A stretch of 64,000 nt of DNA, taken from contig NC_081333.1 of the NCBI RefSeq assembly GCF_022539665.2, positions 6,198,971 to 6,262,970 on the forward strand, in the 5' to 3' direction. The notes under the pieces were generated by a model. It had not been told where the DNA came from. It made no database searches and was given only the letters and a program-made list of their open reading frames with translations. Positions 1 to 64,000 of this stretch are shown here, piece by piece. The position numbers and the translations under genes were made by a program. The first letter of the stretch is position 1; each line of letters starts with the position of its first letter. This DNA comes from Daphnia carinata (taxonomy: Eukaryota; Arthropoda; Branchiopoda; Diplostraca; Daphniidae).

Positions 1-2600
1 GATCTCAATTCTACCTACAAGGATAACTGTGCGATGGGCCTGGAAGGTACATTAAGTTAATGTTCTAATACCCTATTAAACCTATTTTATGATTGATTAC
101 TATTTAAATACACGCTATCTAGCCCAGATCCAGTCAGGTTAAATGGGCGTTAAACCAACCGATTTTTCTTCTAATAAGCATCTAACTTGATTGAGCCTTC
201 CGTAGAATTTTATGGTAGATGTTTTCATGTTGACCTTATACGTATTTGAATATGTCAAATTGAGATATTTTTTGGAGTCTAAACGTTTAAAAGATGTATT
301 GTTGTTCAAAGACCAAATAAAGGCGCATATGAGTTTGCACCTGGCCAAAACTGCTCATTCCAAAGATTTAATTACAAAGCGTTACTTCAAATCGATTTTT
401 ATTGAATATAAAAATGACAGTATCGTTGTTACGCCATGCTATAGAAATTTAATTCATTATAATGGGCTACTATTAAACAAAAAAACGAATCATAAAATTT
501 ATTCTAAACGAATTAAACGTCAAATACAATAATATAATAACAGAAGATTGGCGTTTAAATAGGTCTGGCAGAAAAAGGACAAACTTAAAATCAATAAAAA
601 CAGTCCTACTTCTCCACGGTATTAGTCCTATTTCTCCTCAGCGATAGAAGAGCAAAAAAAACTGTTGAGATACAGAGAGTGAATGAGAGAGGAGCTGGTA
701 GAAGATGGTATGCCTTATATATCCTTATATCTTATGGTATGCCTTATATCAATGCCTTCCTAGCCAATTTTAAAGAAGAAATACTGAAGCTGAAGGTTGG
801 TGGGAATGAGTTTCGTGATAAAATTTTCAGAGTGACTCTTAGCCGGTTACGTAGCGATGCCCCTGCGACGTCATTCGCGTTAAAAATTGCCCCCCATAAT
901 GCGTATTATTATGCCTGCCGAAAATGTACACCAAAAGGCTTGTGGGTTTCGAACCACAGCCAACCAAAAACTGCCGGTCGCGTCACATATCCAGAACTTC
1001 ATGCGCCCCTCCGCACAGACATTAGTTTCCGAGGGCGATTGCAAATACAGCACCATAGTAAAGACAATAACCGTTGAAGACATACTGACCGATATGGTTG
1101 AAGCCCCCTCTTGAATCCCAGTGTTTTTTAATTGCATCGTGATTGCCGTCTATAACTGAATAATAAACTGCCTTAATGATGCATTCTAAGCCCATTTTTA
1201 TTATTTGTCCCTATAGAAGGAAACACGTCCGATTTTTGACGTAATTTGGATGTGGACATTCTAATTTTTGCGGTACGTCCCCGTTTGGACATCCGATGTA
1301 TGTCCCATTGTAGAGCGCTACCCGAAAGGCAATTTCATCTCCTTGTTGGATATCTCTGAAATGTCCGGCTAAGGATGTTCGAACGATGTCCCATTAGTTA
1401 CATCCATAGGATATCTCAATGGCGTAGAAAGACGACGGACCTAAATCTGATCTGCCGACGTCTCTATGATATCCCCAAGAGAAAGTGTGCTAGTAGGGAT
1501 CGCTGGCAAATAAGGTTTTTCTCTTGAAATTCGGAATTTTTCAGAAAACAATGCACTTGACTATTTCAGTCATCCTCTAGACGGTTGCTGATTCCACATA
1601 CGCACCTCCGCAGTTATCATTTATGTCGATTTCCAATGGCTACCCTACAGAGTAGGGTTAGGGCAGTCAGAAAACTAGCCATGACGTCATGCACTAGTCG
1701 GGGCATTGCCAGGTTTTTGGCCCATTGGAACACATTTTTTGTCTTGGTGCAAGCAGACGCTCTTGTAACGCACATTTGTAAACAAAAAATGGCAGGTACT
1801 GAAAGTGTAGGTTGTAGTTTTTGTGTGGAGTGGTTGTAGATTGGTTTATGCCATTAATTGTGGAAAGTTTATTGTCTGCCGATGATATATTTTTTATTAA
1901 ATTAGAATCTAGTAGGAAGTTTCCGATTATTTGTACTTGTAATAATAAAGAAAATAAATATTTTCCTTTTAAAATTTTCAAGTTTTGTGTGTTCATCGTG
2001 TCATGCAGGCTTAGCAAGTATGTCCCAAAAGGCAGAGACTTGCTGTTTGTATTATTGCTTTGGATGCCAACGATGTATCTCGCAGTGAGTGAAATTTCTA
2101 CATCATTTAATGATACTATAGAGATGTGTTTGCCATATGAATTACTTTAATGGAAAAGAATTTTAAACTATAGCAAAAAAATCGTGTTTATTAATATACT
2201 TAAAGTTGTAAACACATTTATTGTTTCTGTAACAATTTCATGAAACGAAAACAGCAAATGTTTTTGATTTTTCTGTGTTGTATAACAATGTTGCGTATCT
2301 CTAAAGAATCGCAATAGCTTTAAAGACCGACAAATCTTAAAGCCCCTGGTTCCCCAATCTTGTACTAATAAGAAAACTAACGAAGTTTACAATACTGTAT
2401 TAAACAGAAAAGGGGACTTCGTTTGACAAGTTTGGAGGGGATTTCGACAGCTGAGTGTCAATTACAAAGAACACAAAAAGAAGACTAAAAGAAGACTGAT
2501 CTGGGTCGGCTTACAAAAGCCCCCAAGAAAACAAAGGAAAAACAAAAGATAGTGAAGCGATAAGGGAGCCCTCTACATGGTCGTACCCTTACCGATCAAA
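1..2600. other. Unassigned AT-rich DNA, no recognised gene
   Basis: No coding region here could be supported. The longest open frames (for example 212-532 and 679-1077 on the plus strand) are about 100-130 codons of low-complexity or composition-driven sequence without a recognisable motif. A stretch around 1200-1480 repeats short words such as GTCC, GACAT and GGATAT, which may be an old transposon remnant but has no clear termini. A weak hairpin at 562-642 is listed separately. Nothing else stands out. Confidence 0.5.
562..642. repeat. Weak hairpin, possible MITE relative
   Basis: The left part contains GGCAGAAAAAGGAC and the right part contains GTCCTATTTCTCC, which pair imperfectly. The words resemble the GGCGGAGAAAnAGG hairpins at 25863-26020 and 28224-28368, so this may be a decayed relative. 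The match is short and may be coincidence. Confidence 0.3.
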
Positions 2601-3521
2601 TCGGTGACAGCGGGCCCTTGTTCGTCACTTCGACGAACAATATTTAAATGAAGACACATTGCATGAAACAAAAAAGGGGGAATTTGGAGACTCAAATGCA
2701 AGGGAAAGAAATGTCGACCACAACACTCTACTGATCACTCTGACGAGTGACGAAGCTGGTTCGACACAGCAACTGATGATGGGTAGCGCTGTTTCAGCGA
2801 AAGCAATGTCGAAGGTGAGTGCAGCTGGCTCCGATGTGTTTCGTCTCTCCAATGAAATCTCCCCTTTTCCAACAGCGGAAGCATAATGAGCGTCGGGCGG
2901 GCAGCTTTGCCCGTTCAGTGGCCGTCCATTCTTCGATAAAGACTTGGCACTGGTCTATGTTGTTTGGCGGCATGGTTTCCACATGATCCATGAAGCACGA
3001 CACCGATGGCGTAAAGCGTGGAACGGCTACATTTGGTGGTGATACCGTGGGAGTGGATGTTGGATCGCCTTGCCTCGGGGAATAGCGTGGTGGGATGGTT
3101 GCCATGATTTCTTCACACAGGACCTTTTCGACGTAGTTTCGGCTGGAAATTAACGCACCGATAGTTTGTTGCACGACACTGGCGTCTAAGGGACGATAAG
3201 TTAGCAACATCCAGGCCCCTTTTTCTTCGCAGTCGAAACTTTGCACTACACCTTTTAGTTGAAATAATAACTTCTTTTAACGAGTCTCTATCTCTTCTAC
3301 TTCCACTATTTTCATTTTCACTGTTACTGTTTGATCTTCGATGGAGGATAGTCACTGGCACTTAAGTTCGACACGAGTTTAAACACAATTTGGGACACTG
3401 CAGAAGTCGACTATCACTGATGGCTGGGAATTTCACAATGCGTTAGACGACGTTCGAAAGAGTAAATTGCCAAAGGGTTTACTAGAGGGCGGTCCTTGAC
3501 AACGTCACGGGGGTTGTCAAC
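2601..3521. other. Unassigned region beyond the BEL/Pao relic
   Basis: On the minus strand this follows the end of the BEL/Pao pol, where a 3' LTR would be expected. Just past the pol stop there is a short inverted repeat (TTGACAAC and GTTGTCAA, about 3493-3516), but no second LTR copy could be matched, so no boundary is claimed. A minus-strand ORF at 2794-3246 (150 codons) is rich in Pro and Thr and ends with several Cys/His residues that do not form a normal zinc knuckle. It could be a gag remnant from another element or chance coding. Confidence 0.35.
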
Positions 3522-4680
3522 TACGGTAATTGGATGGGTTTTTTTCTTCCTTTTTTGGCCAAGCTGGCAGTGAGGGTGTCTGGCTCGTTGCAGTTGTGAT
3601 TTCGTTTTGCGTTGACAGCACGCATACTCTAGTCACGCGACGAGTTAAGGTATTTTTTGCGCCGGAAATTTTTACTTTAGCTACGCGCACGACATTATGG
3701 GCACGCTAGGTAAAATTTCGACTACCCTTCCCAATGGCCACTGCCCCCGAGGAGTTAATGGATCGACAACGAGTACAATATCGTTCACTTCGATGTTTTT
3801 GTGACTCTTGGTCCATTTTTTTTCTTTCGGTGAGGTATGGCAGACATTCGGTGATCCATCTTTTCCAATAATGATTGACAATGAGCTGACTTTGTGTGAA
3901 TTGGTTTCTTGAGATGCTCATATTGTCAAGATCGACGAAAGCCAGCGGGATGTACGGCATTGGTCTGGCGTGTAAAAAATGGTTTGGAGTGAGAGGGTCG
4001 GGATCTTCGGGGTTTACGCTGAGGTGAGTTAGCGGTCGAGCATTAAGCAATGCCCCGATTTCAGCCACAACAGTATTTAACACTTGGTCACTTACGACAC
4101 TATTTCCAAGGGTCACTTTCATAGCTCTTTTGCACGATTGCACGAGCCTCTCCTCAACTCCCCTGAAGTGAGGTCCACTCGGCGGAGAAAAACGCCACTC
4201 GATGTGTCGACAAGTGTTTGAGCTTCCAGGTAGTCTTTGTTGTTGTGTAATTCTTCGACTGCCTCGTTCAACTCCTTTTCTCCAGCTACAAAATTTGTGC
4301 CGTTGTCGCTATACACAACGACTGGCTTTCCCCATATGCTGGAGAATCGAGAAAAGGCCAATAAAAATGCCTCTGCACTGAGGCTGGCAGTCACTTCTAA
4401 ATGCACTGCTCGGGTTGTAAGGCACGTAAAAAGGCAAATCCATCTTTTTTTCGTGCCGTCGCCCTCTCCCTCCTACTTTGACAGTCAGTGAACTAAAATA
4501 GTCGACTCCTGTATGAGCGAACGGGGGTAAGAAAGGCGTTATGCGATGAACGGGTAGCTGAGCCATGAGTGGTGCGACTGGTTGTGAGTTTCTCCGCTTG
4601 CAGGGAATACACTTGTTGAGTAGGGATTTGATTGCCCTTCGTCCAGCGGCTATCCAGTACATCGTTCGAAGTTCGCACAA
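3522..4680 (-). pseudogene. BEL/Pao pol: integrase core and DUF5641-like tail
   Basis: Three open stretches in different frames cover the integrase. 4309-4680 has the end of the HHCC domain (CIPCKRRN) and the first core motif (HTGVDYFS). 4119-4406 has SDNGTNFVAGEKEL, the second catalytic Asp. 3522-4143 has NARPLTH, LTPNHFL and WPLGRVVE, typical of the integrase tail and DUF5641 domain of BEL/Pao elements, closing with a basic TRRVTRVCVL. The frame shifts between the pieces, so no intact integrase is encoded. Confidence 0.8.
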
Positions 4681-5865
4681 TAAGCGGTCGGCTTTGATAT
4701 GGTAATTTCGAACATGAGCATCCCAACTATTAGACTTGTGATACGTTCCTCTGGAGGTAAAATCACTGGATGTCTTGCAACATAGTCGACGGGTGCTTGA
4801 CCAATTCGACCACCCACTCGCATTAGATGTTGTTCATCTATAAATTGTCGAAACTGCTTGTGTTTCGACCGGTTTGGCAGTTCCTTTCCCTTTTTTAAGA
4901 ACAACTCATCTTCTGGGTATGCTACTTCTTGTGCGCGTTGAATGCACATTGCTAGAGATGCTTCAGTTTCGACTGGCGTCAGTTCTCCTGAAGTCACTTT
5001 CAATTTCTTTACTTTGGCACAACAGTTTGCAATGAAACGCAAACACCACGCGAGAACTCGCTCCAGGCGCACTTTGTTTGAATAATATTCTACGCATTGG
5101 TGAATCACATTATCACTGGGCTCCGTTTTCGTTGCGTAGACGTGAATGGCTTCGGGATCTTGATGGTCGTATTGTTCGATCTGATCCCACTTTGGCCATG
5201 ATGGTGGTTCCAACAACACAAAGGCTGGTCCTTGATGGAATTGCTGCAACTCTTTGAGATTGTCGGGATCCAATCCTCTACTGCAAACGTCTGCTGGATT
5301 CATGACTCCTGGAACGTAGCGCCATTGTCGACAATCAGTGTTCATTGGAATCTTTCCAATTCTATGCGCCACTTCGTATTTGACGTTGGCCGAATGGATC
5401 CATCTAAGAACTGTCTGGGAGTCGACGTGAAACGTGATTTGGCTCAGATCCAGGTTCATCTCACGGCAAATTATTATGGCCAGGTGTAAAGCTTCGACAG
5501 TTCCTTGGAGTTCGAGCCGAGGGATCGAGAGCTGTTTTAGCGGTGCGACATGCGTTTTGGCCATGATGAAAGATATGTCGACTCTTTCACTGGCGTACGT
5601 TGTTCGTGCGTATGCGACTGCTCCAAAACCTAGTTGACTGGCATCGGGGAACTGTGATGTGTGCTAAGTTTGACAAACTTTGACACCATTTTTTAAATCA
5701 ACATTTCAAGGGTTCGGGTAGTTCTTCGTCCCAGTCCACCTTGGCTCGCCATACTTCTTGCGTCAACATCTTCATGGCGAACACCATTGGACCAACGAAC
5801 CCAAGCGGATCGTATACAGTGGCCACCACACTTACGAGATTTCTTTTGGTAGGTGTGGCGTGTAA
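4650..5865 (-). pseudogene. BEL/Pao pol: RNase H and integrase zinc domain
   Basis: From 5865 the reading continues in Pao connection-domain sequence (YDPLGFVGPMVF). After a frame break comes a 304-codon stretch with RNase H-like motifs: IPRLELQG, FHVDSQTVLRWI and NPADVCSRG. The end enters the integrase zinc-binding region. DSQTVLRWI and PADVCSRG are conserved in BEL/Pao polyproteins. At least two frame changes show it is not functional. Confidence 0.8.
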
Positions 5866-7231
5866 CTAAACCTTTTCTCCCACCTTGAAAGGGAACGCGT
5901 CGATTTCACTATCCCAAAGGATCCCTAGGGCGCGATCCATAGGCAATTTGTCTAAGTCTAAATCCAGTTTTGGGTTGGCCAAGCCTAATGGTTTGAGCGC
6001 TGCTAGGACCTTTCTTGACGAAGACGACCACTTGGTGAGGTTAAAACCCCCCAGCTGCAACAGTTCCTTTAGCTGGCGGGCCCGTTTGATTGCCTCTTCT
6101 TCCGAATTGAACGAATCCAGATAATTGTCAACGTAGAAACTTGTTCTTACGCTGGCTGCTGCGTCTGGAAATTTCGTTTTGTTGTCTTCAGCTGTTTTGT
6201 TTAAGGCAAACAAACAAGTTGACGGCGACGAGATGGCTCCAAAGACATGAACTGTCATTCTGTAAGTCAGCGGTGACGACGTGCTGTTTGGCGACCGGTA
6301 CGAAAATCGAAAGGCGTCTTGATCCTGTTCTGGAACTAAAACTTGATGATACATCTTCTCGATGTCACTACTGATGGGAATTTGGTGCTTGCGGAAGCGC
6401 AAGATTATTCCAAGTAGGTTTAGGAGGTAGTTCGGACCGCGAAGAAGATTTTTGTTCAAGGAGGTACCTTCACACTCTGCAGAACAGTCGAAGACCATTC
6501 TTGTTTTTGTCGTCAAACTCGTCGAACTTTGAACACCATGATGTGGCATGTAGTTTGTCTTTGGTGTTCTCCTTTTAGCTTCTTCAGTGGACAAGAGACG
6601 AGCATGGCCAAGGTTGATGTATTCTTGAATAACGTCGTCGTATCGGTTGGCGTAGCTGGGGTCTCTCTTGAAGCGACGTTCAATTTGGAAAAGGCGGCCG
6701 AGCGCCATATTACGGTTGTCCGGCAATTCTGGATTGTCGGTTTTCCACATCAAACCGGCTTGATAGTGATTCTCTATGTATTTGGTGGTCCTTTTCAGGA
6801 TCCCCTCTCCTCGACGATCTTCTGCTGACATGAGCGTAGGAGGCTGCATAGAGTCTTTCGACTCTAGCCTCCAAAACCGCTCGACGAGTTCTGAAAGACT
6901 CCTTTCTTCTTCCTTCGATGTGATATGAGCTACGTAATGGCGTGTTTGCTCATGTTCGCTTTGCGGGCCCACTTTGCCTCCCAAGCACCATCCTAACGGC
7001 GTGTTGAAAGCCACCGGTCCAGTCGACCCATCCATTGGTTTAAGCGATTCGCTGTGGTCGTGAGCGTCTGCTACATCGAGGCCAATTAGAATCGTAACTT
7101 GGTCGGATTGGACTTCTGGGAGCTTCAGGCCCTGCAGATGAGGGAATGCCTTTTCTTGTAACCCCGAAAAGTTTGGATTTTGAGCGACTTGTAGATTATC
7201 TACTGCATACGCTCTTCTTGTTGAGAATTGG
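5866..7231 (-). pseudogene. BEL/Pao pol: protease end and reverse transcriptase
   Basis: The longest open stretch, 5866-7035 (389 codons), is a Pao-type reverse transcriptase. It contains the NTPLGW motif typical of the protease-RT junction, TRMVFDCSA in the fingers, SDIEKMYHQV in palm motif A, and FYVDNYLDS at the catalytic YxDD position. That site reads YVDN, with the second Asp replaced by Asn, which should abolish polymerase activity if it is not a sequencing error. Upstream, to about 7231, the same frame holds the end of the A17 protease region (ILIGLDVADAH) but the DTG site is missing. Family assignment is firm; activity is not expected. Confidence 0.85.
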
Positions 7232-8190
7232 CAAACATATTATATGTAACGTCTCCAGGCGGCGCTCTTTGAGAAGACTTAGTGAACCATCTCTGTTATC
7301 CCTTTTGATCGCTGTTTAGGAACGTCTCTCTTTTTTTTTCACAGCCATACTGTAACGACGTCTCTTTGACAACTGCTAAGTATTTTTGTCTTTTTCTCGT
7401 GGTTACATCCATACACTTGTAATCAGTTACTCATAAATCGTCCACTACTTATTCGGCAACTATAACCTGTATGAAATTATTATCGACAAGCAATATTCTA
7501 CACAAGCTGGTATCATTATATATCCTGTATATGAAATGTACAGAAGCCTCGCTTACACTATCCTTGTATATTTTAACACTTCTTGCTTTGAACGAAGTTG
7601 ACCCGTCTCGCGAACTAATGACGAAGTCCACTATGTGAGCATTGACTGGAGTAACTGGGCTCCTTTTAAATCGAGCCTGATGAGAATCTTAACGACGGCG
7701 GTTGCCTTTTGCGTTACTATACTCCATTTCTTGCTTTAATAGAAAAAAAGGACATTGCTGTTCACTTACATATGCCGGCGCACTCCTGCACAATCCAGTT
7801 AAGCTTCATGTGACACTCGGGCACCTGACAACATTCCCACACTTTCTAAGATTTTGGTGGTTGCATCATCATGCTTGGAAGATGCATGCTCCTTGAGGCA
7901 GTACACTAAAATTAAAAAGAATTTAGTAGTCAAATATTGAATGATAAAGATGGCATGAAATAGCTGCACAACCAGCACCCACCAAAGCAGGAGTATTGGG
8001 CATCACAAGAATTATGGCCTTAAGATTAGCCACTTGTGAAAAAATCCCCTGCATGCACAAAAAATATAAGATCAAGGTTTTAATTTTCCAGCAGTATTCT
8101 ATTACTTTTTCAAGTCCTTCAATAGTGATCCCGCTCATTACAGACAACACTAACTGATTTTCTGGTCCATTACATTCGTTCAAATCCCTA
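7232..8190. other. Intergenic, nothing recognised
   Basis: No gene, tRNA or repeat could be supported. Two TGTAACG words at about 7246 and 7351 resemble LTR ends but are not followed by matching sequence. Confidence 0.4.
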
Positions 8191-8194
8191 ACCC

Positions 8195-8650
8195 AGACAG
8201 CACGCCTGGTTTTTTTCCGGGATAAAAACCGTCTTTTCGAAAACATAATGTAGGACCGAAAAAAGGCTGCTTTTATCAGGCCAAGACTGGTTCTTCTTTG
8301 CCAAAACGCACGATACGAAGCGCAATAAAAGAAACGGTCTTTATCGGGCCCAAACTAGGCATATTTCATGACGTTACGCGGTTCGAAACGCCGTGAAAAA
8401 GACGGCTTTTATTGGGCTGAAATCAGGCTTTTTAACCGAAATACACATGGTCTGAAACCCAGACAATACGCCTGGTTTTTCCGGGGTAAAAACCGTCCTA
8501 AAAACTTTATATAGGACCAGATAAAAGACAGCTTTTATCGGTCCCAGACTAGGCATATTCCACGACTTTACGGGGTTCAAAATCCTGTGAAAAAGACGGC
8601 TTTTATTGGGCCGAAATTAGAATTTTGAACCAAAATGCACAAAGACTAAA
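8195..8650. repeat. Diverged tandem duplication (about 266-bp unit)
   Basis: Two copies of a unit start at about 8195 and 8461 with AGACAnnACGCCTGGTTTTT. They share ATAAAAACCGTC, CAGCTTTTATC-like words, GACTAGGCATATT-like words and GAAAAAGACGGCTTTTATT. The second copy lacks about 80 bp of the middle. Further right, 9160-9290 has related words such as CTTTTTTATCCCTGG that look like a partial inverted match to the start of the unit, so the whole 8195-9290 stretch may be one decayed non-autonomous DNA element. Termini are not certain. Confidence 0.6.
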
Positions 8651-9065
8651 CTTATTGTTAAGTGGTTTTTTCTCGTTTTTTGCGAGCTCGAAGTCGACTC
8701 CCCTTTTTATCAAAATGCCTTATCAAATAGCTTACAAAAATCAAGCTATTGAAATAAGTGTAAGCAAAACAAAAAGGGAACCAGGAAAATATATACATTA
8801 ATTTAGCGTAGGAAATCCTCAAAAAAGGCATTAGTTATGATAGGACTTAAATATCAAATAATTCATGTCCTTAAAAAATTTAAAAATCGTTTGGAATTTA
8901 AATTTTTTTTGAATAATTGGTTTAATTACTTTTGAGGGAACTAGGGTTTACCTTAATTTCGACTACATCTTTATGTTTTTAAAACCCTGTTTGTGATCTG
9001 TTGTCGAAAAAAACAGTATTTTCCTACACTTTTCTTGTATTGCTCGGGAATGTTAATTCTAATAG

Positions 9066-9143
9066 GTTAAGAATAGCCCAGTGGAAAGAGCTTCTGAAAA
9101 TGGTGCGGAGACCCGACTTCGATCCCAGCCACAGCAGTCTTTT
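9066..9143 (+). repeat. tRNA-derived sequence (SINE-like relic)
   Basis: A pol III A-box-like word (TAGCCCAGTGG, 9074-9084) is followed about 40 nt later by a B-box-like word (ACTTCGATCCC, 9116-9126). A run of Ts (about 9138-9143) that would serve as a pol III terminator comes next. This is the layout of a tRNA or tRNA-derived SINE head. The anticodon arm does not fold into a convincing stem, so a functional tRNA gene is unlikely. Confidence 0.5.
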
Positions 9144-10290
9144 TTCACTTTGCCTTTAATGTACGGGCGGCCAAAAAACGTTTATTGGCCCAATAGAAGA
9201 CGTCCTTAGGCCCGACCAAAAGAGGTCCTTGGGCCCATGTCACCGTACAAAAAACCTACAAAAGCCCTTTTTTATCCCTGGTTTGGACGTCATAATTACC
9301 AGAATTGGTCGCATTATTTTTCATTGTTTATTCGTATTTTGTCATTTCGAATACAATTTCGAATAAGTAATTTTCTTGTACGACAGGCAGTCTTGTTTTG
9401 ATTACTGTCCTGTTTTTTTCAGAAGGTAGGCTAAATGCTATTTTTATTCGATAATTGATTCGAAAATTTATGCGTTATTCGAAAATTATTCGTGTTCGCG
9501 AATAAGACGTCCATTTTATTCGTTATTCGTTATTCCTTTTCGTTTACTTGGCTTATTCGTATTCGTTTACAAACGAATCAAGTTTTTTCTTATTCGACAG
9601 AACACTGCCTTCTGCTGGGAGATACTGGACACAGTTTTGGGGGTGATATCGGACGCAAACAATATTTCTGGGGCGGGGACTAGGTTGCTTAGTTACGGAA
9701 AAAAATCGTAAACAAAGGCTGAAACCTGAGAGTTCCAAAGTATTGTCTTCTATCTCCTTCTGATAATGGAAACCGATAATAAATAAATAGTTGATACTTA
9801 ACAATCCCCTCCTATTTTCATTTTTTTCAAGCTACCCTGTCCATTCCACCCCACCCCCCCCCCAGTCAATCATTGACGAATTTCGATAAAATTACATTTA
9901 GTATACGGTATTTTTAATATATACATAAATAGCTTAATGAAATCTCAACGTCACACTATTTTTTCGAAGCATGTATTTTCAATATATAAATTTTTACATA
10001 CCATGTCTAATGTGGTACACCGGATGTCCAGTTTTTCCCCCTAAATTTTATTTTTCTATTAATATTTTCGTTTTTTTAATGTATTTACGCCTAAACTACC
10101 ACCAATTTCAATAAAAAAAATTGTGAACATAAAGTAAAGTACACTTTACAACATAATGTCTTTCGAAGCGCTAAAATCATTTTATTTTCAGAGATAATGA
10201 CAAAATAAATTTTTTGTCCAATTTGGGTCCGCTCTCCCCTACGCACTTTTCTCGAAAGCCTTTTGATCGTCATCCGACCAAACGAAGGGT
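9144..10290. other. Intergenic, AT-rich, short simple repeats
   Basis: The stretch contains repeats of TTATTCG/ATTCG words (about 9430-9590) and C-rich and T-rich runs (9840-9860), but no supported gene. The minus-strand open frame at 9553-9804 shows no recognisable motif. Confidence 0.4.
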
Positions 10291-10294
10291 TTGT

Positions 10295-11734
10295 TTAGTG
10301 CATTTTTATGGATTTTGCGGTTAGTGGTTGGGCAAAAGCTCCGAAATTTTTGATAAAGCGTCGATAATACCCAGCTAATCCTATAAAGGATCGTACTTCT
10401 TCTGACGTTGGAACTTTATATTTAGCTATTTTGTCTGGGTCCGGGCCGATACCGTCGGTGGAAATGATATGCCCCAGATAATTTACTGATTGTTTCATGA
10501 ATTGACATTTTTTTAGTTTAAATTTTAATCCTGCGTTTTTAATTAAAGAGAAGACTTCCCGAATGTCTCTCAGATGGCTTTCGAGGGAGTCGGAAAAAAT
10601 GATTATGTCATCTAAATAAACTAGGGCTTTCTGCCCTGCAACATCTCTTAATATATGGTTCATTAATCGCTGAAAGGTAGCCGGCGCATTACATAATCCA
10701 AAAGACATTCTAAAGAATTCGTATAGATTATTTTCTACGATAAAGGCAGTTTTTTCTTTAGATGATTCTTCTAGTTCGATCTGCCAATAGCCCGAGGCCA
10801 GATCCAAGTTTGTAAAGAATTTCTTTCCGTACAGTCTATCTAGAGTGCTATCAATTCTTGGGAGTGGGTAAGAATCTTTTTTTGTTAAATTATTTAGTTT
10901 CCTATAGTCGATGCAAAAACGCATTTCCCCTGTTTTCTTGACTATTAAGATTACTGGTGCTGCCCATGGGGATGTTGAATGCCTTATTACGTTCGCTTGC
11001 AACATTTCTTTTATTTGTTTCTCTAATTCTTCCTTTTGGCCCTGGCCTGTACGGTAGGGTCGAAGTCGAATAGGTCCTTTCCCTTCTGTATCAATGAAAT
11101 GTTCAATCAGCCATGTACTCCCTAATCCGGAGTCTTTTGTCGCAAATAGTTCAGTAAATTCATTATGAAGTGCCGCTAAAGGTGTTTTATATTGGGGGTC
11201 GATATCCGGTTCTGGTACGCGTTCCTCGTCAGGAGGATTCGCCTGAGAAGCAGACTCTTGACCTGATGATACTTTGCCTATCAGTTGACAAGAAAATTCT
11301 ACCTCTCCTAGGGAACTATCTCTCGGCAGATTGTGTGCTCTATTAGATTTATTTTCCACAACGATCTGATATTTTCCGTTTCTGTTTCTAGCATTTACAA
11401 AATCGCCTATAAATATTCTCTCAGGTAAATATATACTCTGGGAAAATAAAAAGAGAGAACTGGTGTCCATATTACTGCCAGTTTCCTGAAATGTGGCCTC
11501 CACGTCTTGAGAAGATCTGGGGGCAATTAAGACCCTTTTAACTAAAGTCATGGATGTTTTAACTGTTGGCTCTTGGCTCTTCGGTAATAAACCCGCCTGT
11601 TTGACGTCTTGATTACTTTGCGGTCTATCACGGGCAAGGAATATAGTTTTAGAGCGGCCATCAAAAAGTAAAATCGTGTTTGTCTGCGGCGTCCAAACCC
11701 AATATACATGCTTCAGAAATACCATTCGTGACAA
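10295..11734 (-). pseudogene. Gypsy relic: reverse transcriptase (truncated pol)
   Basis: This is a 479-codon open stretch with the Ty3/Gypsy RT motifs in order: RFCIDYRKLN, PLPRIDSTLD, FFTNLDLASGYWQIE (motif A), FGLCNAPATFQR, the catalytic YLDDIIIFS, and NYLGHIISTDG. It ends abruptly just after the GLAGYYRRFIKNF motif, so RNase H and integrase have been lost. The RT motifs themselves look intact, which suggests the truncation rather than point decay silenced the copy. Upstream the frame differs from that of the protease (see 11661-11954). Confidence 0.85.
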
Positions 11735-11954
11735 TAAATTCTTGGTCTAGTATATTGGCGCCGTAAACAACAGGTAGGGAGACTATCCCTAACGTGAACA
11801 ATTTTCTATTGTGCACCTCGTATAATTCTACGTCAGACTCAGAGCAACTTAGTTGATGTTCCGACGTTATTTGATTAAAAATATCTATATGTAATAGGCT
11901 CCTGGCCGAGCCAGTATCAAATAATGCTTTAAACGGAGTATTGTGAATCTTCAC
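11661..11954 (-). pseudogene. Gypsy relic: retropepsin-like protease
   Basis: A 97-codon stretch contains the active-site motif ALFDTGSARS and the second conserved motif ACILGLDA. It matches the protease at the start of element A pol (ALFDTGASKS, DCILGWDA). It overlaps the RT frame by about 70 nt in a different frame, so a frameshift separates protease from RT. The family is a pepsin-like retroviral aspartyl protease that would act as a dimer on Gag-Pol. Confidence 0.8.
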
Positions 11955-12109
11955 AGAAAGTCGTGGGGCTGCTGATTTACTGAATGCTGTAATTTTTGCG
12001 ACTGATGATAATGTTTCTGGGCGAACTGACCTATTCTCTGTCGACCCTATTCTACATCATAATTTAGCATCATTAATTTAATTGGACCTTATTAAATTTT
12101 TCTTATTGG

Positions 12110-13270
12110 GACAAAATCTTCGCTATATGGCCCAACTGTTGGCAAACGTAACAGGTAGGCGGTGTTTCTGGTGTTGTCTGCCGTTTTAGAAATCAAAAGG
12201 AAGATTCGATGCTATGGTTTGTGAGGCCGCAGTTGGAACACCCTACGGCGTTTTGCGCCAACCTGTTTTGCTGGAAAGGTTGCTGAGCTTGGATGTTTTC
12301 GTTGCTTTTGCCGAAAGCGTTTGTGAAAGACTGACTGAATCCATTCATTTGGCCTTGGCGAGTGGAAGTGTTACGTGGAGCGGGTGGTTTGGGGGATAAT
12401 TGGGGTTGTTTCTTATTGGGTAATGGGTTCCATTCTCTTTTCGGAAGTTTGTTCGCATGAGGTTGCCGAGGTTCGTAATGATATCTGTCAGGCGATCGAT
12501 ATTGCTGTCCAATTCAGGTGATGTGTTAGTTTATTGTCGAGTAGGTTCCGTGGTCGCTATTTTCAGGCAGGAGGCGACTGAGTTAATGTGGTTACTCTGT
12601 TTTTCGATTGCGTGTAGTACGGTTGTATCATTTGGAGTATTCGTCACTGCATTAAAAAATATTCGTTTGTCCTTTTCTATTATATCCGACTGGACGCACT
12701 TCGCGTACTTCTGTGTGGTGGATACCAGTTCTTCGAAACTGTACGCCATTTTGTACCTTACGAGGTTTTGTATTTCCGCTTCGAGTCCTTGCAAGAATTT
12801 TTGCCGAAGTAATCTTAGTTGCCGTTGTTTGTTCTTCTGGCGTTTCTTGGTAATTAAAGGGATAAGCACGTTTATAGAGAGTATTTAGTCTATAGGCGTA
12901 ATTTAGGATATTTTCTTTTGGTTTCCCTTGTATTTCATCGAACTGGCTTTGGTAAAAATCGATGTCTTCGGAACCGTGATAATTCTCTTGGAAGAGTTTT
13001 TTTATGTCTTCGTATTCGTAAGTATCGCTGGATTCCCAGATATTTTATAATAAATCATAAGCTTCGCCTGACATTTTAGTTGACAGCATGCTAATTGTTG
13101 CGGAATTATCCCAGTTGGTCATATCGACGACGTTGTCGAAAAGTTTAATTCAACGATAGAAGCGAACGGCGGGACTCGAAAATTTTTGGAGTTGATTCAG
13201 CATGGTAATAGCTTCCCTGCCTTTTCGTTGTTAGGTTTTACGGTAAGTATTGGGGGGCGATGCCATTTCT
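12110..13270 (-). pseudogene. Gypsy relic: gag capsid and nucleocapsid
   Basis: Capsid-like sequence runs from about 13270 to 12530 through several stops. Recognisable words such as KFLQGLEAEIQ and NYAYRLNTLYKRAYP align with KFIEGLDSKLQ and DYAHRLQEIFKKAYP in element A gag. Near 12240 and 12140 there are two zinc-knuckle remnants (CSNCGLTNH and CYVCQQLGH). In both the final Cys of the CX2CX4HX4C pattern is lost. This matches the two-knuckle layout of element A, with both knuckles broken. Confidence 0.75.
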
Positions 13271-13594
13271 TGATTGTTCTTAGTATTGAGATTATGTGTC
13301 TCTTTTCCCTTGAATAAATGCTCTTTGTGTTTGGTCGATTGGTGGGATGAGCGATCACCGTGGTACCCCCCGGCATTTGTATTCCCTTCGGTTGTCTTGT
13401 AGTTCGTTCCTGTTGGATACGACGTATGTGTGTCGATTTGAGCTAGAGGCTGAGCTCGGTTAGTATCAATCCCGAGAGGGTAAGGGTTTTGTATTTCTTG
13501 TGGAGGGTAATAAACTGGTCGGTTTGTATTTGAGTTCCGAGAAGTTGAACTTTGGCCTTCAATGACGGTGAGAGAACTGTAACGCGGCTGAGGT

Positions 13595-15081
13595 CTAACA
13601 GTGGTTCAATTGGCTGATTCTGGTACAGAATAGCGTGATTGCTATCTGATGCTTTGCATTCAGAATCGTTGCAAGGTTTTCGAGTGGCTTTATAAGAGAG
13701 TGAATTCTCTGGCGTGTCGCGTGGTTAGGTTTTGCTTGCTTCCGGAGCACTTCTGTGAATGTTTGTGCTGTTTGCGCGAATTGGTTGTTATTTTTATGAA
13801 GTAAAGGGTTGACTTGATTTCGTTTAAGGCAGTGGTCACAAATGTACACAAAAGGGCTGTCAGATCGCTCGCTCCTTGTTTTGCGGTTTATCGGACATAA
13901 GTTTCGTCTTCCCCCCGAAGTCGATTAGTTTTCTTAATAGGTCGAAAAAGTGCGGTGGAAGTAGAAAATGGGAATGTTGATCGCAGGTCTTTAGGTGTGC
14001 ACGCTGAATGGCCTGGCGCAGGGGGTGAATTTGTTGTTCGGACGGGTTTTTCTCTAGTGTCGTTGAGATTATAGGTGATTATTACACTGGCCTGCAGGTA
14101 TGCCGGGCGTATACGTTGTAATTCCTGCCGATGTAGATGGGCGTATTGGTTGTGTAATGTCACGATCCTTGTCGTGATTGTCCACTTTTCCATGCGCTGG
14201 TTCGGTTTTTAGGGGATAGTCTATGATATCGTTGCTCTCTTCGTCTCCGCCAATAGCATTGCTGTGTTGGCTTAGAGCTGCAAGGATGTCGTCGATACCG
14301 ACGTAAGGTACAGAAGATATGGGATTGTTAATGAGAGTTGAGCGTGTGTGATGGAATATTTGCCGGTGGGGTGTTGGTATTTGGTGGGGCAATGTGGAGG
14401 TGACCTGAGAGGTGATCGGCTAACTCGAAGAATGAATCGGGAGCGATAGGAGAAGGTTGTGGAGTGTCAGGGTTTTTGTTTGTTGTTAGGGTTCCACTGA
14501 CAGTTTCGTTCGTTTTTTCTGTGGTGTGATTGTCTACCAAATCGTGGTAGGGTATGATGGTTTCGTTGTTTTCTATGCTGATCTTCTTGACTGGTTCGGT
14601 TTCTTCTAGAACCGAATTATTTGTCGGGACGTTGGTTTGTGTTTGGTCTTCTTCGTCAATTACTAGACGGATTTTGGGGGGTTCGCTTATGCTAAGTGAT
14701 TCAGGAATAAGGGCGGTCTGTGTCGCCGGAAAAATAGGGCTTAGTTCGGTAGCTATGGTCTCTATTTCCATATAGTCTCCGTAGGGAATTTCGCAGCTTA
14801 TTGATAAATCAAACTGTTTCGTTGATTACAGATATAATCAATTAATTGATTATAAATATAATTATGATTATAGCAATCTTATCTACAAAAGACAGGTTTG
14901 CCCTATCGGTGTCTTGAACGCGTATCCGCTTGGATCGTAAAATAACCTCTGGGTTATCTACTTGGCTCAAGGGTACGTAATTGAGTGTAGAACGGGCAGA
15001 TCTTTTTCGAAAAGCTAAGGGGTCAAAAGTCATATGAGTATCAGACTGTGTTAATTCGTTTGTGGAATTTGGGATTATCAA
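13595..15081 (-). pseudogene. Gypsy relic: leader region before gag
   Basis: About 1.5 kb upstream of the capsid holds consecutive open stretches in changing frames: 14842-15081, 14328-14771, 14069-14392, 13888-14193 and 13595-13849. They are Pro/Thr/Ser-rich at first and more helical later. Element A has a leader of similar length and place (33885-35282), also with overlapping frames. No sequence motif proves homology, so the assignment rests on position and element relationship. Confidence 0.5.
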
Positions 15082-16360
15082 AAATTTCCGTGAAAATGTC
15101 TTCAGATTTGCTAGCTTTTAGGAAAAAGGTACGTTTTGTCTTAGGCTTGGCACCTGTATGCAGCGACATTGTAAGTGAGTTCGAAAACCGCTGCCATCAG
15201 ATGTAAAGGAGGACACGACGTTGTCATGTGCCGAGACATGTCATCGTTATTTGTTATATTCTTAAGGGGGTTTTAAAACTAGGTTAGTAAATGAATGCTT
15301 TTAAGTAACAAGGGTAACAGGTATAAGATTCTAGTCCATTTGAGAAAGGAAGGCAAGAAAGGGCTTCGCTAGACGATTCGTTACATATGCACCTTAGTAT
15401 TATGACGGTGCAGAGCTCTAACTGAAGTTCTAGGATAAAAACCATTTCTGGTGACCACCATTTCCACATTTCCTGTTTGTTATTTCGACAATTATGTTTG
15501 TTCGTGTACCGTTATAGTTGATTTTCAATCATTAACGAATATTATGCACAATATACAAGGGTGAATTTAAGTATTTTTTCCAATGTGACATCAAATAGCG
15601 GTTAAATAATCACCACCGCCTTACCCATTTTCCTTTAAACAATTGTGTATTAGACCTAAATAATTTTTCATCATTTTCGCCAAGATCTACATTAATCGCC
15701 ATTAACTGTATAATTTCATATTCAAAGGCGTGCTTAAACAAGAGAAGTGCTATTATGAATCAATTCCTCTCTTGCATAATAAAACTTCAAAAGTATCTAG
15801 AGTTTTCTAATCGTCATCGATTCGTCGGAAATAAATTTTATCATTGAGCTTTGAGAAATCCATCGTTAACTGTCACATTTAGATGTTGCCATGCCGAAGC
15901 CGCTTAATCTTGGCTCACGACTGCTTTTGGGAATGACTTATTGACTTTTATTTATGCCTTAGATAACCCTTCTGATGGCTGCATTAACCTAATTTGAACT
16001 CTCTCCGTTTACCCCAATGACTACCGAATTCTCTGTGAATCGTAAAAGCTTGACATGCGAAAGCATGTTTCTCCGTAGAGAAATACACTTAAAAGAGTGG
16101 GTAGGGAACATCAGTTACAATCGAAGGTGGCCCAGTGTTTTGTCGCATGCATACCGTTCAGAATTACTAAAGCTTTATAAAGTCAGCAAGCTACAATTGT
16201 ATATCGTTGGGGATAAAATTATAACCACGTACTACAGGCATCCAAGAAATGAATTCCTTAGTTACAGGTTCCGATTTTGCAACAGGTAGTGGACATAAGC
16301 AACCATCAAAAGTGAATAGTTATTACACAACATTTATAACCCTTTCAAACAGCTTTTTTT
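15082..16360. other. Intergenic, no recognised gene
   Basis: A 90-codon plus-strand open frame at 16017-16289 has no motif I recognise. A short one at 15284-15469 (minus) also looks like chance coding. Nothing else is supported. Confidence 0.4.
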
Positions 16361-16369
16361 CAATTCCAG

Positions 16370-16690
16370 AGGAAGCTTTCCCCTGTAAAAGAAATAGCAA
16401 ATACTGTGTTGCATAGACCAATTATTGATGGTAGCCCAGTTGCGAAGAAAAAATTTGTTCCAACCATCCCACCAGCTCGTGCTAAGAAAACATTAGATTC
16501 CCCATCACTGAAGGAAAGAAAAGCAATTCAAGCGTACAAGGGAAATCCTTGAAGGGGAGGCAGCCCAATCAGAGACAGCCAGTAAACCATGGAAATAGAC
16601 CAGTTGCACAATATCAAAAACCAATACTTGTTCAGGTACCTGACTACATTGTATTCTTATAATATAATTTTTTAGGTATACCCTTTTTCC
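16370..16690 (+). pseudogene. Exon-like fragment, unidentified, Lys/Pro-rich
   Basis: After a pyrimidine-rich stretch ending in CCAG (16361-16370) an open frame runs about 60 codons, basic and proline-rich (for example KKKFVPTIPPARAKK). It then shifts frame near 16550 into another basic stretch ending at a GTACC donor-like site (16636). It sits directly upstream of the ATRX-like relic and may belong to the same duplicated host segment or to another gene. I do not recognise the family. Confidence 0.35.
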
Positions 16691-16699
16691 CATTTATTT

Positions 16700-17620
16700 A
16701 GATGGAAATAAGTCTGTTTCGACAAGGAGTGGCAATGGAAAAGGAAAAACATGCTTCCAAACTACAAAATCAAGTGGGTAACCTGCGATCAATAAACACA
16801 CAGACATAAAACTTCTTTATTCTTTAGGCTACCCTAGATCCTGTTCTGAATGCACTCAGTGCACAAATGCTTTGAAAACAAATATACCGAAAAAAGACGA
16901 GGATGCGTGTATGGAAGACTCAGTTGACCAAGCCTTAACGTCGACTAGCAGCCCTTGGTGGTCAGACTTAATCTGAGAAAACGACATTAACAACATAGAA
17001 CATAGTGGAAATTTTGTTTATCTTATGGATATTCATCGGGAGTGCGAGCTGATAGGCGATACTTTATTGGTCTTCAGCCAGTCGCTTACAAGCCTAGCTG
17101 TGATTGAAGAGTTTCTTGCAATTGAAAATTCAAAATATCAATTCAGAATCACTGACGACACCAATCAGGCAAGTGTTATATTTTGCCCGCCACGATGTTT
17201 GCGGTTATAATTTTTCTTTGTAGAAGGTTGTTGGTGGCACATGGAATATTAATACGGATTATTTTGGACTGGATGGCTACACGACTTTCGAACAGCGTCT
17301 TAAATGGTGCCGTGCGTTCAATGACGCTCAGAATCCCCGTTCGCGTCTGTTTATAATCTCAACTAGGGCTGGAGGTATAGGCATAAATTTGGTGGGAGCC
17401 AATCGCGCCATTATTTTTTATGCGTCATAGAACCTTTCGCATGATCTGCAAAGTTTTTTCCGAGTTAACCGGTACAAAATTTTTCTTGTTTGATAGCATC
17501 CATAAACCTTTCTTCAATTTTTATGCAGTTTAGAACAAAAGAAGCCGTGTTACATTTATCGCTTCGTAGCTTAGGGTACTATGGAAGCAAAAATGTATTG
17601 CCGTCAGGTTAGCAAAATAA
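16700..17620 (+). pseudogene. ATRX/XNP-type SNF2 helicase C-terminal pseudogene
   Basis: Exons encode the C-terminal helicase lobe of an ATRX-like chromatin remodeller: PWWSDLI, LLVFSQSLTSL (motif IV region), RLFIISTRAGGIGINLVGA (motif V) and HDLQSFFRVNR, a damaged form of motif VI (normally RxxRxGQ). GT-AG introns are kept at about 16774-16827, 17173-17223 and 17472-17528, so this is a DNA-level duplication and not a retrocopy. In-frame stops occur in WWSDLI*END (TGA near 16975) and FYAS*NLSHD (TAG near 17427). The N-terminal helicase lobe is absent. ATP-dependent remodelling is the known role of the family, but this copy cannot perform it. Confidence 0.8.
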
Positions 17621-17674
17621 AATAAAGGTTCGTTTGACACGTTTGCTTGCTGACGTTACTTTCCCTTACGTTAC

Positions 17675-17969
17675 TTTACGCTTCCTACGAATTCAAGCCA
17701 AATCCTGATGTAGACGAACGTTGGGAACGCTTTAAGGTAAGCATCCCTTCCACCTGCCTCTCCTAAGATATACTTCTTTGATGTCGAACTTTTGGCCGAA
17801 TGCTTATTCATTTTAGGTAAAATTTCGAAAAACGTATGCTAGTGATGCTGAAAAACTGAAAAGACGGGAAATTTGGGAGAAGAACCTCACCGACATCGAC
17901 AAACACAAAGAAGAGTACAAGGAAGGCAAACATTCCTACACGCTGGGAGAGAACAAATACGCTGACATG
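17675..17969 (+). pseudogene. Orphan cathepsin-L propeptide (inhibitor I29) fragment
   Basis: Two exons encode an I29 prodomain. Exon 1 ends at 17736 with DERWERFK; a GT-AG intron spans 17737-17816; exon 2 (17817-17969) has the ERFNIN-like helix pattern and ends SYTLGENKYADM, the conserved LGxNxYADM turn. A donor-like GTAAAT follows at 17970, but instead of a protease domain the repeat element at 17991 begins. I29 domains inhibit papain-type proteases and some arthropods have free-standing ones, so a small inhibitor gene is possible. Without a start codon or a stop in the right place, a truncated cathepsin-L gene is more likely. Confidence 0.7.
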
Positions 17970-17990
17970 GTAAATAAAAAAAATTTAGAG

Positions 17991-19356
17991 TAGACGGACG
18001 AAAAATGGAGTGGAACGATTTTCTTAGAAAGAGCGTAAGGATACGCTAGCGCCACCTATACCCCGGCCCTGGACGGGCCCAAAGATACTATCTATACTCT
18101 ATAAAGCAACAAGGAAATTGGAGGAGGAGCCTGTCACATTGCGCTTTTGTTCTGATTGGCTGGCGTCAAAACCGCCGCCGGCTGTAGGATGGTGTGATTG
18201 GCTGGCGCGAAAGTCACCGTCTGCTACAGTGAATTGGTGGGATGGGGATTTGGATGACTAAGCTGCGGGTGGAAATGTGGATTTGGCAATTGTTTAGCCT
18301 ACGGGCTTCGCTTAAAACGGGTGGGCGCTACAGTAGGTAAGCCGACGGGCAGAGACTGTATGGTGGAAGACGGGCAACTACAGCGTTCTTTTTGGTGGGC
18401 AAAGGGGGTTGACGGGCAGAGACTATTCGAGAAAAGACGGGCAGATGGAAAAAGTGGGTGGACGGGCAAATACAGCGGGCGTTTTCTGGGCTGAGACTAT
18501 GAGGGAAAGACGGGCAAAAGCAAATGAAAAAGTCAATGGGCCACTGTATCGGTCGTTTTGGCGGGCTGCGGTTGGGCCGACCGGCAGGGACGGGGTCGAC
18601 GGGCAGGGAGGGGGTCGACGGGCAGAGATGTGGCCGACGGGCAACAACAGCGAGTTTCTTGGCGAGCAAATTGGGTTGACGGGCAGAAATTTTGCGAGGG
18701 AAGACGGACAGAGGCAAAATATGGTTGGACGGGCAATTAAGGCGGGCGTTTTGACGGGCAGAAATGGTTTAGCGGGCATAGAGGGGCTTGACGGGCAGAA
18801 AGTGGTTTGACGGACAGAGAGTGGACCGATGGGCAGAGAATTGGGCCGGCGGGCAGACAGGGGGTCGACGGGCAACAACGGCGGATTTCTTGGCGGGCAA
18901 AGGGGGTTGACGGGCAGAGGCAAAGAGTGGGTAGATGGGCAATTATCGCGGGGATTTTGACGGGCAGAGACTGAACAAAAGGACGGGCAAATGACAAAAA
19001 AAAGTTGATGTGCCCCAAAAGCAGGCGTTTTGGCGATCAGAGAGTGGGTTGATGTACCAAGAGTGGTTTTACGGGCAGAAAGCGGGTTGACGGGCAGGGA
19101 GTGGGTTGACGGCAGAGAGTAGTTTGACGGGCAGAGAAGGGGTCGACGGGAACTTCAGCTGGGTTCTTGGCGGGCAGAGAAAATGGGGTCAGGAAAAAAC
19201 AGTGAGTGGGTCGGGGTGCTAGAAATGGGATCTGTTGATTAAAAAGAATTAAGACTAGACGGGTGAAAAATATGCGTGCGTCGATTTTCTAAAAAATAGC
19301 GTTAAAATACGCTAGCGCCACCTATCATCCGGCCCTGGACGGGCCTAAAGTTACTA
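17991..19356. mobile_element. Element with direct repeats around a minisatellite core
   Basis: Nearly 100 bp at 17991-18090 recurs in the same orientation at 19256-19356: TAGACGGrnGAAAAAT, CGATTTTCT, ATACGCTAGCGCCACCTAT and CCGGCCCTGGACGGGCC are shared. The two copies are spaced by 1265 bp and flank a GC-rich tandem region. This layout resembles a small non-autonomous element with terminal direct repeats, or two insertions of one short repeat flanking a minisatellite. No coding capacity is credible. The left copy begins about 20 bp after the I29 exon and may have truncated that gene. Confidence 0.6.
18330..19150. repeat. GACGGGCAG minisatellite
   Basis: The core GACGGGCAGAG or close variants (GGCGGGCAGAG, GACGGGCAAC) recur roughly 25 times at irregular spacing of about 12-60 bp. 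Higher-order words such as GGGGTCGACGGGCA and AGCGGGCGTTTT also recur. The periodic GC-rich sequence opens long artificial frames on both strands. These repeat the same Pro/Ala/Arg-rich or Gly/Arg-rich words and are not genes. Confidence 0.8.
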
Positions 19357-19379
19357 GTAAACTAATATAAATAAGATAT

Positions 19380-20787
19380 ACTTATAAAAAAAATCTCACA
19401 AAATGGTTCACGTTATTGCAACGTTTTCAGACAAAAGATGAATGGAAAAATCATTTCAAGGGGAAGAGACCTTCAAAGAAACCGAAAAAAAAAGACTGCT
19501 TAATGACACGTTCAGCGACTGCAAGGAGGGAGTCGGTCCTTTCCATGTCCCATCGTCTCATTCTCGGCCCTTTACATCACCGTCTTGCATCAGAACACGT
19601 CCCTCATTCAGCCAGCAAACACTGCATTTTTTGCCGTTTTCAGACAGATCGCAATGTCGTTCATCATCTAAAAGAATAACCTGCGATAATTTTCGGACAC
19701 TTGGCAATCTATACATTGAACCACCGGATACCAAATTTCGTCTCCTGGCGGGATTCCTTTTTCTGCACTAGACAGAGAAGATGCTGGTATAAAGTTGCCC
19801 GATTTATTTTAAGGCCAACTGAAGTTCGAAATGCACCGTACGTTACTCCGTCAGATGACGAAACATTTGCTTGCCTGTCTGAAAATGGCTAGGGTATTAT
19901 AAATACGTTAATGGAAAAAACCGAAAATCGGTCTACTAACGAATGAATAATAAGAAGTAAAAGTGTGTATTTCGTTACCGTTGTTTGATCTATGGCAAAG
20001 TATATGAAAGTAACGGTTTTTGCCCCTTTATACCACATACGTTCTTGAGGAAAGTAGGTCGAATCATGTAGGCCCACTGAAACAAATCCAAGTTTATTAT
20101 GAAACTTGGAAATAAATGGTAGAACCCGCCTCATTTTGAGGGGGAAACAGGACAGCTTTTATATTAAGGAAAAATCGATCCTTTTTCGTAGTCTTATTTT
20201 ATTTGGTCCGGTCGTATTTCGTAGCCAATTGGAAAACACGTTGCTAGATGGATGAAGAATTTCTGACAATGAATGGAGACTAACACAGGACCTTGTCTAA
20301 AAGTGGCAAAAGAATTCCATTAAGAACTTCGTTTTAATTGTTGCCCGAGTTGAAAAGATTCAGAATGAGAAGATTCAGTGGAAATACTAATTGGGTGACG
20401 GAACAAACTGTTTACTAAACACCGTACAGATATTTTCTACAGGAAAAAACTAGTGTGCTATTAAATATGGCAGAGAAAACCCCAACTATTCGAGCAACAA
20501 TTACAAGAATGAAGTTAGACGATTTTTCTTACAACTACGTGTCGATGCCACCAGAATTTCCAATTCTGAGGAGCCCCGTCGTTCCAATGTTCGAAGAGAT
20601 ATAGGACGATTTGACTGAAGATAACTTTGATCATGTACCGTTCACTGAATAATCACCACATCCTGAGGCAACAGAGTCATTGATACCGCATTTAACAAAT
20701 TTTTTTTTCTCAATGTTAAGCAATTATCCCTTGAATTATCCTTGTGTATTGTTCATTCTTGCATCGATTACCATATTGTCAGGTTTT
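19380..20787. other. Unassigned region with possible gene debris
   Basis: Open frames at 19416-19679 and 19442-19771 (plus) overlap in different frames, are rich in Lys, Ser and His, and show no recognised domain. A minus-strand frame at 19889-20134 also shows none. A small ORF near 20467 is listed separately. The region may hold debris of an unknown gene or element. Confidence 0.35.
20467..20652 (+). pseudogene. Small acidic ORF with one in-frame stop, unknown
   Basis: An ATG at 20467 opens 45 codons to a TAG at 20602-20604. The same frame then continues with acidic sequence (DDLTEDNFDH) to a TAA at 20652. The continuity across the stop suggests a coding sequence of about 60 codons with a nonsense mutation, or chance. 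I do not recognise the protein. It lies just left of the MAM/CUB gene, on the opposite strand. Confidence 0.25.
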
Positions 20788-23753
20788 TTAGTAGTAGTAT
20801 TCGAATGTTGCTTGCCAACCTGATCTGGTTTCGGAGCCGTCCGTCGTGAATCGCAACAGAATTTCATTTGAGCTCGAATATACGGTAGAAGGACGAGTGG
20901 TGCCAGATGTCCTCAGAAGAATGTAGTCGCTTGTGGATGGTCCGTCATGAACCTAATAGTTGATATATTTAAAAGATAAAAATTTTGAATAAGGAGATAC
21001 AAACTGAGTTGGTTGGCAACTATTCAAAAATTTTGCGAAATCGAGGAGTAATTTTTTAACCTCGTGCAATTCACGTAAGTAACATGGAAAAATTCTATAA
21101 CCTAATGCACTTCGGCGTCGAGTCGAGTTACCGACCTCTCTATAAGAAGTAGTAATAAATTTGCGTTATCGTACATTAACGAAATCGTAACCCGATTCCG
21201 TGTTAAAAGAATTGAAGTACAATCGCACTCGATAGCCGCACGGTACTTGGACTAAATAGCGGCAATCAAGCCCGTTTCCGTATTCGTTTGGGTAGTTTGG
21301 TGACTCGATGATGCCGCTGTACCCGCTAATTAAACCGCCACAGCTAGAAGGTTCTGCAAAGCACAAAAGAAAACGTATAGAAATCAAATGAAAGTAAATG
21401 TCAAAGGATCCAAGTGAATCCTTAATCGATCCGTAAGCAAACATATACAAGGTCTTACCCGATGGGCTTCCTGTTGTCACGCCCCACGGATAAGTCGTTA
21501 GGTAGTCTGTTTCTGTTGAGCTGACTTCAAAATTTTAATAAACAAATGTTGAAAATGAAACCGGTAACTTTCTCATATACGGAAACACAGAAATGGGTAC
21601 TTAAAAAAAGCACTCCATGCTTTCTCCGTCTAATTTACTGGAGACAAGGCTGGTGTTTGTTAAAACCGTCATGTTCAATGTTATGTTACAGCTCAAACGG
21701 ATAGGCCTACCGCAGATAATTGGAGCGTATGTTGAAGTAGCTTTAGTGCTGGGTGTAGTAGAAGAAGGAAGTGTTGTTGGTCGAACCTACCACACCAAAA
21801 ACCAAACGTATTACAGTATATTAGACATATAAACTTAGATCAGTAAACATCACATTTTTGTTTAATGCTTGCAAGACGTGTAAAATAAAAGAGAAGAATG
21901 CCTTGGTGGGTTCCCCTCTACTTTACACATATAGCCTACTCTTTTAGTATGTATGCTGTGCCTCTTTGCTTACATTGATCCTTTATGGTATTACATTAAA
22001 AACTAACTGCATTAAACAACTAACATTACTAAGGCTCTTAAAATGAAAACCGAGTATGCATCGGCGGTTGTAAAGCGATTAAGTAATTGCTATTGCTATA
22101 TAGACGCTTATTTTCGGATTCCCAAAGCGTGCTTAATTTCGAATGCTTAGAAAATCGTCCGGCTCAACTATTTAATCTATGTTATCGTCTATTTAAGAAT
22201 ATTCGGTATTAGTCAGACTGCATTCACGAAAATTTTACGTTTGAAACTATTAATTCTCGCTAGCTTTCCCCCATTTTACTTACGATTTGGTAGGTAATAC
22301 TGAATCCTGTAAAGCTGTTCGCTGAATCGCTGGTAAACACTAGCAACATTGATTCAGTATACTTGGTTATTGCATTTGGCGTATATGAGCCACTTAAATC
22401 GGCAAAAAGCTCTGAGGACGTTGTTGTTCCCAAATAAATCTGCAAATATAAATACAACCTTGTCAGCGAATAACCACTTCACATTCGGTAACCATAAGTT
22501 AAGCTACATATCTACGTACTTTCAGTGTGTCTTTTCCCGTTTCAGTTTCAAAATTATTAAATTGCAGCGTAATACTGTAAGCACCAGTAATCAACCAGCA
22601 TATATTGGCGTTTTCAGGATAACTTGAAGGATAATTAGGAGACGTGAACGTTCCGAACGACGCTGATAAAACTGTGCAGTCTAGATAACCGTATGGAATA
22701 TGCTCAAGTATCTTTACGTTTTTTAGAGTAAATTAAAGACTGAACTAGGTTGGTTACACACTAACAAAACCAAAATAATCTTCGTATTGATTGATCAAGT
22801 TCGTTACCTGATCCAGGTGCTTGGGTGGTGTAAGTTGAAGACTCGACCAAAATATTATCAATGGCAATAGCATCTTCGAAGTTGCTTCCACAGTAGCCAT
22901 AAAATATCAACTGGTTCAAAGGGAAAAAATCTGTGCAATCTTTCAGAAGTTTTTGAAGAAGAGTTAATACCATACCGCGCCTTCGGTAGGACTATTGACT
23001 GGTATAACAGCGGACTGTGTTCGCCATTCATAATTGGACAAGGTTGAATACTGCGATAGGCTGACCAGTTGTTGTTCGGTGCGATCTACCACCCAAACCA
23101 ACTACGGCATGCCATGTAAAGGTAACAAAAAACATCATATCGTTTGCATCCCAATCATAATTCCAATTAAAACGCAAGAACAAAAGAACTATTAACCAAA
23201 AGTTATACAAAGCAAAAACAAATTTTCTTGTTTTGAAACACTGATCTTCTGAAATAGGACAATTACCTCAAGATTGTTTCCCTCTGGGCGTTTAGAGCGG
23301 ATCCAGAAATCGAAAGAAACTCGATCACCTGTCCCAGGGTTTTGTAAAGGAAATAGAAAATTCAGCTTTTGAATTGAAATTACTACTCCTCAATGCAATT
23401 AAATCGATTTTACCAGCACTAGCAGTAAAAATCGGGCTACGAAGAACTGCAAGACCGGACGCCAAGTCTGCATTACGCGCCGCCCTCACATATTTAGTGC
23501 CTGTATCCGGTTTGGGTGCCGTGGAATTCGCCTCCGAAGGTGAAGCTAAATTCTCTACTCGCCAGTTGACGTAACCAGGCGACTCATCGTACCAAGGGTT
23601 CAAAGTTCCGCTCTCAAAATTGTTATCAAGCAAAGTTCGAACCAACTTCGGATCAACTTCAGTGCCTTCGCTATCCAAAACGATTGGCGATCTTGCACCA
23701 CCGATCGCTAGAAGACTAGTTAAAAGAAGTGAGTAGATTAAAGTGGCTCGCAT
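20788..23753 (-). CDS. Secreted MAM-like/CUB domain protein, multi-exon, with frame breaks
   Basis: The ATG at 23753 starts a signal peptide (LIYSLLLTSLLAIGGA). Inferred exons, minus strand: 23753-23267, 23188-22976, 22910-22809, 22680-22520, 22439-22284, 21786-21711, 21524-21459, 21353-21175 and 20952-20788, all with GT-AG borders. Domains in order: a MAM-like jelly roll (NNFESGTLNPW start, GDRVSFDFWIR, EDAIAIDNI end), CUB 1 (SPNYPSSYPENANICW), a Thr/Ser/Pro linker, and CUB 2 (GIIESPNYPNEY), ending YYY-stop. These extracellular domains mediate protein and carbohydrate binding in secreted or matrix proteins. Two single-base frame breaks (about 23350 and 23095) interrupt otherwise sound exons, so the copy is either recently inactivated or carries sequence errors. 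Exact enzyme or ligand partner is unknown. Confidence 0.75.
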
Positions 23754-23997
23754 TTTTTTTTTAATTCAATGATTAACGAATAATTGAAGGTTTATTTAAT
23801 TGGGTTGGTTACCACGGCAATCAACCTAACAGAACAACTAGACAAAGTTACTTCCAAGTCAATCGGGTTGTCACTGAACTCTTAACGGATGCCAGCGTTC
23901 TTTATAGTAATCCCCCGAAAAAAATATTCATCATCATATCTATTGTAATCAGTAACCTATGAAATCATGTAAAAATTTGAAAATTTTCTTTTATCGC
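23754..23997. other. Upstream region of the MAM/CUB gene
   Basis: AT-rich DNA. On the minus strand an AATTAAATAAA word lies about 30-40 bp before the ATG, with a 12-base A run directly in front of the start codon. A core promoter could lie here but no motif is strong enough to call. Confidence 0.3.
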
Positions 23998-24157
23998 TCG
24001 AAAATACACGACAAGGCCTTTGGTAGACTAAGGTAAATATAATGCAAGATGACAAATAAGTCCATCTGCTTTTCATCTCGAAAATACACTACAAGGCCTT
24101 TGGTCGACTAAGGTAAATATAATGCAACATGACAAATAAGTCCATCTGCTTTTCATC
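23998..24157. repeat. Tandem duplication of an 80-bp unit
   Basis: Two adjacent copies start at 23998 and 24078, each running from TCGAAAATACAC through GACAAGGCCTTTGG-like sequence to CCATCTGCTTTTCATC. They differ at only a few positions, so the duplication is recent. No coding function is visible. Confidence 0.85.
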
Positions 24158-25862
24158 ACTCATATAATAGTAAAGCTATAGATAAGCTATAATGCTACGT
24201 TGGTTGATAAGATCTTTCAATCTAGAATGACATCAGTTTTTGAGATAACGGTAAACTTGTTACTTGTTTTTTGCTTATTCTTTTCTCCCTGTGCTGTTAG
24301 AAAGATAAGTCGCGCTCAATCATCTATTTGGTCTAAAATCGGTATGGTGTTGCAACTATTGTCCTCTTTCGTCTGTTTGTTACAAGTGCTGCCATCTGTG
24401 TCCCAACTTTGTTACCATGTTCTCTTTCGTTATTGCTGTCTTTCCCCTAGAGGCCAGGTCGAACGTGAGTCGACCTCTGGCCTCTCTTTTATTCAGTCTG
24501 GGACTCGGGATTTGGCCCGATGTCCGACAGAACCTTACGAGGGGGCTCTGCCGTTGGCTGGCCGCCCTCGCGTTAGTCCTTAAGGAGCGTTGCTTGACTG
24601 CTGGCTTCCCTTCGCGAGTAGAGTGCAGGTGTTGTAAATAGTATTATGTCATGTGTGTATTTTGTATGTCTGTGTTGAAATGTTTGTGTTGTAATGTCTG
24701 TGTTAGTATGAGTCTAATAGAAGAAACTGTAACAATGGTTTTTGAAGATTTTTTTTCTAGACGTTATGATGCAACCAGTTGCTAGGTTGGTACGTTTCCA
24801 TGTTTTTTTTGGGAAAAGAACAACGAATTTTCATCTTTCTTCTAAATACCCCTGGCTGTAATACAATTAAATTTTCGATTTGATTTCACCTGCAAACAAT
24901 TTTTATCTAACTAGGCCTACCTCTGATGGCAATATAATTAGACTATCGTCTTTGCTTACGTATAAAGCCAACCTGTAAGTATGAAGTACAGTGCATCACA
25001 TTGAAATTAATAAACAATTGTTATCTAGTGTGGGGACAGGGTGGTTTTTAAACGATTCAGATAATTTGAATTGTGGTCTACATGACATGTAGGCTACATG
25101 GAATTTTGAACAGCGCTTGTTGTAAGTTCTATACGGGACCTATGCTATGCTCATCAATTATTATAGATACCCCTCGACATGGTCAGTTCCACTTGGCCGA
25201 AGTATATTGGTATTCACTCTTTCACTGCAGACAACTGCTGTGGATACATACAGTACCCATCAAATTATTAGGCACACCTCCCCCATTTACGTGTATTCTT
25301 ATGGCGCTACGGTGTTTTTTAAACTCCCATTGCTATTTAATGGATACAGCTAGATTTTTTAAAAAAATTTTGCCGATCAGATTAGGTCGTGATCTACAAT
25401 TCACTAACACTTAGTTTTTTTTGTAAAACTTACCGCTAAGGCTGTAGGTCCTCGTTCACGAAACAGGCACACCCGGTTTTTCCCCATAAGCGTAATGCTA
25501 AGACTAGGTTTTTTAAAATTTTAAATAAAATACTTAAAGTTGAGCTAAAAAAATTCTTTTTTCCCAAAAGATATAGCATTCCTTACTTAACTTAGATTTA
25601 ATGTTATTTTTTCAAAAATAAATTTTCTCAATACCCCTCCCTATCTCATGAAGTTAACTCTCTTTTCATTTTTTGGACGGAAAGTGTAGTTCACACTTGG
25701 TCACCAGAGGTACTGTAAATAAAAGGTGCATTTAGAAAATAGTAGTAACATGCGTTACTTTAAGTTAATTAAATATCACGTATCACGAAAGAGGAAGGAG
25801 AAAATAAAAATCGCAGTTGCTGCTACGTTGGTCATTTCTTTAGATCAGTAGCTGTATAAAAG
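24158..25862. other. Intergenic, one hairpin, no gene
   Basis: The GC-rich part at 24440-24640 stands out against AT-rich surroundings and contains a hairpin: AGAGGCCAGGTCGA (24448-24461) faces TCGACCTCTGGCCTCT (24469-24484). It may be the end of an unidentified short element. The open frames here (24200-24583, 25073-25414) show no recognisable domain. Confidence 0.4.
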
Positions 25863-26020
25863 ATTGGCGGAGAAATAGGACCCGGAGACTTAGGACCTTA
25901 AAATAGGACATGGAGAAATAGGACCCGGAGAATTAGGACCATTTCTCCATAGAATTTTTTGAAGGTCTTTTTTCTCCATCATGAGGGCCTATTTCTCTAT
26001 CATGGAAGGCCTATTACTCC
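25863..26020. repeat. Hairpin MITE-like element (GGCGGAGAAATAGGAC family)
   Basis: The left half repeats GGAGAAATAGGACCC-type words (about 25868, 25912). The right half carries their inverted form (GGGCCTATTTCTC, GGCCTATTACTCC). The whole unit can fold into a long imperfect hairpin. The termini resemble those of 28224-28368, so both belong to one family of small non-autonomous foldback elements. No coding capacity. Confidence 0.65.
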
Positions 26021-28223
26021 ATTTTAAAAAAATTTTAAGTCGGCTTTATATTAGAAGAACCGGACAGCTTATGTGGGTTTCTACACCCCAAACAGCGTTT
26101 TCAATTGCACGTCCGTTCACTCCATCGTAACTTCTTTGTTTGGAGTCGTATATATGTAATTTTTTTTGCGTGATGATATGCTCCATCCGTTGCTTTATAG
26201 GCCTACAGCTCATTTAATATACAAGTTATTTGTTTCACACTGTATTTGGTTTTTGCCACTTCTAGGCCTATAGCATCGTTCCTCGCTCGCTCGTCGCTTG
26301 AAATAACACTAACTTTTTCAACTATTTACCAAGTTCGTGGTAGTCAAACATTAAAGTACTTCAATCAACGTATTTTCATCACCATGATGCTAATTAAATT
26401 GCGTTAAAACAACTTCTTGATATTTCACTGCAATAAAAAAAGTAACCGCAGACCCTTATGGCATTTACAACACAGCGTGGAGCAACCAGGTTTCTATTAC
26501 TCTGCTATGATGGGTGATGGTACTACAATCACTGCGCTGAACTCATTACGTAAAAGCAAACAGAAATGCGCCTGCTTTCACAGAAAACTGTGTTAGCTGT
26601 CTGAAAAAAGCGTAATGAGTTCAGCGCCTCAAGTAGGAACAAGATAAACTATTTTTGACGGGAAAAACTTAGTACCGTCTTCACTTAAAGAAATTCCCGT
26701 TCCTAAAATAGTTAATATTAAGTTATACTACTACAATGGGATATAGTTTAATGAATATCCTATCGATTAATGTAATTGCGACGTCTATAAAACATTTCCT
26801 TGTATTAAAAAAAAATTTCTAAAAAATGAGGTAGTGTCATAAGACATCCTATAAGCTCAACGCGTTGTTCGGATAATATATGACTAGCATGCAAGTCAAA
26901 AAGTCTTATAGATAAAAAATTAAAAAAAATAGTGCTGGATAGCCCATTATTTAATTAACATCAGGAAAAAATTTTATTTTTTTATCGTCATTTTTACTGG
27001 CCCTTTTTTGCCTTTGCGCAAGGGACCCTACCGCCATAAGACACCGTGTAAAAAAGCCCCAAAAACTCTTGGTGTTCGGATACTAAGGGCGGGTACTGTA
27101 TATTTAGGCTTTATTGTCCCTGTATACTTTCTTCTCTGTATCACTATTATTTTTTACTCGCAGACCCTGCTCCAACAGCCAGAGCAGACTTGCCGCGATC
27201 GCGATCAAAAATTGATCGCCGTTCCGATCTTCGCTCAAAAAATGCTCGCCGATCCGATCTTTTGAGCAGCTGCGGCTCTTGGTCATTATTACTACTAGGG
27301 AGAATTGCAGGTACAAGTAATAAAGGTGTATAGCCTAATCTATCTTGTTTCCTAGAATACATAGGTAAAGTATTTTAACATAATAAATTTTTTTTTTTAC
27401 TAAATGGAAATTAAGTAAATTTTACCTTGATTTGGAATTTGAAAGCTTAGAGGATTTATTTTCCTTACATACTCATACAGCGATTCCACTAGCACCACTG
27501 TAGTACAGTATATTAACTGGCGAAAGTTTGGACTGTCTCCCCCCCCCCCCGAGCGGTGTGGAATGGTAGAAAGACCAAAGGTTTTGGCACATCAGCTCTC
27601 GAATGCTACGAGTGTCGTACAAAAAGAATGTCGGTACTAACTGCCATACAACAAAAGTTACGTGGTATGACTAAAAGAATACTTGATACTAAACATGGAA
27701 CTGAGTTCCCAACCCAGTTTTCGGCCCATGGAAAACATTATTTTAAAAAGATTTGTCCAAGCTTCCTCTGCTTTTAGTTCAGAGTCTTCCACTCCCTATT
27801 GACAAAACTTTAATTAAAAGTAAAATAGATCTCAAACCAGTAGCTTGCCTGAATTAATGTTGACCCACTGGCAAACTAGCTGACATAGAAATCAACTGAT
27901 TTCAAGATAAGTCTGTACAATTGTTTTTGAGGGACATCAATTGTCCTTGAGCTAAGCAATGTTGGTAGCAAGTCTACTACCAACAGTTTCCTAAAGCAAT
28001 TAACAGGAGTCTGGTAGTGGCTATGCTTTTCACTTATCAGCAAAGTATCTGCTAATTTTTTCTGCATTATAAAACAAGAATATTTTTTTAACTTCTTAAA
28101 TTTACAAAATGTACATAAGATCAAAAGATACTCCATGAGTGTCAACAAATTGTGGTAGCATGGACAATAAAACTAGCATTAGTCGACAATGTTCCAATGT
28201 ATCTTCTGCCCTTTCAGCCATAG
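26021..28223. other. Intergenic, no supported gene
   Basis: A GATC-rich stretch at 27195-27265 can form small hairpins. A ten-base C run sits at 27541-27550. Open frames at 27008-27265, 27556-27777 and 27876-28148 do not contain recognisable motifs. Confidence 0.4.
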
Positions 28224-28368
28224 GATTGGCGGAGAAAAAGGCCCAGACGAAAAAGGCCCAGACGAAAAAGGCCCGCGAAAAAGGCCCAGACGAAAAAGGC
28301 CCACTTTTTTCCAAATTCAAAAGTGGGCCTTTTTCTCCATTGGACTGGGCCTTTTTCTCCGCTCAATT
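28224..28368. repeat. Foldback MITE with internal GAAAAAGGCCCA repeats
   Basis: Terminal inverted repeats of about 22 bp are nearly perfect: ATTGGCGGAGAAAAAGGCCC on the left and GGGCCTTTTTCTCCGCTCAAT on the right, with one extra base. Four direct repeats of (GAC)GAAAAAGGCCC lie inside the left arm, and GTGGGCCTTTTT closes an inner stem near 28323. The element encodes nothing; frames on both strands are by-products of the repeat. Confidence 0.8.
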
Positions 28369-29479
28369 TCCATGTTCCTACAAACTTTATATTTGTTTCG
28401 AAAATTGTATTTCCCACCTCCTATTCCGTGGAATTTGGAATGTACAAAGGTTGCTGAAACCGTGATTTTCTATAAGGTTTGCAGAGATCAAACAATGTTA
28501 GCGTTTGTACGCTAGATAATCTTTGATTATGTATTCGGTTGTAATCTAATTTCGGATTGTGTTAGTATTTATCTATTGCTAATATCCCGTTACATAAGGT
28601 TCATTTTTGACAATTTTTGTTTATTGAACAACTATCGCTTCTTTAAATATAATAGAAGAAATACATGTTTTCCGCACTTAGCCTTGTTCTGTCCACCATC
28701 TTTGATCATTCCTCCCAACCCCCAGTCAATTTCCCTTATCCCTTCCCTTTGTCGACGCTTATGCCATAGGTAAAGACCACTGATTCGTTGTAATGAGTGA
28801 ACACGGGAAATGAAACTGAATACGGAAACTGAATGAGTTCCGCGGGGCTTTTGTGGTTGCTGGGAACAAAAATATATGTTACCACGAAGACTAGTTTATT
28901 ATTATTAACATTTTTGATAAATAATGTTTATAGGAATAATAGTACAAACTTAAACTATCGTCTGAGGCAAGGACCAAAACAAAGACTATTGTAATTCAAT
29001 ATTGATTCTAATACCATTTATTCTTTATACATTTTCAATTCTTTTAACAATTACAAAGAGCCCAATAAATATATTAAAATCATAACCTACTGCTATAAAT
29101 GATTTTGTTCGTTCTTCGTGTCCTGTTTTCACCTTTTGTACATTTTCAAGCAGCTATTGATTACCTAATTACACATCACATACTACATTGAGATATAAGG
29201 AAGCTTTACACTTTACGTTAGCAAAGCTACTAATAATGACAAATCAATTTTCTACTACGACGGATTTTTTTTTGAGTCTCTTATTAGTGAAGACACTAAA
29301 CCTTTTAAATTGAATCTAAGATTTTTTTTCTTCAAATTTTCCACGATCATGGAAGGCATATCAGTGTATTTTTCTAAAAAACTATCACGACATGGCTGCA
29401 CATGAAAGAACACAAGTTTAGCTGATCCATCAGTCAGTATCAGTCTTTCATGCGATAAATTTGCCTTTTTTCTTTAGTT
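28369..29479. other. Intergenic, no supported gene
   Basis: AT-rich DNA without a recognisable gene or repeat structure. Confidence 0.4.
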
Positions 29480-29859
29480 TATTCACTTTATGTTCTTTCT
29501 TTTCAGTTTTCTTTTTCTTAATGTTGGCTTTTCTCCTTTTCTGTTATTATTCCCTTCTCTTTTCCTTTTCTTCGATTCGTTCAGCGCAATTTTTGTTACT
29601 CTCTCATTTGATTTGATCTCGTTCATTAATTGGTTTGGCAAGCAATTCCACATAGTCTTTTACCTATTGCAATACAGAAAGGTTAAAAGTTTTCAAGATC
29701 TTACAAATATATTTGTCAAATTAAAAGTTTACCTGAAAACCTTCAGCTATTTGCAGAGCACCATTTCATGCCTGTTTCTCTTCAATACTTCTTGCATTTT
29801 CAACTTCAGCTTGGCCTACCAAGATTTTCATTTTTGGTTTAAGTTTTATTTTCTTTCAT

Positions 29860-30400
29860 TTTAATCGTTGCCACTTCTGGATCTAAAGTGGTCTTATTCA
29901 GAATGGGTGAGGAATTAGATAGTTCTCCAAAATCAAATTTGCTGAATAGTAGGCAGCCTTCACTGTTGAAATTTTGTGTTAGCGGTGTACCTGTTGGTCT
30001 TCGTTCAGGAATACCTGTTTTGACAAACTCTGTGGGATCAGAAGTTGATGACACTGATGCTGCCTCGGTGGCTTGTGCAAGTTTGGCAATTCAGGACCAC
30101 TTCTTGTTATTTTTCTTTTTTAATTTCTTCTTCTGCAATTTTTCTAACTCCTTTTAAGTTTGGTTTTCATTGTCCTATCAGACAAATCCAGCCTTTTCCC
30201 TGAAAATAGATGGAATAAGCTGGCCCGTCTTCCTTTAACGTAAAGATCAACACATACCTGTTAAGTGTGAGGTGTTAGCTGCTAGACATTCTTCTTGTTC
30301 AACACCAACCTTATTGCTATTGAGATCGTCAACTGTAGATACACTTTCAGTTGGAATGTTGGTCAATAAGCTAGAAATGAAAAAGTCTTCAGGAGTGAGT
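29860..30400 (-). pseudogene. Unidentified gene fragment, left arm of the foldback
   Basis: Minus-strand exons: about 30400-30262 encodes acidic sequence (TPEDFFISSLLTNIPTE) ending at a GTATGT donor; an intron of about 70-80 bp follows; the next exon (about 30185-29860) is Lys-rich, then Ser/Pro-rich (TGIPERRPTGTPLTQNF). A TGA and a TAA interrupt the second exon. A further exon and a 69-bp intron continue into 29480-29850. I do not recognise the protein; a Lys-rich coiled coil is apparent. The same gene piece is duplicated inverted in the right arm. Confidence 0.45.
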
Positions 30401-30652
30401 TGCTTTTTAAGAGCGACGATGTCAATGGACCCTCGCGTTTTATAAGGCTCTTGATTTTTCGGGTCCTCATTTCCTACAAATTTTGTTTAGACGTCACTTT
30501 CAAGTTCTTGTTTTCTCTTTTTCTATTTACAAAAACTGCCTCTCATATTATAACCTTTAAACTTTATTATTATTTACCTTGATCTCTCAACATTATCACT
30601 CATCACTCCATAAATCACACTATCTGAACCTAGCTTTTTGTTATTTTCTTTA

Positions 30653-30931
30653 GAGAACGACATTTTCGAGCCAAATCCAGCTTCAGGACGCCTCCACTTG
30701 AGGGCAGTATAAGCAGATGGAAACCATGAACAATAAAAAAGTAACTAAATTTTGTTGAATTTGTAATACAAGAATTACATTTTTTTTTAAATTTCAATCG
30801 GCAATCTTAAGAGTTTATTTTACTACGTTTGTTTTTTGTACTACCCTTCATACGATTTTTTGGATACTTACTCTGCTTATACTGCCCTCAAGTGGAGGCG
30901 TCCTGAAGCTAGATTTGGCTTGAAAAGGTGG
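30653..30931. repeat. Inner inverted repeat pair
   Basis: About 60 bp at 30653-30717 (GAGAACGACATTTTCGAGCC through CAGTATAAGCAGA) recurs inverted at 30872-30931 with few differences, around a 155-bp AT-rich spacer. It is nested in the larger palindrome and could by itself be a small foldback element. Confidence 0.7.
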
Positions 30932-30937
30932 AATCTA

Positions 30938-31085
30938 TTGCACCGAAATATTTCGGTGCAATAACGGCCATTTTGTCTATTGCACCGAAATCTTTCGGTG
31001 CACTAAGGACCTTTTTGGCTATTGCACCGAAATCTTTCGGCGCACAAAGTGGCCTTATTCGCTATTGCACCGAAAGATTTCCTTG
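30938..31085. repeat. Array of ATTGCACCGAAA palindromes (left)
   Basis: The self-complementary unit ATTGCACCGAAATATTTCGG or variants is repeated at about 43-50 bp spacing, separated by ACGGCC, AGGACC and GTGGCC spacers. Diverged units (TTGCAACGAAAGATTTC) continue to about 31290. Confidence 0.75.
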
Positions 31086-31379
31086 CACTTAAAAGTTGTT
31101 TCTAGCCTATCATAACTAAAAATTAACACCTCTATTACTAAGAACTATATTAAATTTAACTATTTACTTCTTAAAATTATTAAATTTTAATAATAATGTC
31201 GTATTCGTATTGCTGTGTGTATTGCTACGAAATCTTTCGTTGCAATAACGGCCTTTTCCCCTATTGCAACGAAAGATTTCGTTGCACTTAAAATCGTTCT
31301 ACCCTATCGTAACAAAAGATCCCGAGGTATATTTGAGTGTTTAATTAGTAAATTTTTGCCTATTTTTTCTTCCTTCGTA

Positions 31380-32080
31380 GTATAATTCTTCTTTTCGAAT
31401 TTCGTTTTTTTTTTCGGCGGGTCATTTTTCCCCATCCACCTACACCTTTGTGGGGCATTTTTTGAGTTTTTTCTTTACGGTGCACCGTTTTTACCCGCCC
31501 CCCTATGCCTTAACGAGACATTAATTTTTTTGTTTTTTCTTTTCATCTGGCCATTTTATTCCGGCCCGATTTTTTTTTGTTTCTTTTTTTTTTTGGGCGG
31601 GTCATTTTAGCCAGTCGCACATGTGCATCTTACCATGGCATGAAATGTGAAGAACAAAAAAAAAATAACGCGCGATGGCATAGGCGGCCGGGCAAAAACG
31701 GCCCGCGGGAAAAAACAGAAATATTTTTTGAATCAGTGAAGAAATGGACTTTGTCTATTTTTTTAATCTGTTTTTTCGGCGGGCCATTTTTGCATCCTCA
31801 GCTTTCGATTTTTCACCTATTTGACTACTCATTTTTCACCAATCCTTTCATTTTTCAAAATCTTTTTGAAAAAAAAATGTAAAAGATGCCCAAGGAAGGC
31901 ATATGCAAAAATGGCCCGCCGAAAAAAAAAAGATTAAAAAAAAGACCAACGAAGGCATAGTCCGGTGGGCAAAAATGGCGTGCCGAAAGAAAAAAAAAGG
32001 AAAAAAATACGCCCACGAAGGTATAGTCAGGCCGAAGTGGAAAATGTAAAAAAAATGCCGTGCATAATAAAAATACGGAA
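31380..32080. repeat. Central GGCGGGCCATTTTTGC hairpins
   Basis: TTCGGCGGGCCATTTTTGC near 31783 faces GCAAAAATGGCCCGCCGAA near 31905. Less perfect versions lie at 31413, 31598, 31695 and 31976. The stretch contains many A and T runs. It fills the centre of the foldback structure and encodes nothing credible. Confidence 0.65.
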
Positions 32081-32223
32081 ATGTGGCTTACGTTAAAAAA
32101 AGCCTTAACCACAACAATACACTGCCACTGTACAACACAAATATTTAAATTACGGAACTTAGCACGCGTTTGCCGAATCTTAATTAGTAATAAACATAGT
32201 ATATTAGTAGTATAATAATTTTT

Positions 32224-32412
32224 ATATTTCGGTACAATAGGGAAAAAACTATATTATTGCAACGAAATCTTTCGGTGCAATAGGAAATAAAGCCACTTAT
32301 TGCACCGAAAGATTTCGGTGCAATAGCCAAAAAGGTCCTTAGTGCACCGAAAGATTTCGGTGCAATAGGGGAAAAGGCCGTTATTGCACCGAAATATTTC
32401 GGTGCAATAGAT
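32224..32412. repeat. Array of ATTGCACCGAAA palindromes (right)
   Basis: The same palindromic unit as at 30938-31085 is repeated here, with spacers in inverse order (GCCAAAAAGGTCC, GGGGAAAAGGCCG). The two arrays are therefore arms of one larger inverted repeat. Confidence 0.75.
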
Positions 32413-32689
32413 TCCACCGCTTGAAAATGTCGTTCTCTAAAGAAATAACAATATGCTAGATTCGTCGACAAAATGTTTCCGTGCAATAGATTCTACCAAA
32501 AACTCCTTTTACCATAAAGGACGGATAGCTGCTTTAAAGAGGTAAATTGAGTAAGCTCTTCTACAGAGACTTAGGTGCAGCTTGCACTTAAATTGTTGAC
32601 GTGGAACATATTATGCATTCTCATTCACATTCAATGTTTATTTTGTTTTCTAGGAGAACACATTAAAAATTTGCGAACACTTTAGATTC

Positions 32690-32995
32690 AAAAGTTGCAA
32701 CGATAACAAAAAAAAAACTCAAAGCCAAAGTGAAAATCTTGGATGGCCAAGCTGAAGTTGGAATGCGAGAAGTATTGAAGAGAAACAGTCAGGAAATGGT
32801 GCTCTGCAAAGAGCTGAAGGTTTTCAGGTAAACTTTCAATTTGACAAACATATTTGTAAGATCTTAAATAATTTTAACCTTTCTGTATTGCAATAGGTAA
32901 AAAACAATGTGGAATTGCTTGCTAAATCTATTAAGAAACAAGATGAAGTCAAATCAGATAGTAAAAAGAAGTTGGCGGAACCCATCGATGAATAG
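32690..32995 (+). pseudogene. Unidentified gene fragment, right arm of the foldback
   Basis: An exon ending at 32827 encodes a basic helical stretch (KAKVKILDGQAEVGMREV). A 69-bp GT-AG intron (32828-32896) follows, then an exon that reads to a TAG at 32993-32995. Beyond the stop, Lys-rich sequence continues to a CAG/GTATGTG donor at about 33097. The left arm carries the same exons on the other strand. Preservation of an intron shows duplication at the DNA level. Function unknown. Confidence 0.45.
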
Positions 32996-33124
32996 GAAAA
33001 GAGAAAGGAATAACAACAGAAAACGAGAAAAGCCAACATTAAGAAAAAGAAAACTGAAAAGAAAGAACATAAACTGAATGAACACCTCACACCTAACAGG
33101 TATGTGTTAACATTTACATTTAAG

Positions 33125-33850
33125 TGTAACGAAGCCGAATATACCTTACTTTAACTTTTCTCGCTTTTGCTTCAGTAGCCAATACAAGCCTGGACATGGC
33201 AACTGCAACACTATACGCAGGGCAGCTGACCTAGATGAACACCTGCAAGCTGATTCACGCAGACGATACGTCACCAATATCACACCATATTGAACGCGTC
33301 CTTTTGATTGGTTAACCGCGTGAAGCCTACAAGCTCCTCCCAATCACGCCACTTTGCAATATGCAAAGTTCCGTGGTTAACCCAGCATCTGAGGAAGATC
33401 AGACAAGTTGTTGCAGCCGTGCCGAGTAGTTGCCCTAAGTCATTTTTCCTTGCTTATTTGAGTAGTATTGTGCCTTAATTAATGTTTCAGTAACCAAGCC
33501 TTTTGAGTAGAAAACTCGTTCTCGTCTTGAGTCTTCTCAGACGTTCTGTGCCAATTCTTGCGTTCCAAACCCTGTCTGTGTGGAAGCTGAATTCCAAGCT
33601 CGTCTTGTGACACTTTATCTTCCATTCTTTCACTCGTGAGTTCACGGTAAGACCCTGTTTAATTGTTCCTTCTTTTAACTTGTTTTCTGAATGTTTCTTC
33701 TCGTCTTTTGTTCTCTTGTCTTTTTATTTCTTATGTCCTAGCTTATAATAAACACAGACGTCATTGTGGGTAAAACGCCTCGAGTTCAGTTTACATTTAT
33801 TGTCTTAATTTCGGTAAAGTCCGCCTTCCCACACGGGAAGATGCTTTACA
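33125..33850 (+). repeat. Element A 5' LTR
   Basis: Starts TGTAACGAAGCCGAATATAC, ends AGATGCTTTACA, and so has 5-bp inverted ends (TGTAA/TTACA). The same start recurs at 46017 and 52829, each directly after env, and the segment from 33498 recurs at 63942-64000. An AATAAA word near 33747 could be the polyadenylation signal, about 100 bp before the LTR end. Length 726 bp. Confidence 0.9.
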
Positions 33851-33853
33851 TTA

Positions 33854-33865
33854 TGGTGGCAGCGG
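33854..33865 (+). promoter_or_regulatory. Candidate primer-binding site of element A
   Basis: TGGTGGCAGCGG begins 3 nt after the LTR. The leading TGG would pair with the CCA end of a tRNA, as in other LTR elements. Which tRNA it pairs with was not determined. Confidence 0.65.
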
Positions 33866-33884
33866 TTTCTCGAACTCAACCACA

Positions 33885-35282
33885 ATGACTGATGATGTTA
33901 ATTATGGCGGCCATAAGATACCTCGCACACCTGTAAGCACCCCCCTTGTTCCCATAACGCCAGTGGTTCAAATAACCGACGAAACAGTTGCTAAGTTAAT
34001 TGATTTTGAGAAACTACCAGGTCGTTCTTCGTCCACGTTAGATAAGTTTCAGGGCTGTAAAGCGTCAGAAGCAGACACTGAGGTCGTTACGAAATCTGCT
34101 TCCCCTGTTTTGAAACCTAAAGTGCAGACAGATAATACTCAGTTACGTAAATTACGGTCGAATCCTGCTTATGAGGAAGTCGCTCCGTTCGTTAAACCCA
34201 CCCATAAACAAACTGGTACACGTGCTAAGTCTACCGCCGCAGCCACTCAACGTCCACGATCGGTCTATGCTAAATTCTTTTCTCGTCTTGCTCCTCCAAA
34301 ATCACCTACGAAAAGCGAATCAAAGGCTAGTCTCCTCTCGAGTACTCTTTTAAGCTTCTTTCAAAAGAAAAGCCCAGTGAATGGACGATCACCTCAACCT
34401 GAGTCTCCATCACCTATACCACGAGATCCAGAGCAATCCATCCAAAGTATTTCCGACGCCGTCGAGTCCGATTCCATATCGCTCAAGTGTCTGAAGGAGA
34501 GGGTGTTGGACTTCCAGTCACACGACCCGAAAATTTGGAACCAGCTGACCCAACTACTGAACGACTTCGGGCTGAGGAGCCGCCCCTTGGGCAAACCACA
34601 TTTGCTGACAGACATGGAGACGCCAACAGTGTTCCTGAGATACCTAGCTGCGATTCAAGAAGTGAGGGCCAGCGGGAGGATAAAGCGGACAACGCGGAAG
34701 GCGGACCAACAGGCGACCGAGTTGACAACGTCCTTTACGACGTATGCGAGGCAGTTTACGACGTTCCTGTTAGGACAAACGTACAGCATAGAGGAACTAC
34801 AGACGTTCGTACCAACCAAGGACAAGGCCCTCTTCGGCATTGTGCCGAAGGTGACAACGCAAGCAAGCGAGGAGGAGAGGCATTACGAGTTTCTCATCCT
34901 GAAAACATTCGAATTCTCGATCCACCTGGAGAGAACATTGTTGGAGTTCCAGCTGACTCTTCTCACGGCAATACTAAACCTACTCTCGTTCTTAAGGGAG
35001 CTACAATCAATCACCAGCTCGGAACCACTGTTACCCGAACTACTACTGCTCGAAAACAGATTGACCCACTTCCGGAGAGTGGCACGACCGTGCCACAAGC
35101 ACCTATCGTCCATCATCAAAAACGTACTCACCCAGACTGCCAAACAATTGAAACAGTTGCTATCGTCCATTCGGGAAAATCAGGAAGAGCCGGATATCAC
35201 CCCAACTTGTTCGACATCATCACAGCAGACAGACAAGCGCCAGACAGAACGACTACGATTCAAAAACCGTCGATACAACTGA
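33885..35282 (+). CDS. Element A leader ORF, overlapping gag, unknown function
   Basis: This is the first ATG after the primer-binding site and opens 465 codons. The N-terminal ~190 residues are Pro/Ser/Thr/Lys-rich and probably disordered. From about residue 200 on the protein is helical and leucine-rich (FLRYLAAIQEV, LTAILNLLSFLRELQ), with a basic C-terminus. The last 796 nt overlap the gag frame at 34487 in the -1 relation; both frames are fully open there. The overlap is GC-richer than the flanking element. No known family is recognised. It may be a Gag N-terminal domain joined to capsid by -1 frameshifting, or a separate accessory protein. The decayed relative at 10295-15081 has a similar-length leader. 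Confidence 0.65.
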   Translation: MTDDVNYGGHKIPRTPVSTPLVPITPVVQITDETVAKLIDFEKLPGRSSSTLDKFQGCKASEADTEVVTKSASPVLKPKVQTDNTQLRKLRSNPAYEEVAPFVKPTHKQTGTRAKSTAAATQRPRSVYAKFFSRLAPPKSPTKSESKASLLSSTLLSFFQKKSPVNGRSPQPESPSPIPRDPEQSIQSISDAVESDSISLKCLKERVLDFQSHDPKIWNQLTQLLNDFGLRSRPLGKPHLLTDMETPTVFLRYLAAIQEVRASGRIKRTTRKADQQATELTTSFTTYARQFTTFLLGQTYSIEELQTFVPTKDKALFGIVPKVTTQASEEERHYEFLILKTFEFSIHLERTLLEFQLTLLTAILNLLSFLRELQSITSSEPLLPELLLLENRLTHFRRVARPCHKHLSSIIKNVLTQTAKQLKQLLSSIRENQEEPDITPTCSTSSQQTDKRQTERLRFKNRRYN

Positions 35283-36076
35283 CCGACAACAAAGTAAGCG
35301 AATCCCGGTCGGTTTCAAACCGCATCCCAGGCATCACGCAAACTCACCATCACGGAGCTCCAAACTCCCCTGTAACTTTTTTTACCGACAATATGGCTTA
35401 CTCTTATTCCCCTATCAAGGCAGCTACAGTTAATGATTTGAATGATATGCAAAACAACCAGCATACCTTTTCACGTCTACAACTTCTCCCTCCTTTTTCC
35501 GGAAGTCCAATTTCTCGTTTTGACTCTTGGCTGGAATCTTTTGAGAGTATAATTGATGGGGCAGGATGGTCTGAAGGGAAAATTATTCAAATGATGCGTG
35601 CAAAATTTACAGATAAAGCTTTTTCTGTCATACAAACCTTAATTAAAAATCATCCATACGACTATGGTTCCATTAAAACGGCTTTGCTCGATCACTTCCA
35701 CGGAGACGAAAATGTTGATGTGTACATTAAGAAATTCAATAAAGCTAAACGTAAACCTGGAGAAAAAATTGTTGACTATGCTCATCGGTTACAGGAAATT
35801 TTTAAAAAGGCATATCCTGATGGCTATATGGAAAAATCCTTCGCCGTTATCCTCATGCAGAAATTTATCGAAGGATTAGATTCAAAATTACAAGCTAAAG
35901 TCAGATATAAGGAATTTAAAGATTATAACGAACTCGTAGCAGCAACACGCGTCTATGCTGTTCGGTTGGAAGCTCTAGAAACAGACCGCGAGAAGCATGA
36001 ATTTGTTAGGGCAATTGACGAGTCATTTAACAACAAAAATTCGGAATTAAAAGAACTTCAAGCAAATGTTACTTGA
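34487..36076 (+). CDS. Element A Gag (capsid-bearing frame)
   Basis: This is a 529-codon frame. The first ~265 codons overlap the leader ORF and are polar and disordered (Gly, Asp, Glu, Thr rich). The second half is a Ty3/Gypsy-type capsid: LPPFSGSPISRFDSWLESFE, AKFTDKAF, DYAHRLQEIFKKAYP and KFIEGLDSKLQAK. Capsid forms the particle that packages element RNA. Translation could start at an internal ATG (34487, or 35395 at MAYSYSP just before the capsid) or arrive from the leader by frameshift. The ATG at 35395 gives a compact capsid protein and is a plausible alternative start. The frame closes at 36076, where the nucleocapsid part continues in another frame. Confidence 0.75.
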   Translation: MSEGEGVGLPVTRPENLEPADPTTERLRAEEPPLGQTTFADRHGDANSVPEIPSCDSRSEGQREDKADNAEGGPTGDRVDNVLYDVCEAVYDVPVRTNVQHRGTTDVRTNQGQGPLRHCAEGDNASKRGGEALRVSHPENIRILDPPGENIVGVPADSSHGNTKPTLVLKGATINHQLGTTVTRTTTARKQIDPLPESGTTVPQAPIVHHQKRTHPDCQTIETVAIVHSGKSGRAGYHPNLFDIITADRQAPDRTTTIQKPSIQLTDNKVSESRSVSNRIPGITQTHHHGAPNSPVTFFTDNMAYSYSPIKAATVNDLNDMQNNQHTFSRLQLLPPFSGSPISRFDSWLESFESIIDGAGWSEGKIIQMMRAKFTDKAFSVIQTLIKNHPYDYGSIKTALLDHFHGDENVDVYIKKFNKAKRKPGEKIVDYAHRLQEIFKKAYPDGYMEKSFAVILMQKFIEGLDSKLQAKVRYKEFKDYNELVAATRVYAVRLEALETDREKHEFVRAIDESFNNKNSELKELQANVT

Positions 36077-36672
36077 CCAGAAAGAAATTGTAAGCAGTGC
36101 CGTTGCTAATATTCGCCAAAGCCATAAGCAAGGGGATAATCCAAAGTCGGATAAAGATGAGATTAAGGAGGTTATTCACGAACTCACACAGGCTGTAAGA
36201 CAACTCCAGCAAGATAGGAAAGATTATTCTTCTGCTACACCAGGAACTCCTTATAGGAAACAAGTTTCATTTCAATCGATTAACCCTGATCAAGGCAGGA
36301 ACTGGAGGCCTCCCCAGCAACGCCCCAATGATAATTATAATAATAACAATTATAATCTTAATCCTTACCAACACCAACCTCCTCGATTTCCAAACAGACA
36401 AACGCAAGCTGCGCCCCCTTTCTCAAGGCCACCTAACAATAATAATAGTGACAGGTCAGATCAGCTGATAATAACTTGTAAATTTTGTGGTTACCGCGGT
36501 CACACTCAGTTCAACTGTCGTCAATTTCCAGCGTCACAATCTGGAACAAGCCCAGCCTCCAGTCTGCTACTCCTGCCGAGAAATTGGGCATAAGTCTAAT
36601 AATTGTCCGAAATATAGGAATTCACAAAGACCTAATATTCCAGGGCCCCCTCAACATCAGGGAAACCAGTAA
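36066..36672 (+). pseudogene. Element A gag nucleocapsid, two frames
   Basis: Gag continues in a new frame at 36066-36593 (helical, then Asn/Pro/Gln-rich, then zinc knuckle CKFCGYRGHTQFNC). After another frame change, 36487-36672 carries knuckle CYSCREIGHKSNNC. Both are perfect CX2CX4HX4C motifs that bind RNA. Two consecutive single-base frame changes, at about 36070 and 36540, separate capsid from knuckle 1 and knuckle 1 from knuckle 2. These look like indels in this copy rather than programmed events. Confidence 0.7.
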
Positions 36673-39600
36673 CTATCAACTGTAGCTTCGGGTCAGTTGA
36701 TAACGAGCCTCAGATTAAACCCCGACAAGTCGCAAAATTAACCACTATTACGAATGAATCAACCCCTAGAATTCCATTAAAAATATTCCAGATTCCGTTA
36801 CAAGCATTATTTGATACAGGCGCGTCTAAAAGTATTATCCACGAGAGGATGTTTAATAAGTTACCCCCTAGAGGTCAGGTGATCTGCAGTCAACTTGAAT
36901 TTGATTTATATGATGTAGGGGAGAAGAAATTACATACGCTGGGAGGAGTTATTTTACCCGTACGATACGGAGAAACAGTTTTTGAACAAGAATTTATTGT
37001 AACTAATGATGTTTCTGAGGACTGTATCCTTGGATGGGATGCAATCCAGAAGCACGGATTTCGGCTTGACGGAGAAGCCAGAAGCATTTACCTAGCGAGG
37101 GATGAGCAGGGATCAGCCATCTCTGAGGTACCCGACATGGCGGTTACTACGGTCAAAAAGACGACGCTATTTCGTCAGACGTCGACAGTAATTGCAGCGG
37201 AAATGAAAGATTCATTTCCGTATGTCCCACGAAATACAGCATTTATATTTACCCCAGCACAAGATTTGCCAGCAGGCATTTATATCGAAGAAATTATCGG
37301 AAATGTATCGGAAGATGGAACTTATAAAATTTTGGTCGAGAATCATTCACTACATCAAATCAAAATTCATAGGAACACTAAATTAGGCGTAATTGAAATA
37401 ATTAAACATTGTATCGGAAAAATTTCGTTAGCGAAATTAGAAGATAATCCTAAACCAGTAATTGAGCCAATTTTACTCACAGAAGTAGATTCAGAATTTC
37501 AAGAACCGCTTTCAAAATTATTACTCGACTTTCACGACTTGTTTGCGTCCAAAGATTCGGAATTAGGAAACACCAACCTTATAAAACATACGATTGATAC
37601 ACAAGGACGAGGCCCCATTCGACAACGCCCATACAGAGTAACAAATAACCAAAGGAAATTATTAGATGATAAAATTCAAGAAATGCTTGATGCAGATGTA
37701 ATCCGATATTCGCATTCCCCATGGGCTTCACCCGTGGTTTTAGTAGAAAAGAAAGGTGGTGAACAAAGATTTTGTGTTGATTATAGAAAATTGAATAGCA
37801 TTACGAAAAAAGATTCATTCCCTATGCCTAGAATAGACGAAACATTAGACAAATTATATGGGAAGAAATTTTTCACAACTCTTGATTTAGCTTCAGGCTA
37901 TTGGCAAATTCAAATTGACGATCCAGCTATTGAAAAAACAGCGTTTGTGGTAGAAAACAACCTCTACGAATTTAAACGTATGGCATTTGGTTTGTGCAAT
38001 GCACCGGCCACATTCCAACGGCTAATGAACTACGTACTGAGAGACGTCTTGGGGCGTAAAACATTAGTTTATTTGGATGACGTTATCATCTTTTCAGACA
38101 CTTTCGACGATCATTTACGTGATATTCGAGAAATTTTTGAATTATTACGAGATGCTAATCTGAAATTGAAACTCAAGAAATGCCAGTTTATTAAACGCTC
38201 AGTCAATTATCTAGGTCACGTAATATCGACCGATGGTATTAAACCGGATCCGAGCAAAATTGACAAAATAGTCAATTATAAAACACCGACTTCAGTCGAC
38301 GAAATCAGATCGTTTCTCGGATTAGCTGGATATTACAGAAGATTTATTAAAGATTTTGGATCAATTGCCAAACCGTTAACTCGATTAACGCATAAAGATC
38401 TTAGCAGAAAGCCTTTTTATTGGGGACCTGAGGAACAAGTTGCTTTCGAGAAATTGCGCAATTCTCTAGTAACGCCACCAGTTCTTGCTTACCCCAATTT
38501 CAATGAAAAATTTATTCTTTTCACCGATGCCTGCGACTACGGTATTGGAGCAGTGCTATCCCAAATTCAAAATGGCCAGGAACATCCCATAGCCTATTCC
38601 AGTAGACAGTTGACAAAAGCAGAATCGAATTATAGTACGACAGAAAAGGAAGCCTTAGCAGTCGTAGATGCCATTAAGCATTTTAGGCATTACCTATTAG
38701 ATAAACCCTTTGAAATTATTAGTGACCACCGTCCCTTGCAATGGCTTAAAGAACAGAAAGATAATAATGGTAGATTAGGGAGATGGGCTATACTATTGGC
38801 CGCAACGAATTATGAATTGAAATATAGGCCAGGACGTGTTCACCAAAACGCAGATTGCCTGTCCCGCTTAAAAATAGCTAGTATCCAAACAGTGAGCAAT
38901 ATTACCTTAATTTGTGAAAAACAGTTGAACGACGAGCTTTGCATAGCCATTCGTAATTATTTGGATAACGGAGAACTTGATCAAGCTTTTCTTCAATCTA
39001 AACCAGATTGGGTGAAAGAAATTGAGTATTTTGAAGTTATTGATGGAACACTTTACCGGCACGTGCTGCCATCTACCGATAGCAAAAGAAACGAAACTAA
39101 CCATCAGTTAGTCTTGCCTGCATCGTTACGCCATCTAGTGCTCAAAGAACTACATGACGCACCGATGGGTGGGCATTTAGCTTTTTATAAAACCTATTTG
39201 AAAATAAAGAATCATTATTATTGGCCGAATATGAGAAAGGAAATTAAAGAATACTGTCAAGCTTGTGAGGTGTGCATTGCCAACACTTCTTCTTCATATA
39301 AAGCATTGTTGCATCCTCATGAAATAGCAAAGGCCCCTTTCCAGGTCATTGGAATGGATTTTTTGGGTCCTATTACGCCGGCTTCACCTAATGGAAATAA
39401 TTATATTTTAGTTATTACCGATTATTTTAGCCGGTGGGTAGAAGCTATTGCGTTAAAAGATCAAACAGCGCAGACGACAGCAGATTGTGTATATAAAACA
39501 ATTATAGTTAGACATGGTATGCCTAAAGCCATCCTTTCCGATCGTGGAACTAATTTCACGTCCAAATTATTCCGTTACTTCTGTAAGAAATTAAAAATTG

Positions 39601-40706
39601 ATCAAAAGTTAACAACTGCTTACAATCCAGCTAGCAATGGCGAAACTGAGAGATTTAATCGAACATTGACCACAATGTTGAGAAAGGAATTAAAAGATGG
39701 AGAACATGAGAATTGGGAAGATATGCTGGATGATGTTTTATTTGCTTACCGTAGTTCTGTCCATTCTTCGACATGTGAAACCCCATATTATTTACTGCAC
39801 GGTAGAGATCCTAATATACCTATTAATGAATTCCTTGACGCTTCCCCAAAAACATTTATCTCCGCATCAGATTACGTAGGTAATTTAGCTGATCGCTTAC
39901 GTTATAGTTTCCAACGCGTCCGTGAGGAGAGCGAAAAAGCAAGAAAACGTCAGAGGGAACAATATAATAAAAGAGCAAATGTAAAACAATATGTGGTAGG
40001 AGATAGAGTATTATTAGATATTAGAGTAGTCAAAGAAGGCGATAGTAGGAAATTTACCTCTAAATATAAAGGTCCTTATAGAATTGTAAAAGTATATTCC
40101 AATAATACAGTAGATATTGCTGATAATTCATACATTTGTCAACGCACTCATGTTAACCGCCTAAAACCCCTGTACGAAACAATGTTATGGAAAGACGAAC
40201 ATTGTCCCCCTATCGAGACGCCTTCGAAGTTCGAGAATCGATTTCGTAAATCGATTTCCACCCAAACAATCGAAACTATGGAAAACATAGAGCGAAACGC
40301 GAGTGAATGGGAAAATATGGAATTGGAACCTTTGGAAACAGTAAATGTGGGTACGGAAAGAAATGTTGAAAGTATGGATGCGGAAAGTGTGGAATTGGAA
40401 ACTGTGGAATTGGAGGCAGCGGAATTGCAAATGGCCGCCACCCAAAACAATAAACATTCTCATATCGTCAGCGAAACCCAAGGAATATATACTTCAGACG
40501 ATAATGAGTCAACTCATGTTGGTGCGTCCAATAAAACAAAGAACACCACAACAATTCACGGAAACAACGCAGCTGCGGTGATTAATCTTGAATCTGACGC
40601 CCGACAGGTGGCGCCTGCCATCAGTCAGCAAGAAATACTGCCACCCCAACATGCTACCGGACGCCCGCAAAGAAATCGAAAACTACCAATGCGTTATAGG
40701 AATTAG
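36618..40706 (+). CDS. Element A Pol: protease, RT, RNase H, integrase
   Basis: Open from 36618; the first ATG is at 36849, but the protease active site ALFDTGASKS (DTG at 36813) lies before it, so entry is probably by -1 frameshift from gag, whose last frame overlaps by 55 nt. Domains: protease (DTG, DCILGWDA), RT (RFCVDYRKLN, LDLASGYWQI, catalytic YLDD at 38070-38081), RNase H (FTDACDYGIGAVL, TEKEALAVVDAI, HRPLQWL), integrase zinc finger (H...H...CQACEVC), core (MDFLGPI, DRGTNFTS, NGETERFNRT) and a GPY/F-type tail (YKGPYRIVK). A repetitive acidic C-terminal tail (ELETVELEAAELQ) follows. All catalytic motifs look intact. It would process Gag-Pol, copy the RNA and integrate the DNA. Confidence 0.95.
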
Positions 40707-40862
40707 AAGAGTATATTTTCGTCGAAACAAAATCAAAACGATCACATAACAACCGTCGTGTATTTAACAGCGAGACATTTCAAAGGGACTTCACAACGTT
40801 TTCGACACTTGTTGAGTAAAGTTCTCCTCAATTGTGCTCCACAATTTTAAAAATCCCGAAAA

Positions 40863-41186
40863 ATGGACCCGTGCGCTAACTCTGCTAACCAGCAATCCCA
40901 GGCAGCTTGCGAGTGGCTAAGTGCCGACGAGCAAGCAGAGAAAGTGATGGCACCAATGGCTGCCATCCCCGTCTACGCCGATTGGACGCCCGTTCCGGAA
41001 AAATCTAGCAACATCGTCAGCCAAACGCCTCAGTCCCCAGAGCTCGACGACATGGAATCGTGGGAGATGGAACGTCAACGTTACGAGCGCCGTGTGGAAG
41101 AACGTACGGCCGCGCTCACCCGTCAGCTGAACGCGGATCTCTTCGCCGAAGATTGGGGAGGCGCTGTCACCACCCTAAAATTTTAG
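40863..41186 (+). pseudogene. Element A accessory ORF 1 (frameshifted copy)
   Basis: The ATG at 40863 opens 107 codons. In copy A' (47573) the same ORF runs 170 codons; here a 4-nt deletion near 41180 ends it just before the ILDLDP motif, and the remaining sequence lies in another frame (to 41353). The protein is acidic in the middle, then helical and Arg-rich (RQRYERRVEERTAALTRQL). It has no recognised family but is related to accessory ORF 2. It lies between pol and env. Confidence 0.65.
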
Positions 41187-41621
41187 ACTTGGATCCAGCT
41201 AAGCGCCACCCCCTCTTTTCAACTGGTCGCCCGACCAGTGGGACACTGGCCGGAAACGTCAGAGGCGCGATGGCCCCAACACTTCCCGTTGAACACACCA
41301 TGAAGAAAAGGAACGAAAAAAAGGACACCGACAACGACGACAACCCCTTTTAATTATTCTCACCCAGTAGGAACATGTGTTTATTCCCCTTAGAATAGAG
41401 CTCTATCCCAAACCATTTTGTTTTCCTCTTCGCATTATATTCTCTACCTTAACAAACAATAAAATAAACACAGTAGGACGCAAACAAAATCTCCGCCGGC
41501 TTTTCATTATACGTAAGAGAAAATTCAAAAGAAAGGACAAGAAAAGTTTAAAGTAAAGAAAAAATAAGATAGGGAAAGAAAAGAAAAGCCAACTATCGAT
41601 TTAGGGGTATTTCAAAAACAA

Positions 41622-42256
41622 CCGAGGCAAGGCTTGAACCCAAGACCCCCAAAGCTTTCGACAAGCTCCAAATTTTAGAAAGAAAAGAAAAAAATAGAAA
41701 TATTCCAAATTGGGATTGCGATGACGGCCGAGCCGGGTTTTGAACCCGAGACTCCCGAGTGGTGTTCGAGGGCTGTGTCGCTATGGCGTCTAGACATATA
41801 TGTCTACCCTAGCATAAATATAAAACCATTTCAAGCCCAACCAGAAATGAAACATAAAATATCAATAAAAATTCAATCACAGTAACATAATCACAAATAT
41901 GATTAGCTCGCCTACTCTTGAGGGATCTGCCAGAAATTTTTCGAGTTAAGATCATAGCGCGGTTCGAACCTTCAATTCTGAACCATAGTCGAGGGCTATA
42001 ACAACTATCCATATAGACTATATAAATATAAATTCAATACTCAGCAACAATAGAAAATTTGAAACAGGATCAATAAAAATTTTAACATCTATTGTTAATC
42101 AACCCACAGAATAACCATTAAGAAACAGTTAACCTCAACAACTCCTGAGGAAGCTACAAGTAATTCTTAAGTCAAGGTCACGGCGTGATTCGAACTTAAG
42201 ACTTCCGAGTCGAAGTCAGAAGCTCTAACGTTATGCCACTTAGCCAACGCCTATAT
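41622..42256 (-). repeat. Array of four tRNA-like sequences, antisense to element A
   Basis: Four minus-strand tRNA-like units, each with a B-box and T-arm: 41622-41669 (GGGTTCAAGCC), 41722-41795 (CGGGTTCAAAACCCG, perfect T-stem), 41944-42018 (AAGGTTCGAACC) and 42174-42256 (A-box TGGCTAAGTGG and B-box AGTTCGAATCA). Spacing is 55-160 bp. Anticodon stems are imperfect, so these are tRNA-derived rather than working tRNA genes. The same array is present in A' at 48333-48970. Role unknown; they could recruit pol III factors, act as insulators, or be remnants of SINE insertions. Confidence 0.6.
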
Positions 42257-42567
42257 CCCGCACCCCTCTCAAGTTGATATACCCAAATTACGCCTAATTA
42301 ACCCTATTCACGTGTAGAAGCACTATACTTCGTCATTTCTTCTTTCACTTTTCCTTCTTTCTCTATAACCATTTAATAAACAGTAGTGAATCTAAATTTT
42401 AAAAAAAGAAATGAAAGAAAAACGAACCATGTGCGCCCTTGGAAGAATGCTACTCGACCCTACACAGCAATAAATAATTCCCCTCATGACAACGGCAGCG
42501 AAAACTGACACCTGCTAAAACAATCGAGGGCCACCTCGAGGGACTTAGTGTTGAACTCGAACTTTTG

Positions 42568-42602
<35 letters not shown>
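42568..42602 (+). repeat. Poly-A tract (35 A) upstream of accessory ORF 2
   Basis: Homopolymer of 35 As; in A' it is 32 As (49286-49317). It lies 148 bp before accessory ORF 2. It could be the tail of a retrotransposed insertion that delivered ORF 2, or simple repeat expansion. Confidence 0.8.
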
Positions 42603-42603
<1 letters not shown>

Positions 42604-42750
42604 ATAGATGTGAAGAAGTGGTAACCTACAAGTGGAAGGTTTGACCATATAAGTCAACGCGCTTCGAACGCTGAGCCTCCACTCTCAATTCATCACTGGA
42701 GATCAACAGCACTACCGAAGCTACCAAGAGAACCACTGCTATTCTACACG

Positions 42751-43113
42751 ATGGCCGAAAATCACTCCCGTCAAACGGGGATGCCTCCTTTGAAACGAAT
42801 CTGTCACGGTCTTACCGCTGAACGATCCTTCATAGTGGCGGAAGCTACTAGCACCTCTTCAACAGTGGAAGAGAAGGACCGGGCCATGCGGGAAGCCCTA
42901 GACCACCGGCGCCCATCCGGATCAGGGCTAAGAAACTTCCAGCACCATCTCCAAAATCGGTGGAGAATCGCCGGGCTGACGAGAGCTCGAACGGAGGAAC
43001 TCGTTCAACTCCTCGAACGTGAAGAATGGAGCCAGGCAACCGAAGTATTTGCTTCAATCCTGGATCTGGACCCGGAAAACCGCCGTCCCATTCCGCCGCC
43101 GGAAGAAAATTGA
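42751..43113 (+). CDS. Element A accessory ORF 2
   Basis: 120 codons from ATG 42751. The N-terminal half is polar; the C-terminal half is helical and ends with WSQATEVFASILDLDPENRR. Accessory ORF 1 (intact in A') ends its helical part with a similar pattern (WGGAVTTLKLILDLDPAKR). The two are therefore likely paralogues that arose by duplication inside the element. The ORF is intact in both A and A', with one residue changed (L/W at residue 13). Conservation in both copies argues for coding function. No known family is recognised; there is no signal peptide and no membrane segment, so the protein is likely cytoplasmic or nuclear. Confidence 0.65.
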   Translation: MAENHSRQTGMPPLKRICHGLTAERSFIVAEATSTSSTVEEKDRAMREALDHRRPSGSGLRNFQHHLQNRWRIAGLTRARTEELVQLLEREEWSQATEVFASILDLDPENRRPIPPPEEN

Positions 43114-43746
43114 ATTTTGTCTTCCCTTGTAAACCCAATCCCGAATGTATCTGTATGCTGTCATATGTTTCCTAACAAAAAAAATACATCCAGCTACCAA
43201 CAATACTCGCCTCACTTGATTTTAAATAAATATGTCACAATCCATAAGATTTCCATCCAAAAGACAACAAGTAAAAGAAAAAAAAAAGAGGGCCCTCCCT
43301 ATAGCGGCGCATGGGAAAGATATTCTCATGCGTTCGACTTTACTATACAAATTAGAATTCTCTGAAACTCCCCCCTAAATTTTCTTTTTCTTCTTCTCCT
43401 TTTCTTCTTTTAACTTCTCGTCTCTCTCATTTCATGCAGTTCTTTCCTGCCCCTTTGGTCCTTCTAAGCAAAACAATAGACATAAGCTCCCAAAATTTTA
43501 TCTTCCGCCTATTTTACCCCAACTCCGTGTGTCTGGGACAAATTTCCCTTGTCTCGCACGAGCCGCTTCTCTTTCTTCCCCATATGTTTCATTCCCTTTA
43601 GCGCCCTTTTACTTCTTTCCCCATACCATTTCTCATGCGTTGGACTTAGAAAATAAAAGTTAGCTTTCGCGTCGTTTTATTTACCATAAAGAATGAAGTA
43701 TAACCTTTTTCGTAGCTTAGAACCCTCATTAATGGATGAGTTATCT

Positions 43747-43818
43747 GGTCCTACTGAGGATTCGAACCTCAGACCCACAGCATCACAGCCGAGCGCTCTA
43801 CCTTTTGAGCTATTAGCA
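43747..43818 (-). repeat. Fifth antisense tRNA-like sequence in element A
   Basis: Minus strand: D-arm stem GCTC/GAGC around AAAAGGTA (A-box TAGCTCAAAAGGTAGAGC) and a perfect T-arm (TGAGG, TTCGAAT, CCTCA). This is the best-preserved of the five units, although the anticodon stem does not pair well and the acceptor ends match poorly. The copy in A' (50462-50533) is identical by eye. Confidence 0.6.
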
Positions 43819-44377
43819 TCTGTGTTACGCCTTACGTTGAGCTTAGGAAAAATGCACCCTCCAAGCCCACCAAGCGCGCCCTTTTTCTCTTCCCTTGCTC
43901 GTGTTTCACTTGCCTTTTACCCTATCCGTATGCGCCTTTGTGTCACTCTAATGAAAATTGACCTGTGTTTTTCCCCGTCGTTACAATTATATCATGCCTT
44001 TTCTCTCCTGTCTAAACGATGCATTGTTTCCCGAATTTTTCTTTTGCATCAGTGAGATTATTCTTTCTCCTTCCCAATGACACCAGTCACCGCATAAAAA
44101 TACTTACTCTTATATTAGATACATAATGTTTTTCCGTGCACTATATGCGTATTTTTGCTCGCTAGCGACCATCGGCAACTGTTTACGGGCCGACGGAAGA
44201 TCGTTGACCTTTTTAATTGCCGTCATATATACTTCCTGCTTTTGCTTTTATTTTACCTTCTTTATATATTACTCATATAGTTTTAGAAACCCACATGATG
44301 TTGTATTATGCTTTTATCTATACCTTCCACTGTTGATGTTGATTGTAATGTTTATTATATGTTGCCCTCTATAGAAA

Positions 44378-45983
44378 ATGTCGCTGATTCCATTCGTACT
44401 GTTGCTATGTCTTTACGGGCTACACCCGCAGGCATTTCAAACAACCGTATGCGATTTTCTTAAAGACGGGAATACTCCAATTTTCCGACGACAATTGCCA
44501 AGCGATTGCGCCCGATAATAAGGCCGTGAAAGTGAAATATGCGATTTATAGTGAAGACCGTGCCGCGGCTAAATTTCCTGGATATATTTGCGCAAGATGG
44601 AAGAATATACGGCGCATAACAATGAATTTTTTCGGTCAACTTGATTGTGCTAAAATTTCGATTGACCCAATGAAATGATTAACCAAAAACGATGTGACGA
44701 AAATCGAATGATTTTTTCAGACGATAAATTTATATTTGATCGTGAACCTGACATTTTCGGATATTGGCTACAGACAATTGATTCTGAAATTATAAACTCA
44801 GAAAGTGAACACGAAGACGCCGATTTTACAACACCAATCGGAACAGCTTCCGCCACGACTGGAAATTTATCACACAATCACTCATTAATTTGGGACAAAA
44901 CCTATACACAAAAGACTAAACCGATCTAGTGGAAGATCGGACGAAATAATTTTCAGGCTCCAAGATGACGCCAGACAACTTGATTTTCATTTGACTCCTA
45001 CAACACGCTCCTCCCTACAAAACGAATGCACCAATAGAACTTCGTCATTCGAGATCATCGGCCAATCGAAACTAACCGTTTCGGCGGCGGCCATCATGGA
45101 AAATTTACCAACCACTTTGGAGACTCCGGCGCCATCTACCGATGAAAATTTAAACGTACCCGCGAATATACAATATATTCGAGACCAACTTACTGATCAT
45201 GAAAATGAATTAGCAAGACAAATTCGACTAATGCAATGTGAAGCTCGCAAGGCCAAACACGAAAGGGCCGTTACAATGGCTCAATATAACGGATGGTTAG
45301 CAGCTTCGCAGTTAAATTTACAACAATGCACGAAATTACAAGCCTTTGGAAAAACAGTTGTATTAATTCAATGTAAAACTTTAAATGTTACATTTGAGAC
45401 TATACTGACATCTTGCGGACCACAGCCGAAATTTCAAAATTACACCATTAATCTCGACGGATGGGAACTTGTTAAATATTCCCCTTGTTATTGGACTAAC
45501 GGTTTCGTTAATTTTAACGACAAACCTTACGCCTTCCGTAACGACACATGGAAACCAATCGAAGCAAACATTGTGTTACCGGAACAAACACTTGCACATT
45601 CTTTTCGGTATGAAAATGTCGAATTTCTCGACTACGACCATCGAAGCAACCCGGCATATACCGACAATATGCTAAATCATATGAACATTATGGCCGATAT
45701 AGCCGCCGCGATTAATGAACATCCTGCACCTGAATTTGCCTTGCACCACAAATACAGTGCGTCGACCGTCTTAATGACATCAGCCAGTGTCGGAACTTAT
45801 ACATCTTGGTGGGACACCATCACGAATTATTTCTTCATCGGCATTTTATGTCTTTTGGTGCTTATCTTCTTGCGCATTTGCTATGCCTGCGGTCTTTTTA
45901 CCCTCATCTGGGCCGTCTGCTGTCGCCCTTCCGATGATCCAAGACCTGCGGCTCCCGAATCGATTCCGATGCATCAACTCTGA
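44378..45983 (+). pseudogene. Element A envelope-like gene, damaged by deletions
   Basis: Same gene as the intact env at 51098-52795. The signal-peptide region is present at 44378, but at least seven short deletions lie between about 44455 and 45015, several removing a Cys codon. After 44991 the frame is open to 45983 (330 codons) and includes the helical region, the Cys-rich C-terminal ectodomain and the transmembrane segment (FFIGILCLLVLIFLRI). The surface half is thus non-functional as written. The concentration of deletions in one 560-bp stretch is odd, and assembly or consensus error is possible. Confidence 0.8.
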
Positions 45984-46016
45984 TTACGGGACGTAATCTC
46001 ACGCCGCCGGGAGTGA

Positions 46017-46059
46017 TGTAACGAAGCCGAATATATCTTACTTTAACTTTTCTCGCTTT
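46017..46059 (+). repeat. Element A 3' LTR, first 43 bp before the gap
   Basis: TGTAACGAAGCCGAATATAT and the following bases match the 5' LTR start at 33125 with one difference, then run into Ns. It begins 34 bp after the env stop codon. Confidence 0.85.
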
Positions 46060-46159
46060 NNNNNNNNNNNNNNNNNNNNNNNNNNNNNNNNNNNNNNNNN
46101 NNNNNNNNNNNNNNNNNNNNNNNNNNNNNNNNNNNNNNNNNNNNNNNNNNNNNNNNNNN
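46060..46159. other. Assembly gap (100 N)
   Basis: Exactly 100 Ns, the usual placeholder for a gap of unknown size. The missing part would include the rest of the A 3' LTR and, if A' is a full element, its LTR, leader, gag and most of pol. Confidence 0.95.
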
Positions 46160-47416
46160 GCGTTAAAAGATCAAACAGCGCAGACGACAGCAGATTGTGT
46201 ATATAAAACAATTATAGTTAGACATGGTATGCCTAAAGCCATCCTTTCCGATCGTGGAACTAATTTCACGTCCAAATTATTCCGTTACTTCTGTAAGAAA
46301 TTAAAAATTGATCAAAAGTTAACAACTGCTTACAATCCAGCTAGCAATGGCGAAACTGAGAGATTTAATCGAACATTGACCACAATGTTGAGAAAGGAAT
46401 TAAAAGATGGAGAACATGAGAATTGGGAAGATATGCTGGATGATGTTTTATTTGCTTACCGTAGTTCTGTCCATTCTTCGACATGTGAAACCCCATATTA
46501 TTTACTGCACGGTAGAGATCCTAATATACCTATTAATGAATTCCTTGACGCGTCCCCAAAAACATTTATCTCCGCATCAGATTACGTAGGTAATTTAGCT
46601 GATCGCTTACGTTATAGTTTCCAACGCGTCCGTGAGGAGAGCGAAAAAGCAAGAAAACGTCAGAGGGAACAATATAATAAAAGAGCAAATGTAAAACAAT
46701 ATGTGGTAGGAGATAGAGTATTATTAGATATTAGAGTAGTCAAAGAAGGCGATAGTAGGAAATTTACCTCTAAATATAAAGGTCCTTATAGAATCGTAAA
46801 AGTATATTCCAATAATACAGTAGATATTGCTGATAATTCATACATTTGTCAACGCACTCATGTTAACCGCCTAAAACCCCTGTACGAAACAATGTTATGG
46901 AAAGACGAACATTGTCCCCCTATCGAGACGCCTTCGAAGTTCGAGAATCGATTTCGTAAATCGATTTCCACCCAAACAATCGAAACTATGGAAAACATAG
47001 AGCGAAGCGCGAGTGAATGGGAAAATATGGAATTGGAACCTTTGGAAACAGTAAATGTGGGTACGGAAAGAAATGTTGAAAGTATGGATGCGGAAAGTGT
47101 GGAATTGGAAACTGTGGAATTGGAGGCAGCGGAATTGCAAATGGCCGCCACCCAAAACAATAAACATTCTCATATCGTCAGCGAAACCCAAGGAATATAT
47201 ACTTCAGACGATAATGAGTCAACTCATGTTGGTGCGTCCAATAAAACAAAGAACACCACAACAATTCACGGAAACAACGCAGCTGCGGTGATTAATCTTG
47301 AATCTGACGCCCGACAGGTGGCGCCTGCCATCAGTCAGCAAGAAATACTGCCACCCCAACATGCTACCGGACGCCCGCAAAGAAATCGAAAACTACCAAT
47401 GCGTTATAGGAATTAG
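46160..47416 (+). CDS. Element A' Pol, C-terminal part (integrase)
   Basis: Open from the gap; the displayed Met is at 46229. It contains the second integrase catalytic Asp (SDRGTNFTS), the Glu motif (NGETERFNRT), the GPY/F-like tail and the acidic repetitive C-terminus. It is almost identical to element A Pol (a few substitutions, for example Asn to Ser in the tail). The missing N-terminal part lies in the gap. Confidence 0.9.
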   Translation, partial: ALKDQTAQTTADCVYKTIIVRHGMPKAILSDRGTNFTSKLFRYFCKKLKIDQKLTTAYNPASNGETERFNRTLTTMLRKELKDGEHENWEDMLDDVLFAYRSSVHSSTCETPYYLLHGRDPNIPINEFLDASPKTFISASDYVGNLADRLRYSFQRVREESEKARKRQREQYNKRANVKQYVVGDRVLLDIRVVKEGDSRKFTSKYKGPYRIVKVYSNNTVDIADNSYICQRTHVNRLKPLYETMLWKDEHCPPIETPSKFENRFRKSISTQTIETMENIERSASEWENMELEPLETVNVGTERNVESMDAESVELETVELEAAELQMAATQNNKHSHIVSETQGIYTSDDNESTHVGASNKTKNTTTIHGNNAAAVINLESDARQVAPAISQQEILPPQHATGRPQRNRKLPMRYRN

Positions 47417-47572
47417 AAGAGTATATTTTCGTCGAAACAAAATCAAAACGATCACATAACAACCGTCGTGTATTTAACAGCGAGACATTTCAAAGGGACT
47501 TCACAACGTTTTCGACACTTGTTGAGTAAAGTTCTCCTCAATTGTGCTCCACAATTTTAAAAATCCCGAAAA

Positions 47573-48085
47573 ATGGACCCGTGCGCTAACTCTGCTAACC
47601 AGCAATCCCAGGCAGCTTGCGAGTGGCTAAGTGCCGACGAGCAAGCAGAGAAAGTGATGGCACCAATGGCTGCCATCCCCGTCTACGCCGATTGGACGCC
47701 CGTTCCGGAAAAATCTAGCAACATCGTCAGCCAAACGCCTCAGTCCCCAGAGCTCGACGACATGGAATCGTGGGAGATGGAACGTCAACGTTACGAGCGC
47801 CGTGTGGAAGAACGTACGGCCGCGCTCACCCGTCAGCTGAACGCGGATCTCTTCGCCGAAGATTGGGGAGGCGCTGTCACCACCCTAAAGCTGATTTTAG
47901 ACTTGGATCCAGCTAAGCGCCACCCCCTCTTTTCAACTGGTCGCCCGACCAGTGGGACACTGGCCGGAAACGTCAGAGGCGCGATGGCCCCAACACTTCC
48001 CGTTGAACACACCATGAAGAAAAGGAACGAAAAAAAAGGACACCGACAACGACGACAACCCCTTTTAATTATTCTCACCCAGTAG
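47573..48085 (+). CDS. Element A' accessory ORF 1 (intact)
   Basis: 170 codons from ATG 47573. N-terminal ~50 residues mixed polar, then acidic, then an Arg/Glu-rich helix, then WGGAVTTLKLILDLDPAKRH, then a basic C-terminal tail (MKKRNEKKGHRQRRQP). The tail resembles a nuclear or nucleolar localisation signal. The central motif relates it to accessory ORF 2 (49466). A homopolymer A run just before the tail differs by one base from element A, so the exact C-terminus is uncertain. It lies 157 bp after pol. No known family is recognised. Confidence 0.65.
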   Translation: MDPCANSANQQSQAACEWLSADEQAEKVMAPMAAIPVYADWTPVPEKSSNIVSQTPQSPELDDMESWEMERQRYERRVEERTAALTRQLNADLFAEDWGGAVTTLKLILDLDPAKRHPLFSTGRPTSGTLAGNVRGAMAPTLPVEHTMKKRNEKKGHRQRRQPLLIILTQ

Positions 48086-48332
48086 GAACATGTGTTTATT
48101 CCCCTTAGAATAGAGCTCTATCCCAAACCATTTTGTTTTCCTCTTCGCATTATATTCTCTACCTTAACAAACAATAAAATAAACACAGTAGGACGCAAAC
48201 AAAATCTCCGCCGGCTTTTCATTATACGTAAGAGAAAATTCAAAAGAAAAGACAAGAAAAGTTTAAAGTAAAGAAAAAATAAGATAGGGAAAGAAAAGAA
48301 AAGCCAACTATCGATTTAGGGGTATTTCAAAA

Positions 48333-48970
48333 ACAACCGAGGCAAGGCTTGAACCCAAGACCCCCAAAGCTTTCGACAAGCTCCAAATTTTAGAAGCAGA
48401 AAAGAAAAAAATAAGAAATATTCCAAATTGGGATTGCGATGACGGCCGAGCCGGGTTTTGAACCCGAGACTCCCGAGTGGTGTTCCGAGGCTGAGTCGCT
48501 ATGGCGTCTAGACATATGTCTACCCTAGCATAAATATAAAAGCCATTTCAAGCCCAACCAGAAATGAAACATAAAATAGTCAATAACAATTCAATCACAG
48601 TAACATAATCACAAATATGATTAGCTCGCCTACTCTTGAGGGATCTGCCAGAAAATTTTTAGTTAAGATCACAGCGTGATTCGAACCCGGCACTTCCGAG
48701 CCGTAGTCGAGGGCTATACCATCTAGCCATATGACTATATGGAATACCAAATTCAATACCCAGAATTATAGAAAATTCGAAACAGGATCAATAAAAATTT
48801 TAATATCTATTGCCAATCAACCCACAGAATAACCATTAAGAAACAGTTAACCTCAACAACTCCTAAGGAAGCTACAAGTAATTCTTAAGTCAAGGTCACG
48901 GCGTGATTCGAACTTAAGACTCCCGCGTCGAAGTCGGAAGCTCTAACGTTATGCCACGTAGCCAACGCCT
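48333..48970 (-). repeat. Array of four tRNA-like sequences in A'
   Basis: Minus-strand units at 48333-48380, 48440-48510, 48661-48740 and 48889-48970. The third is better preserved than in A: A-box TGGCTAGATGGTATAGC, B-box GGGTTCGAATCAC. The fourth has A-box TGGCTACGTGGCATAACG and B-box AGTTCGAATCA. Except at unit three, the array is nearly identical to that of A. Confidence 0.6.
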
Positions 48971-49285
48971 ATATCCCGAATCCCTCTCAAGTTGATATAC
49001 CCAAATTACGCCTAATTAACCCTATTCACGTGTAGAAGCACTATACTTCGTCATTTCTTCTTTCACTTTTCCTTCTTTCTCTATAACCATTTAATAAACA
49101 GTAGTGAATCTAAATTTTAAAAAAAGAAATGAAAGAAAAACGAACCATGTGCGCCCTTGGAAGAATGCTACTCGACCCTACACAGCAATAAATAATTCCC
49201 CTCATGACAACGGCAGCGAAAACTGACACCTGCTAAAACAATCGAGGGCCACCTCGAGGGACTTAGTGTTGAACTCGAACTTTTG

Positions 49286-49317
<32 letters not shown>
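49286..49317 (+). repeat. Poly-A tract (32 A) in A'
   Basis: Counterpart of the 35-A tract at 42568-42602; length differs by 3, as expected for a slippage-prone homopolymer. Confidence 0.8.
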
Positions 49318-49318
<1 letters not shown>

Positions 49319-49465
49319 ATAGATGTGAAGAAGTGGTAACCTACAAGTGGAAGGTTTGACCATATAAGTCAACGCGCTTCGAACGCTGAGCCTCCACTCT
49401 CAATTCATCACTGGAGATCAACAGCACTACCGAAGCTACCAAGAGAACCACTGCTATTCTACACG

Positions 49466-49828
49466 ATGGCCGAAAATCACTCCCGTCAAACGGGGATGCC
49501 TCCTTGGAAACGAATCTGTCACGGTCTTACCGCTGAACGATCCTTCATAGTGGCGGAAGCTACTAGCACCTCTTCAACAGTGGAAGAGAAGGACCGGGCC
49601 ATGCGGGAAGCCCTAGACCACCGGCGCCCATCCGGATCAGGGCTAAGAAACTTCCAGCACCATCTCCAAAATCGGTGGAGAATCGCCGGGCTGACGAGAG
49701 CTCGAACGGAGGAACTCGTTCAACTCCTCGAACGTGAAGAATGGAGCCAGGCAACCGAAGTATTTGCTTCAATCCTGGATCTGGACCCGGAAAACCGCCG
49801 TCCCATTCCGCCGCCGGAAGAAAATTGA
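49466..49828 (+). CDS. Element A' accessory ORF 2
   Basis: 120 codons, identical to the ORF at 42751 apart from residue 13 (Trp here, Leu there). It contains the helical C-terminal half with WSQATEVFASILDLDPENRR and ends PPPEEN. It sits between the poly-A tract and the fifth tRNA-like unit. The shared WxxAxxxxxxILDLDPxxR pattern with accessory ORF 1 is the main evidence that both ORFs are genes. No predicted signal or membrane segment. Confidence 0.65.
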   Translation: MAENHSRQTGMPPWKRICHGLTAERSFIVAEATSTSSTVEEKDRAMREALDHRRPSGSGLRNFQHHLQNRWRIAGLTRARTEELVQLLEREEWSQATEVFASILDLDPENRRPIPPPEEN

Positions 49829-49830
49829 AT

Positions 49831-50461
49831 TTTGTCTTCCCTTGTAAACCCAATCCCGAATGTATCTGTATGCTGTCATATGTTTCCTAACAAAAAAAAA
49901 TACATCCAGCTACCAACAATACTCGCCTCACTTGATTTTAAATAAATATGTCACAATCCATAAGATTTCCATCCAAAAGACAACAAGTAAAAGAAAAAAA
50001 AAGAGGGCCCTCCCTATAGCGGCGCATGGGAAAGATATTCTCATGCGTTCGACTTTACTATACAAATTAGAATTCTCTGAAACTCCCCCCTAAATTTTCT
50101 TTTTCTTCTTCTCCTTTTCTTCTTTTAACTTCTCGTCTCTCTCATTTCATGCAGTTCTTTCCTGCCCCTTTGGTCCTTCTAAGCAAAACAATAGACATAA
50201 GCTCCCAAAATTTTATCTTCCGCCTATTTTACCCCAACTCCGTGTGTCTGGGACAAATTTCCCTTGTCTCGCACGAGCCGCTTCTCTTTCTTCCCCATAT
50301 GTTTCATTCCCTTTAGCGCCCTTTTACTTCTTTCCCCATACCATTTCTCATGCGTTGGACTTAGAAAATAAAAGTTAGCTTTCGCGTCGTTTTATTTACC
50401 ATAAAGAATGAAGTATAACCTTTTTCGTAGCTTAGAACCCTCATTAATGGATGAGTTATCT
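49831..50461. other. Non-coding stretch of A' with splice-acceptor-like tract
   Basis: A long pyrimidine tract ends in TTTCATGCAG at about 50154 (43438 in A). It is a good splice-acceptor candidate for a spliced env message, which errantivirus-type elements are known to make. Otherwise no gene is visible. Confidence 0.4.
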
Positions 50462-50533
50462 GGTCCTACTGAGGATTCGAACCTCAGACCCACAGCATCA
50501 CAGCCGAGCGCTCTACCTTTTGAGCTATTAGCA
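50462..50533 (-). repeat. Fifth antisense tRNA-like sequence in A'
   Basis: Same as 43747-43818: intact D-arm stem and T-arm on the minus strand, poor anticodon stem. Confidence 0.6.
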
Positions 50534-51097
50534 TCTGTGTTACGCCTTACGTTGAGCTTAGGAAAAATGCACCCTCCAAGCCCACCAAGCGCGCCCTTTT
50601 TCTCTTCCCTTGCTCGTGTTTCACTTGCCTTTTACCCTATCCGTATGCGCCTTTGTGTCACTCTAATGAAAATTGACCTGTGTTTTTCCCCGTCGTTACA
50701 ATTATATCATGCCTTTTCTTCCTCTCCTGTCTAAACGATGCATTGTTTCCCGAATTTTTCTTTTGCATCAGTGAGATTATTCTTTCTCCTTCCCAATGAC
50801 ACCAGTCACCGCATAAAAATACTTACTCTTATATTAGATACATAATGTTTTTCCGTGCACTATATGCGTATTTTTGCTCGCTAGCGACCATCGGCAACTG
50901 TTTACGGGCCGACGGAAGATCGTTGACCTTTTTAATTGCCGTCATATATACTTCCTGCTTTTGCTTTTATTTTACCTTCTTTATATATTACTCATATAGT
51001 TTTAGGAAACCCACATGATGTTGTATTATGCTTTTATCTATACCTTCCACTGTTGATGTTGATTGTAATGTTTATTATATGTTGCCCTCTATAGAAA

Positions 51098-52795
51098 ATG
51101 TCGCTGATTCCATTCGTACTGTTGCTATGTCTTTACGGGCTACACCCGCAGGCATTTCAAACAACCGTATGCGATTGTTCCGAACCATTAAAGACGGGAA
51201 TACTCCAATTTTCCGACGACAATTGCCAAGCGATTGCGCCCGATAATAAGGCCGTGAAAGTGAAATATGCGATTTATAGTGAAGACCGTGCCGCGGCTAA
51301 ATTTCCTGGATATATTTGCGCAAGATGGAAGAATATACGGCGCATAACAATGAATTTTTTCGGTCAACTAGTGATTGTGCCGGATAAAATTTCGATTGAC
51401 ACTTCACCCGCCGTGTGCAATGAAATGATTAACCAAAAACGATGTGACGAAAATCGAATGATTTTTTCAGACGATAAATTTATATTTGATCGTGAACCTG
51501 ACATTTTCGGATATTGGCTACAGACAATTGATTCTGAAATTATAAACTGTGTTTTGGAGAAAGTGCAACTTTTTCAACTACACGAAGACGCCGATTTTAC
51601 AACACCAATCGGAACAGCTTCCGCCACGACTGGAAATTTATCACACAATCACTTAACATTAATTTGGGACAAAACCTATACACAAAAGACTAAACCGAAA
51701 ACCCGACTAGTGGAAGATGGGATAGGTACACTGGTTCGTCTACCGGGCGACGAAATAATTTTCAGGCTCCAAGATGACGCCAGACAACTTGATTTTCATT
51801 TGACTCCTACAACACGCTGTGCCTCCCTACAAAACGAATGCACCAATAGAACTTCGTCATTCGAGATCATCGGCCAATCGAAACTAACCGTTTCGGCGGC
51901 GGCCATCATGGAAAATTTACCAACCACTTTGGAGACTCCGGCGCCATCTACCGATGAAAATTTAAACGTACCCGCGAATATACAATATATTCGAGACCAA
52001 CTTACTGATCATGAAAATGAATTAGCAAGACAAATTCGACTAATGCAATGTGAAGCTCGCAAGGCCAAACACGAAAGGGCCGTTACAATGGCTCAATATA
52101 ACGGATGGTTAGCAGCTTCGCAGTTAAATTTACAACAATGCACGAAATTACAAGCCTTTGGAAAAACGGTTGTATTAATTCAATGTAAAACTTTAAATGT
52201 TACATTTGAGACTATACTGACATCTTGCGGACCACAGCCGAAATTTCAAAATTACACCATTAATCTCGACGGATGGGAACTTGTTAAATATTCCCCTTGT
52301 TATTGGACTAACGGTTTCGTTAATTTTAACGACAAACCTTACGCCTTCCGTAACGACACATGGAAACCAATCGAAGCAAACATTGTGTTACCGGAACAAA
52401 CACTTGCACATTCTTTTCGGTATGAAAATGTCGAATTTCTCGACTACGACCATCGAAGCAACCCGGCATATACCGACAATATGCTAAATCATATGAACAT
52501 TATGGCCGATATAGCCGCCGCGATTAATGAACATCCTGCACCTGAATTTGCCTTGCACCACAAATACAGTGCGTCGACCGTCTTAATGACATCAGCCAGT
52601 GTCGGAACTTATACATCTTGGTGGGACACCATCACGAATTATTTCTTCATCGGCATTTTATGTCTTTTGGTGCTTATCTTCTTGCGCATTTGCTATGCCT
52701 GCGGTCTTTTTACCCTCATCTGGGCCGTCTGCTGTCGCCCTTCCGATGATCCAAGACCTGCGGCTCCCGAATCGATTCCGATGCATCAACTCTGA
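51098..52795 (+). CDS. Element A' envelope-like glycoprotein (intact)
   Basis: 565 codons from ATG 51098. A signal peptide (FVLLLCLYGLH) is followed by a Cys-containing ectodomain; a central helical stretch rich in Glu/Gln/Arg from about residue 290; a C-terminal Cys-rich module (ILTSCGPQP, SPCYWTNGFVNFNDK); a transmembrane segment near the end (FFIGILCLLVLIFLRI); and a short cytoplasmic tail. Several NxS/T sites fit glycosylation. The role is presumably membrane fusion or cell-to-cell spread, as for other retroelement envelopes. It shares N- and C-terminal regions with element B env but lacks B's middle repeats. No furin-type site is obvious. The fold class is not certain; a class III glycoprotein is one possibility. 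Confidence 0.8.
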   Translation: MSLIPFVLLLCLYGLHPQAFQTTVCDCSEPLKTGILQFSDDNCQAIAPDNKAVKVKYAIYSEDRAAAKFPGYICARWKNIRRITMNFFGQLVIVPDKISIDTSPAVCNEMINQKRCDENRMIFSDDKFIFDREPDIFGYWLQTIDSEIINCVLEKVQLFQLHEDADFTTPIGTASATTGNLSHNHLTLIWDKTYTQKTKPKTRLVEDGIGTLVRLPGDEIIFRLQDDARQLDFHLTPTTRCASLQNECTNRTSSFEIIGQSKLTVSAAAIMENLPTTLETPAPSTDENLNVPANIQYIRDQLTDHENELARQIRLMQCEARKAKHERAVTMAQYNGWLAASQLNLQQCTKLQAFGKTVVLIQCKTLNVTFETILTSCGPQPKFQNYTINLDGWELVKYSPCYWTNGFVNFNDKPYAFRNDTWKPIEANIVLPEQTLAHSFRYENVEFLDYDHRSNPAYTDNMLNHMNIMADIAAAINEHPAPEFALHHKYSASTVLMTSASVGTYTSWWDTITNYFFIGILCLLVLIFLRICYACGLFTLIWAVCCRPSDDPRPAAPESIPMHQL

Positions 52796-52828
52796 TTACG
52801 GGACGTAATCTCACGCCGCCGGGAGTGA

Positions 52829-52848
52829 TGTAACGAAGCCGAATATAC
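52829..52848 (+). repeat. Element A' 3' LTR, first 20 bp
   Basis: TGTAACGAAGCCGAATATAC matches the LTR start exactly. The next ~30 bp (52849-52878) do not match the LTR and precede element B. LTR sequence equivalent to 33145-33497 is missing. Confidence 0.8.
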
Positions 52849-52878
52849 TTGGCTTTTGGGCCACACCATCACGAATCA

Positions 52879-53288
52879 TTAACTTGTAAATGACTTTCAA
52901 CTCGGCTTACTAATTACTAAGTGTATTTTCACAAGACTAACAAGACTAATCACAGGTGTAATGTAAGATTCTCTAAAACTCTACTACACTTCAACGCTCT
53001 GGACACAGACACACAATGTACTATAACGCACTAAACTCAGACCCCGAGCCCCCTTCTTGTCACAGCTTTTATCAGTTAATATGAGGTCACTCTTGACGTC
53101 AATGATCACGTGAAGACGAACTGATCGTAGAGGTGAAGAGCTGACTGATACTGGTTTGGCGTGGGAAGGCTCCGTGAGGATGAAGAACTGTTTGATACCA
53201 GTTCGCCGTGGAATCATCCAAGGCTGGAATCTATTAATTAGCTAAGCTAACTAATTGGTGGCGTTCTTCGGTATATGTCCTCATCACA
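52879..53288 (-). repeat. Element B 3' LTR
   Basis: Matches 63532-63941 base for base as far as I can tell. The outer end lacks about 8 bp (TGTAATGT) present in the other LTR. On the minus strand the LTR starts TGTGATGAGGAC. Open frames inside both LTRs (52984-53217) are by-products. Confidence 0.9.
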
Positions 53289-53302
53289 TTCCTCCCCTTT
53301 TT
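53289..53302 (-). promoter_or_regulatory. Polypurine tract of element B
   Basis: On the minus strand AAAAAGGGGAGGAA directly abuts the LTR start TGTGATG. A pure purine run at this place primes plus-strand DNA synthesis in LTR elements. Confidence 0.85.
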
Positions 53303-53502
53303 ACAGAAGTTGCCTTTGGGGTTACAGGGTTGGAGAATATATTTATGTATACGGAAGTTATAATGAAACAGATAGGTCTACCAAAATTTCTAATTCTAAT
53401 TTATGCATTTGCTTCTTTTCTTTCTTTCTTCCGTAGGGATTACAATTGCTAAACATTTCTTGTTAGTAAGAGAGTGGAATAGTGGAGGGGATAGGTAAGG
53501 AT

Positions 53503-53504
<2 letters not shown>

Positions 53505-53561
<57 letters not shown>
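53505..53561. repeat. Homopolymer tract (57 T)
   Basis: 57 consecutive Ts on the plus strand, that is, poly-A in the sense of element B. With the 43-T tract at 54211-54253 it brackets the opposite-strand ORF. Length is likely to vary. Confidence 0.9.
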
Positions 53562-53562
<1 letters not shown>

Positions 53563-53639
53563 ATGCGAACCTTATAGTTGTTGCTTTTTGTTCCGGTGTG
53601 TTTCATTCGTTTCTTGCCCTTCGTCGAGCTCCCTTGTGC

Positions 53640-54174
53640 ATGATGGAGTTTGATTTTACATGCGTTGTGTCTCATCGTGCTGCCGTTGATACTGCTTTGT
53701 GGATTTTCGAAGTTATAGCGTATCACAAGCCTCATTTGCTCTTCCGAAGATTTCTTCCCACTGATCGAGAACTGTTCTTCAATTCCTATCGGCCATCGAT
53801 GAGTGTTGAAAATTGTCCTCCTCTTGACTTCGGGTTCCGACGAGTCAGTTCCACCGACCGCTATTATGTGTAAGTCGCAAATTGGTTCTTTTCTTAGCAT
53901 TCCATTTGACTTGTTTTTTTTTTCTTTTTCCAGTCAGTTTCCAGGTTATGCTCGCTACCGCGACATTTACCCGGTCCGGTTTGCACGATTGCTCTGGTGG
54001 CTCGAGTCTGGTGAGGATATCTATCACCGCAACTGTCGTTCATCGCTCTTCTTCAATGAACAATTGCAGGAAGAATTCCATCACTCAGTGGCAATGCAGA
54101 ACGTACACCGTCTTCTCCGTCGGCTTTTGATTGGCACCGATCTTATGCTGGTTAGTTCCTTGTATTTCCAGTAG
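53640..54174 (+). CDS. Two-exon ORF on the opposite strand of element B, unknown
   Basis: Exon 1 is open from upstream of ATG 53640 (MMEFDFTC) to 53869. A 64-bp intron follows (53870 GTAAGT to TTTTTCCAG at 53933) with a strong pyrimidine tract. Exon 2 (53934-54174) continues in phase, giving about 156 codons ending SSLYFQ. The sequence is aromatic- and Arg-rich (YARYRDIYPVRFARLLWWLE); no signal peptide or known domain is recognised. It lies between env and the polypurine tract and is transcribed against the element. It could be captured host DNA or an antisense accessory gene. The match of phase, donor and acceptor makes chance unlikely, but expression is unproven. Confidence 0.55.
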
Positions 54175-54208
54175 AATACACAACTTTAAAGGTTGGTTGT
54201 CTATGGAC

Positions 54209-54210
<2 letters not shown>

Positions 54211-54253
<43 letters not shown>
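54211..54253. repeat. Homopolymer tract (43 T)
   Basis: 43 consecutive Ts at the right border of the opposite-strand ORF region. In element B sense this is poly-A about 110 bp after the env stop codon. Confidence 0.9.
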
Positions 54254-54258
<5 letters not shown>

Positions 54259-54363
54259 GTTTGGCTAGGTACAAATGATAGGTAGGTTTATTAGTTACAT
54301 AGATGCTACAAATTTTACGTTTAACATCGCATATAAATTTGTTTCTACTTGTGGTTACAAATT

Positions 54364-56325
54364 TCATTTTTGGGGTGCAATGAGGCATCCGTCATTCCAA
54401 CAGAGTCCCTTACCCGGAATGATTTGTGTATCATTATGGATATGTGACAGCATGGGAATTTCTTGCTCGTGATTGTTAGTGTTATTTTTCTTTTTACACA
54501 AATTGAAGATTGTAGCAAATGGTATAAATGCAATGCAGACATATCCAATCAAGATTGTTACAGCTATTACACTCACTGCTAGTATTCCATACTTAAATAT
54601 GGAAACCCAATTGGATATATCCCAGAAATCAACCTGGGCCTTGTTATCTAAGACTAATCCAGAAAGTGAATTAGTATTAGATAGTTGTACTCTACCAATT
54701 AATTCCGTTAAAACATTTAATTGTTCTACGTTATTTGGCTCATACATCGAATGATGCTGAGGCAAATAATCGTACGTTTTTAGAGGTAATTCCTCAAATG
54801 CTGTAATCAATTTTAGTTTTACCACATGAATTGATGGTTCTTGGAGTTTCCATTCTCCATTTATCCATGTATAGGTTTTATCGTTGAAATTTACATATTG
54901 ACCGTTCCAGAAACAATCCTGGAAAGGATGAAGTGACCAACCATCCTTTCCAACAGTGAAATTGGTTTTCGGGTCTGCCTGAAAAAATGGCTGATAGCCG
55001 CACTGTGTTTGTACAGCGGCCATTTTTACAGGTACAATTTCACATTTCTGTAAAATTAAACTTTTGCCGTTTCCGGTTATTCTACTACATGTATCTAGAT
55101 TTAGTGCACGGGCTGCAAGCAGTCCATTTGTTTGTGCTAAAACCATAGCTTGATTACGCTGTAGTGAAGTAATTTTGCAATATAATTGACGGACTTCGTT
55201 GGCCAATTGTGATTCGTGTTTGATCGCCTGCCCTTCAATGTACTGGCGATTTTCAATGTCTAGCAACGTCCTAACGCTATCTGTTAATTGAGTTTTTGTC
55301 TCGTTGCCTTTGGTGTTCAAAACTTCACCAGAATCATTTAGTTCAATTAACCTTTCTTGTCTTCTTTTGTTTCTCTCTTCCCTTCTATTCGAAATGGTAG
55401 TCACCTCTTCTATTCTGTCCATTGGAAAAAATGGGGTTGCAAGGGTTCTTTGGAAAATCCATTCTTGCAACTTTTGTGAGGAATCGCAGGGAAGTGCTCG
55501 CACCGTCTTGTCTTCGTAAAATGGAACTAGACAAAATGGATTGTCCTTTAAGGCAAATTGCCTGTCAATCTCATTGTAGTTCCATAACATTCTATTACTA
55601 AATTCACTGTCGCATGACTGCGCCGTCATCGGCGTAACACAAGTGTTGGTTGTGAGAATTCTTAGTTTCCCATTTACGTAGCCGAAATCCTGTTTAGGGT
55701 AACCTTCGATAGAGCTACTTTGGTTACAAAACAGTAACGTGAGAGTCTGTTGTTCCGATATAGTTAGACAGTAATCCAAATTGGTGGTGGGCTGAATTTT
55801 ACCGTATAAAGTTGGTGGATTAAACGGTATGTGGTCACTCATTTTGTCGAACTTGCGTGTGCGATTCCTATCCCATCTAGTTACTTGTGGCCCTCTTTGT
55901 TCTTGTAATTCCCCATCTATTGCCTCATTGGATGATTCTAGAATTTCTAGTAACCATATTTGGTTCACGTTACCATTCTCACACGGTGTAACAGTTACAG
56001 GATAATCCAGTGTTATGTTTACGGTTAAGCAATTACCTGTGTGAGCTTGAATCATATGGAAAGGAACTAATCCAAATGTCATCGGGTTGGGTTCTAATGA
56101 CCATACATCCGTCGGGTTATTTAGTTCATCTAAACTACTACCGCATTTCTTGACTCCCGTGTTGTTTTCTGTAAATTGGTGAATGCAATGCTCGAGATAG
56201 CTTTGCATTACCATTCCATTAGCAAGAAATTTGAAAGCTTGACCGTTGGTTATCACCTTCTGCGTTTCTTTTTCAATTTGACAGGGTGGTGTCGAATGCA
56301 CAAGTTGGGGTCGAGAATTTTCCAC
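54364..56325 (-). CDS. Element B envelope-like protein, C-terminal frame with ricin-type repeats
   Basis: 653-codon frame. Residues ~30-295 contain five repeats with spaced Cys pairs and Trp, of the ricin B (beta-trefoil) kind: W at VWSLE (~75), QIW (122-124), a weaker repeat ~174-205, MLW (247-248), QEW (287-289). A basic dibasic stretch (~314-322, RNKRR) separates them from a helical region (~340-410), a Cys-rich module (TQCGYQPFF, DCFWNGQYVNFNDK) and a transmembrane segment (~575-605). From ~340 on it is homologous to element A env. It overlaps ORF 57214-56273 by 53 nt in another frame, so the first repeat lies in that ORF. Beta-trefoils commonly bind sugars; here a receptor-binding role is a guess. 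Confidence 0.75.
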   Translation of the reverse strand: MENSRPQLVHSTPPCQIEKETQKVITNGQAFKFLANGMVMQSYLEHCIHQFTENNTGVKKCGSSLDELNNPTDVWSLEPNPMTFGLVPFHMIQAHTGNCLTVNITLDYPVTVTPCENGNVNQIWLLEILESSNEAIDGELQEQRGPQVTRWDRNRTRKFDKMSDHIPFNPPTLYGKIQPTTNLDYCLTISEQQTLTLLFCNQSSSIEGYPKQDFGYVNGKLRILTTNTCVTPMTAQSCDSEFSNRMLWNYNEIDRQFALKDNPFCLVPFYEDKTVRALPCDSSQKLQEWIFQRTLATPFFPMDRIEEVTTISNRREERNKRRQERLIELNDSGEVLNTKGNETKTQLTDSVRTLLDIENRQYIEGQAIKHESQLANEVRQLYCKITSLQRNQAMVLAQTNGLLAARALNLDTCSRITGNGKSLILQKCEIVPVKMAAVQTQCGYQPFFQADPKTNFTVGKDGWSLHPFQDCFWNGQYVNFNDKTYTWINGEWKLQEPSIHVVKLKLITAFEELPLKTYDYLPQHHSMYEPNNVEQLNVLTELIGRVQLSNTNSLSGLVLDNKAQVDFWDISNWVSIFKYGILAVSVIAVTILIGYVCIAFIPFATIFNLCKKKNNTNNHEQEIPMLSHIHNDTQIIPGKGLCWNDGCLIAPQK

Positions 56326-57214
56326 TGCGTGGCATGTACGCCAAACAACGACTAGGATCGCTAGCTAACATTAATAATCCTATCACTTCTCTATCATAGC
56401 TTCTTTTCTGTCGCTTAGGGGTTTCTATAATATCTATGTAGGAATCGGGTAACCCGATTACCGGATAGACGGTTATGTTCGTGCAGATTTGCGTTTTGTT
56501 AGCAGATATGATAAATTCTAACTGAGCTGCATGATCTTCTATCCTATTTTGTTTCTTACTTTTCGTTAAGTTACCTCTACCTTGAAATACCGAATTTATT
56601 TCACAGGTGGGCTCTTTTGCATCTGGTGCTTTCCAAACGATCGTTAGTTCATTATGATTCGAAAATTCTGCCTTACTAGAATTCGCTATTATACCAAACG
56701 GTGACTTTACTGGGCAATCGTGACAATCCTTTGATAACTGAACTATTTGAGTTACACAATTCTTAGTTGTGTAGACCTGTGTTGTCATCCAGTGACCTTC
56801 TCCCTCAGGCTCCTGGAGGTATTTAAATGTTTTTCCGTCCTTTACCATCGGGCTATTCACGCATGTATTTGGATACTGTGCCGTGTTCCAGCATTCATTA
56901 GCACTAACTTTTAAAATTTGCTTCTTAAAAATAGTGTCATGACTTAAAAGGAAATTAGTGGATATTTCTTTGGTTGATAACCACTGGGTGCATGCGTACC
57001 CTTCCCATGTTATGGGTTCTTTGTTTTTGGTTAGGAATCGGTAATTGATTTTAGTTGGAATTTCTACTGGTTCAGGGTGTGAACAGTAGTCGGGATCGTC
57101 TAAATCTAAAATACCTTTAATTACTGGTTGTGAGCAGTTGCAGGTGTCGATGGTTATTGAGTGGGTTATTCCTACAGCTATAATGAAGACGATAGTTGCA
57201 ATAACGTTCCTCAT
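56273..57214 (-). CDS. Element B envelope-like protein, N-terminal frame
   Basis: 313 codons from 57214. A signal peptide (VIATIVFIIAVGITHS) is followed by a Cys-rich ectodomain that parallels element A env (CNCSQPVIKGIL vs CDCSEPLKTGIL; GYACTQW vs GYICARW; AQLEFIIS vs RQLDFHLT). A furin-like site RQKR lies at residues ~268-271. After it comes the first ricin-type repeat (SRCLAY ... TCAF). The frame then ends and env continues at 56325 in another frame. Whether the change is a mutation, an error or programmed shifting cannot be told here. The ATG lies only 7 nt below the integrase stop at 57221, so env follows pol almost without spacing. Confidence 0.75.
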   Translation of the reverse strand: MRNVIATIVFIIAVGITHSITIDTCNCSQPVIKGILDLDDPDYCSHPEPVEIPTKINYRFLTKNKEPITWEGYACTQWLSTKEISTNFLLSHDTIFKKQILKVSANECWNTAQYPNTCVNSPMVKDGKTFKYLQEPEGEGHWMTTQVYTTKNCVTQIVQLSKDCHDCPVKSPFGIIANSSKAEFSNHNELTIVWKAPDAKEPTCEINSVFQGRGNLTKSKKQNRIEDHAAQLEFIISANKTQICTNITVYPVIGLPDSYIDIIETPKRQKRSYDREVIGLLMLASDPSRCLAYMPRSGKFSTPTCAFDTTLSN

Positions 57215-57220
57215 CTGTAA

Positions 57221-58390
57221 TTACATTTCCGTAATGAGTCTTTGTGGCTGTTTGATTGCTTGTCTTAGCGATCTTCTAACAGGTATTCCGATATCATCCT
57301 GCCTTTTCCGTCTCACTCTAGGTTGCTTAATTTGTGCTTTACCGCTTTCGGTCGGTAACTGTGCTGTTTCTTGCCGATTGCTATCTTCCCCTTCTGTTGC
57401 TTGTCTTACAGCGGTTGCTGCTGTCTCTCCTTGACATTGGATACTCAATTCCCTTTCCCTACTTTCAATTTCTATCTCACTCTGTGTTTCTCTTTCTTCG
57501 TTTTCTGATTCCCTCCTAGGGTTACGTTCTACGCTGTTACCTTCTTCCCTTTCTTTAGTTACGTTTTCCGCGTCTTCCTTGCTTTTCCATTTCTTGAGGC
57601 GATTCACATGCACAACCATAGTATGGTTTTCTGTTGTTCTCCTGATTAGGTAATTCAAATCAGACAACTTATCTACGATAGTGAAAGGTCCATCCCAACG
57701 CATATAAAATTTACCTGTTTGTGGCTTCATTTCTTTCAATAGCACTAAGTCTCCTGGCTCAAACGAGCATTCCTTCGATGAACGATCGTAATTCACCTTT
57801 TGTCTTGACTGTGCTACGATTAGCTTACTTTTGGCTAATTCTAAAGCTTCGTGCCATTGTTGCGTATAAATGTTGTTTTGATCCTCTAGAAGCCTATTTC
57901 TCATCGGGGGTCTTAAGTCCGATGGTTCTAATGCATCTCTGCCTTTTAATAGGTAAAAAGGGGTTTCACCGGTGCTCGAGTGAGGCGTCCGGTTGTAAGC
58001 CGCGACTACATAGTCGAGGTGCTCATCCCACAAGGCAGGGTTATGAGCGACATGGGCTGTTAACATGTCCCCTAATGTCCTATTAAATCTCTCAACAGCA
58101 CCATCTGTTTGCGGGTGGTATGCTGTAGTTCTTAACTGTTTCACACCTAGCTGTTTACACAATTCAGCCATTGCTTGCGATTGGAAGTTCGAACCTCGAT
58201 CCGTTAGGATCTGCGAGGGTAACCCTTCGTTGTTTACAATGTGCTTAATAAACTTGCGAATGATAGTCTGGGCGGAAACTTCCTTAAGCGCAAGTGCTAT
58301 AATATATCTCGTTGTGTACTCCATGATTACTAAGATATATTTATTTCCTTTCTCACTTTCTGGAACTGGGCCTACAATATCCATGGCCAA
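57221..58390 (-). CDS. Element B integrase
   Basis: 389-codon frame. Core: MDIVGPVPES (first Asp), TDRGSNFQSQ (second Asp), DGAVERFNRT (Glu) and the spacing typical of D,D(35)E integrases; then GDLVLLKE, RWDGPFTIVDKL (GPF-type motif of the GPY/F module) and VHVNRLKKW. The charged C-terminal extension is Arg/Glu-rich. The HHCC zinc finger lies in the preceding frame (58372-60234), so a frame break near 58450 separates finger from core. Inserts element cDNA into host DNA. Confidence 0.9.
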   Translation of the reverse strand: MAMDIVGPVPESEKGNKYILVIMEYTTRYIIALALKEVSAQTIIRKFIKHIVNNEGLPSQILTDRGSNFQSQAMAELCKQLGVKQLRTTAYHPQTDGAVERFNRTLGDMLTAHVAHNPALWDEHLDYVVAAYNRTPHSSTGETPFYLLKGRDALEPSDLRPPMRNRLLEDQNNIYTQQWHEALELAKSKLIVAQSRQKVNYDRSSKECSFEPGDLVLLKEMKPQTGKFYMRWDGPFTIVDKLSDLNYLIRRTTENHTMVVHVNRLKKWKSKEDAENVTKEREEGNSVERNPRRESENEERETQSEIEIESRERELSIQCQGETAATAVRQATEGEDSNRQETAQLPTESGKAQIKQPRVRRKRQDDIGIPVRRSLRQAIKQPQRLITEM

Positions 58391-60234
58391 TCGTTGCCAG
58401 ACGTAGTCTGTAACAGGGATTGGTTGGAGTGCAGCTTTACAAGATCCAGAAATTTTCTTTTCGCACAGGTTAAGCAGTTAAGTACGTGAGTTTTTATATC
58501 GTTAGCCATCTTTGGCCAAAAGTATTTATTACTAATGTTTGCGGTCGTTTTTGTTATTCCTAGGTGACCAGCCAATTTGTGGTCGTGATATTGCTCCATA
58601 ACCTCTTTTCGTAGCGTCGCCGGTACTACGATTTTTCCCCTAGCTGTGGTTAAAAGTCCGCTAGGTAAATATCGAAATTCGTCTTCTGCATCCTTGTTTG
58701 CCTTCTCTAAGTTTTTTACTACTTCTTTGCAAAAGGTATCTTCTTGCTGAGCAATTAGCCAGTCGTCAGCTACGACTTGCTGTGATACTACAATATTAAC
58801 CGGTATTCTGCTCAATGCGTCAGCATTTTGGTGCAGTTTACCAGGCCTATACTGAATTTCCATCTCAAATTGTTGCAAGAATAAGAACCATCTGGCCAAT
58901 CTTCCTGTTGGCTCCCTGACTTTTTGGATGTATTGCAGAGGCCTATGGTCGGTCACTATTACAAAGTTAGTGCCGTATAGGTAATGGAAAAATGCTTTTA
59001 CTGAGTGAATAATCGCATACGCTTCCTTCTCTGTGGTACACCATTTTAGTTGAACATCAGTTAGATGCTTAGAGGTGTATGCAATAGGGTGTTCTAGAGA
59101 CTTATTCCATTCGTCTGTCGACTCTTCTATTACTCTTGAATCATTTATTGATTCCTCACTGGGCCCTGGGTTGGCATTTGGATGGGGCATCTGAGAGAGG
59201 ATTCCGCCTACTCCATACCCGCACGCATCCGTGTGTAAGATGAAAGGGCGCGCGAAATCAGGATATGCGAGGGTAGGGGCGGAACATAAACATTCCTTGA
59301 TGCCTTCAAAAGCGCTTGTTTCCTCCTGCCCCCATTGCCATGGTACTGTGCTCCTCGTGAGCCGTGTTAGTACATGGACTTTGTTGGCGAACTGATCTAT
59401 GAACCGTCTATAGTAATTTGCGAGTCCTAGGAATGCTCTGACTTGGTCCGGGTTTTTTGGTGCCGGATACTTTTTTACCACTTTTATCTTGTTTGGGTCT
59501 ACCATGACTCCTTTTTGTGACACTATGTGCCCAAGATATTCTACCGCGTTAGCTGCAAATTTGCACTTTTGAATTTTGACTTTAAGTCCATTTGCTTGTA
59601 AAAGGCGAAACGTCGAGGTCAGATGCTGTACGTGTTTGGCCATGCTGGTGCTGTATACAATGATGTCATCAATATATACCATTACGCACTTGCCAATTAA
59701 CGTTCGAAGAACAATTTCCATTGTCCTCTGGAACGTGCTCGGCGCGTTGCATAGACCAAACGGCATCCTTATATACTCAAAGTGTCCCATTTCTGCTGTA
59801 AATGCGGTTTTATGAATATCTTCCTCAGCTATCTCGATTTGCCAGTACCCACTGAACAAATCGAGTGTTGAGAAAAATTTCGCTCCGTGTAGCAAGTTCA
59901 ATGTATCGTCTATTCGTGGTAGAGGATACCGATCCTTGACTGTCACTGCGTTTAAGTCCCTATAGTCTACGCAAAATCGTAGTTCTCCTGATTTCTTCTT
60001 TACCATCACTATTGATGCCCTAAAAGCGCTATGGCTTTCTCGGATGATGTTGTATTTCAACATTTCTTCGATTTGCTGCTTAGCTATCGGTTTAATAGCT
60101 GCTGGCATTCTATAGGTTCCTCTCATTTTTGGGTTTCCCGTAGTTACTATCTTATGCTTGAGTACATTTGTTCGTCCTAGTTCTATCAACTGGGATGCGA
60201 AAACTGATTTGTGGTTATGTAATACTTGCTCCAT
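58372..60234 (-). CDS. Element B reverse transcriptase and RNase H
   Basis: 620 codons from Met at 60234; the open frame extends a little further upstream. RT motifs: LRFCVDYRDLN, FSTLDLFSGYWQIE, FGLCNAPSTFQR, catalytic YIDDIIVYS (about 59665), YLGHIVSQKG. RNase H: LHTDACGYGVGGIL, TEKEAYAIIHSV, VTDHRPL and NADALSRIP. The end contains the integrase zinc finger (HLGITKT, CLTCAKR). All catalytic residues look present. The RT frame is +1 relative to protease (60299-60796) and follows it directly, so a shift at ~60300 is needed for a joined Pol. Confidence 0.95.
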   Translation of the reverse strand: MEQVLHNHKSVFASQLIELGRTNVLKHKIVTTGNPKMRGTYRMPAAIKPIAKQQIEEMLKYNIIRESHSAFRASIVMVKKKSGELRFCVDYRDLNAVTVKDRYPLPRIDDTLNLLHGAKFFSTLDLFSGYWQIEIAEEDIHKTAFTAEMGHFEYIRMPFGLCNAPSTFQRTMEIVLRTLIGKCVMVYIDDIIVYSTSMAKHVQHLTSTFRLLQANGLKVKIQKCKFAANAVEYLGHIVSQKGVMVDPNKIKVVKKYPAPKNPDQVRAFLGLANYYRRFIDQFANKVHVLTRLTRSTVPWQWGQEETSAFEGIKECLCSAPTLAYPDFARPFILHTDACGYGVGGILSQMPHPNANPGPSEESINDSRVIEESTDEWNKSLEHPIAYTSKHLTDVQLKWCTTEKEAYAIIHSVKAFFHYLYGTNFVIVTDHRPLQYIQKVREPTGRLARWFLFLQQFEMEIQYRPGKLHQNADALSRIPVNIVVSQQVVADDWLIAQQEDTFCKEVVKNLEKANKDAEDEFRYLPSGLLTTARGKIVVPATLRKEVMEQYHDHKLAGHLGITKTTANISNKYFWPKMANDIKTHVLNCLTCAKRKFLDLVKLHSNQSLLQTTSGNDWPWIL

Positions 60235-60298
60235 TTCTAGTCTGTCTTTCCCTTTCAGGTGTGACAGTTCAAAGGTTACTGTTTGGCTTTCCTTAATG

Positions 60299-60796
60299 CT
60301 ATATATAGGTATTTATTTTCTTAAGGCTAATTACAGATTCTACTCCGTTTACTGATAATGTTAGTGTTTTATTAGCTATATCTAATTTTGTTTTGTACTT
60401 TTTGAAGAAATCTAGTCCTAAAATACATCCTTCTTGTGTTTCAGGCAACACGAAGAAGTCATGCTCTAGTCTGCAATTTGGTGTTAATTTAAGACTTAAT
60501 TTGAAACATCCCAATGGGTGCATGATGTTTCCTGACGCAGATTCAAACGACTGACTAGGTTTAGTTTCTAATTCAGTTACGATCGCTTTATGAGGTAATA
60601 AGGCAAATCTCTCAGATGAAATAATACTAGCTGCTGCACCTGTGTCGATTAAAGCTTGTGCTTTCTGATTACTAAATTCCACGGGTATCCTAATTAATCT
60701 ACATGTTTGTTTAATCTTTCCTATTCTGTTTTTGATTGGAACCTTCTCGGATTTTTGGTCCGACAATCTTTCGCTATATGTCCTGTGTTGAGACAT
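60299..60796 (-). CDS. Element B protease
   Basis: 165 codons. Retropepsin motifs ALIDTGAAASII and GCILGLDFF. The frame is -1 relative to gag and overlaps its 3' end by 76 nt (60721-60796), the usual arrangement for -1 ribosomal frameshifting. CAAAAAT at about 60752-60758 (minus strand) is the best slippage candidate I see, although not a canonical heptamer. It cleaves the Gag-Pol polyprotein. Confidence 0.9.
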   Translation of the reverse strand: MSQHRTYSERLSDQKSEKVPIKNRIGKIKQTCRLIRIPVEFSNQKAQALIDTGAAASIISSERFALLPHKAIVTELETKPSQSFESASGNIMHPLGCFKLSLKLTPNCRLEHDFFVLPETQEGCILGLDFFKKYKTKLDIANKTLTLSVNGVESVISLKKINTYI

Positions 60797-63375
60797 CTAT
60801 GACAAGTAATAGTGTTTTCTCTGTTATTACCACTTAATCTTTGTTTTCTCGCTAGCTCTGCCGATGGGTGAGGGCTCTTGGATCTTGGACGCTCGTCGTA
60901 ACGCCTTGTCCGAGAATCGAGTCTCTCCCTATTCTGATACCTCTTGTCCTGGTATCGTTCTTTACCGTATGACCGTTCACGCGACTCGGACCGGTTCCTG
61001 TCGTACGATCTGTTACGGTTGTAAGAGTGATCTCTACGGTCTCTACTATACGAATTATCCCTAGATCGCTGTCGATCTTCCCATTTAACGTTATTATATC
61101 TTGACGAATCCCTACCTTGCTTATAGGTGTCAATATTGTTTACGGACCAATCTTGTCCCGATTTCGACGCTGTACCTGACAGATTTAATTTCGTTAGGTT
61201 GTTTTTTAACTCTTCTAATTCCAGTTTTGTTTGAGTTAATTCAGCTTCTATATCTCTAGTCGGTTTCGGTACTTCAAATTTGAATATCGGTTTTAGTTCT
61301 AGTGCCTGTGTGTTGTAGGCGATTTCTTCTGACTCTAACGCTGCTTGTTTGAAATTTTGCCAGTTTGGGGTGCTAGGGTATTTATTATGGAATAGAATTG
61401 TCTTGATGGTTGGCAGCAATCCATCTAGTAACATTTTGATTAGTGTATCATCTTTAAGAGCTGTTAGTTCAGCGCTTTCTGCTTGTTCCTCATCGCCTTC
61501 CTTGTAAATCGCACTATATGCCTGTGTTATTTTATCAATAAAATGTCTAACGGGTTGGTTAGGTGATTGTTTTACTGACAGTAGTTTCGATTTCTGTTTG
61601 GCTTTATCCGCGGGATGTTTGAAATGTTCCTTTAATGCATTCCGCCAATCGCTATACGATTCTCTCGGTGCTACCCGTAGTCTATCGATATGCCATTGCA
61701 ATGCTGTCCCCTTTAACCTTGTGGCTAAAATCTTTTTGGTGGATTCCCTCGGCCATTCGTGAATCGTTGCTATTGCCTCCGCATCTCTTAACCATACTCC
61801 TATCGGTTGGTCGTTCACATTGCCACTATAAATAGGAATGTTCTGTGTTTCGTCTCTACGTGTAATGGCTACTGCTAATGCTCGTATATCATCGTTTGCT
61901 GTCATTCTTGGTGTTTCGTTAGTTGTATCGGTTTCGATAGCCGGTTGTGCTAGTTGTTCTAAGAGTGTCAGGTTGTTTTTATTTAGTTGTTCTATGCTTC
62001 CTTTAAGATAATTGTTTTCGGTATCTAGTTTAGCTGCTCGCTCCGCTGCCTGTTTCGCTAACTGGAGTGCTTGTCCTAGTTCCGTTAATTCGTTTTCCAA
62101 TGACACGATTTTCCTATTCTGTATGGCCAGGGTGTGTTGTGCTATCTCCAACTCGTTTGTGCTTGCGGCACTCGCGATTGTTTGTTGTAGCCTTTTAAAC
62201 TTTTCTTCTAACGACTGATTAGCCGTTTGTAACGTTGATATTTCTATTGTTTGCTTAGTTTGCTTATCGTGTAAGGTTGTTTCGTTAATCTGGCTAATGT
62301 TCAAATTGTGCTTAAGTTGATTGTTTTCTGTTTGTAGGTTAACAATTTTGCTTGTCTGGTCAATTTGTTCCTGTCTTAGAAATTCCAACTCTGCCTGTTT
62401 GGTTTGTATTGTATCGTTTAGATGCGAAATTTCCTGATTCTTATCTGTTATATGTACTATTAATTTCTTATGTTCTACCTGTAATGCGTGAATTTCTTTT
62501 TCCTGATCAATGCTTTTTGTTTCAAGAGCTTTGTAACTTAATTGTAGTTTCTCGAATTCTATTTGGATGTTACTGTATTTATTCAATAAGGTTGTTCCTT
62601 CTCCAAGTAGTTGGCTTTCCCTTTCTTTCAATTTCTCTAATTCCTGTTGAAGCTTTTTCTTGTCCTTAATTAACTTGGTTTTAACTGATGTGTGTTCGGT
62701 TTCTACTTTTCTTATGGTTGATTCTAAGATTTGAACGTCCTGGGTCTTTTTTACTAGGGTGGTTATTAGGTTGGTTTTTTCTCCTTGCGTTTGCTCTAAC
62801 TGTTGGGTTAAGCTGGTTGCTTGATATTCGATGCTTTGTTGCTGGATAGTAGCTGTCTGTAGTAAGGCTAAACCTTGATTTTCAAGATCTTGTATTTTTG
62901 TTTCAGCCGCGATTAGTTTTTCCGAAATTAATTTATACTCTAAGTCTTTATCTTTTAGGCGTGTTTTTAGCTGTTTGGTTGTTGCTTTATCTTTAGCTGC
63001 TTCTAGTTCTAATTTATACTGATTAATTGTTTGATGAATCTCTATTAGTGCAGTTTTTAGAATATCCCTCTCCTCTACTAGCTTATTTCTCTTTTTACTG
63101 GGTAGATTCTCTGTAGAATGATATTTCGTTAATTGTTTCTCCTCGTCGCTGTCCCTTGGGCTACTTTCAGCGCTTCTAGTTCTTTTTTGAAAAGGTACAA
63201 TACGAACTTCTGCTATTTCACTCTTCTGCTCGTTTTCTAAACTGGGATATACTTTTTGGGTTGTACGCTTAGTATCTACTACGCTTCGTCTTGTAGGACG
63301 ATCTTTTACTTCTACAGTTTCTTCTACTGGGGCTGACGGCTTGTATATATCTATTGCTAAGTTGTCAGATGACAT
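60721..63375 (-). CDS. Element B Gag with very long N-terminal coiled coil
   Basis: 884 codons from 63375. Residues ~1-95 polar and charged. Residues ~98-480 form an almost uninterrupted coiled coil (heptads rich in Leu, Gln, Glu, Lys; for example KLQQELEKLKERESQLL). Residues ~515-690 are a Ty3-type capsid (IPIYSGN, GVWLRDAEAIA, LKGTALQWHIDRL, VRHFIDKITQAYSAI). Then come a short second coil, an Arg/Ser/Tyr-rich basic stretch (~755-850) and a CX2CX4HX4C zinc knuckle (CHRCLNTGHIAKDC). The typical Ty3/Gypsy Gag is 300-500 residues, so the coil roughly doubles it. Coils of this kind could space or multimerise the particle, as proposed for some long Gag proteins. Confidence 0.9.
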   Translation of the reverse strand: MSSDNLAIDIYKPSAPVEETVEVKDRPTRRSVVDTKRTTQKVYPSLENEQKSEIAEVRIVPFQKRTRSAESSPRDSDEEKQLTKYHSTENLPSKKRNKLVEERDILKTALIEIHQTINQYKLELEAAKDKATTKQLKTRLKDKDLEYKLISEKLIAAETKIQDLENQGLALLQTATIQQQSIEYQATSLTQQLEQTQGEKTNLITTLVKKTQDVQILESTIRKVETEHTSVKTKLIKDKKKLQQELEKLKERESQLLGEGTTLLNKYSNIQIEFEKLQLSYKALETKSIDQEKEIHALQVEHKKLIVHITDKNQEISHLNDTIQTKQAELEFLRQEQIDQTSKIVNLQTENNQLKHNLNISQINETTLHDKQTKQTIEISTLQTANQSLEEKFKRLQQTIASAASTNELEIAQHTLAIQNRKIVSLENELTELGQALQLAKQAAERAAKLDTENNYLKGSIEQLNKNNLTLLEQLAQPAIETDTTNETPRMTANDDIRALAVAITRRDETQNIPIYSGNVNDQPIGVWLRDAEAIATIHEWPRESTKKILATRLKGTALQWHIDRLRVAPRESYSDWRNALKEHFKHPADKAKQKSKLLSVKQSPNQPVRHFIDKITQAYSAIYKEGDEEQAESAELTALKDDTLIKMLLDGLLPTIKTILFHNKYPSTPNWQNFKQAALESEEIAYNTQALELKPIFKFEVPKPTRDIEAELTQTKLELEELKNNLTKLNLSGTASKSGQDWSVNNIDTYKQGRDSSRYNNVKWEDRQRSRDNSYSRDRRDHSYNRNRSYDRNRSESRERSYGKERYQDKRYQNRERLDSRTRRYDERPRSKSPHPSAELARKQRLSGNNRENTITCHRCLNTGHIAKDCRTKNPRRFQSKTE

Positions 63376-63523
63376 TTAGGTGACTTACCCTTGTAGCGGG
63401 GAGTTCTAGACGATTTCCGGTCGTCTGCGATGTTTAAGTGGGTAGACCTGCTGGTCTGCTGCTGGGCAGGAGTCCGGGGTCGTCGGATTTGAACAAAGTT
63501 CAAAACTGGACACGTTCACCAAA
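63376..63523 (-). other. Element B leader between primer-binding site and gag
   Basis: About 150 bp, GC-moderate, without an ORF or a recognisable signal beyond the primer-binding site. It would contain the packaging signal in a typical LTR element. Confidence 0.4.
63506..63521 (-). promoter_or_regulatory. Candidate primer-binding site of element B
   Basis: On the minus strand TGGTGAACGTGTCCAG begins 2 nt after the LTR end (CATTACA). The leading TGG fits pairing with a tRNA CCA end. The tRNA was not identified. Confidence 0.7.
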
Positions 63524-63941
63524 TGTAATGTTTAACTTGTAAATGACTTTCAACTCGGCTTACTAATTACTAAGTGTATTTTCACAAGACTAACAAGACT
63601 AATCACAGGTGTAATGTAAGATTCTCTAAAACTCTACTACACTTCAACGCTCTGGACACAGACACACAATGTACTATAACGCACTAAACTCAGACCCCGA
63701 GCCCCCTTCTTGTCACAGCTTTTATCAGTTAATATGAGGTCACTCTTGACGTCAATGATCACGTGAAGACGAACTGATCGTAGAGGTGAAGAGCTGACTG
63801 ATACTGGTTTGGCGTGGGAAGGCTCCGTGAGGATGAAGAACTGTTTGATACCAGTTCGCCGTGGAATCATCCAAGGCTGGAATCTATTAATTAGCTAAGC
63901 TAACTAATTGGTGGCGTTCTTCGGTATATGTCCTCATCACA
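63524..63941 (-). repeat. Element B 5' LTR
   Basis: 418 bp. On the minus strand it begins TGTGATGAGG and ends AACATTACA, giving short imperfect inverted ends (TGTGATG/CATTACA). It matches 52879-53288 without visible difference. Confidence 0.9.
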
Positions 63942-64000
63942 GCCTTTTGAGTAGAAAACTCGTTCTCGTCTTGAGTCTTCTCAGACGTTCTGTGCCAATT
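63942..64000 (+). repeat. Continuation of the A-type LTR beyond element B
   Basis: The 59 bp match positions 33498-33556 of the element A 5' LTR, in the same orientation (GCCTTTTGAGTAGAAAACTC). This shows that element B lies within an A-type LTR, presumably the 3' LTR of A'. Confidence 0.85.

What the first reader, a model, noticed from the sequence alone, without database searches (positions are those of the whole stretch)
54364..57214. Envelope-like protein of element B carries six ricin-type (beta-trefoil) repeats
Between the N- and C-terminal regions shared with the element A envelope, element B has about 300 extra residues made of roughly six repeats with paired Cys and a C-terminal W, two of them with the exact QxW signature (QIW and QEW at residues 122-124 and 287-289 of the 56325-54364 frame). 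Six repeats would make two beta-trefoil domains. Ricin-type trefoils bind sugars in many proteins. A lectin-like insertion directly behind a furin-like RQKR site in a retroelement envelope would be a new kind of domain acquisition. Seen: repeats and QxW motifs. Known: the ricin B family pattern. Inferred: fold and sugar binding.
Basis: partly seen in the sequence, partly recalled or inferred. Interest (0 to 1): 0.88.

Follow-up and report, generated by a model that had tools for sequence, protein, structure and literature searches.

The report
Virus-like envelope with built-in lectin domains
A jumping element in what looks like a water flea genome carries a virus-type cell-fusion protein with two ricin-like domains inserted at its cut site, a combination we did not find described; whether these domains really bind sugars is not shown.

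Summary
The env of element B (minus strand, 57214-54364) contains two ricin-type beta-trefoils directly behind the RQKR site. Pfam Ricin_B_lectin is above its cut-off, and models of the window frame and of an intact relative match solved R-type trefoils. The backbone resembles class III fusogens: herpes gB, rhabdo/chu-like G. The window copy's env is split over two frames, and the first of six repeats lies in the upstream one; pieces were searched apart. Five near-identical genome copies have one open 951-aa frame. Relatives carry no trefoil (element A), one, two, or two plus a Thr-rich stretch. On a 60-row tree the trefoil lineages lie on one side of a 100/100 branch. Both trefoils are under purifying selection. 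The canonical galactose-binding Asp is present in only 1 of 56 repeats, so classical sugar binding is not supported. Most likely: an exposed attachment domain in the cleavage loop of a gB-like fusogen, perhaps taken from a host lectin domain. Ten paper searches found no description. Independent trefoil gain in the mucin-bearing branch is not excluded.

The parts
63532..63941 (-). 5' LTR of element B
   Evidence: 410 bp, 100% identical to 52879-53288
52879..53288 (-). 3' LTR of element B
   Evidence: no target-site duplication seen by eye in the flanks printed
60721..63375 (-). gag frame (884 aa)
   Evidence: Retrotrans_gag E 9.2e-7; zf-CCHC E 0.0023, below its cut-off
60299..60796 (-). protease-like frame (165 aa)
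   Evidence: open frame between gag and pol with a DTGA motif (assignment by eye, not scanned)
58372..60312 (-). pol frame 1: reverse transcriptase, RNase H, H2C2 zinc finger
   Evidence: RVT_1 E 3.3e-36, RT_RNaseH E 1.3e-32, Integrase_H2C2 E 2.2e-22
57221..58477 (-). pol frame 2: integrase core and C-terminal domain
   Evidence: rve E 6.4e-15, Integrase_p58_C E 4.2e-11
56414..57214 (-). env N-terminal part of the class III-like fusogen (upstream frame 57220-56273)
   Evidence: 69% identical to P0001, whose model matches herpes gB and rhabdo-like G; Pfam finds no family in this piece by itself
56402..56413 (-). furin-like site RQKR
56276..56401 (-). start of trefoil 1 (first repeat), in the upstream frame
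   Evidence: corresponds by eye to P0001 residues about 275-312, modelled as the start of its trefoil 1
55942..56289 (-). rest of trefoil 1 (repeats 2-3, QIW at 55962), in the downstream frame
   Evidence: block-mean pLDDT in the window's own model only 40-72
55447..55821 (-). trefoil 2 (repeats 4-6, QEW at 55467)
55363..55374 (-). second basic site RNKR in the linker behind trefoil 2
54604..55284 (-). env C-terminal core: long helix and following domain of the fusogen
   Evidence: the best conserved part of the alignment with 14 relatives; helix 362-412 in the model
54529..54603 (-). probable transmembrane helix
   Evidence: hydrophobic stretch, helix 575-613 in the model; membrane role inferred
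51095..52795 (+). env of element A, same family without trefoils (comparison)
   Evidence: no PF00652 match; 52 residues between the landmarks

Best explanation
Element B is a young Ty3/gypsy-type LTR element whose env is a class III-like (herpes gB / rhabdovirus G-like) membrane-fusion glycoprotein. Two ricin-type beta-trefoils sit in the loop that carries the proteolytic cleavage site, between the N-terminal fusion half and the long helix of the C-terminal half. Shown by computation: the domains, their place, recurrence in many copies and relatives, trefoil lineages on one side of one branch, purifying selection. Inferred: a trefoil was gained in an ancestor of this env lineage (possibly from a host GalNAc-transferase-like lectin domain) and duplicated; in one branch a mucin-like stretch was added. 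Inferred: a protease cuts in front of the module and, in the two-trefoil branch, perhaps also behind it. The trefoils form an exposed head that binds a cell-surface ligand and so brings the fusogen to its target membrane. The ligand need not be galactose, because the canonical binding residue is almost always replaced.
Against: The canonical Asp is missing in 55 of 56 repeats. The window copy itself has broken env and pol frames. The window's own model is weak overall (pLDDT 56.1; trefoil 1 poor). Whole-chain TM-scores to gB are low (TMq 0.14-0.18, rmsd 18-40 A), so class III rests on Foldseek E-values, profile hits on relatives and domain order; the window's own env B pieces have no fusion-family Pfam hit. 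Profile comparison does not pair the trefoils of the mucin branch one to one with those of element B: its second trefoil matches element B's second hardly (E 0.0079, probability 5) and the first better (E 5.2e-6), so separate gains or a reshuffle in that branch are possible. The tree is unrooted. The first cleavage motif is not strict in all relatives (P0003 KKKR, P0013 QQKR). Attachment is not tested. dS is saturated in many segments of the two distant comparisons, and the third, close pair has few changes.
Confidence: 0.65

Rival explanations
1. The trefoils are a structural spacer, a shield or a protein-protein interaction module that does not bind sugar; beta-trefoils without sugar binding are known.
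For: Canonical Asp in 1 of 56 repeats against 4 of 5 in host lectin exons. Trefoil 1 and the linkers change faster than the core: aa identity 0.61-0.70 and 0.52-0.62 against 0.81-0.84 for the C-terminal core in the two distant comparisons. Cocaprins are beta-trefoil protease inhibitors (PMC9104457, start of abstract in a search listing).
Against: Cys pairs and QxW motifs are kept, the fold is close to R-type lectins, and selection keeps the protein. R-type trefoils that use other residues, such as the mannose-receptor cysteine-rich domain (weak match, E 0.22), bind glycans (recalled).
Confidence: 0.4
2. The trefoils are ancestral to this env family and were lost in the element A branch, rather than gained in the trefoil branch.
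For: The tree is unrooted and needs one change either way.
Against: The Monjiviricetes fusion profile (653 positions) aligns through the junction in no-trefoil envs, so the wider viral family lacks the insert; none of the 50 listed BFVD hits is named a lectin.
Confidence: 0.1
3. The trefoils of the mucin-bearing branch and those of element B were inserted separately at the same permissive loop.
For: Trefoil-to-trefoil profile matches between the two branches are weak and not one to one; the distance between landmarks differs widely (440 against 764 residues).
Against: Same insertion place behind a basic site and one branch on the core tree; the first trefoil of the mucin branch matches all three other trefoil groups about equally (E 8.6e-7 to 1.8e-6).
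Confidence: 0.2
4. Chance resemblance, mis-assembly or a chimeric insert in one copy.
For: The window copy is frame-broken; the QxW count alone is reached by 988 of 20000 shuffles.
Against: Ten other near-identical copies, a diverged branch with 14 places in open frames of 1286-1386 aa, and relatives from other data sets, 9 of 9 scanned with the domain; calibrated E-values.
Confidence: 0.01

Closest known systems
Herpesvirus glycoprotein B / rhabdovirus G (class III fusogens)
   Same: Predicted fold of the env halves and their order; cleavage loop in front of the long helix (gB furin-loop position recalled)
   Different: Carried by an LTR element; about 390 extra residues with two trefoils in that loop; very low sequence identity (6-10% for the gB rows)
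Monjiviricetes (chuvirus-like) fusion glycoproteins, PF24664
   Same: Profile matches no-trefoil relatives of this env, below its curated cut-off
   Different: The profile aligns through the junction without a trefoil; the trefoil-bearing window env does not hit it
Polypeptide GalNAc-transferase lectin domain (R-type trefoil)
   Same: Nearest solved relative of trefoil 2 by sequence (E 2.8e-4) and top rows for P0001's trefoils by fold (rows within 1 Z unit are tied)
   Different: No transferase domain; binding Asp replaced; two domains in tandem within a viral-type envelope
Ricin B chain, mistletoe lectin, HA33, CEL-III (tandem R-type trefoils)
   Same: Two trefoils in tandem, ricin-type repeats
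   Different: Embedded in a membrane-anchored fusogen; canonical galactose residue absent; nothing here suggests a toxin
Env-bearing Metaviridae such as Tas (env perhaps from herpesviruses), Cer (phlebovirus) and gypsy (baculovirus F)
   Same: LTR elements that acquired a viral fusogen (Tas and Cer: one passage of PMC5962544; gypsy recalled)
   Different: No lectin domain mentioned in what I saw ('lectin' 0 times in that paper)

Membership tests
Ricin_B_lectin domain family (PF00652), by sequence and fold | Family profile above the curated cut-off | tested here: met
   33.4 bits against 29; of 9 relatives scanned 6 above cut-off, 3 below
Ricin_B_lectin domain family (PF00652), by sequence and fold | Beta-trefoil fold | tested here: met
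   the window's trefoil 1 is modelled poorly, its homolog in P0001 well
Ricin_B_lectin domain family (PF00652), by sequence and fold | QxW repeats | tested here: inconclusive
   QxW at two places (QIW, QEW) in the five repeats of this frame; QAF and QDF also occur there; the count alone is near chance
Galactose/GalNAc-binding R-type lectin (function) | Asp after the first Cys-hydrophobic pair of a repeat (recalled) | tested here: not met
   1 of 56 repeats with a recognisable first Cys, from 12 env sequences; controls 4 of 5 and 2 of 4 by eye
Galactose/GalNAc-binding R-type lectin (function) | Measured sugar binding | not testable with these tools
   needs a binding assay
Class III viral fusion glycoprotein | Fold similarity to gB / rhabdovirus G | tested here: met
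   Foldseek on the P0001 model: gB E 3.3e-11, but low TM-scores; BFVD hits
Class III viral fusion glycoprotein | Sequence profile (PF24664, PF00974) | tested here: inconclusive
   Window env B pieces: no hit; element A env 14 bits, cut-off 27. Of 7 relatives scanned singly, 5 match PF24664 below cut-off, 1 (P0016) matches PF00974 above cut-off (24.9 against 22), 1 (P0054) none
Class III viral fusion glycoprotein | Fusion loops and fusion activity | not tested
   -
Ty3/gypsy-type LTR element with env | LTRs, gag, RT, RNase H, integrase | tested here: met
Ty3/gypsy-type LTR element with env | Target-site duplication; place on a pol tree | tested here: inconclusive
   no duplication seen by eye in the flanks; no pol tree was made

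The most novel reading that the evidence does not exclude
A retroelement lineage built a modular receptor-binding head by inserting a host-derived R-type lectin domain into the protease-cleaved loop of a gB-like fusogen, then duplicated it and, in a second branch, added a mucin-like stalk. In the two-trefoil branch it is bracketed by two basic sites, so the mature envelope could be three chains with a separable lectin subunit: a further way, besides retroviral SU and the separate receptor binders of herpesviruses, to couple attachment to fusion.
Probability: 0.3. Interest if true: 0.88.

Novelty: new variant of a known kind. Interest (0 to 1): 0.72.

Why it matters
To my knowledge (recalled) class III fusogens do not carry a recognisable lectin domain of cellular type. 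A graded series of 0, 1, 2 and 2-plus-mucin forms in related elements would make the origin of attachment domains directly testable. Identical LTRs and selection on the env suggest that these elements use env now, which bears on whether some arthropod Ty3-type elements are infectious retroviruses.

Tried and rejected
Chance repeats: rejected by the profile and fold results, although QxW counting alone would not have done so. A viral source in IMG/VR: a pattern scan of viral contigs with the trefoil-env alignment gave 94 pattern matches and 0 confirmed relatives. RicinB_lectin_2 (PF14200) in the own genome: 0 matches. PDB sequence search with the downstream frame: one chance-level hit, a Ginlfy protein, E 0.2. 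Paper searches for a lectin domain in a retroelement or class III envelope: searches returned 0 papers; others (7 of 7 listed; 15 of 31; 8 of 8; 15 of 20) listed no such report by title or start of abstract. Text finds only: PMC6338049 and PMC2996953 (LTR retroelements of Daphnia pulex) hold neither 'envelope' nor 'lectin' in the main text; PMC5962544, one passage seen. Close copies of the one-trefoil branch in the own genome: none seen; the 70 matches to P0012 are 45% identical or less and many lie at places already listed for the other two branches (counts are lower bounds). Host donor: not identified; trefoil 2 is nearest to GalNAc-transferases among solved chains, but the match is weak, and animal R-type trefoils in the PDB are often these enzymes (recalled). 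Tree: 60 of 88 extracted rows were used; 16 redundant genome-copy rows (80% or more identical to P0001) and 12 element A-type rows were dropped, and 27 of 115 matched rows had under 85% coverage. Absence of a trefoil is directly visible in 29 of the 36 element A-type rows; 7 are too short at that place.

Full report
What is there. On the minus strand the window holds an LTR element (element B): LTRs of 410 bp at 63532-63941 and 52879-53288 that are 100% identical; gag, reverse transcriptase, RNase H and integrase by Pfam; and an env behind the integrase. In this copy the env is split over two overlapping frames, 57220-56273 and 56364-54364, and the pol is also split over two frames. I examined the env pieces apart. 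Element A at 51095-52795 (+) has a 566-aa env of the same family.

The repeats. The downstream frame scores 33.4 bits against Ricin_B_lectin (cut-off 29, E 5.9e-8; 3 stretches, best 244-306), while element A's env does not match it. Counting QxW alone is weak evidence (988 of 20000 shuffles reach two). The first repeat of the first trefoil lies in the upstream frame, right behind RQKR (56413-56402).

A family, not an accident. A protein search found 14 relatives. All nine that I scanned with Pfam match Ricin_B_lectin, six above cut-off. By sequence P0001, P0002, P0003, P0004 and P0010 have two trefoils; P0011, P0012 and P0013 have one, which by profile comparison is closest to the second trefoil of the two-trefoil form (E 3.2e-15 against 3.1e-12 for the first). 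Element A's 58 relatives include proteins named from Daphnia magna, D. sinensis and D. pulex; they, and three such names, are the basis for calling the host a water flea, because the genome itself is unnamed. A third form in the own genome (L031, L033) has open frames of 1297 and 1386 aa with two trefoils (62.4 and 55.8 bits). Behind them comes a stretch of 253 or 304 residues with 29 or 35% Thr, which I call mucin-like. Between two shared landmarks the distance is 52 residues in element A, 247-267 in the one-trefoil form, 440 in the two-trefoil form and 764 in the mucin form. In the own genome the downstream frame has 68 matches. Besides the window, 10 copies are 97-100% identical over nearly the whole frame, of which five have an open frame of 951 aa, and there are further fragments; 14 places with 37-40% identity lie in open frames of 1286-1386 aa. 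Of the 30 loci cut out for Ricin_B_lectin matches (of 96 matches), 24 also carry the env N-terminal part. The other six include lectin exons of what look like cellular genes: L008 and L012 match GalNAc-transferases, L006 matches CEL-III weakly.

Evolution. A tree of the C-terminal core, which leaves the trefoils out (60 of 88 extracted rows), puts all 24 rows of the trefoil lineages (17, 4 and 3) on one side of a branch with support 100/100 and all 36 element A-type rows on the other; presence or absence then needs one change. Rows were labelled by core similarity. Some of the 24 are fragments in which no trefoil can be seen (P0009 and P0014). Of the 36, the junction is visible in 29 and is 28-51 residues long, and 7 are too short there. 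The tree is unrooted. That the Monjiviricetes fusion profile aligns through the junction of trefoil-free relatives (P0032 148-376 to 177-396, and three similar) makes gain more likely than loss. Whether the trefoils of the mucin branch descend from the same gain is open: its second trefoil matches element B's second poorly (E 0.0079) and its first better (E 5.2e-6). By sequence, trefoil 2 is nearest among solved chains to GalNAc-transferases, a Drosophila one first (E 2.8e-4). That fits capture of a host lectin domain but does not prove it.

Selection. Between open copies (three pairs), dN/dS is 0.08, 0.13 and 0.17 for trefoil 1, and 0.05 and 0.10 for trefoil 2 (third saturated). It is 0.05 and 0.04 for the C-terminal core (third saturated), 0.06 for the N-terminal core (two saturated) and 0.19-0.29 in the linkers where computable. 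The trefoils are therefore kept as protein, with the first and the linkers changing faster than the core. Synonymous sites are saturated in five of seven segments of one distant pair and three of seven of the other, and the close pair has only 3-4 amino-acid-changing differences per segment.

Does it bind sugar? The residue after the first Cys-hydrophobic pair of a repeat, Asp in canonical galactose sites (recalled), is Asp in 1 of 56 env repeats read and Thr or Ser in 37. Lectin exons of the same genome have it in 4 of 5 and, read by eye, in 2 of 4 more. Only one residue was checked, so other binding modes remain open.

How it most likely works. The trefoils are an exposed attachment head in the cleavage loop of a class III fusogen. 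The first site fits R-X-[KR]-R in the window, L040, P0001, P0002, P0004, P0010, P0011 and P0012, not strictly in P0003 and P0013. In the two-trefoil branch a second basic cluster follows the module: R-X-[KR]-R in the window, L040, P0004, P0007 and P0010, basic runs only in P0001, P0002 and P0003. It is absent in the three one-trefoil proteins. If both sites are cut, the lectin pair would be a separate chain. This is inference.

Novelty. Env capture by LTR elements from unrelated viruses is known (one passage of PMC5962544). An R-type lectin insertion in such an env was not found in ten searches of an open-licence library, which misses most subscription journals. Automatic Pfam labels for the domain already exist in the protein database for 8 of the 14 relatives.

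Noticed in passing
window 44889-45983 and 46022-47416 (+): Partial second copy of element A env (C-terminal part) followed by a pol/integrase fragment nearly identical to the end of the 36636-40706 frame; a run of N lies in it. Suggests nested or rearranged element A copies (by eye).
   Followed up: no
window 3706-7239 (-): Several pol-like frames that look like a BEL/Pao-type element (by eye, not scanned).
   Followed up: no
window 53500-54250: Long homopolymer A/T runs between the env stop and the 3' LTR of element B.
   Followed up: no
L031 and L033 (own genome): Env branch with two trefoils plus a 253-304 residue Thr-rich, mucin-like stretch in open frames up to 1386 aa, present at many places.
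   Followed up: partly
window 58372-58477 (-): The pol of the window copy is also split over two frames, although the LTRs are identical; two frame breaks in so young a copy may be sequencing error.
   Followed up: no
L001 and L006 (own genome): Cellular-looking three-repeat lectin exons; L006 matches the lectin CEL-III weakly (E 8.1e-4).
   Followed up: partly
L036 (own genome): A mucin-branch env frame has a below-cut-off match to Baculo_F at its C-terminal end (18.9 bits, cut-off 24.1), at odds with a class III reading.
   Followed up: no
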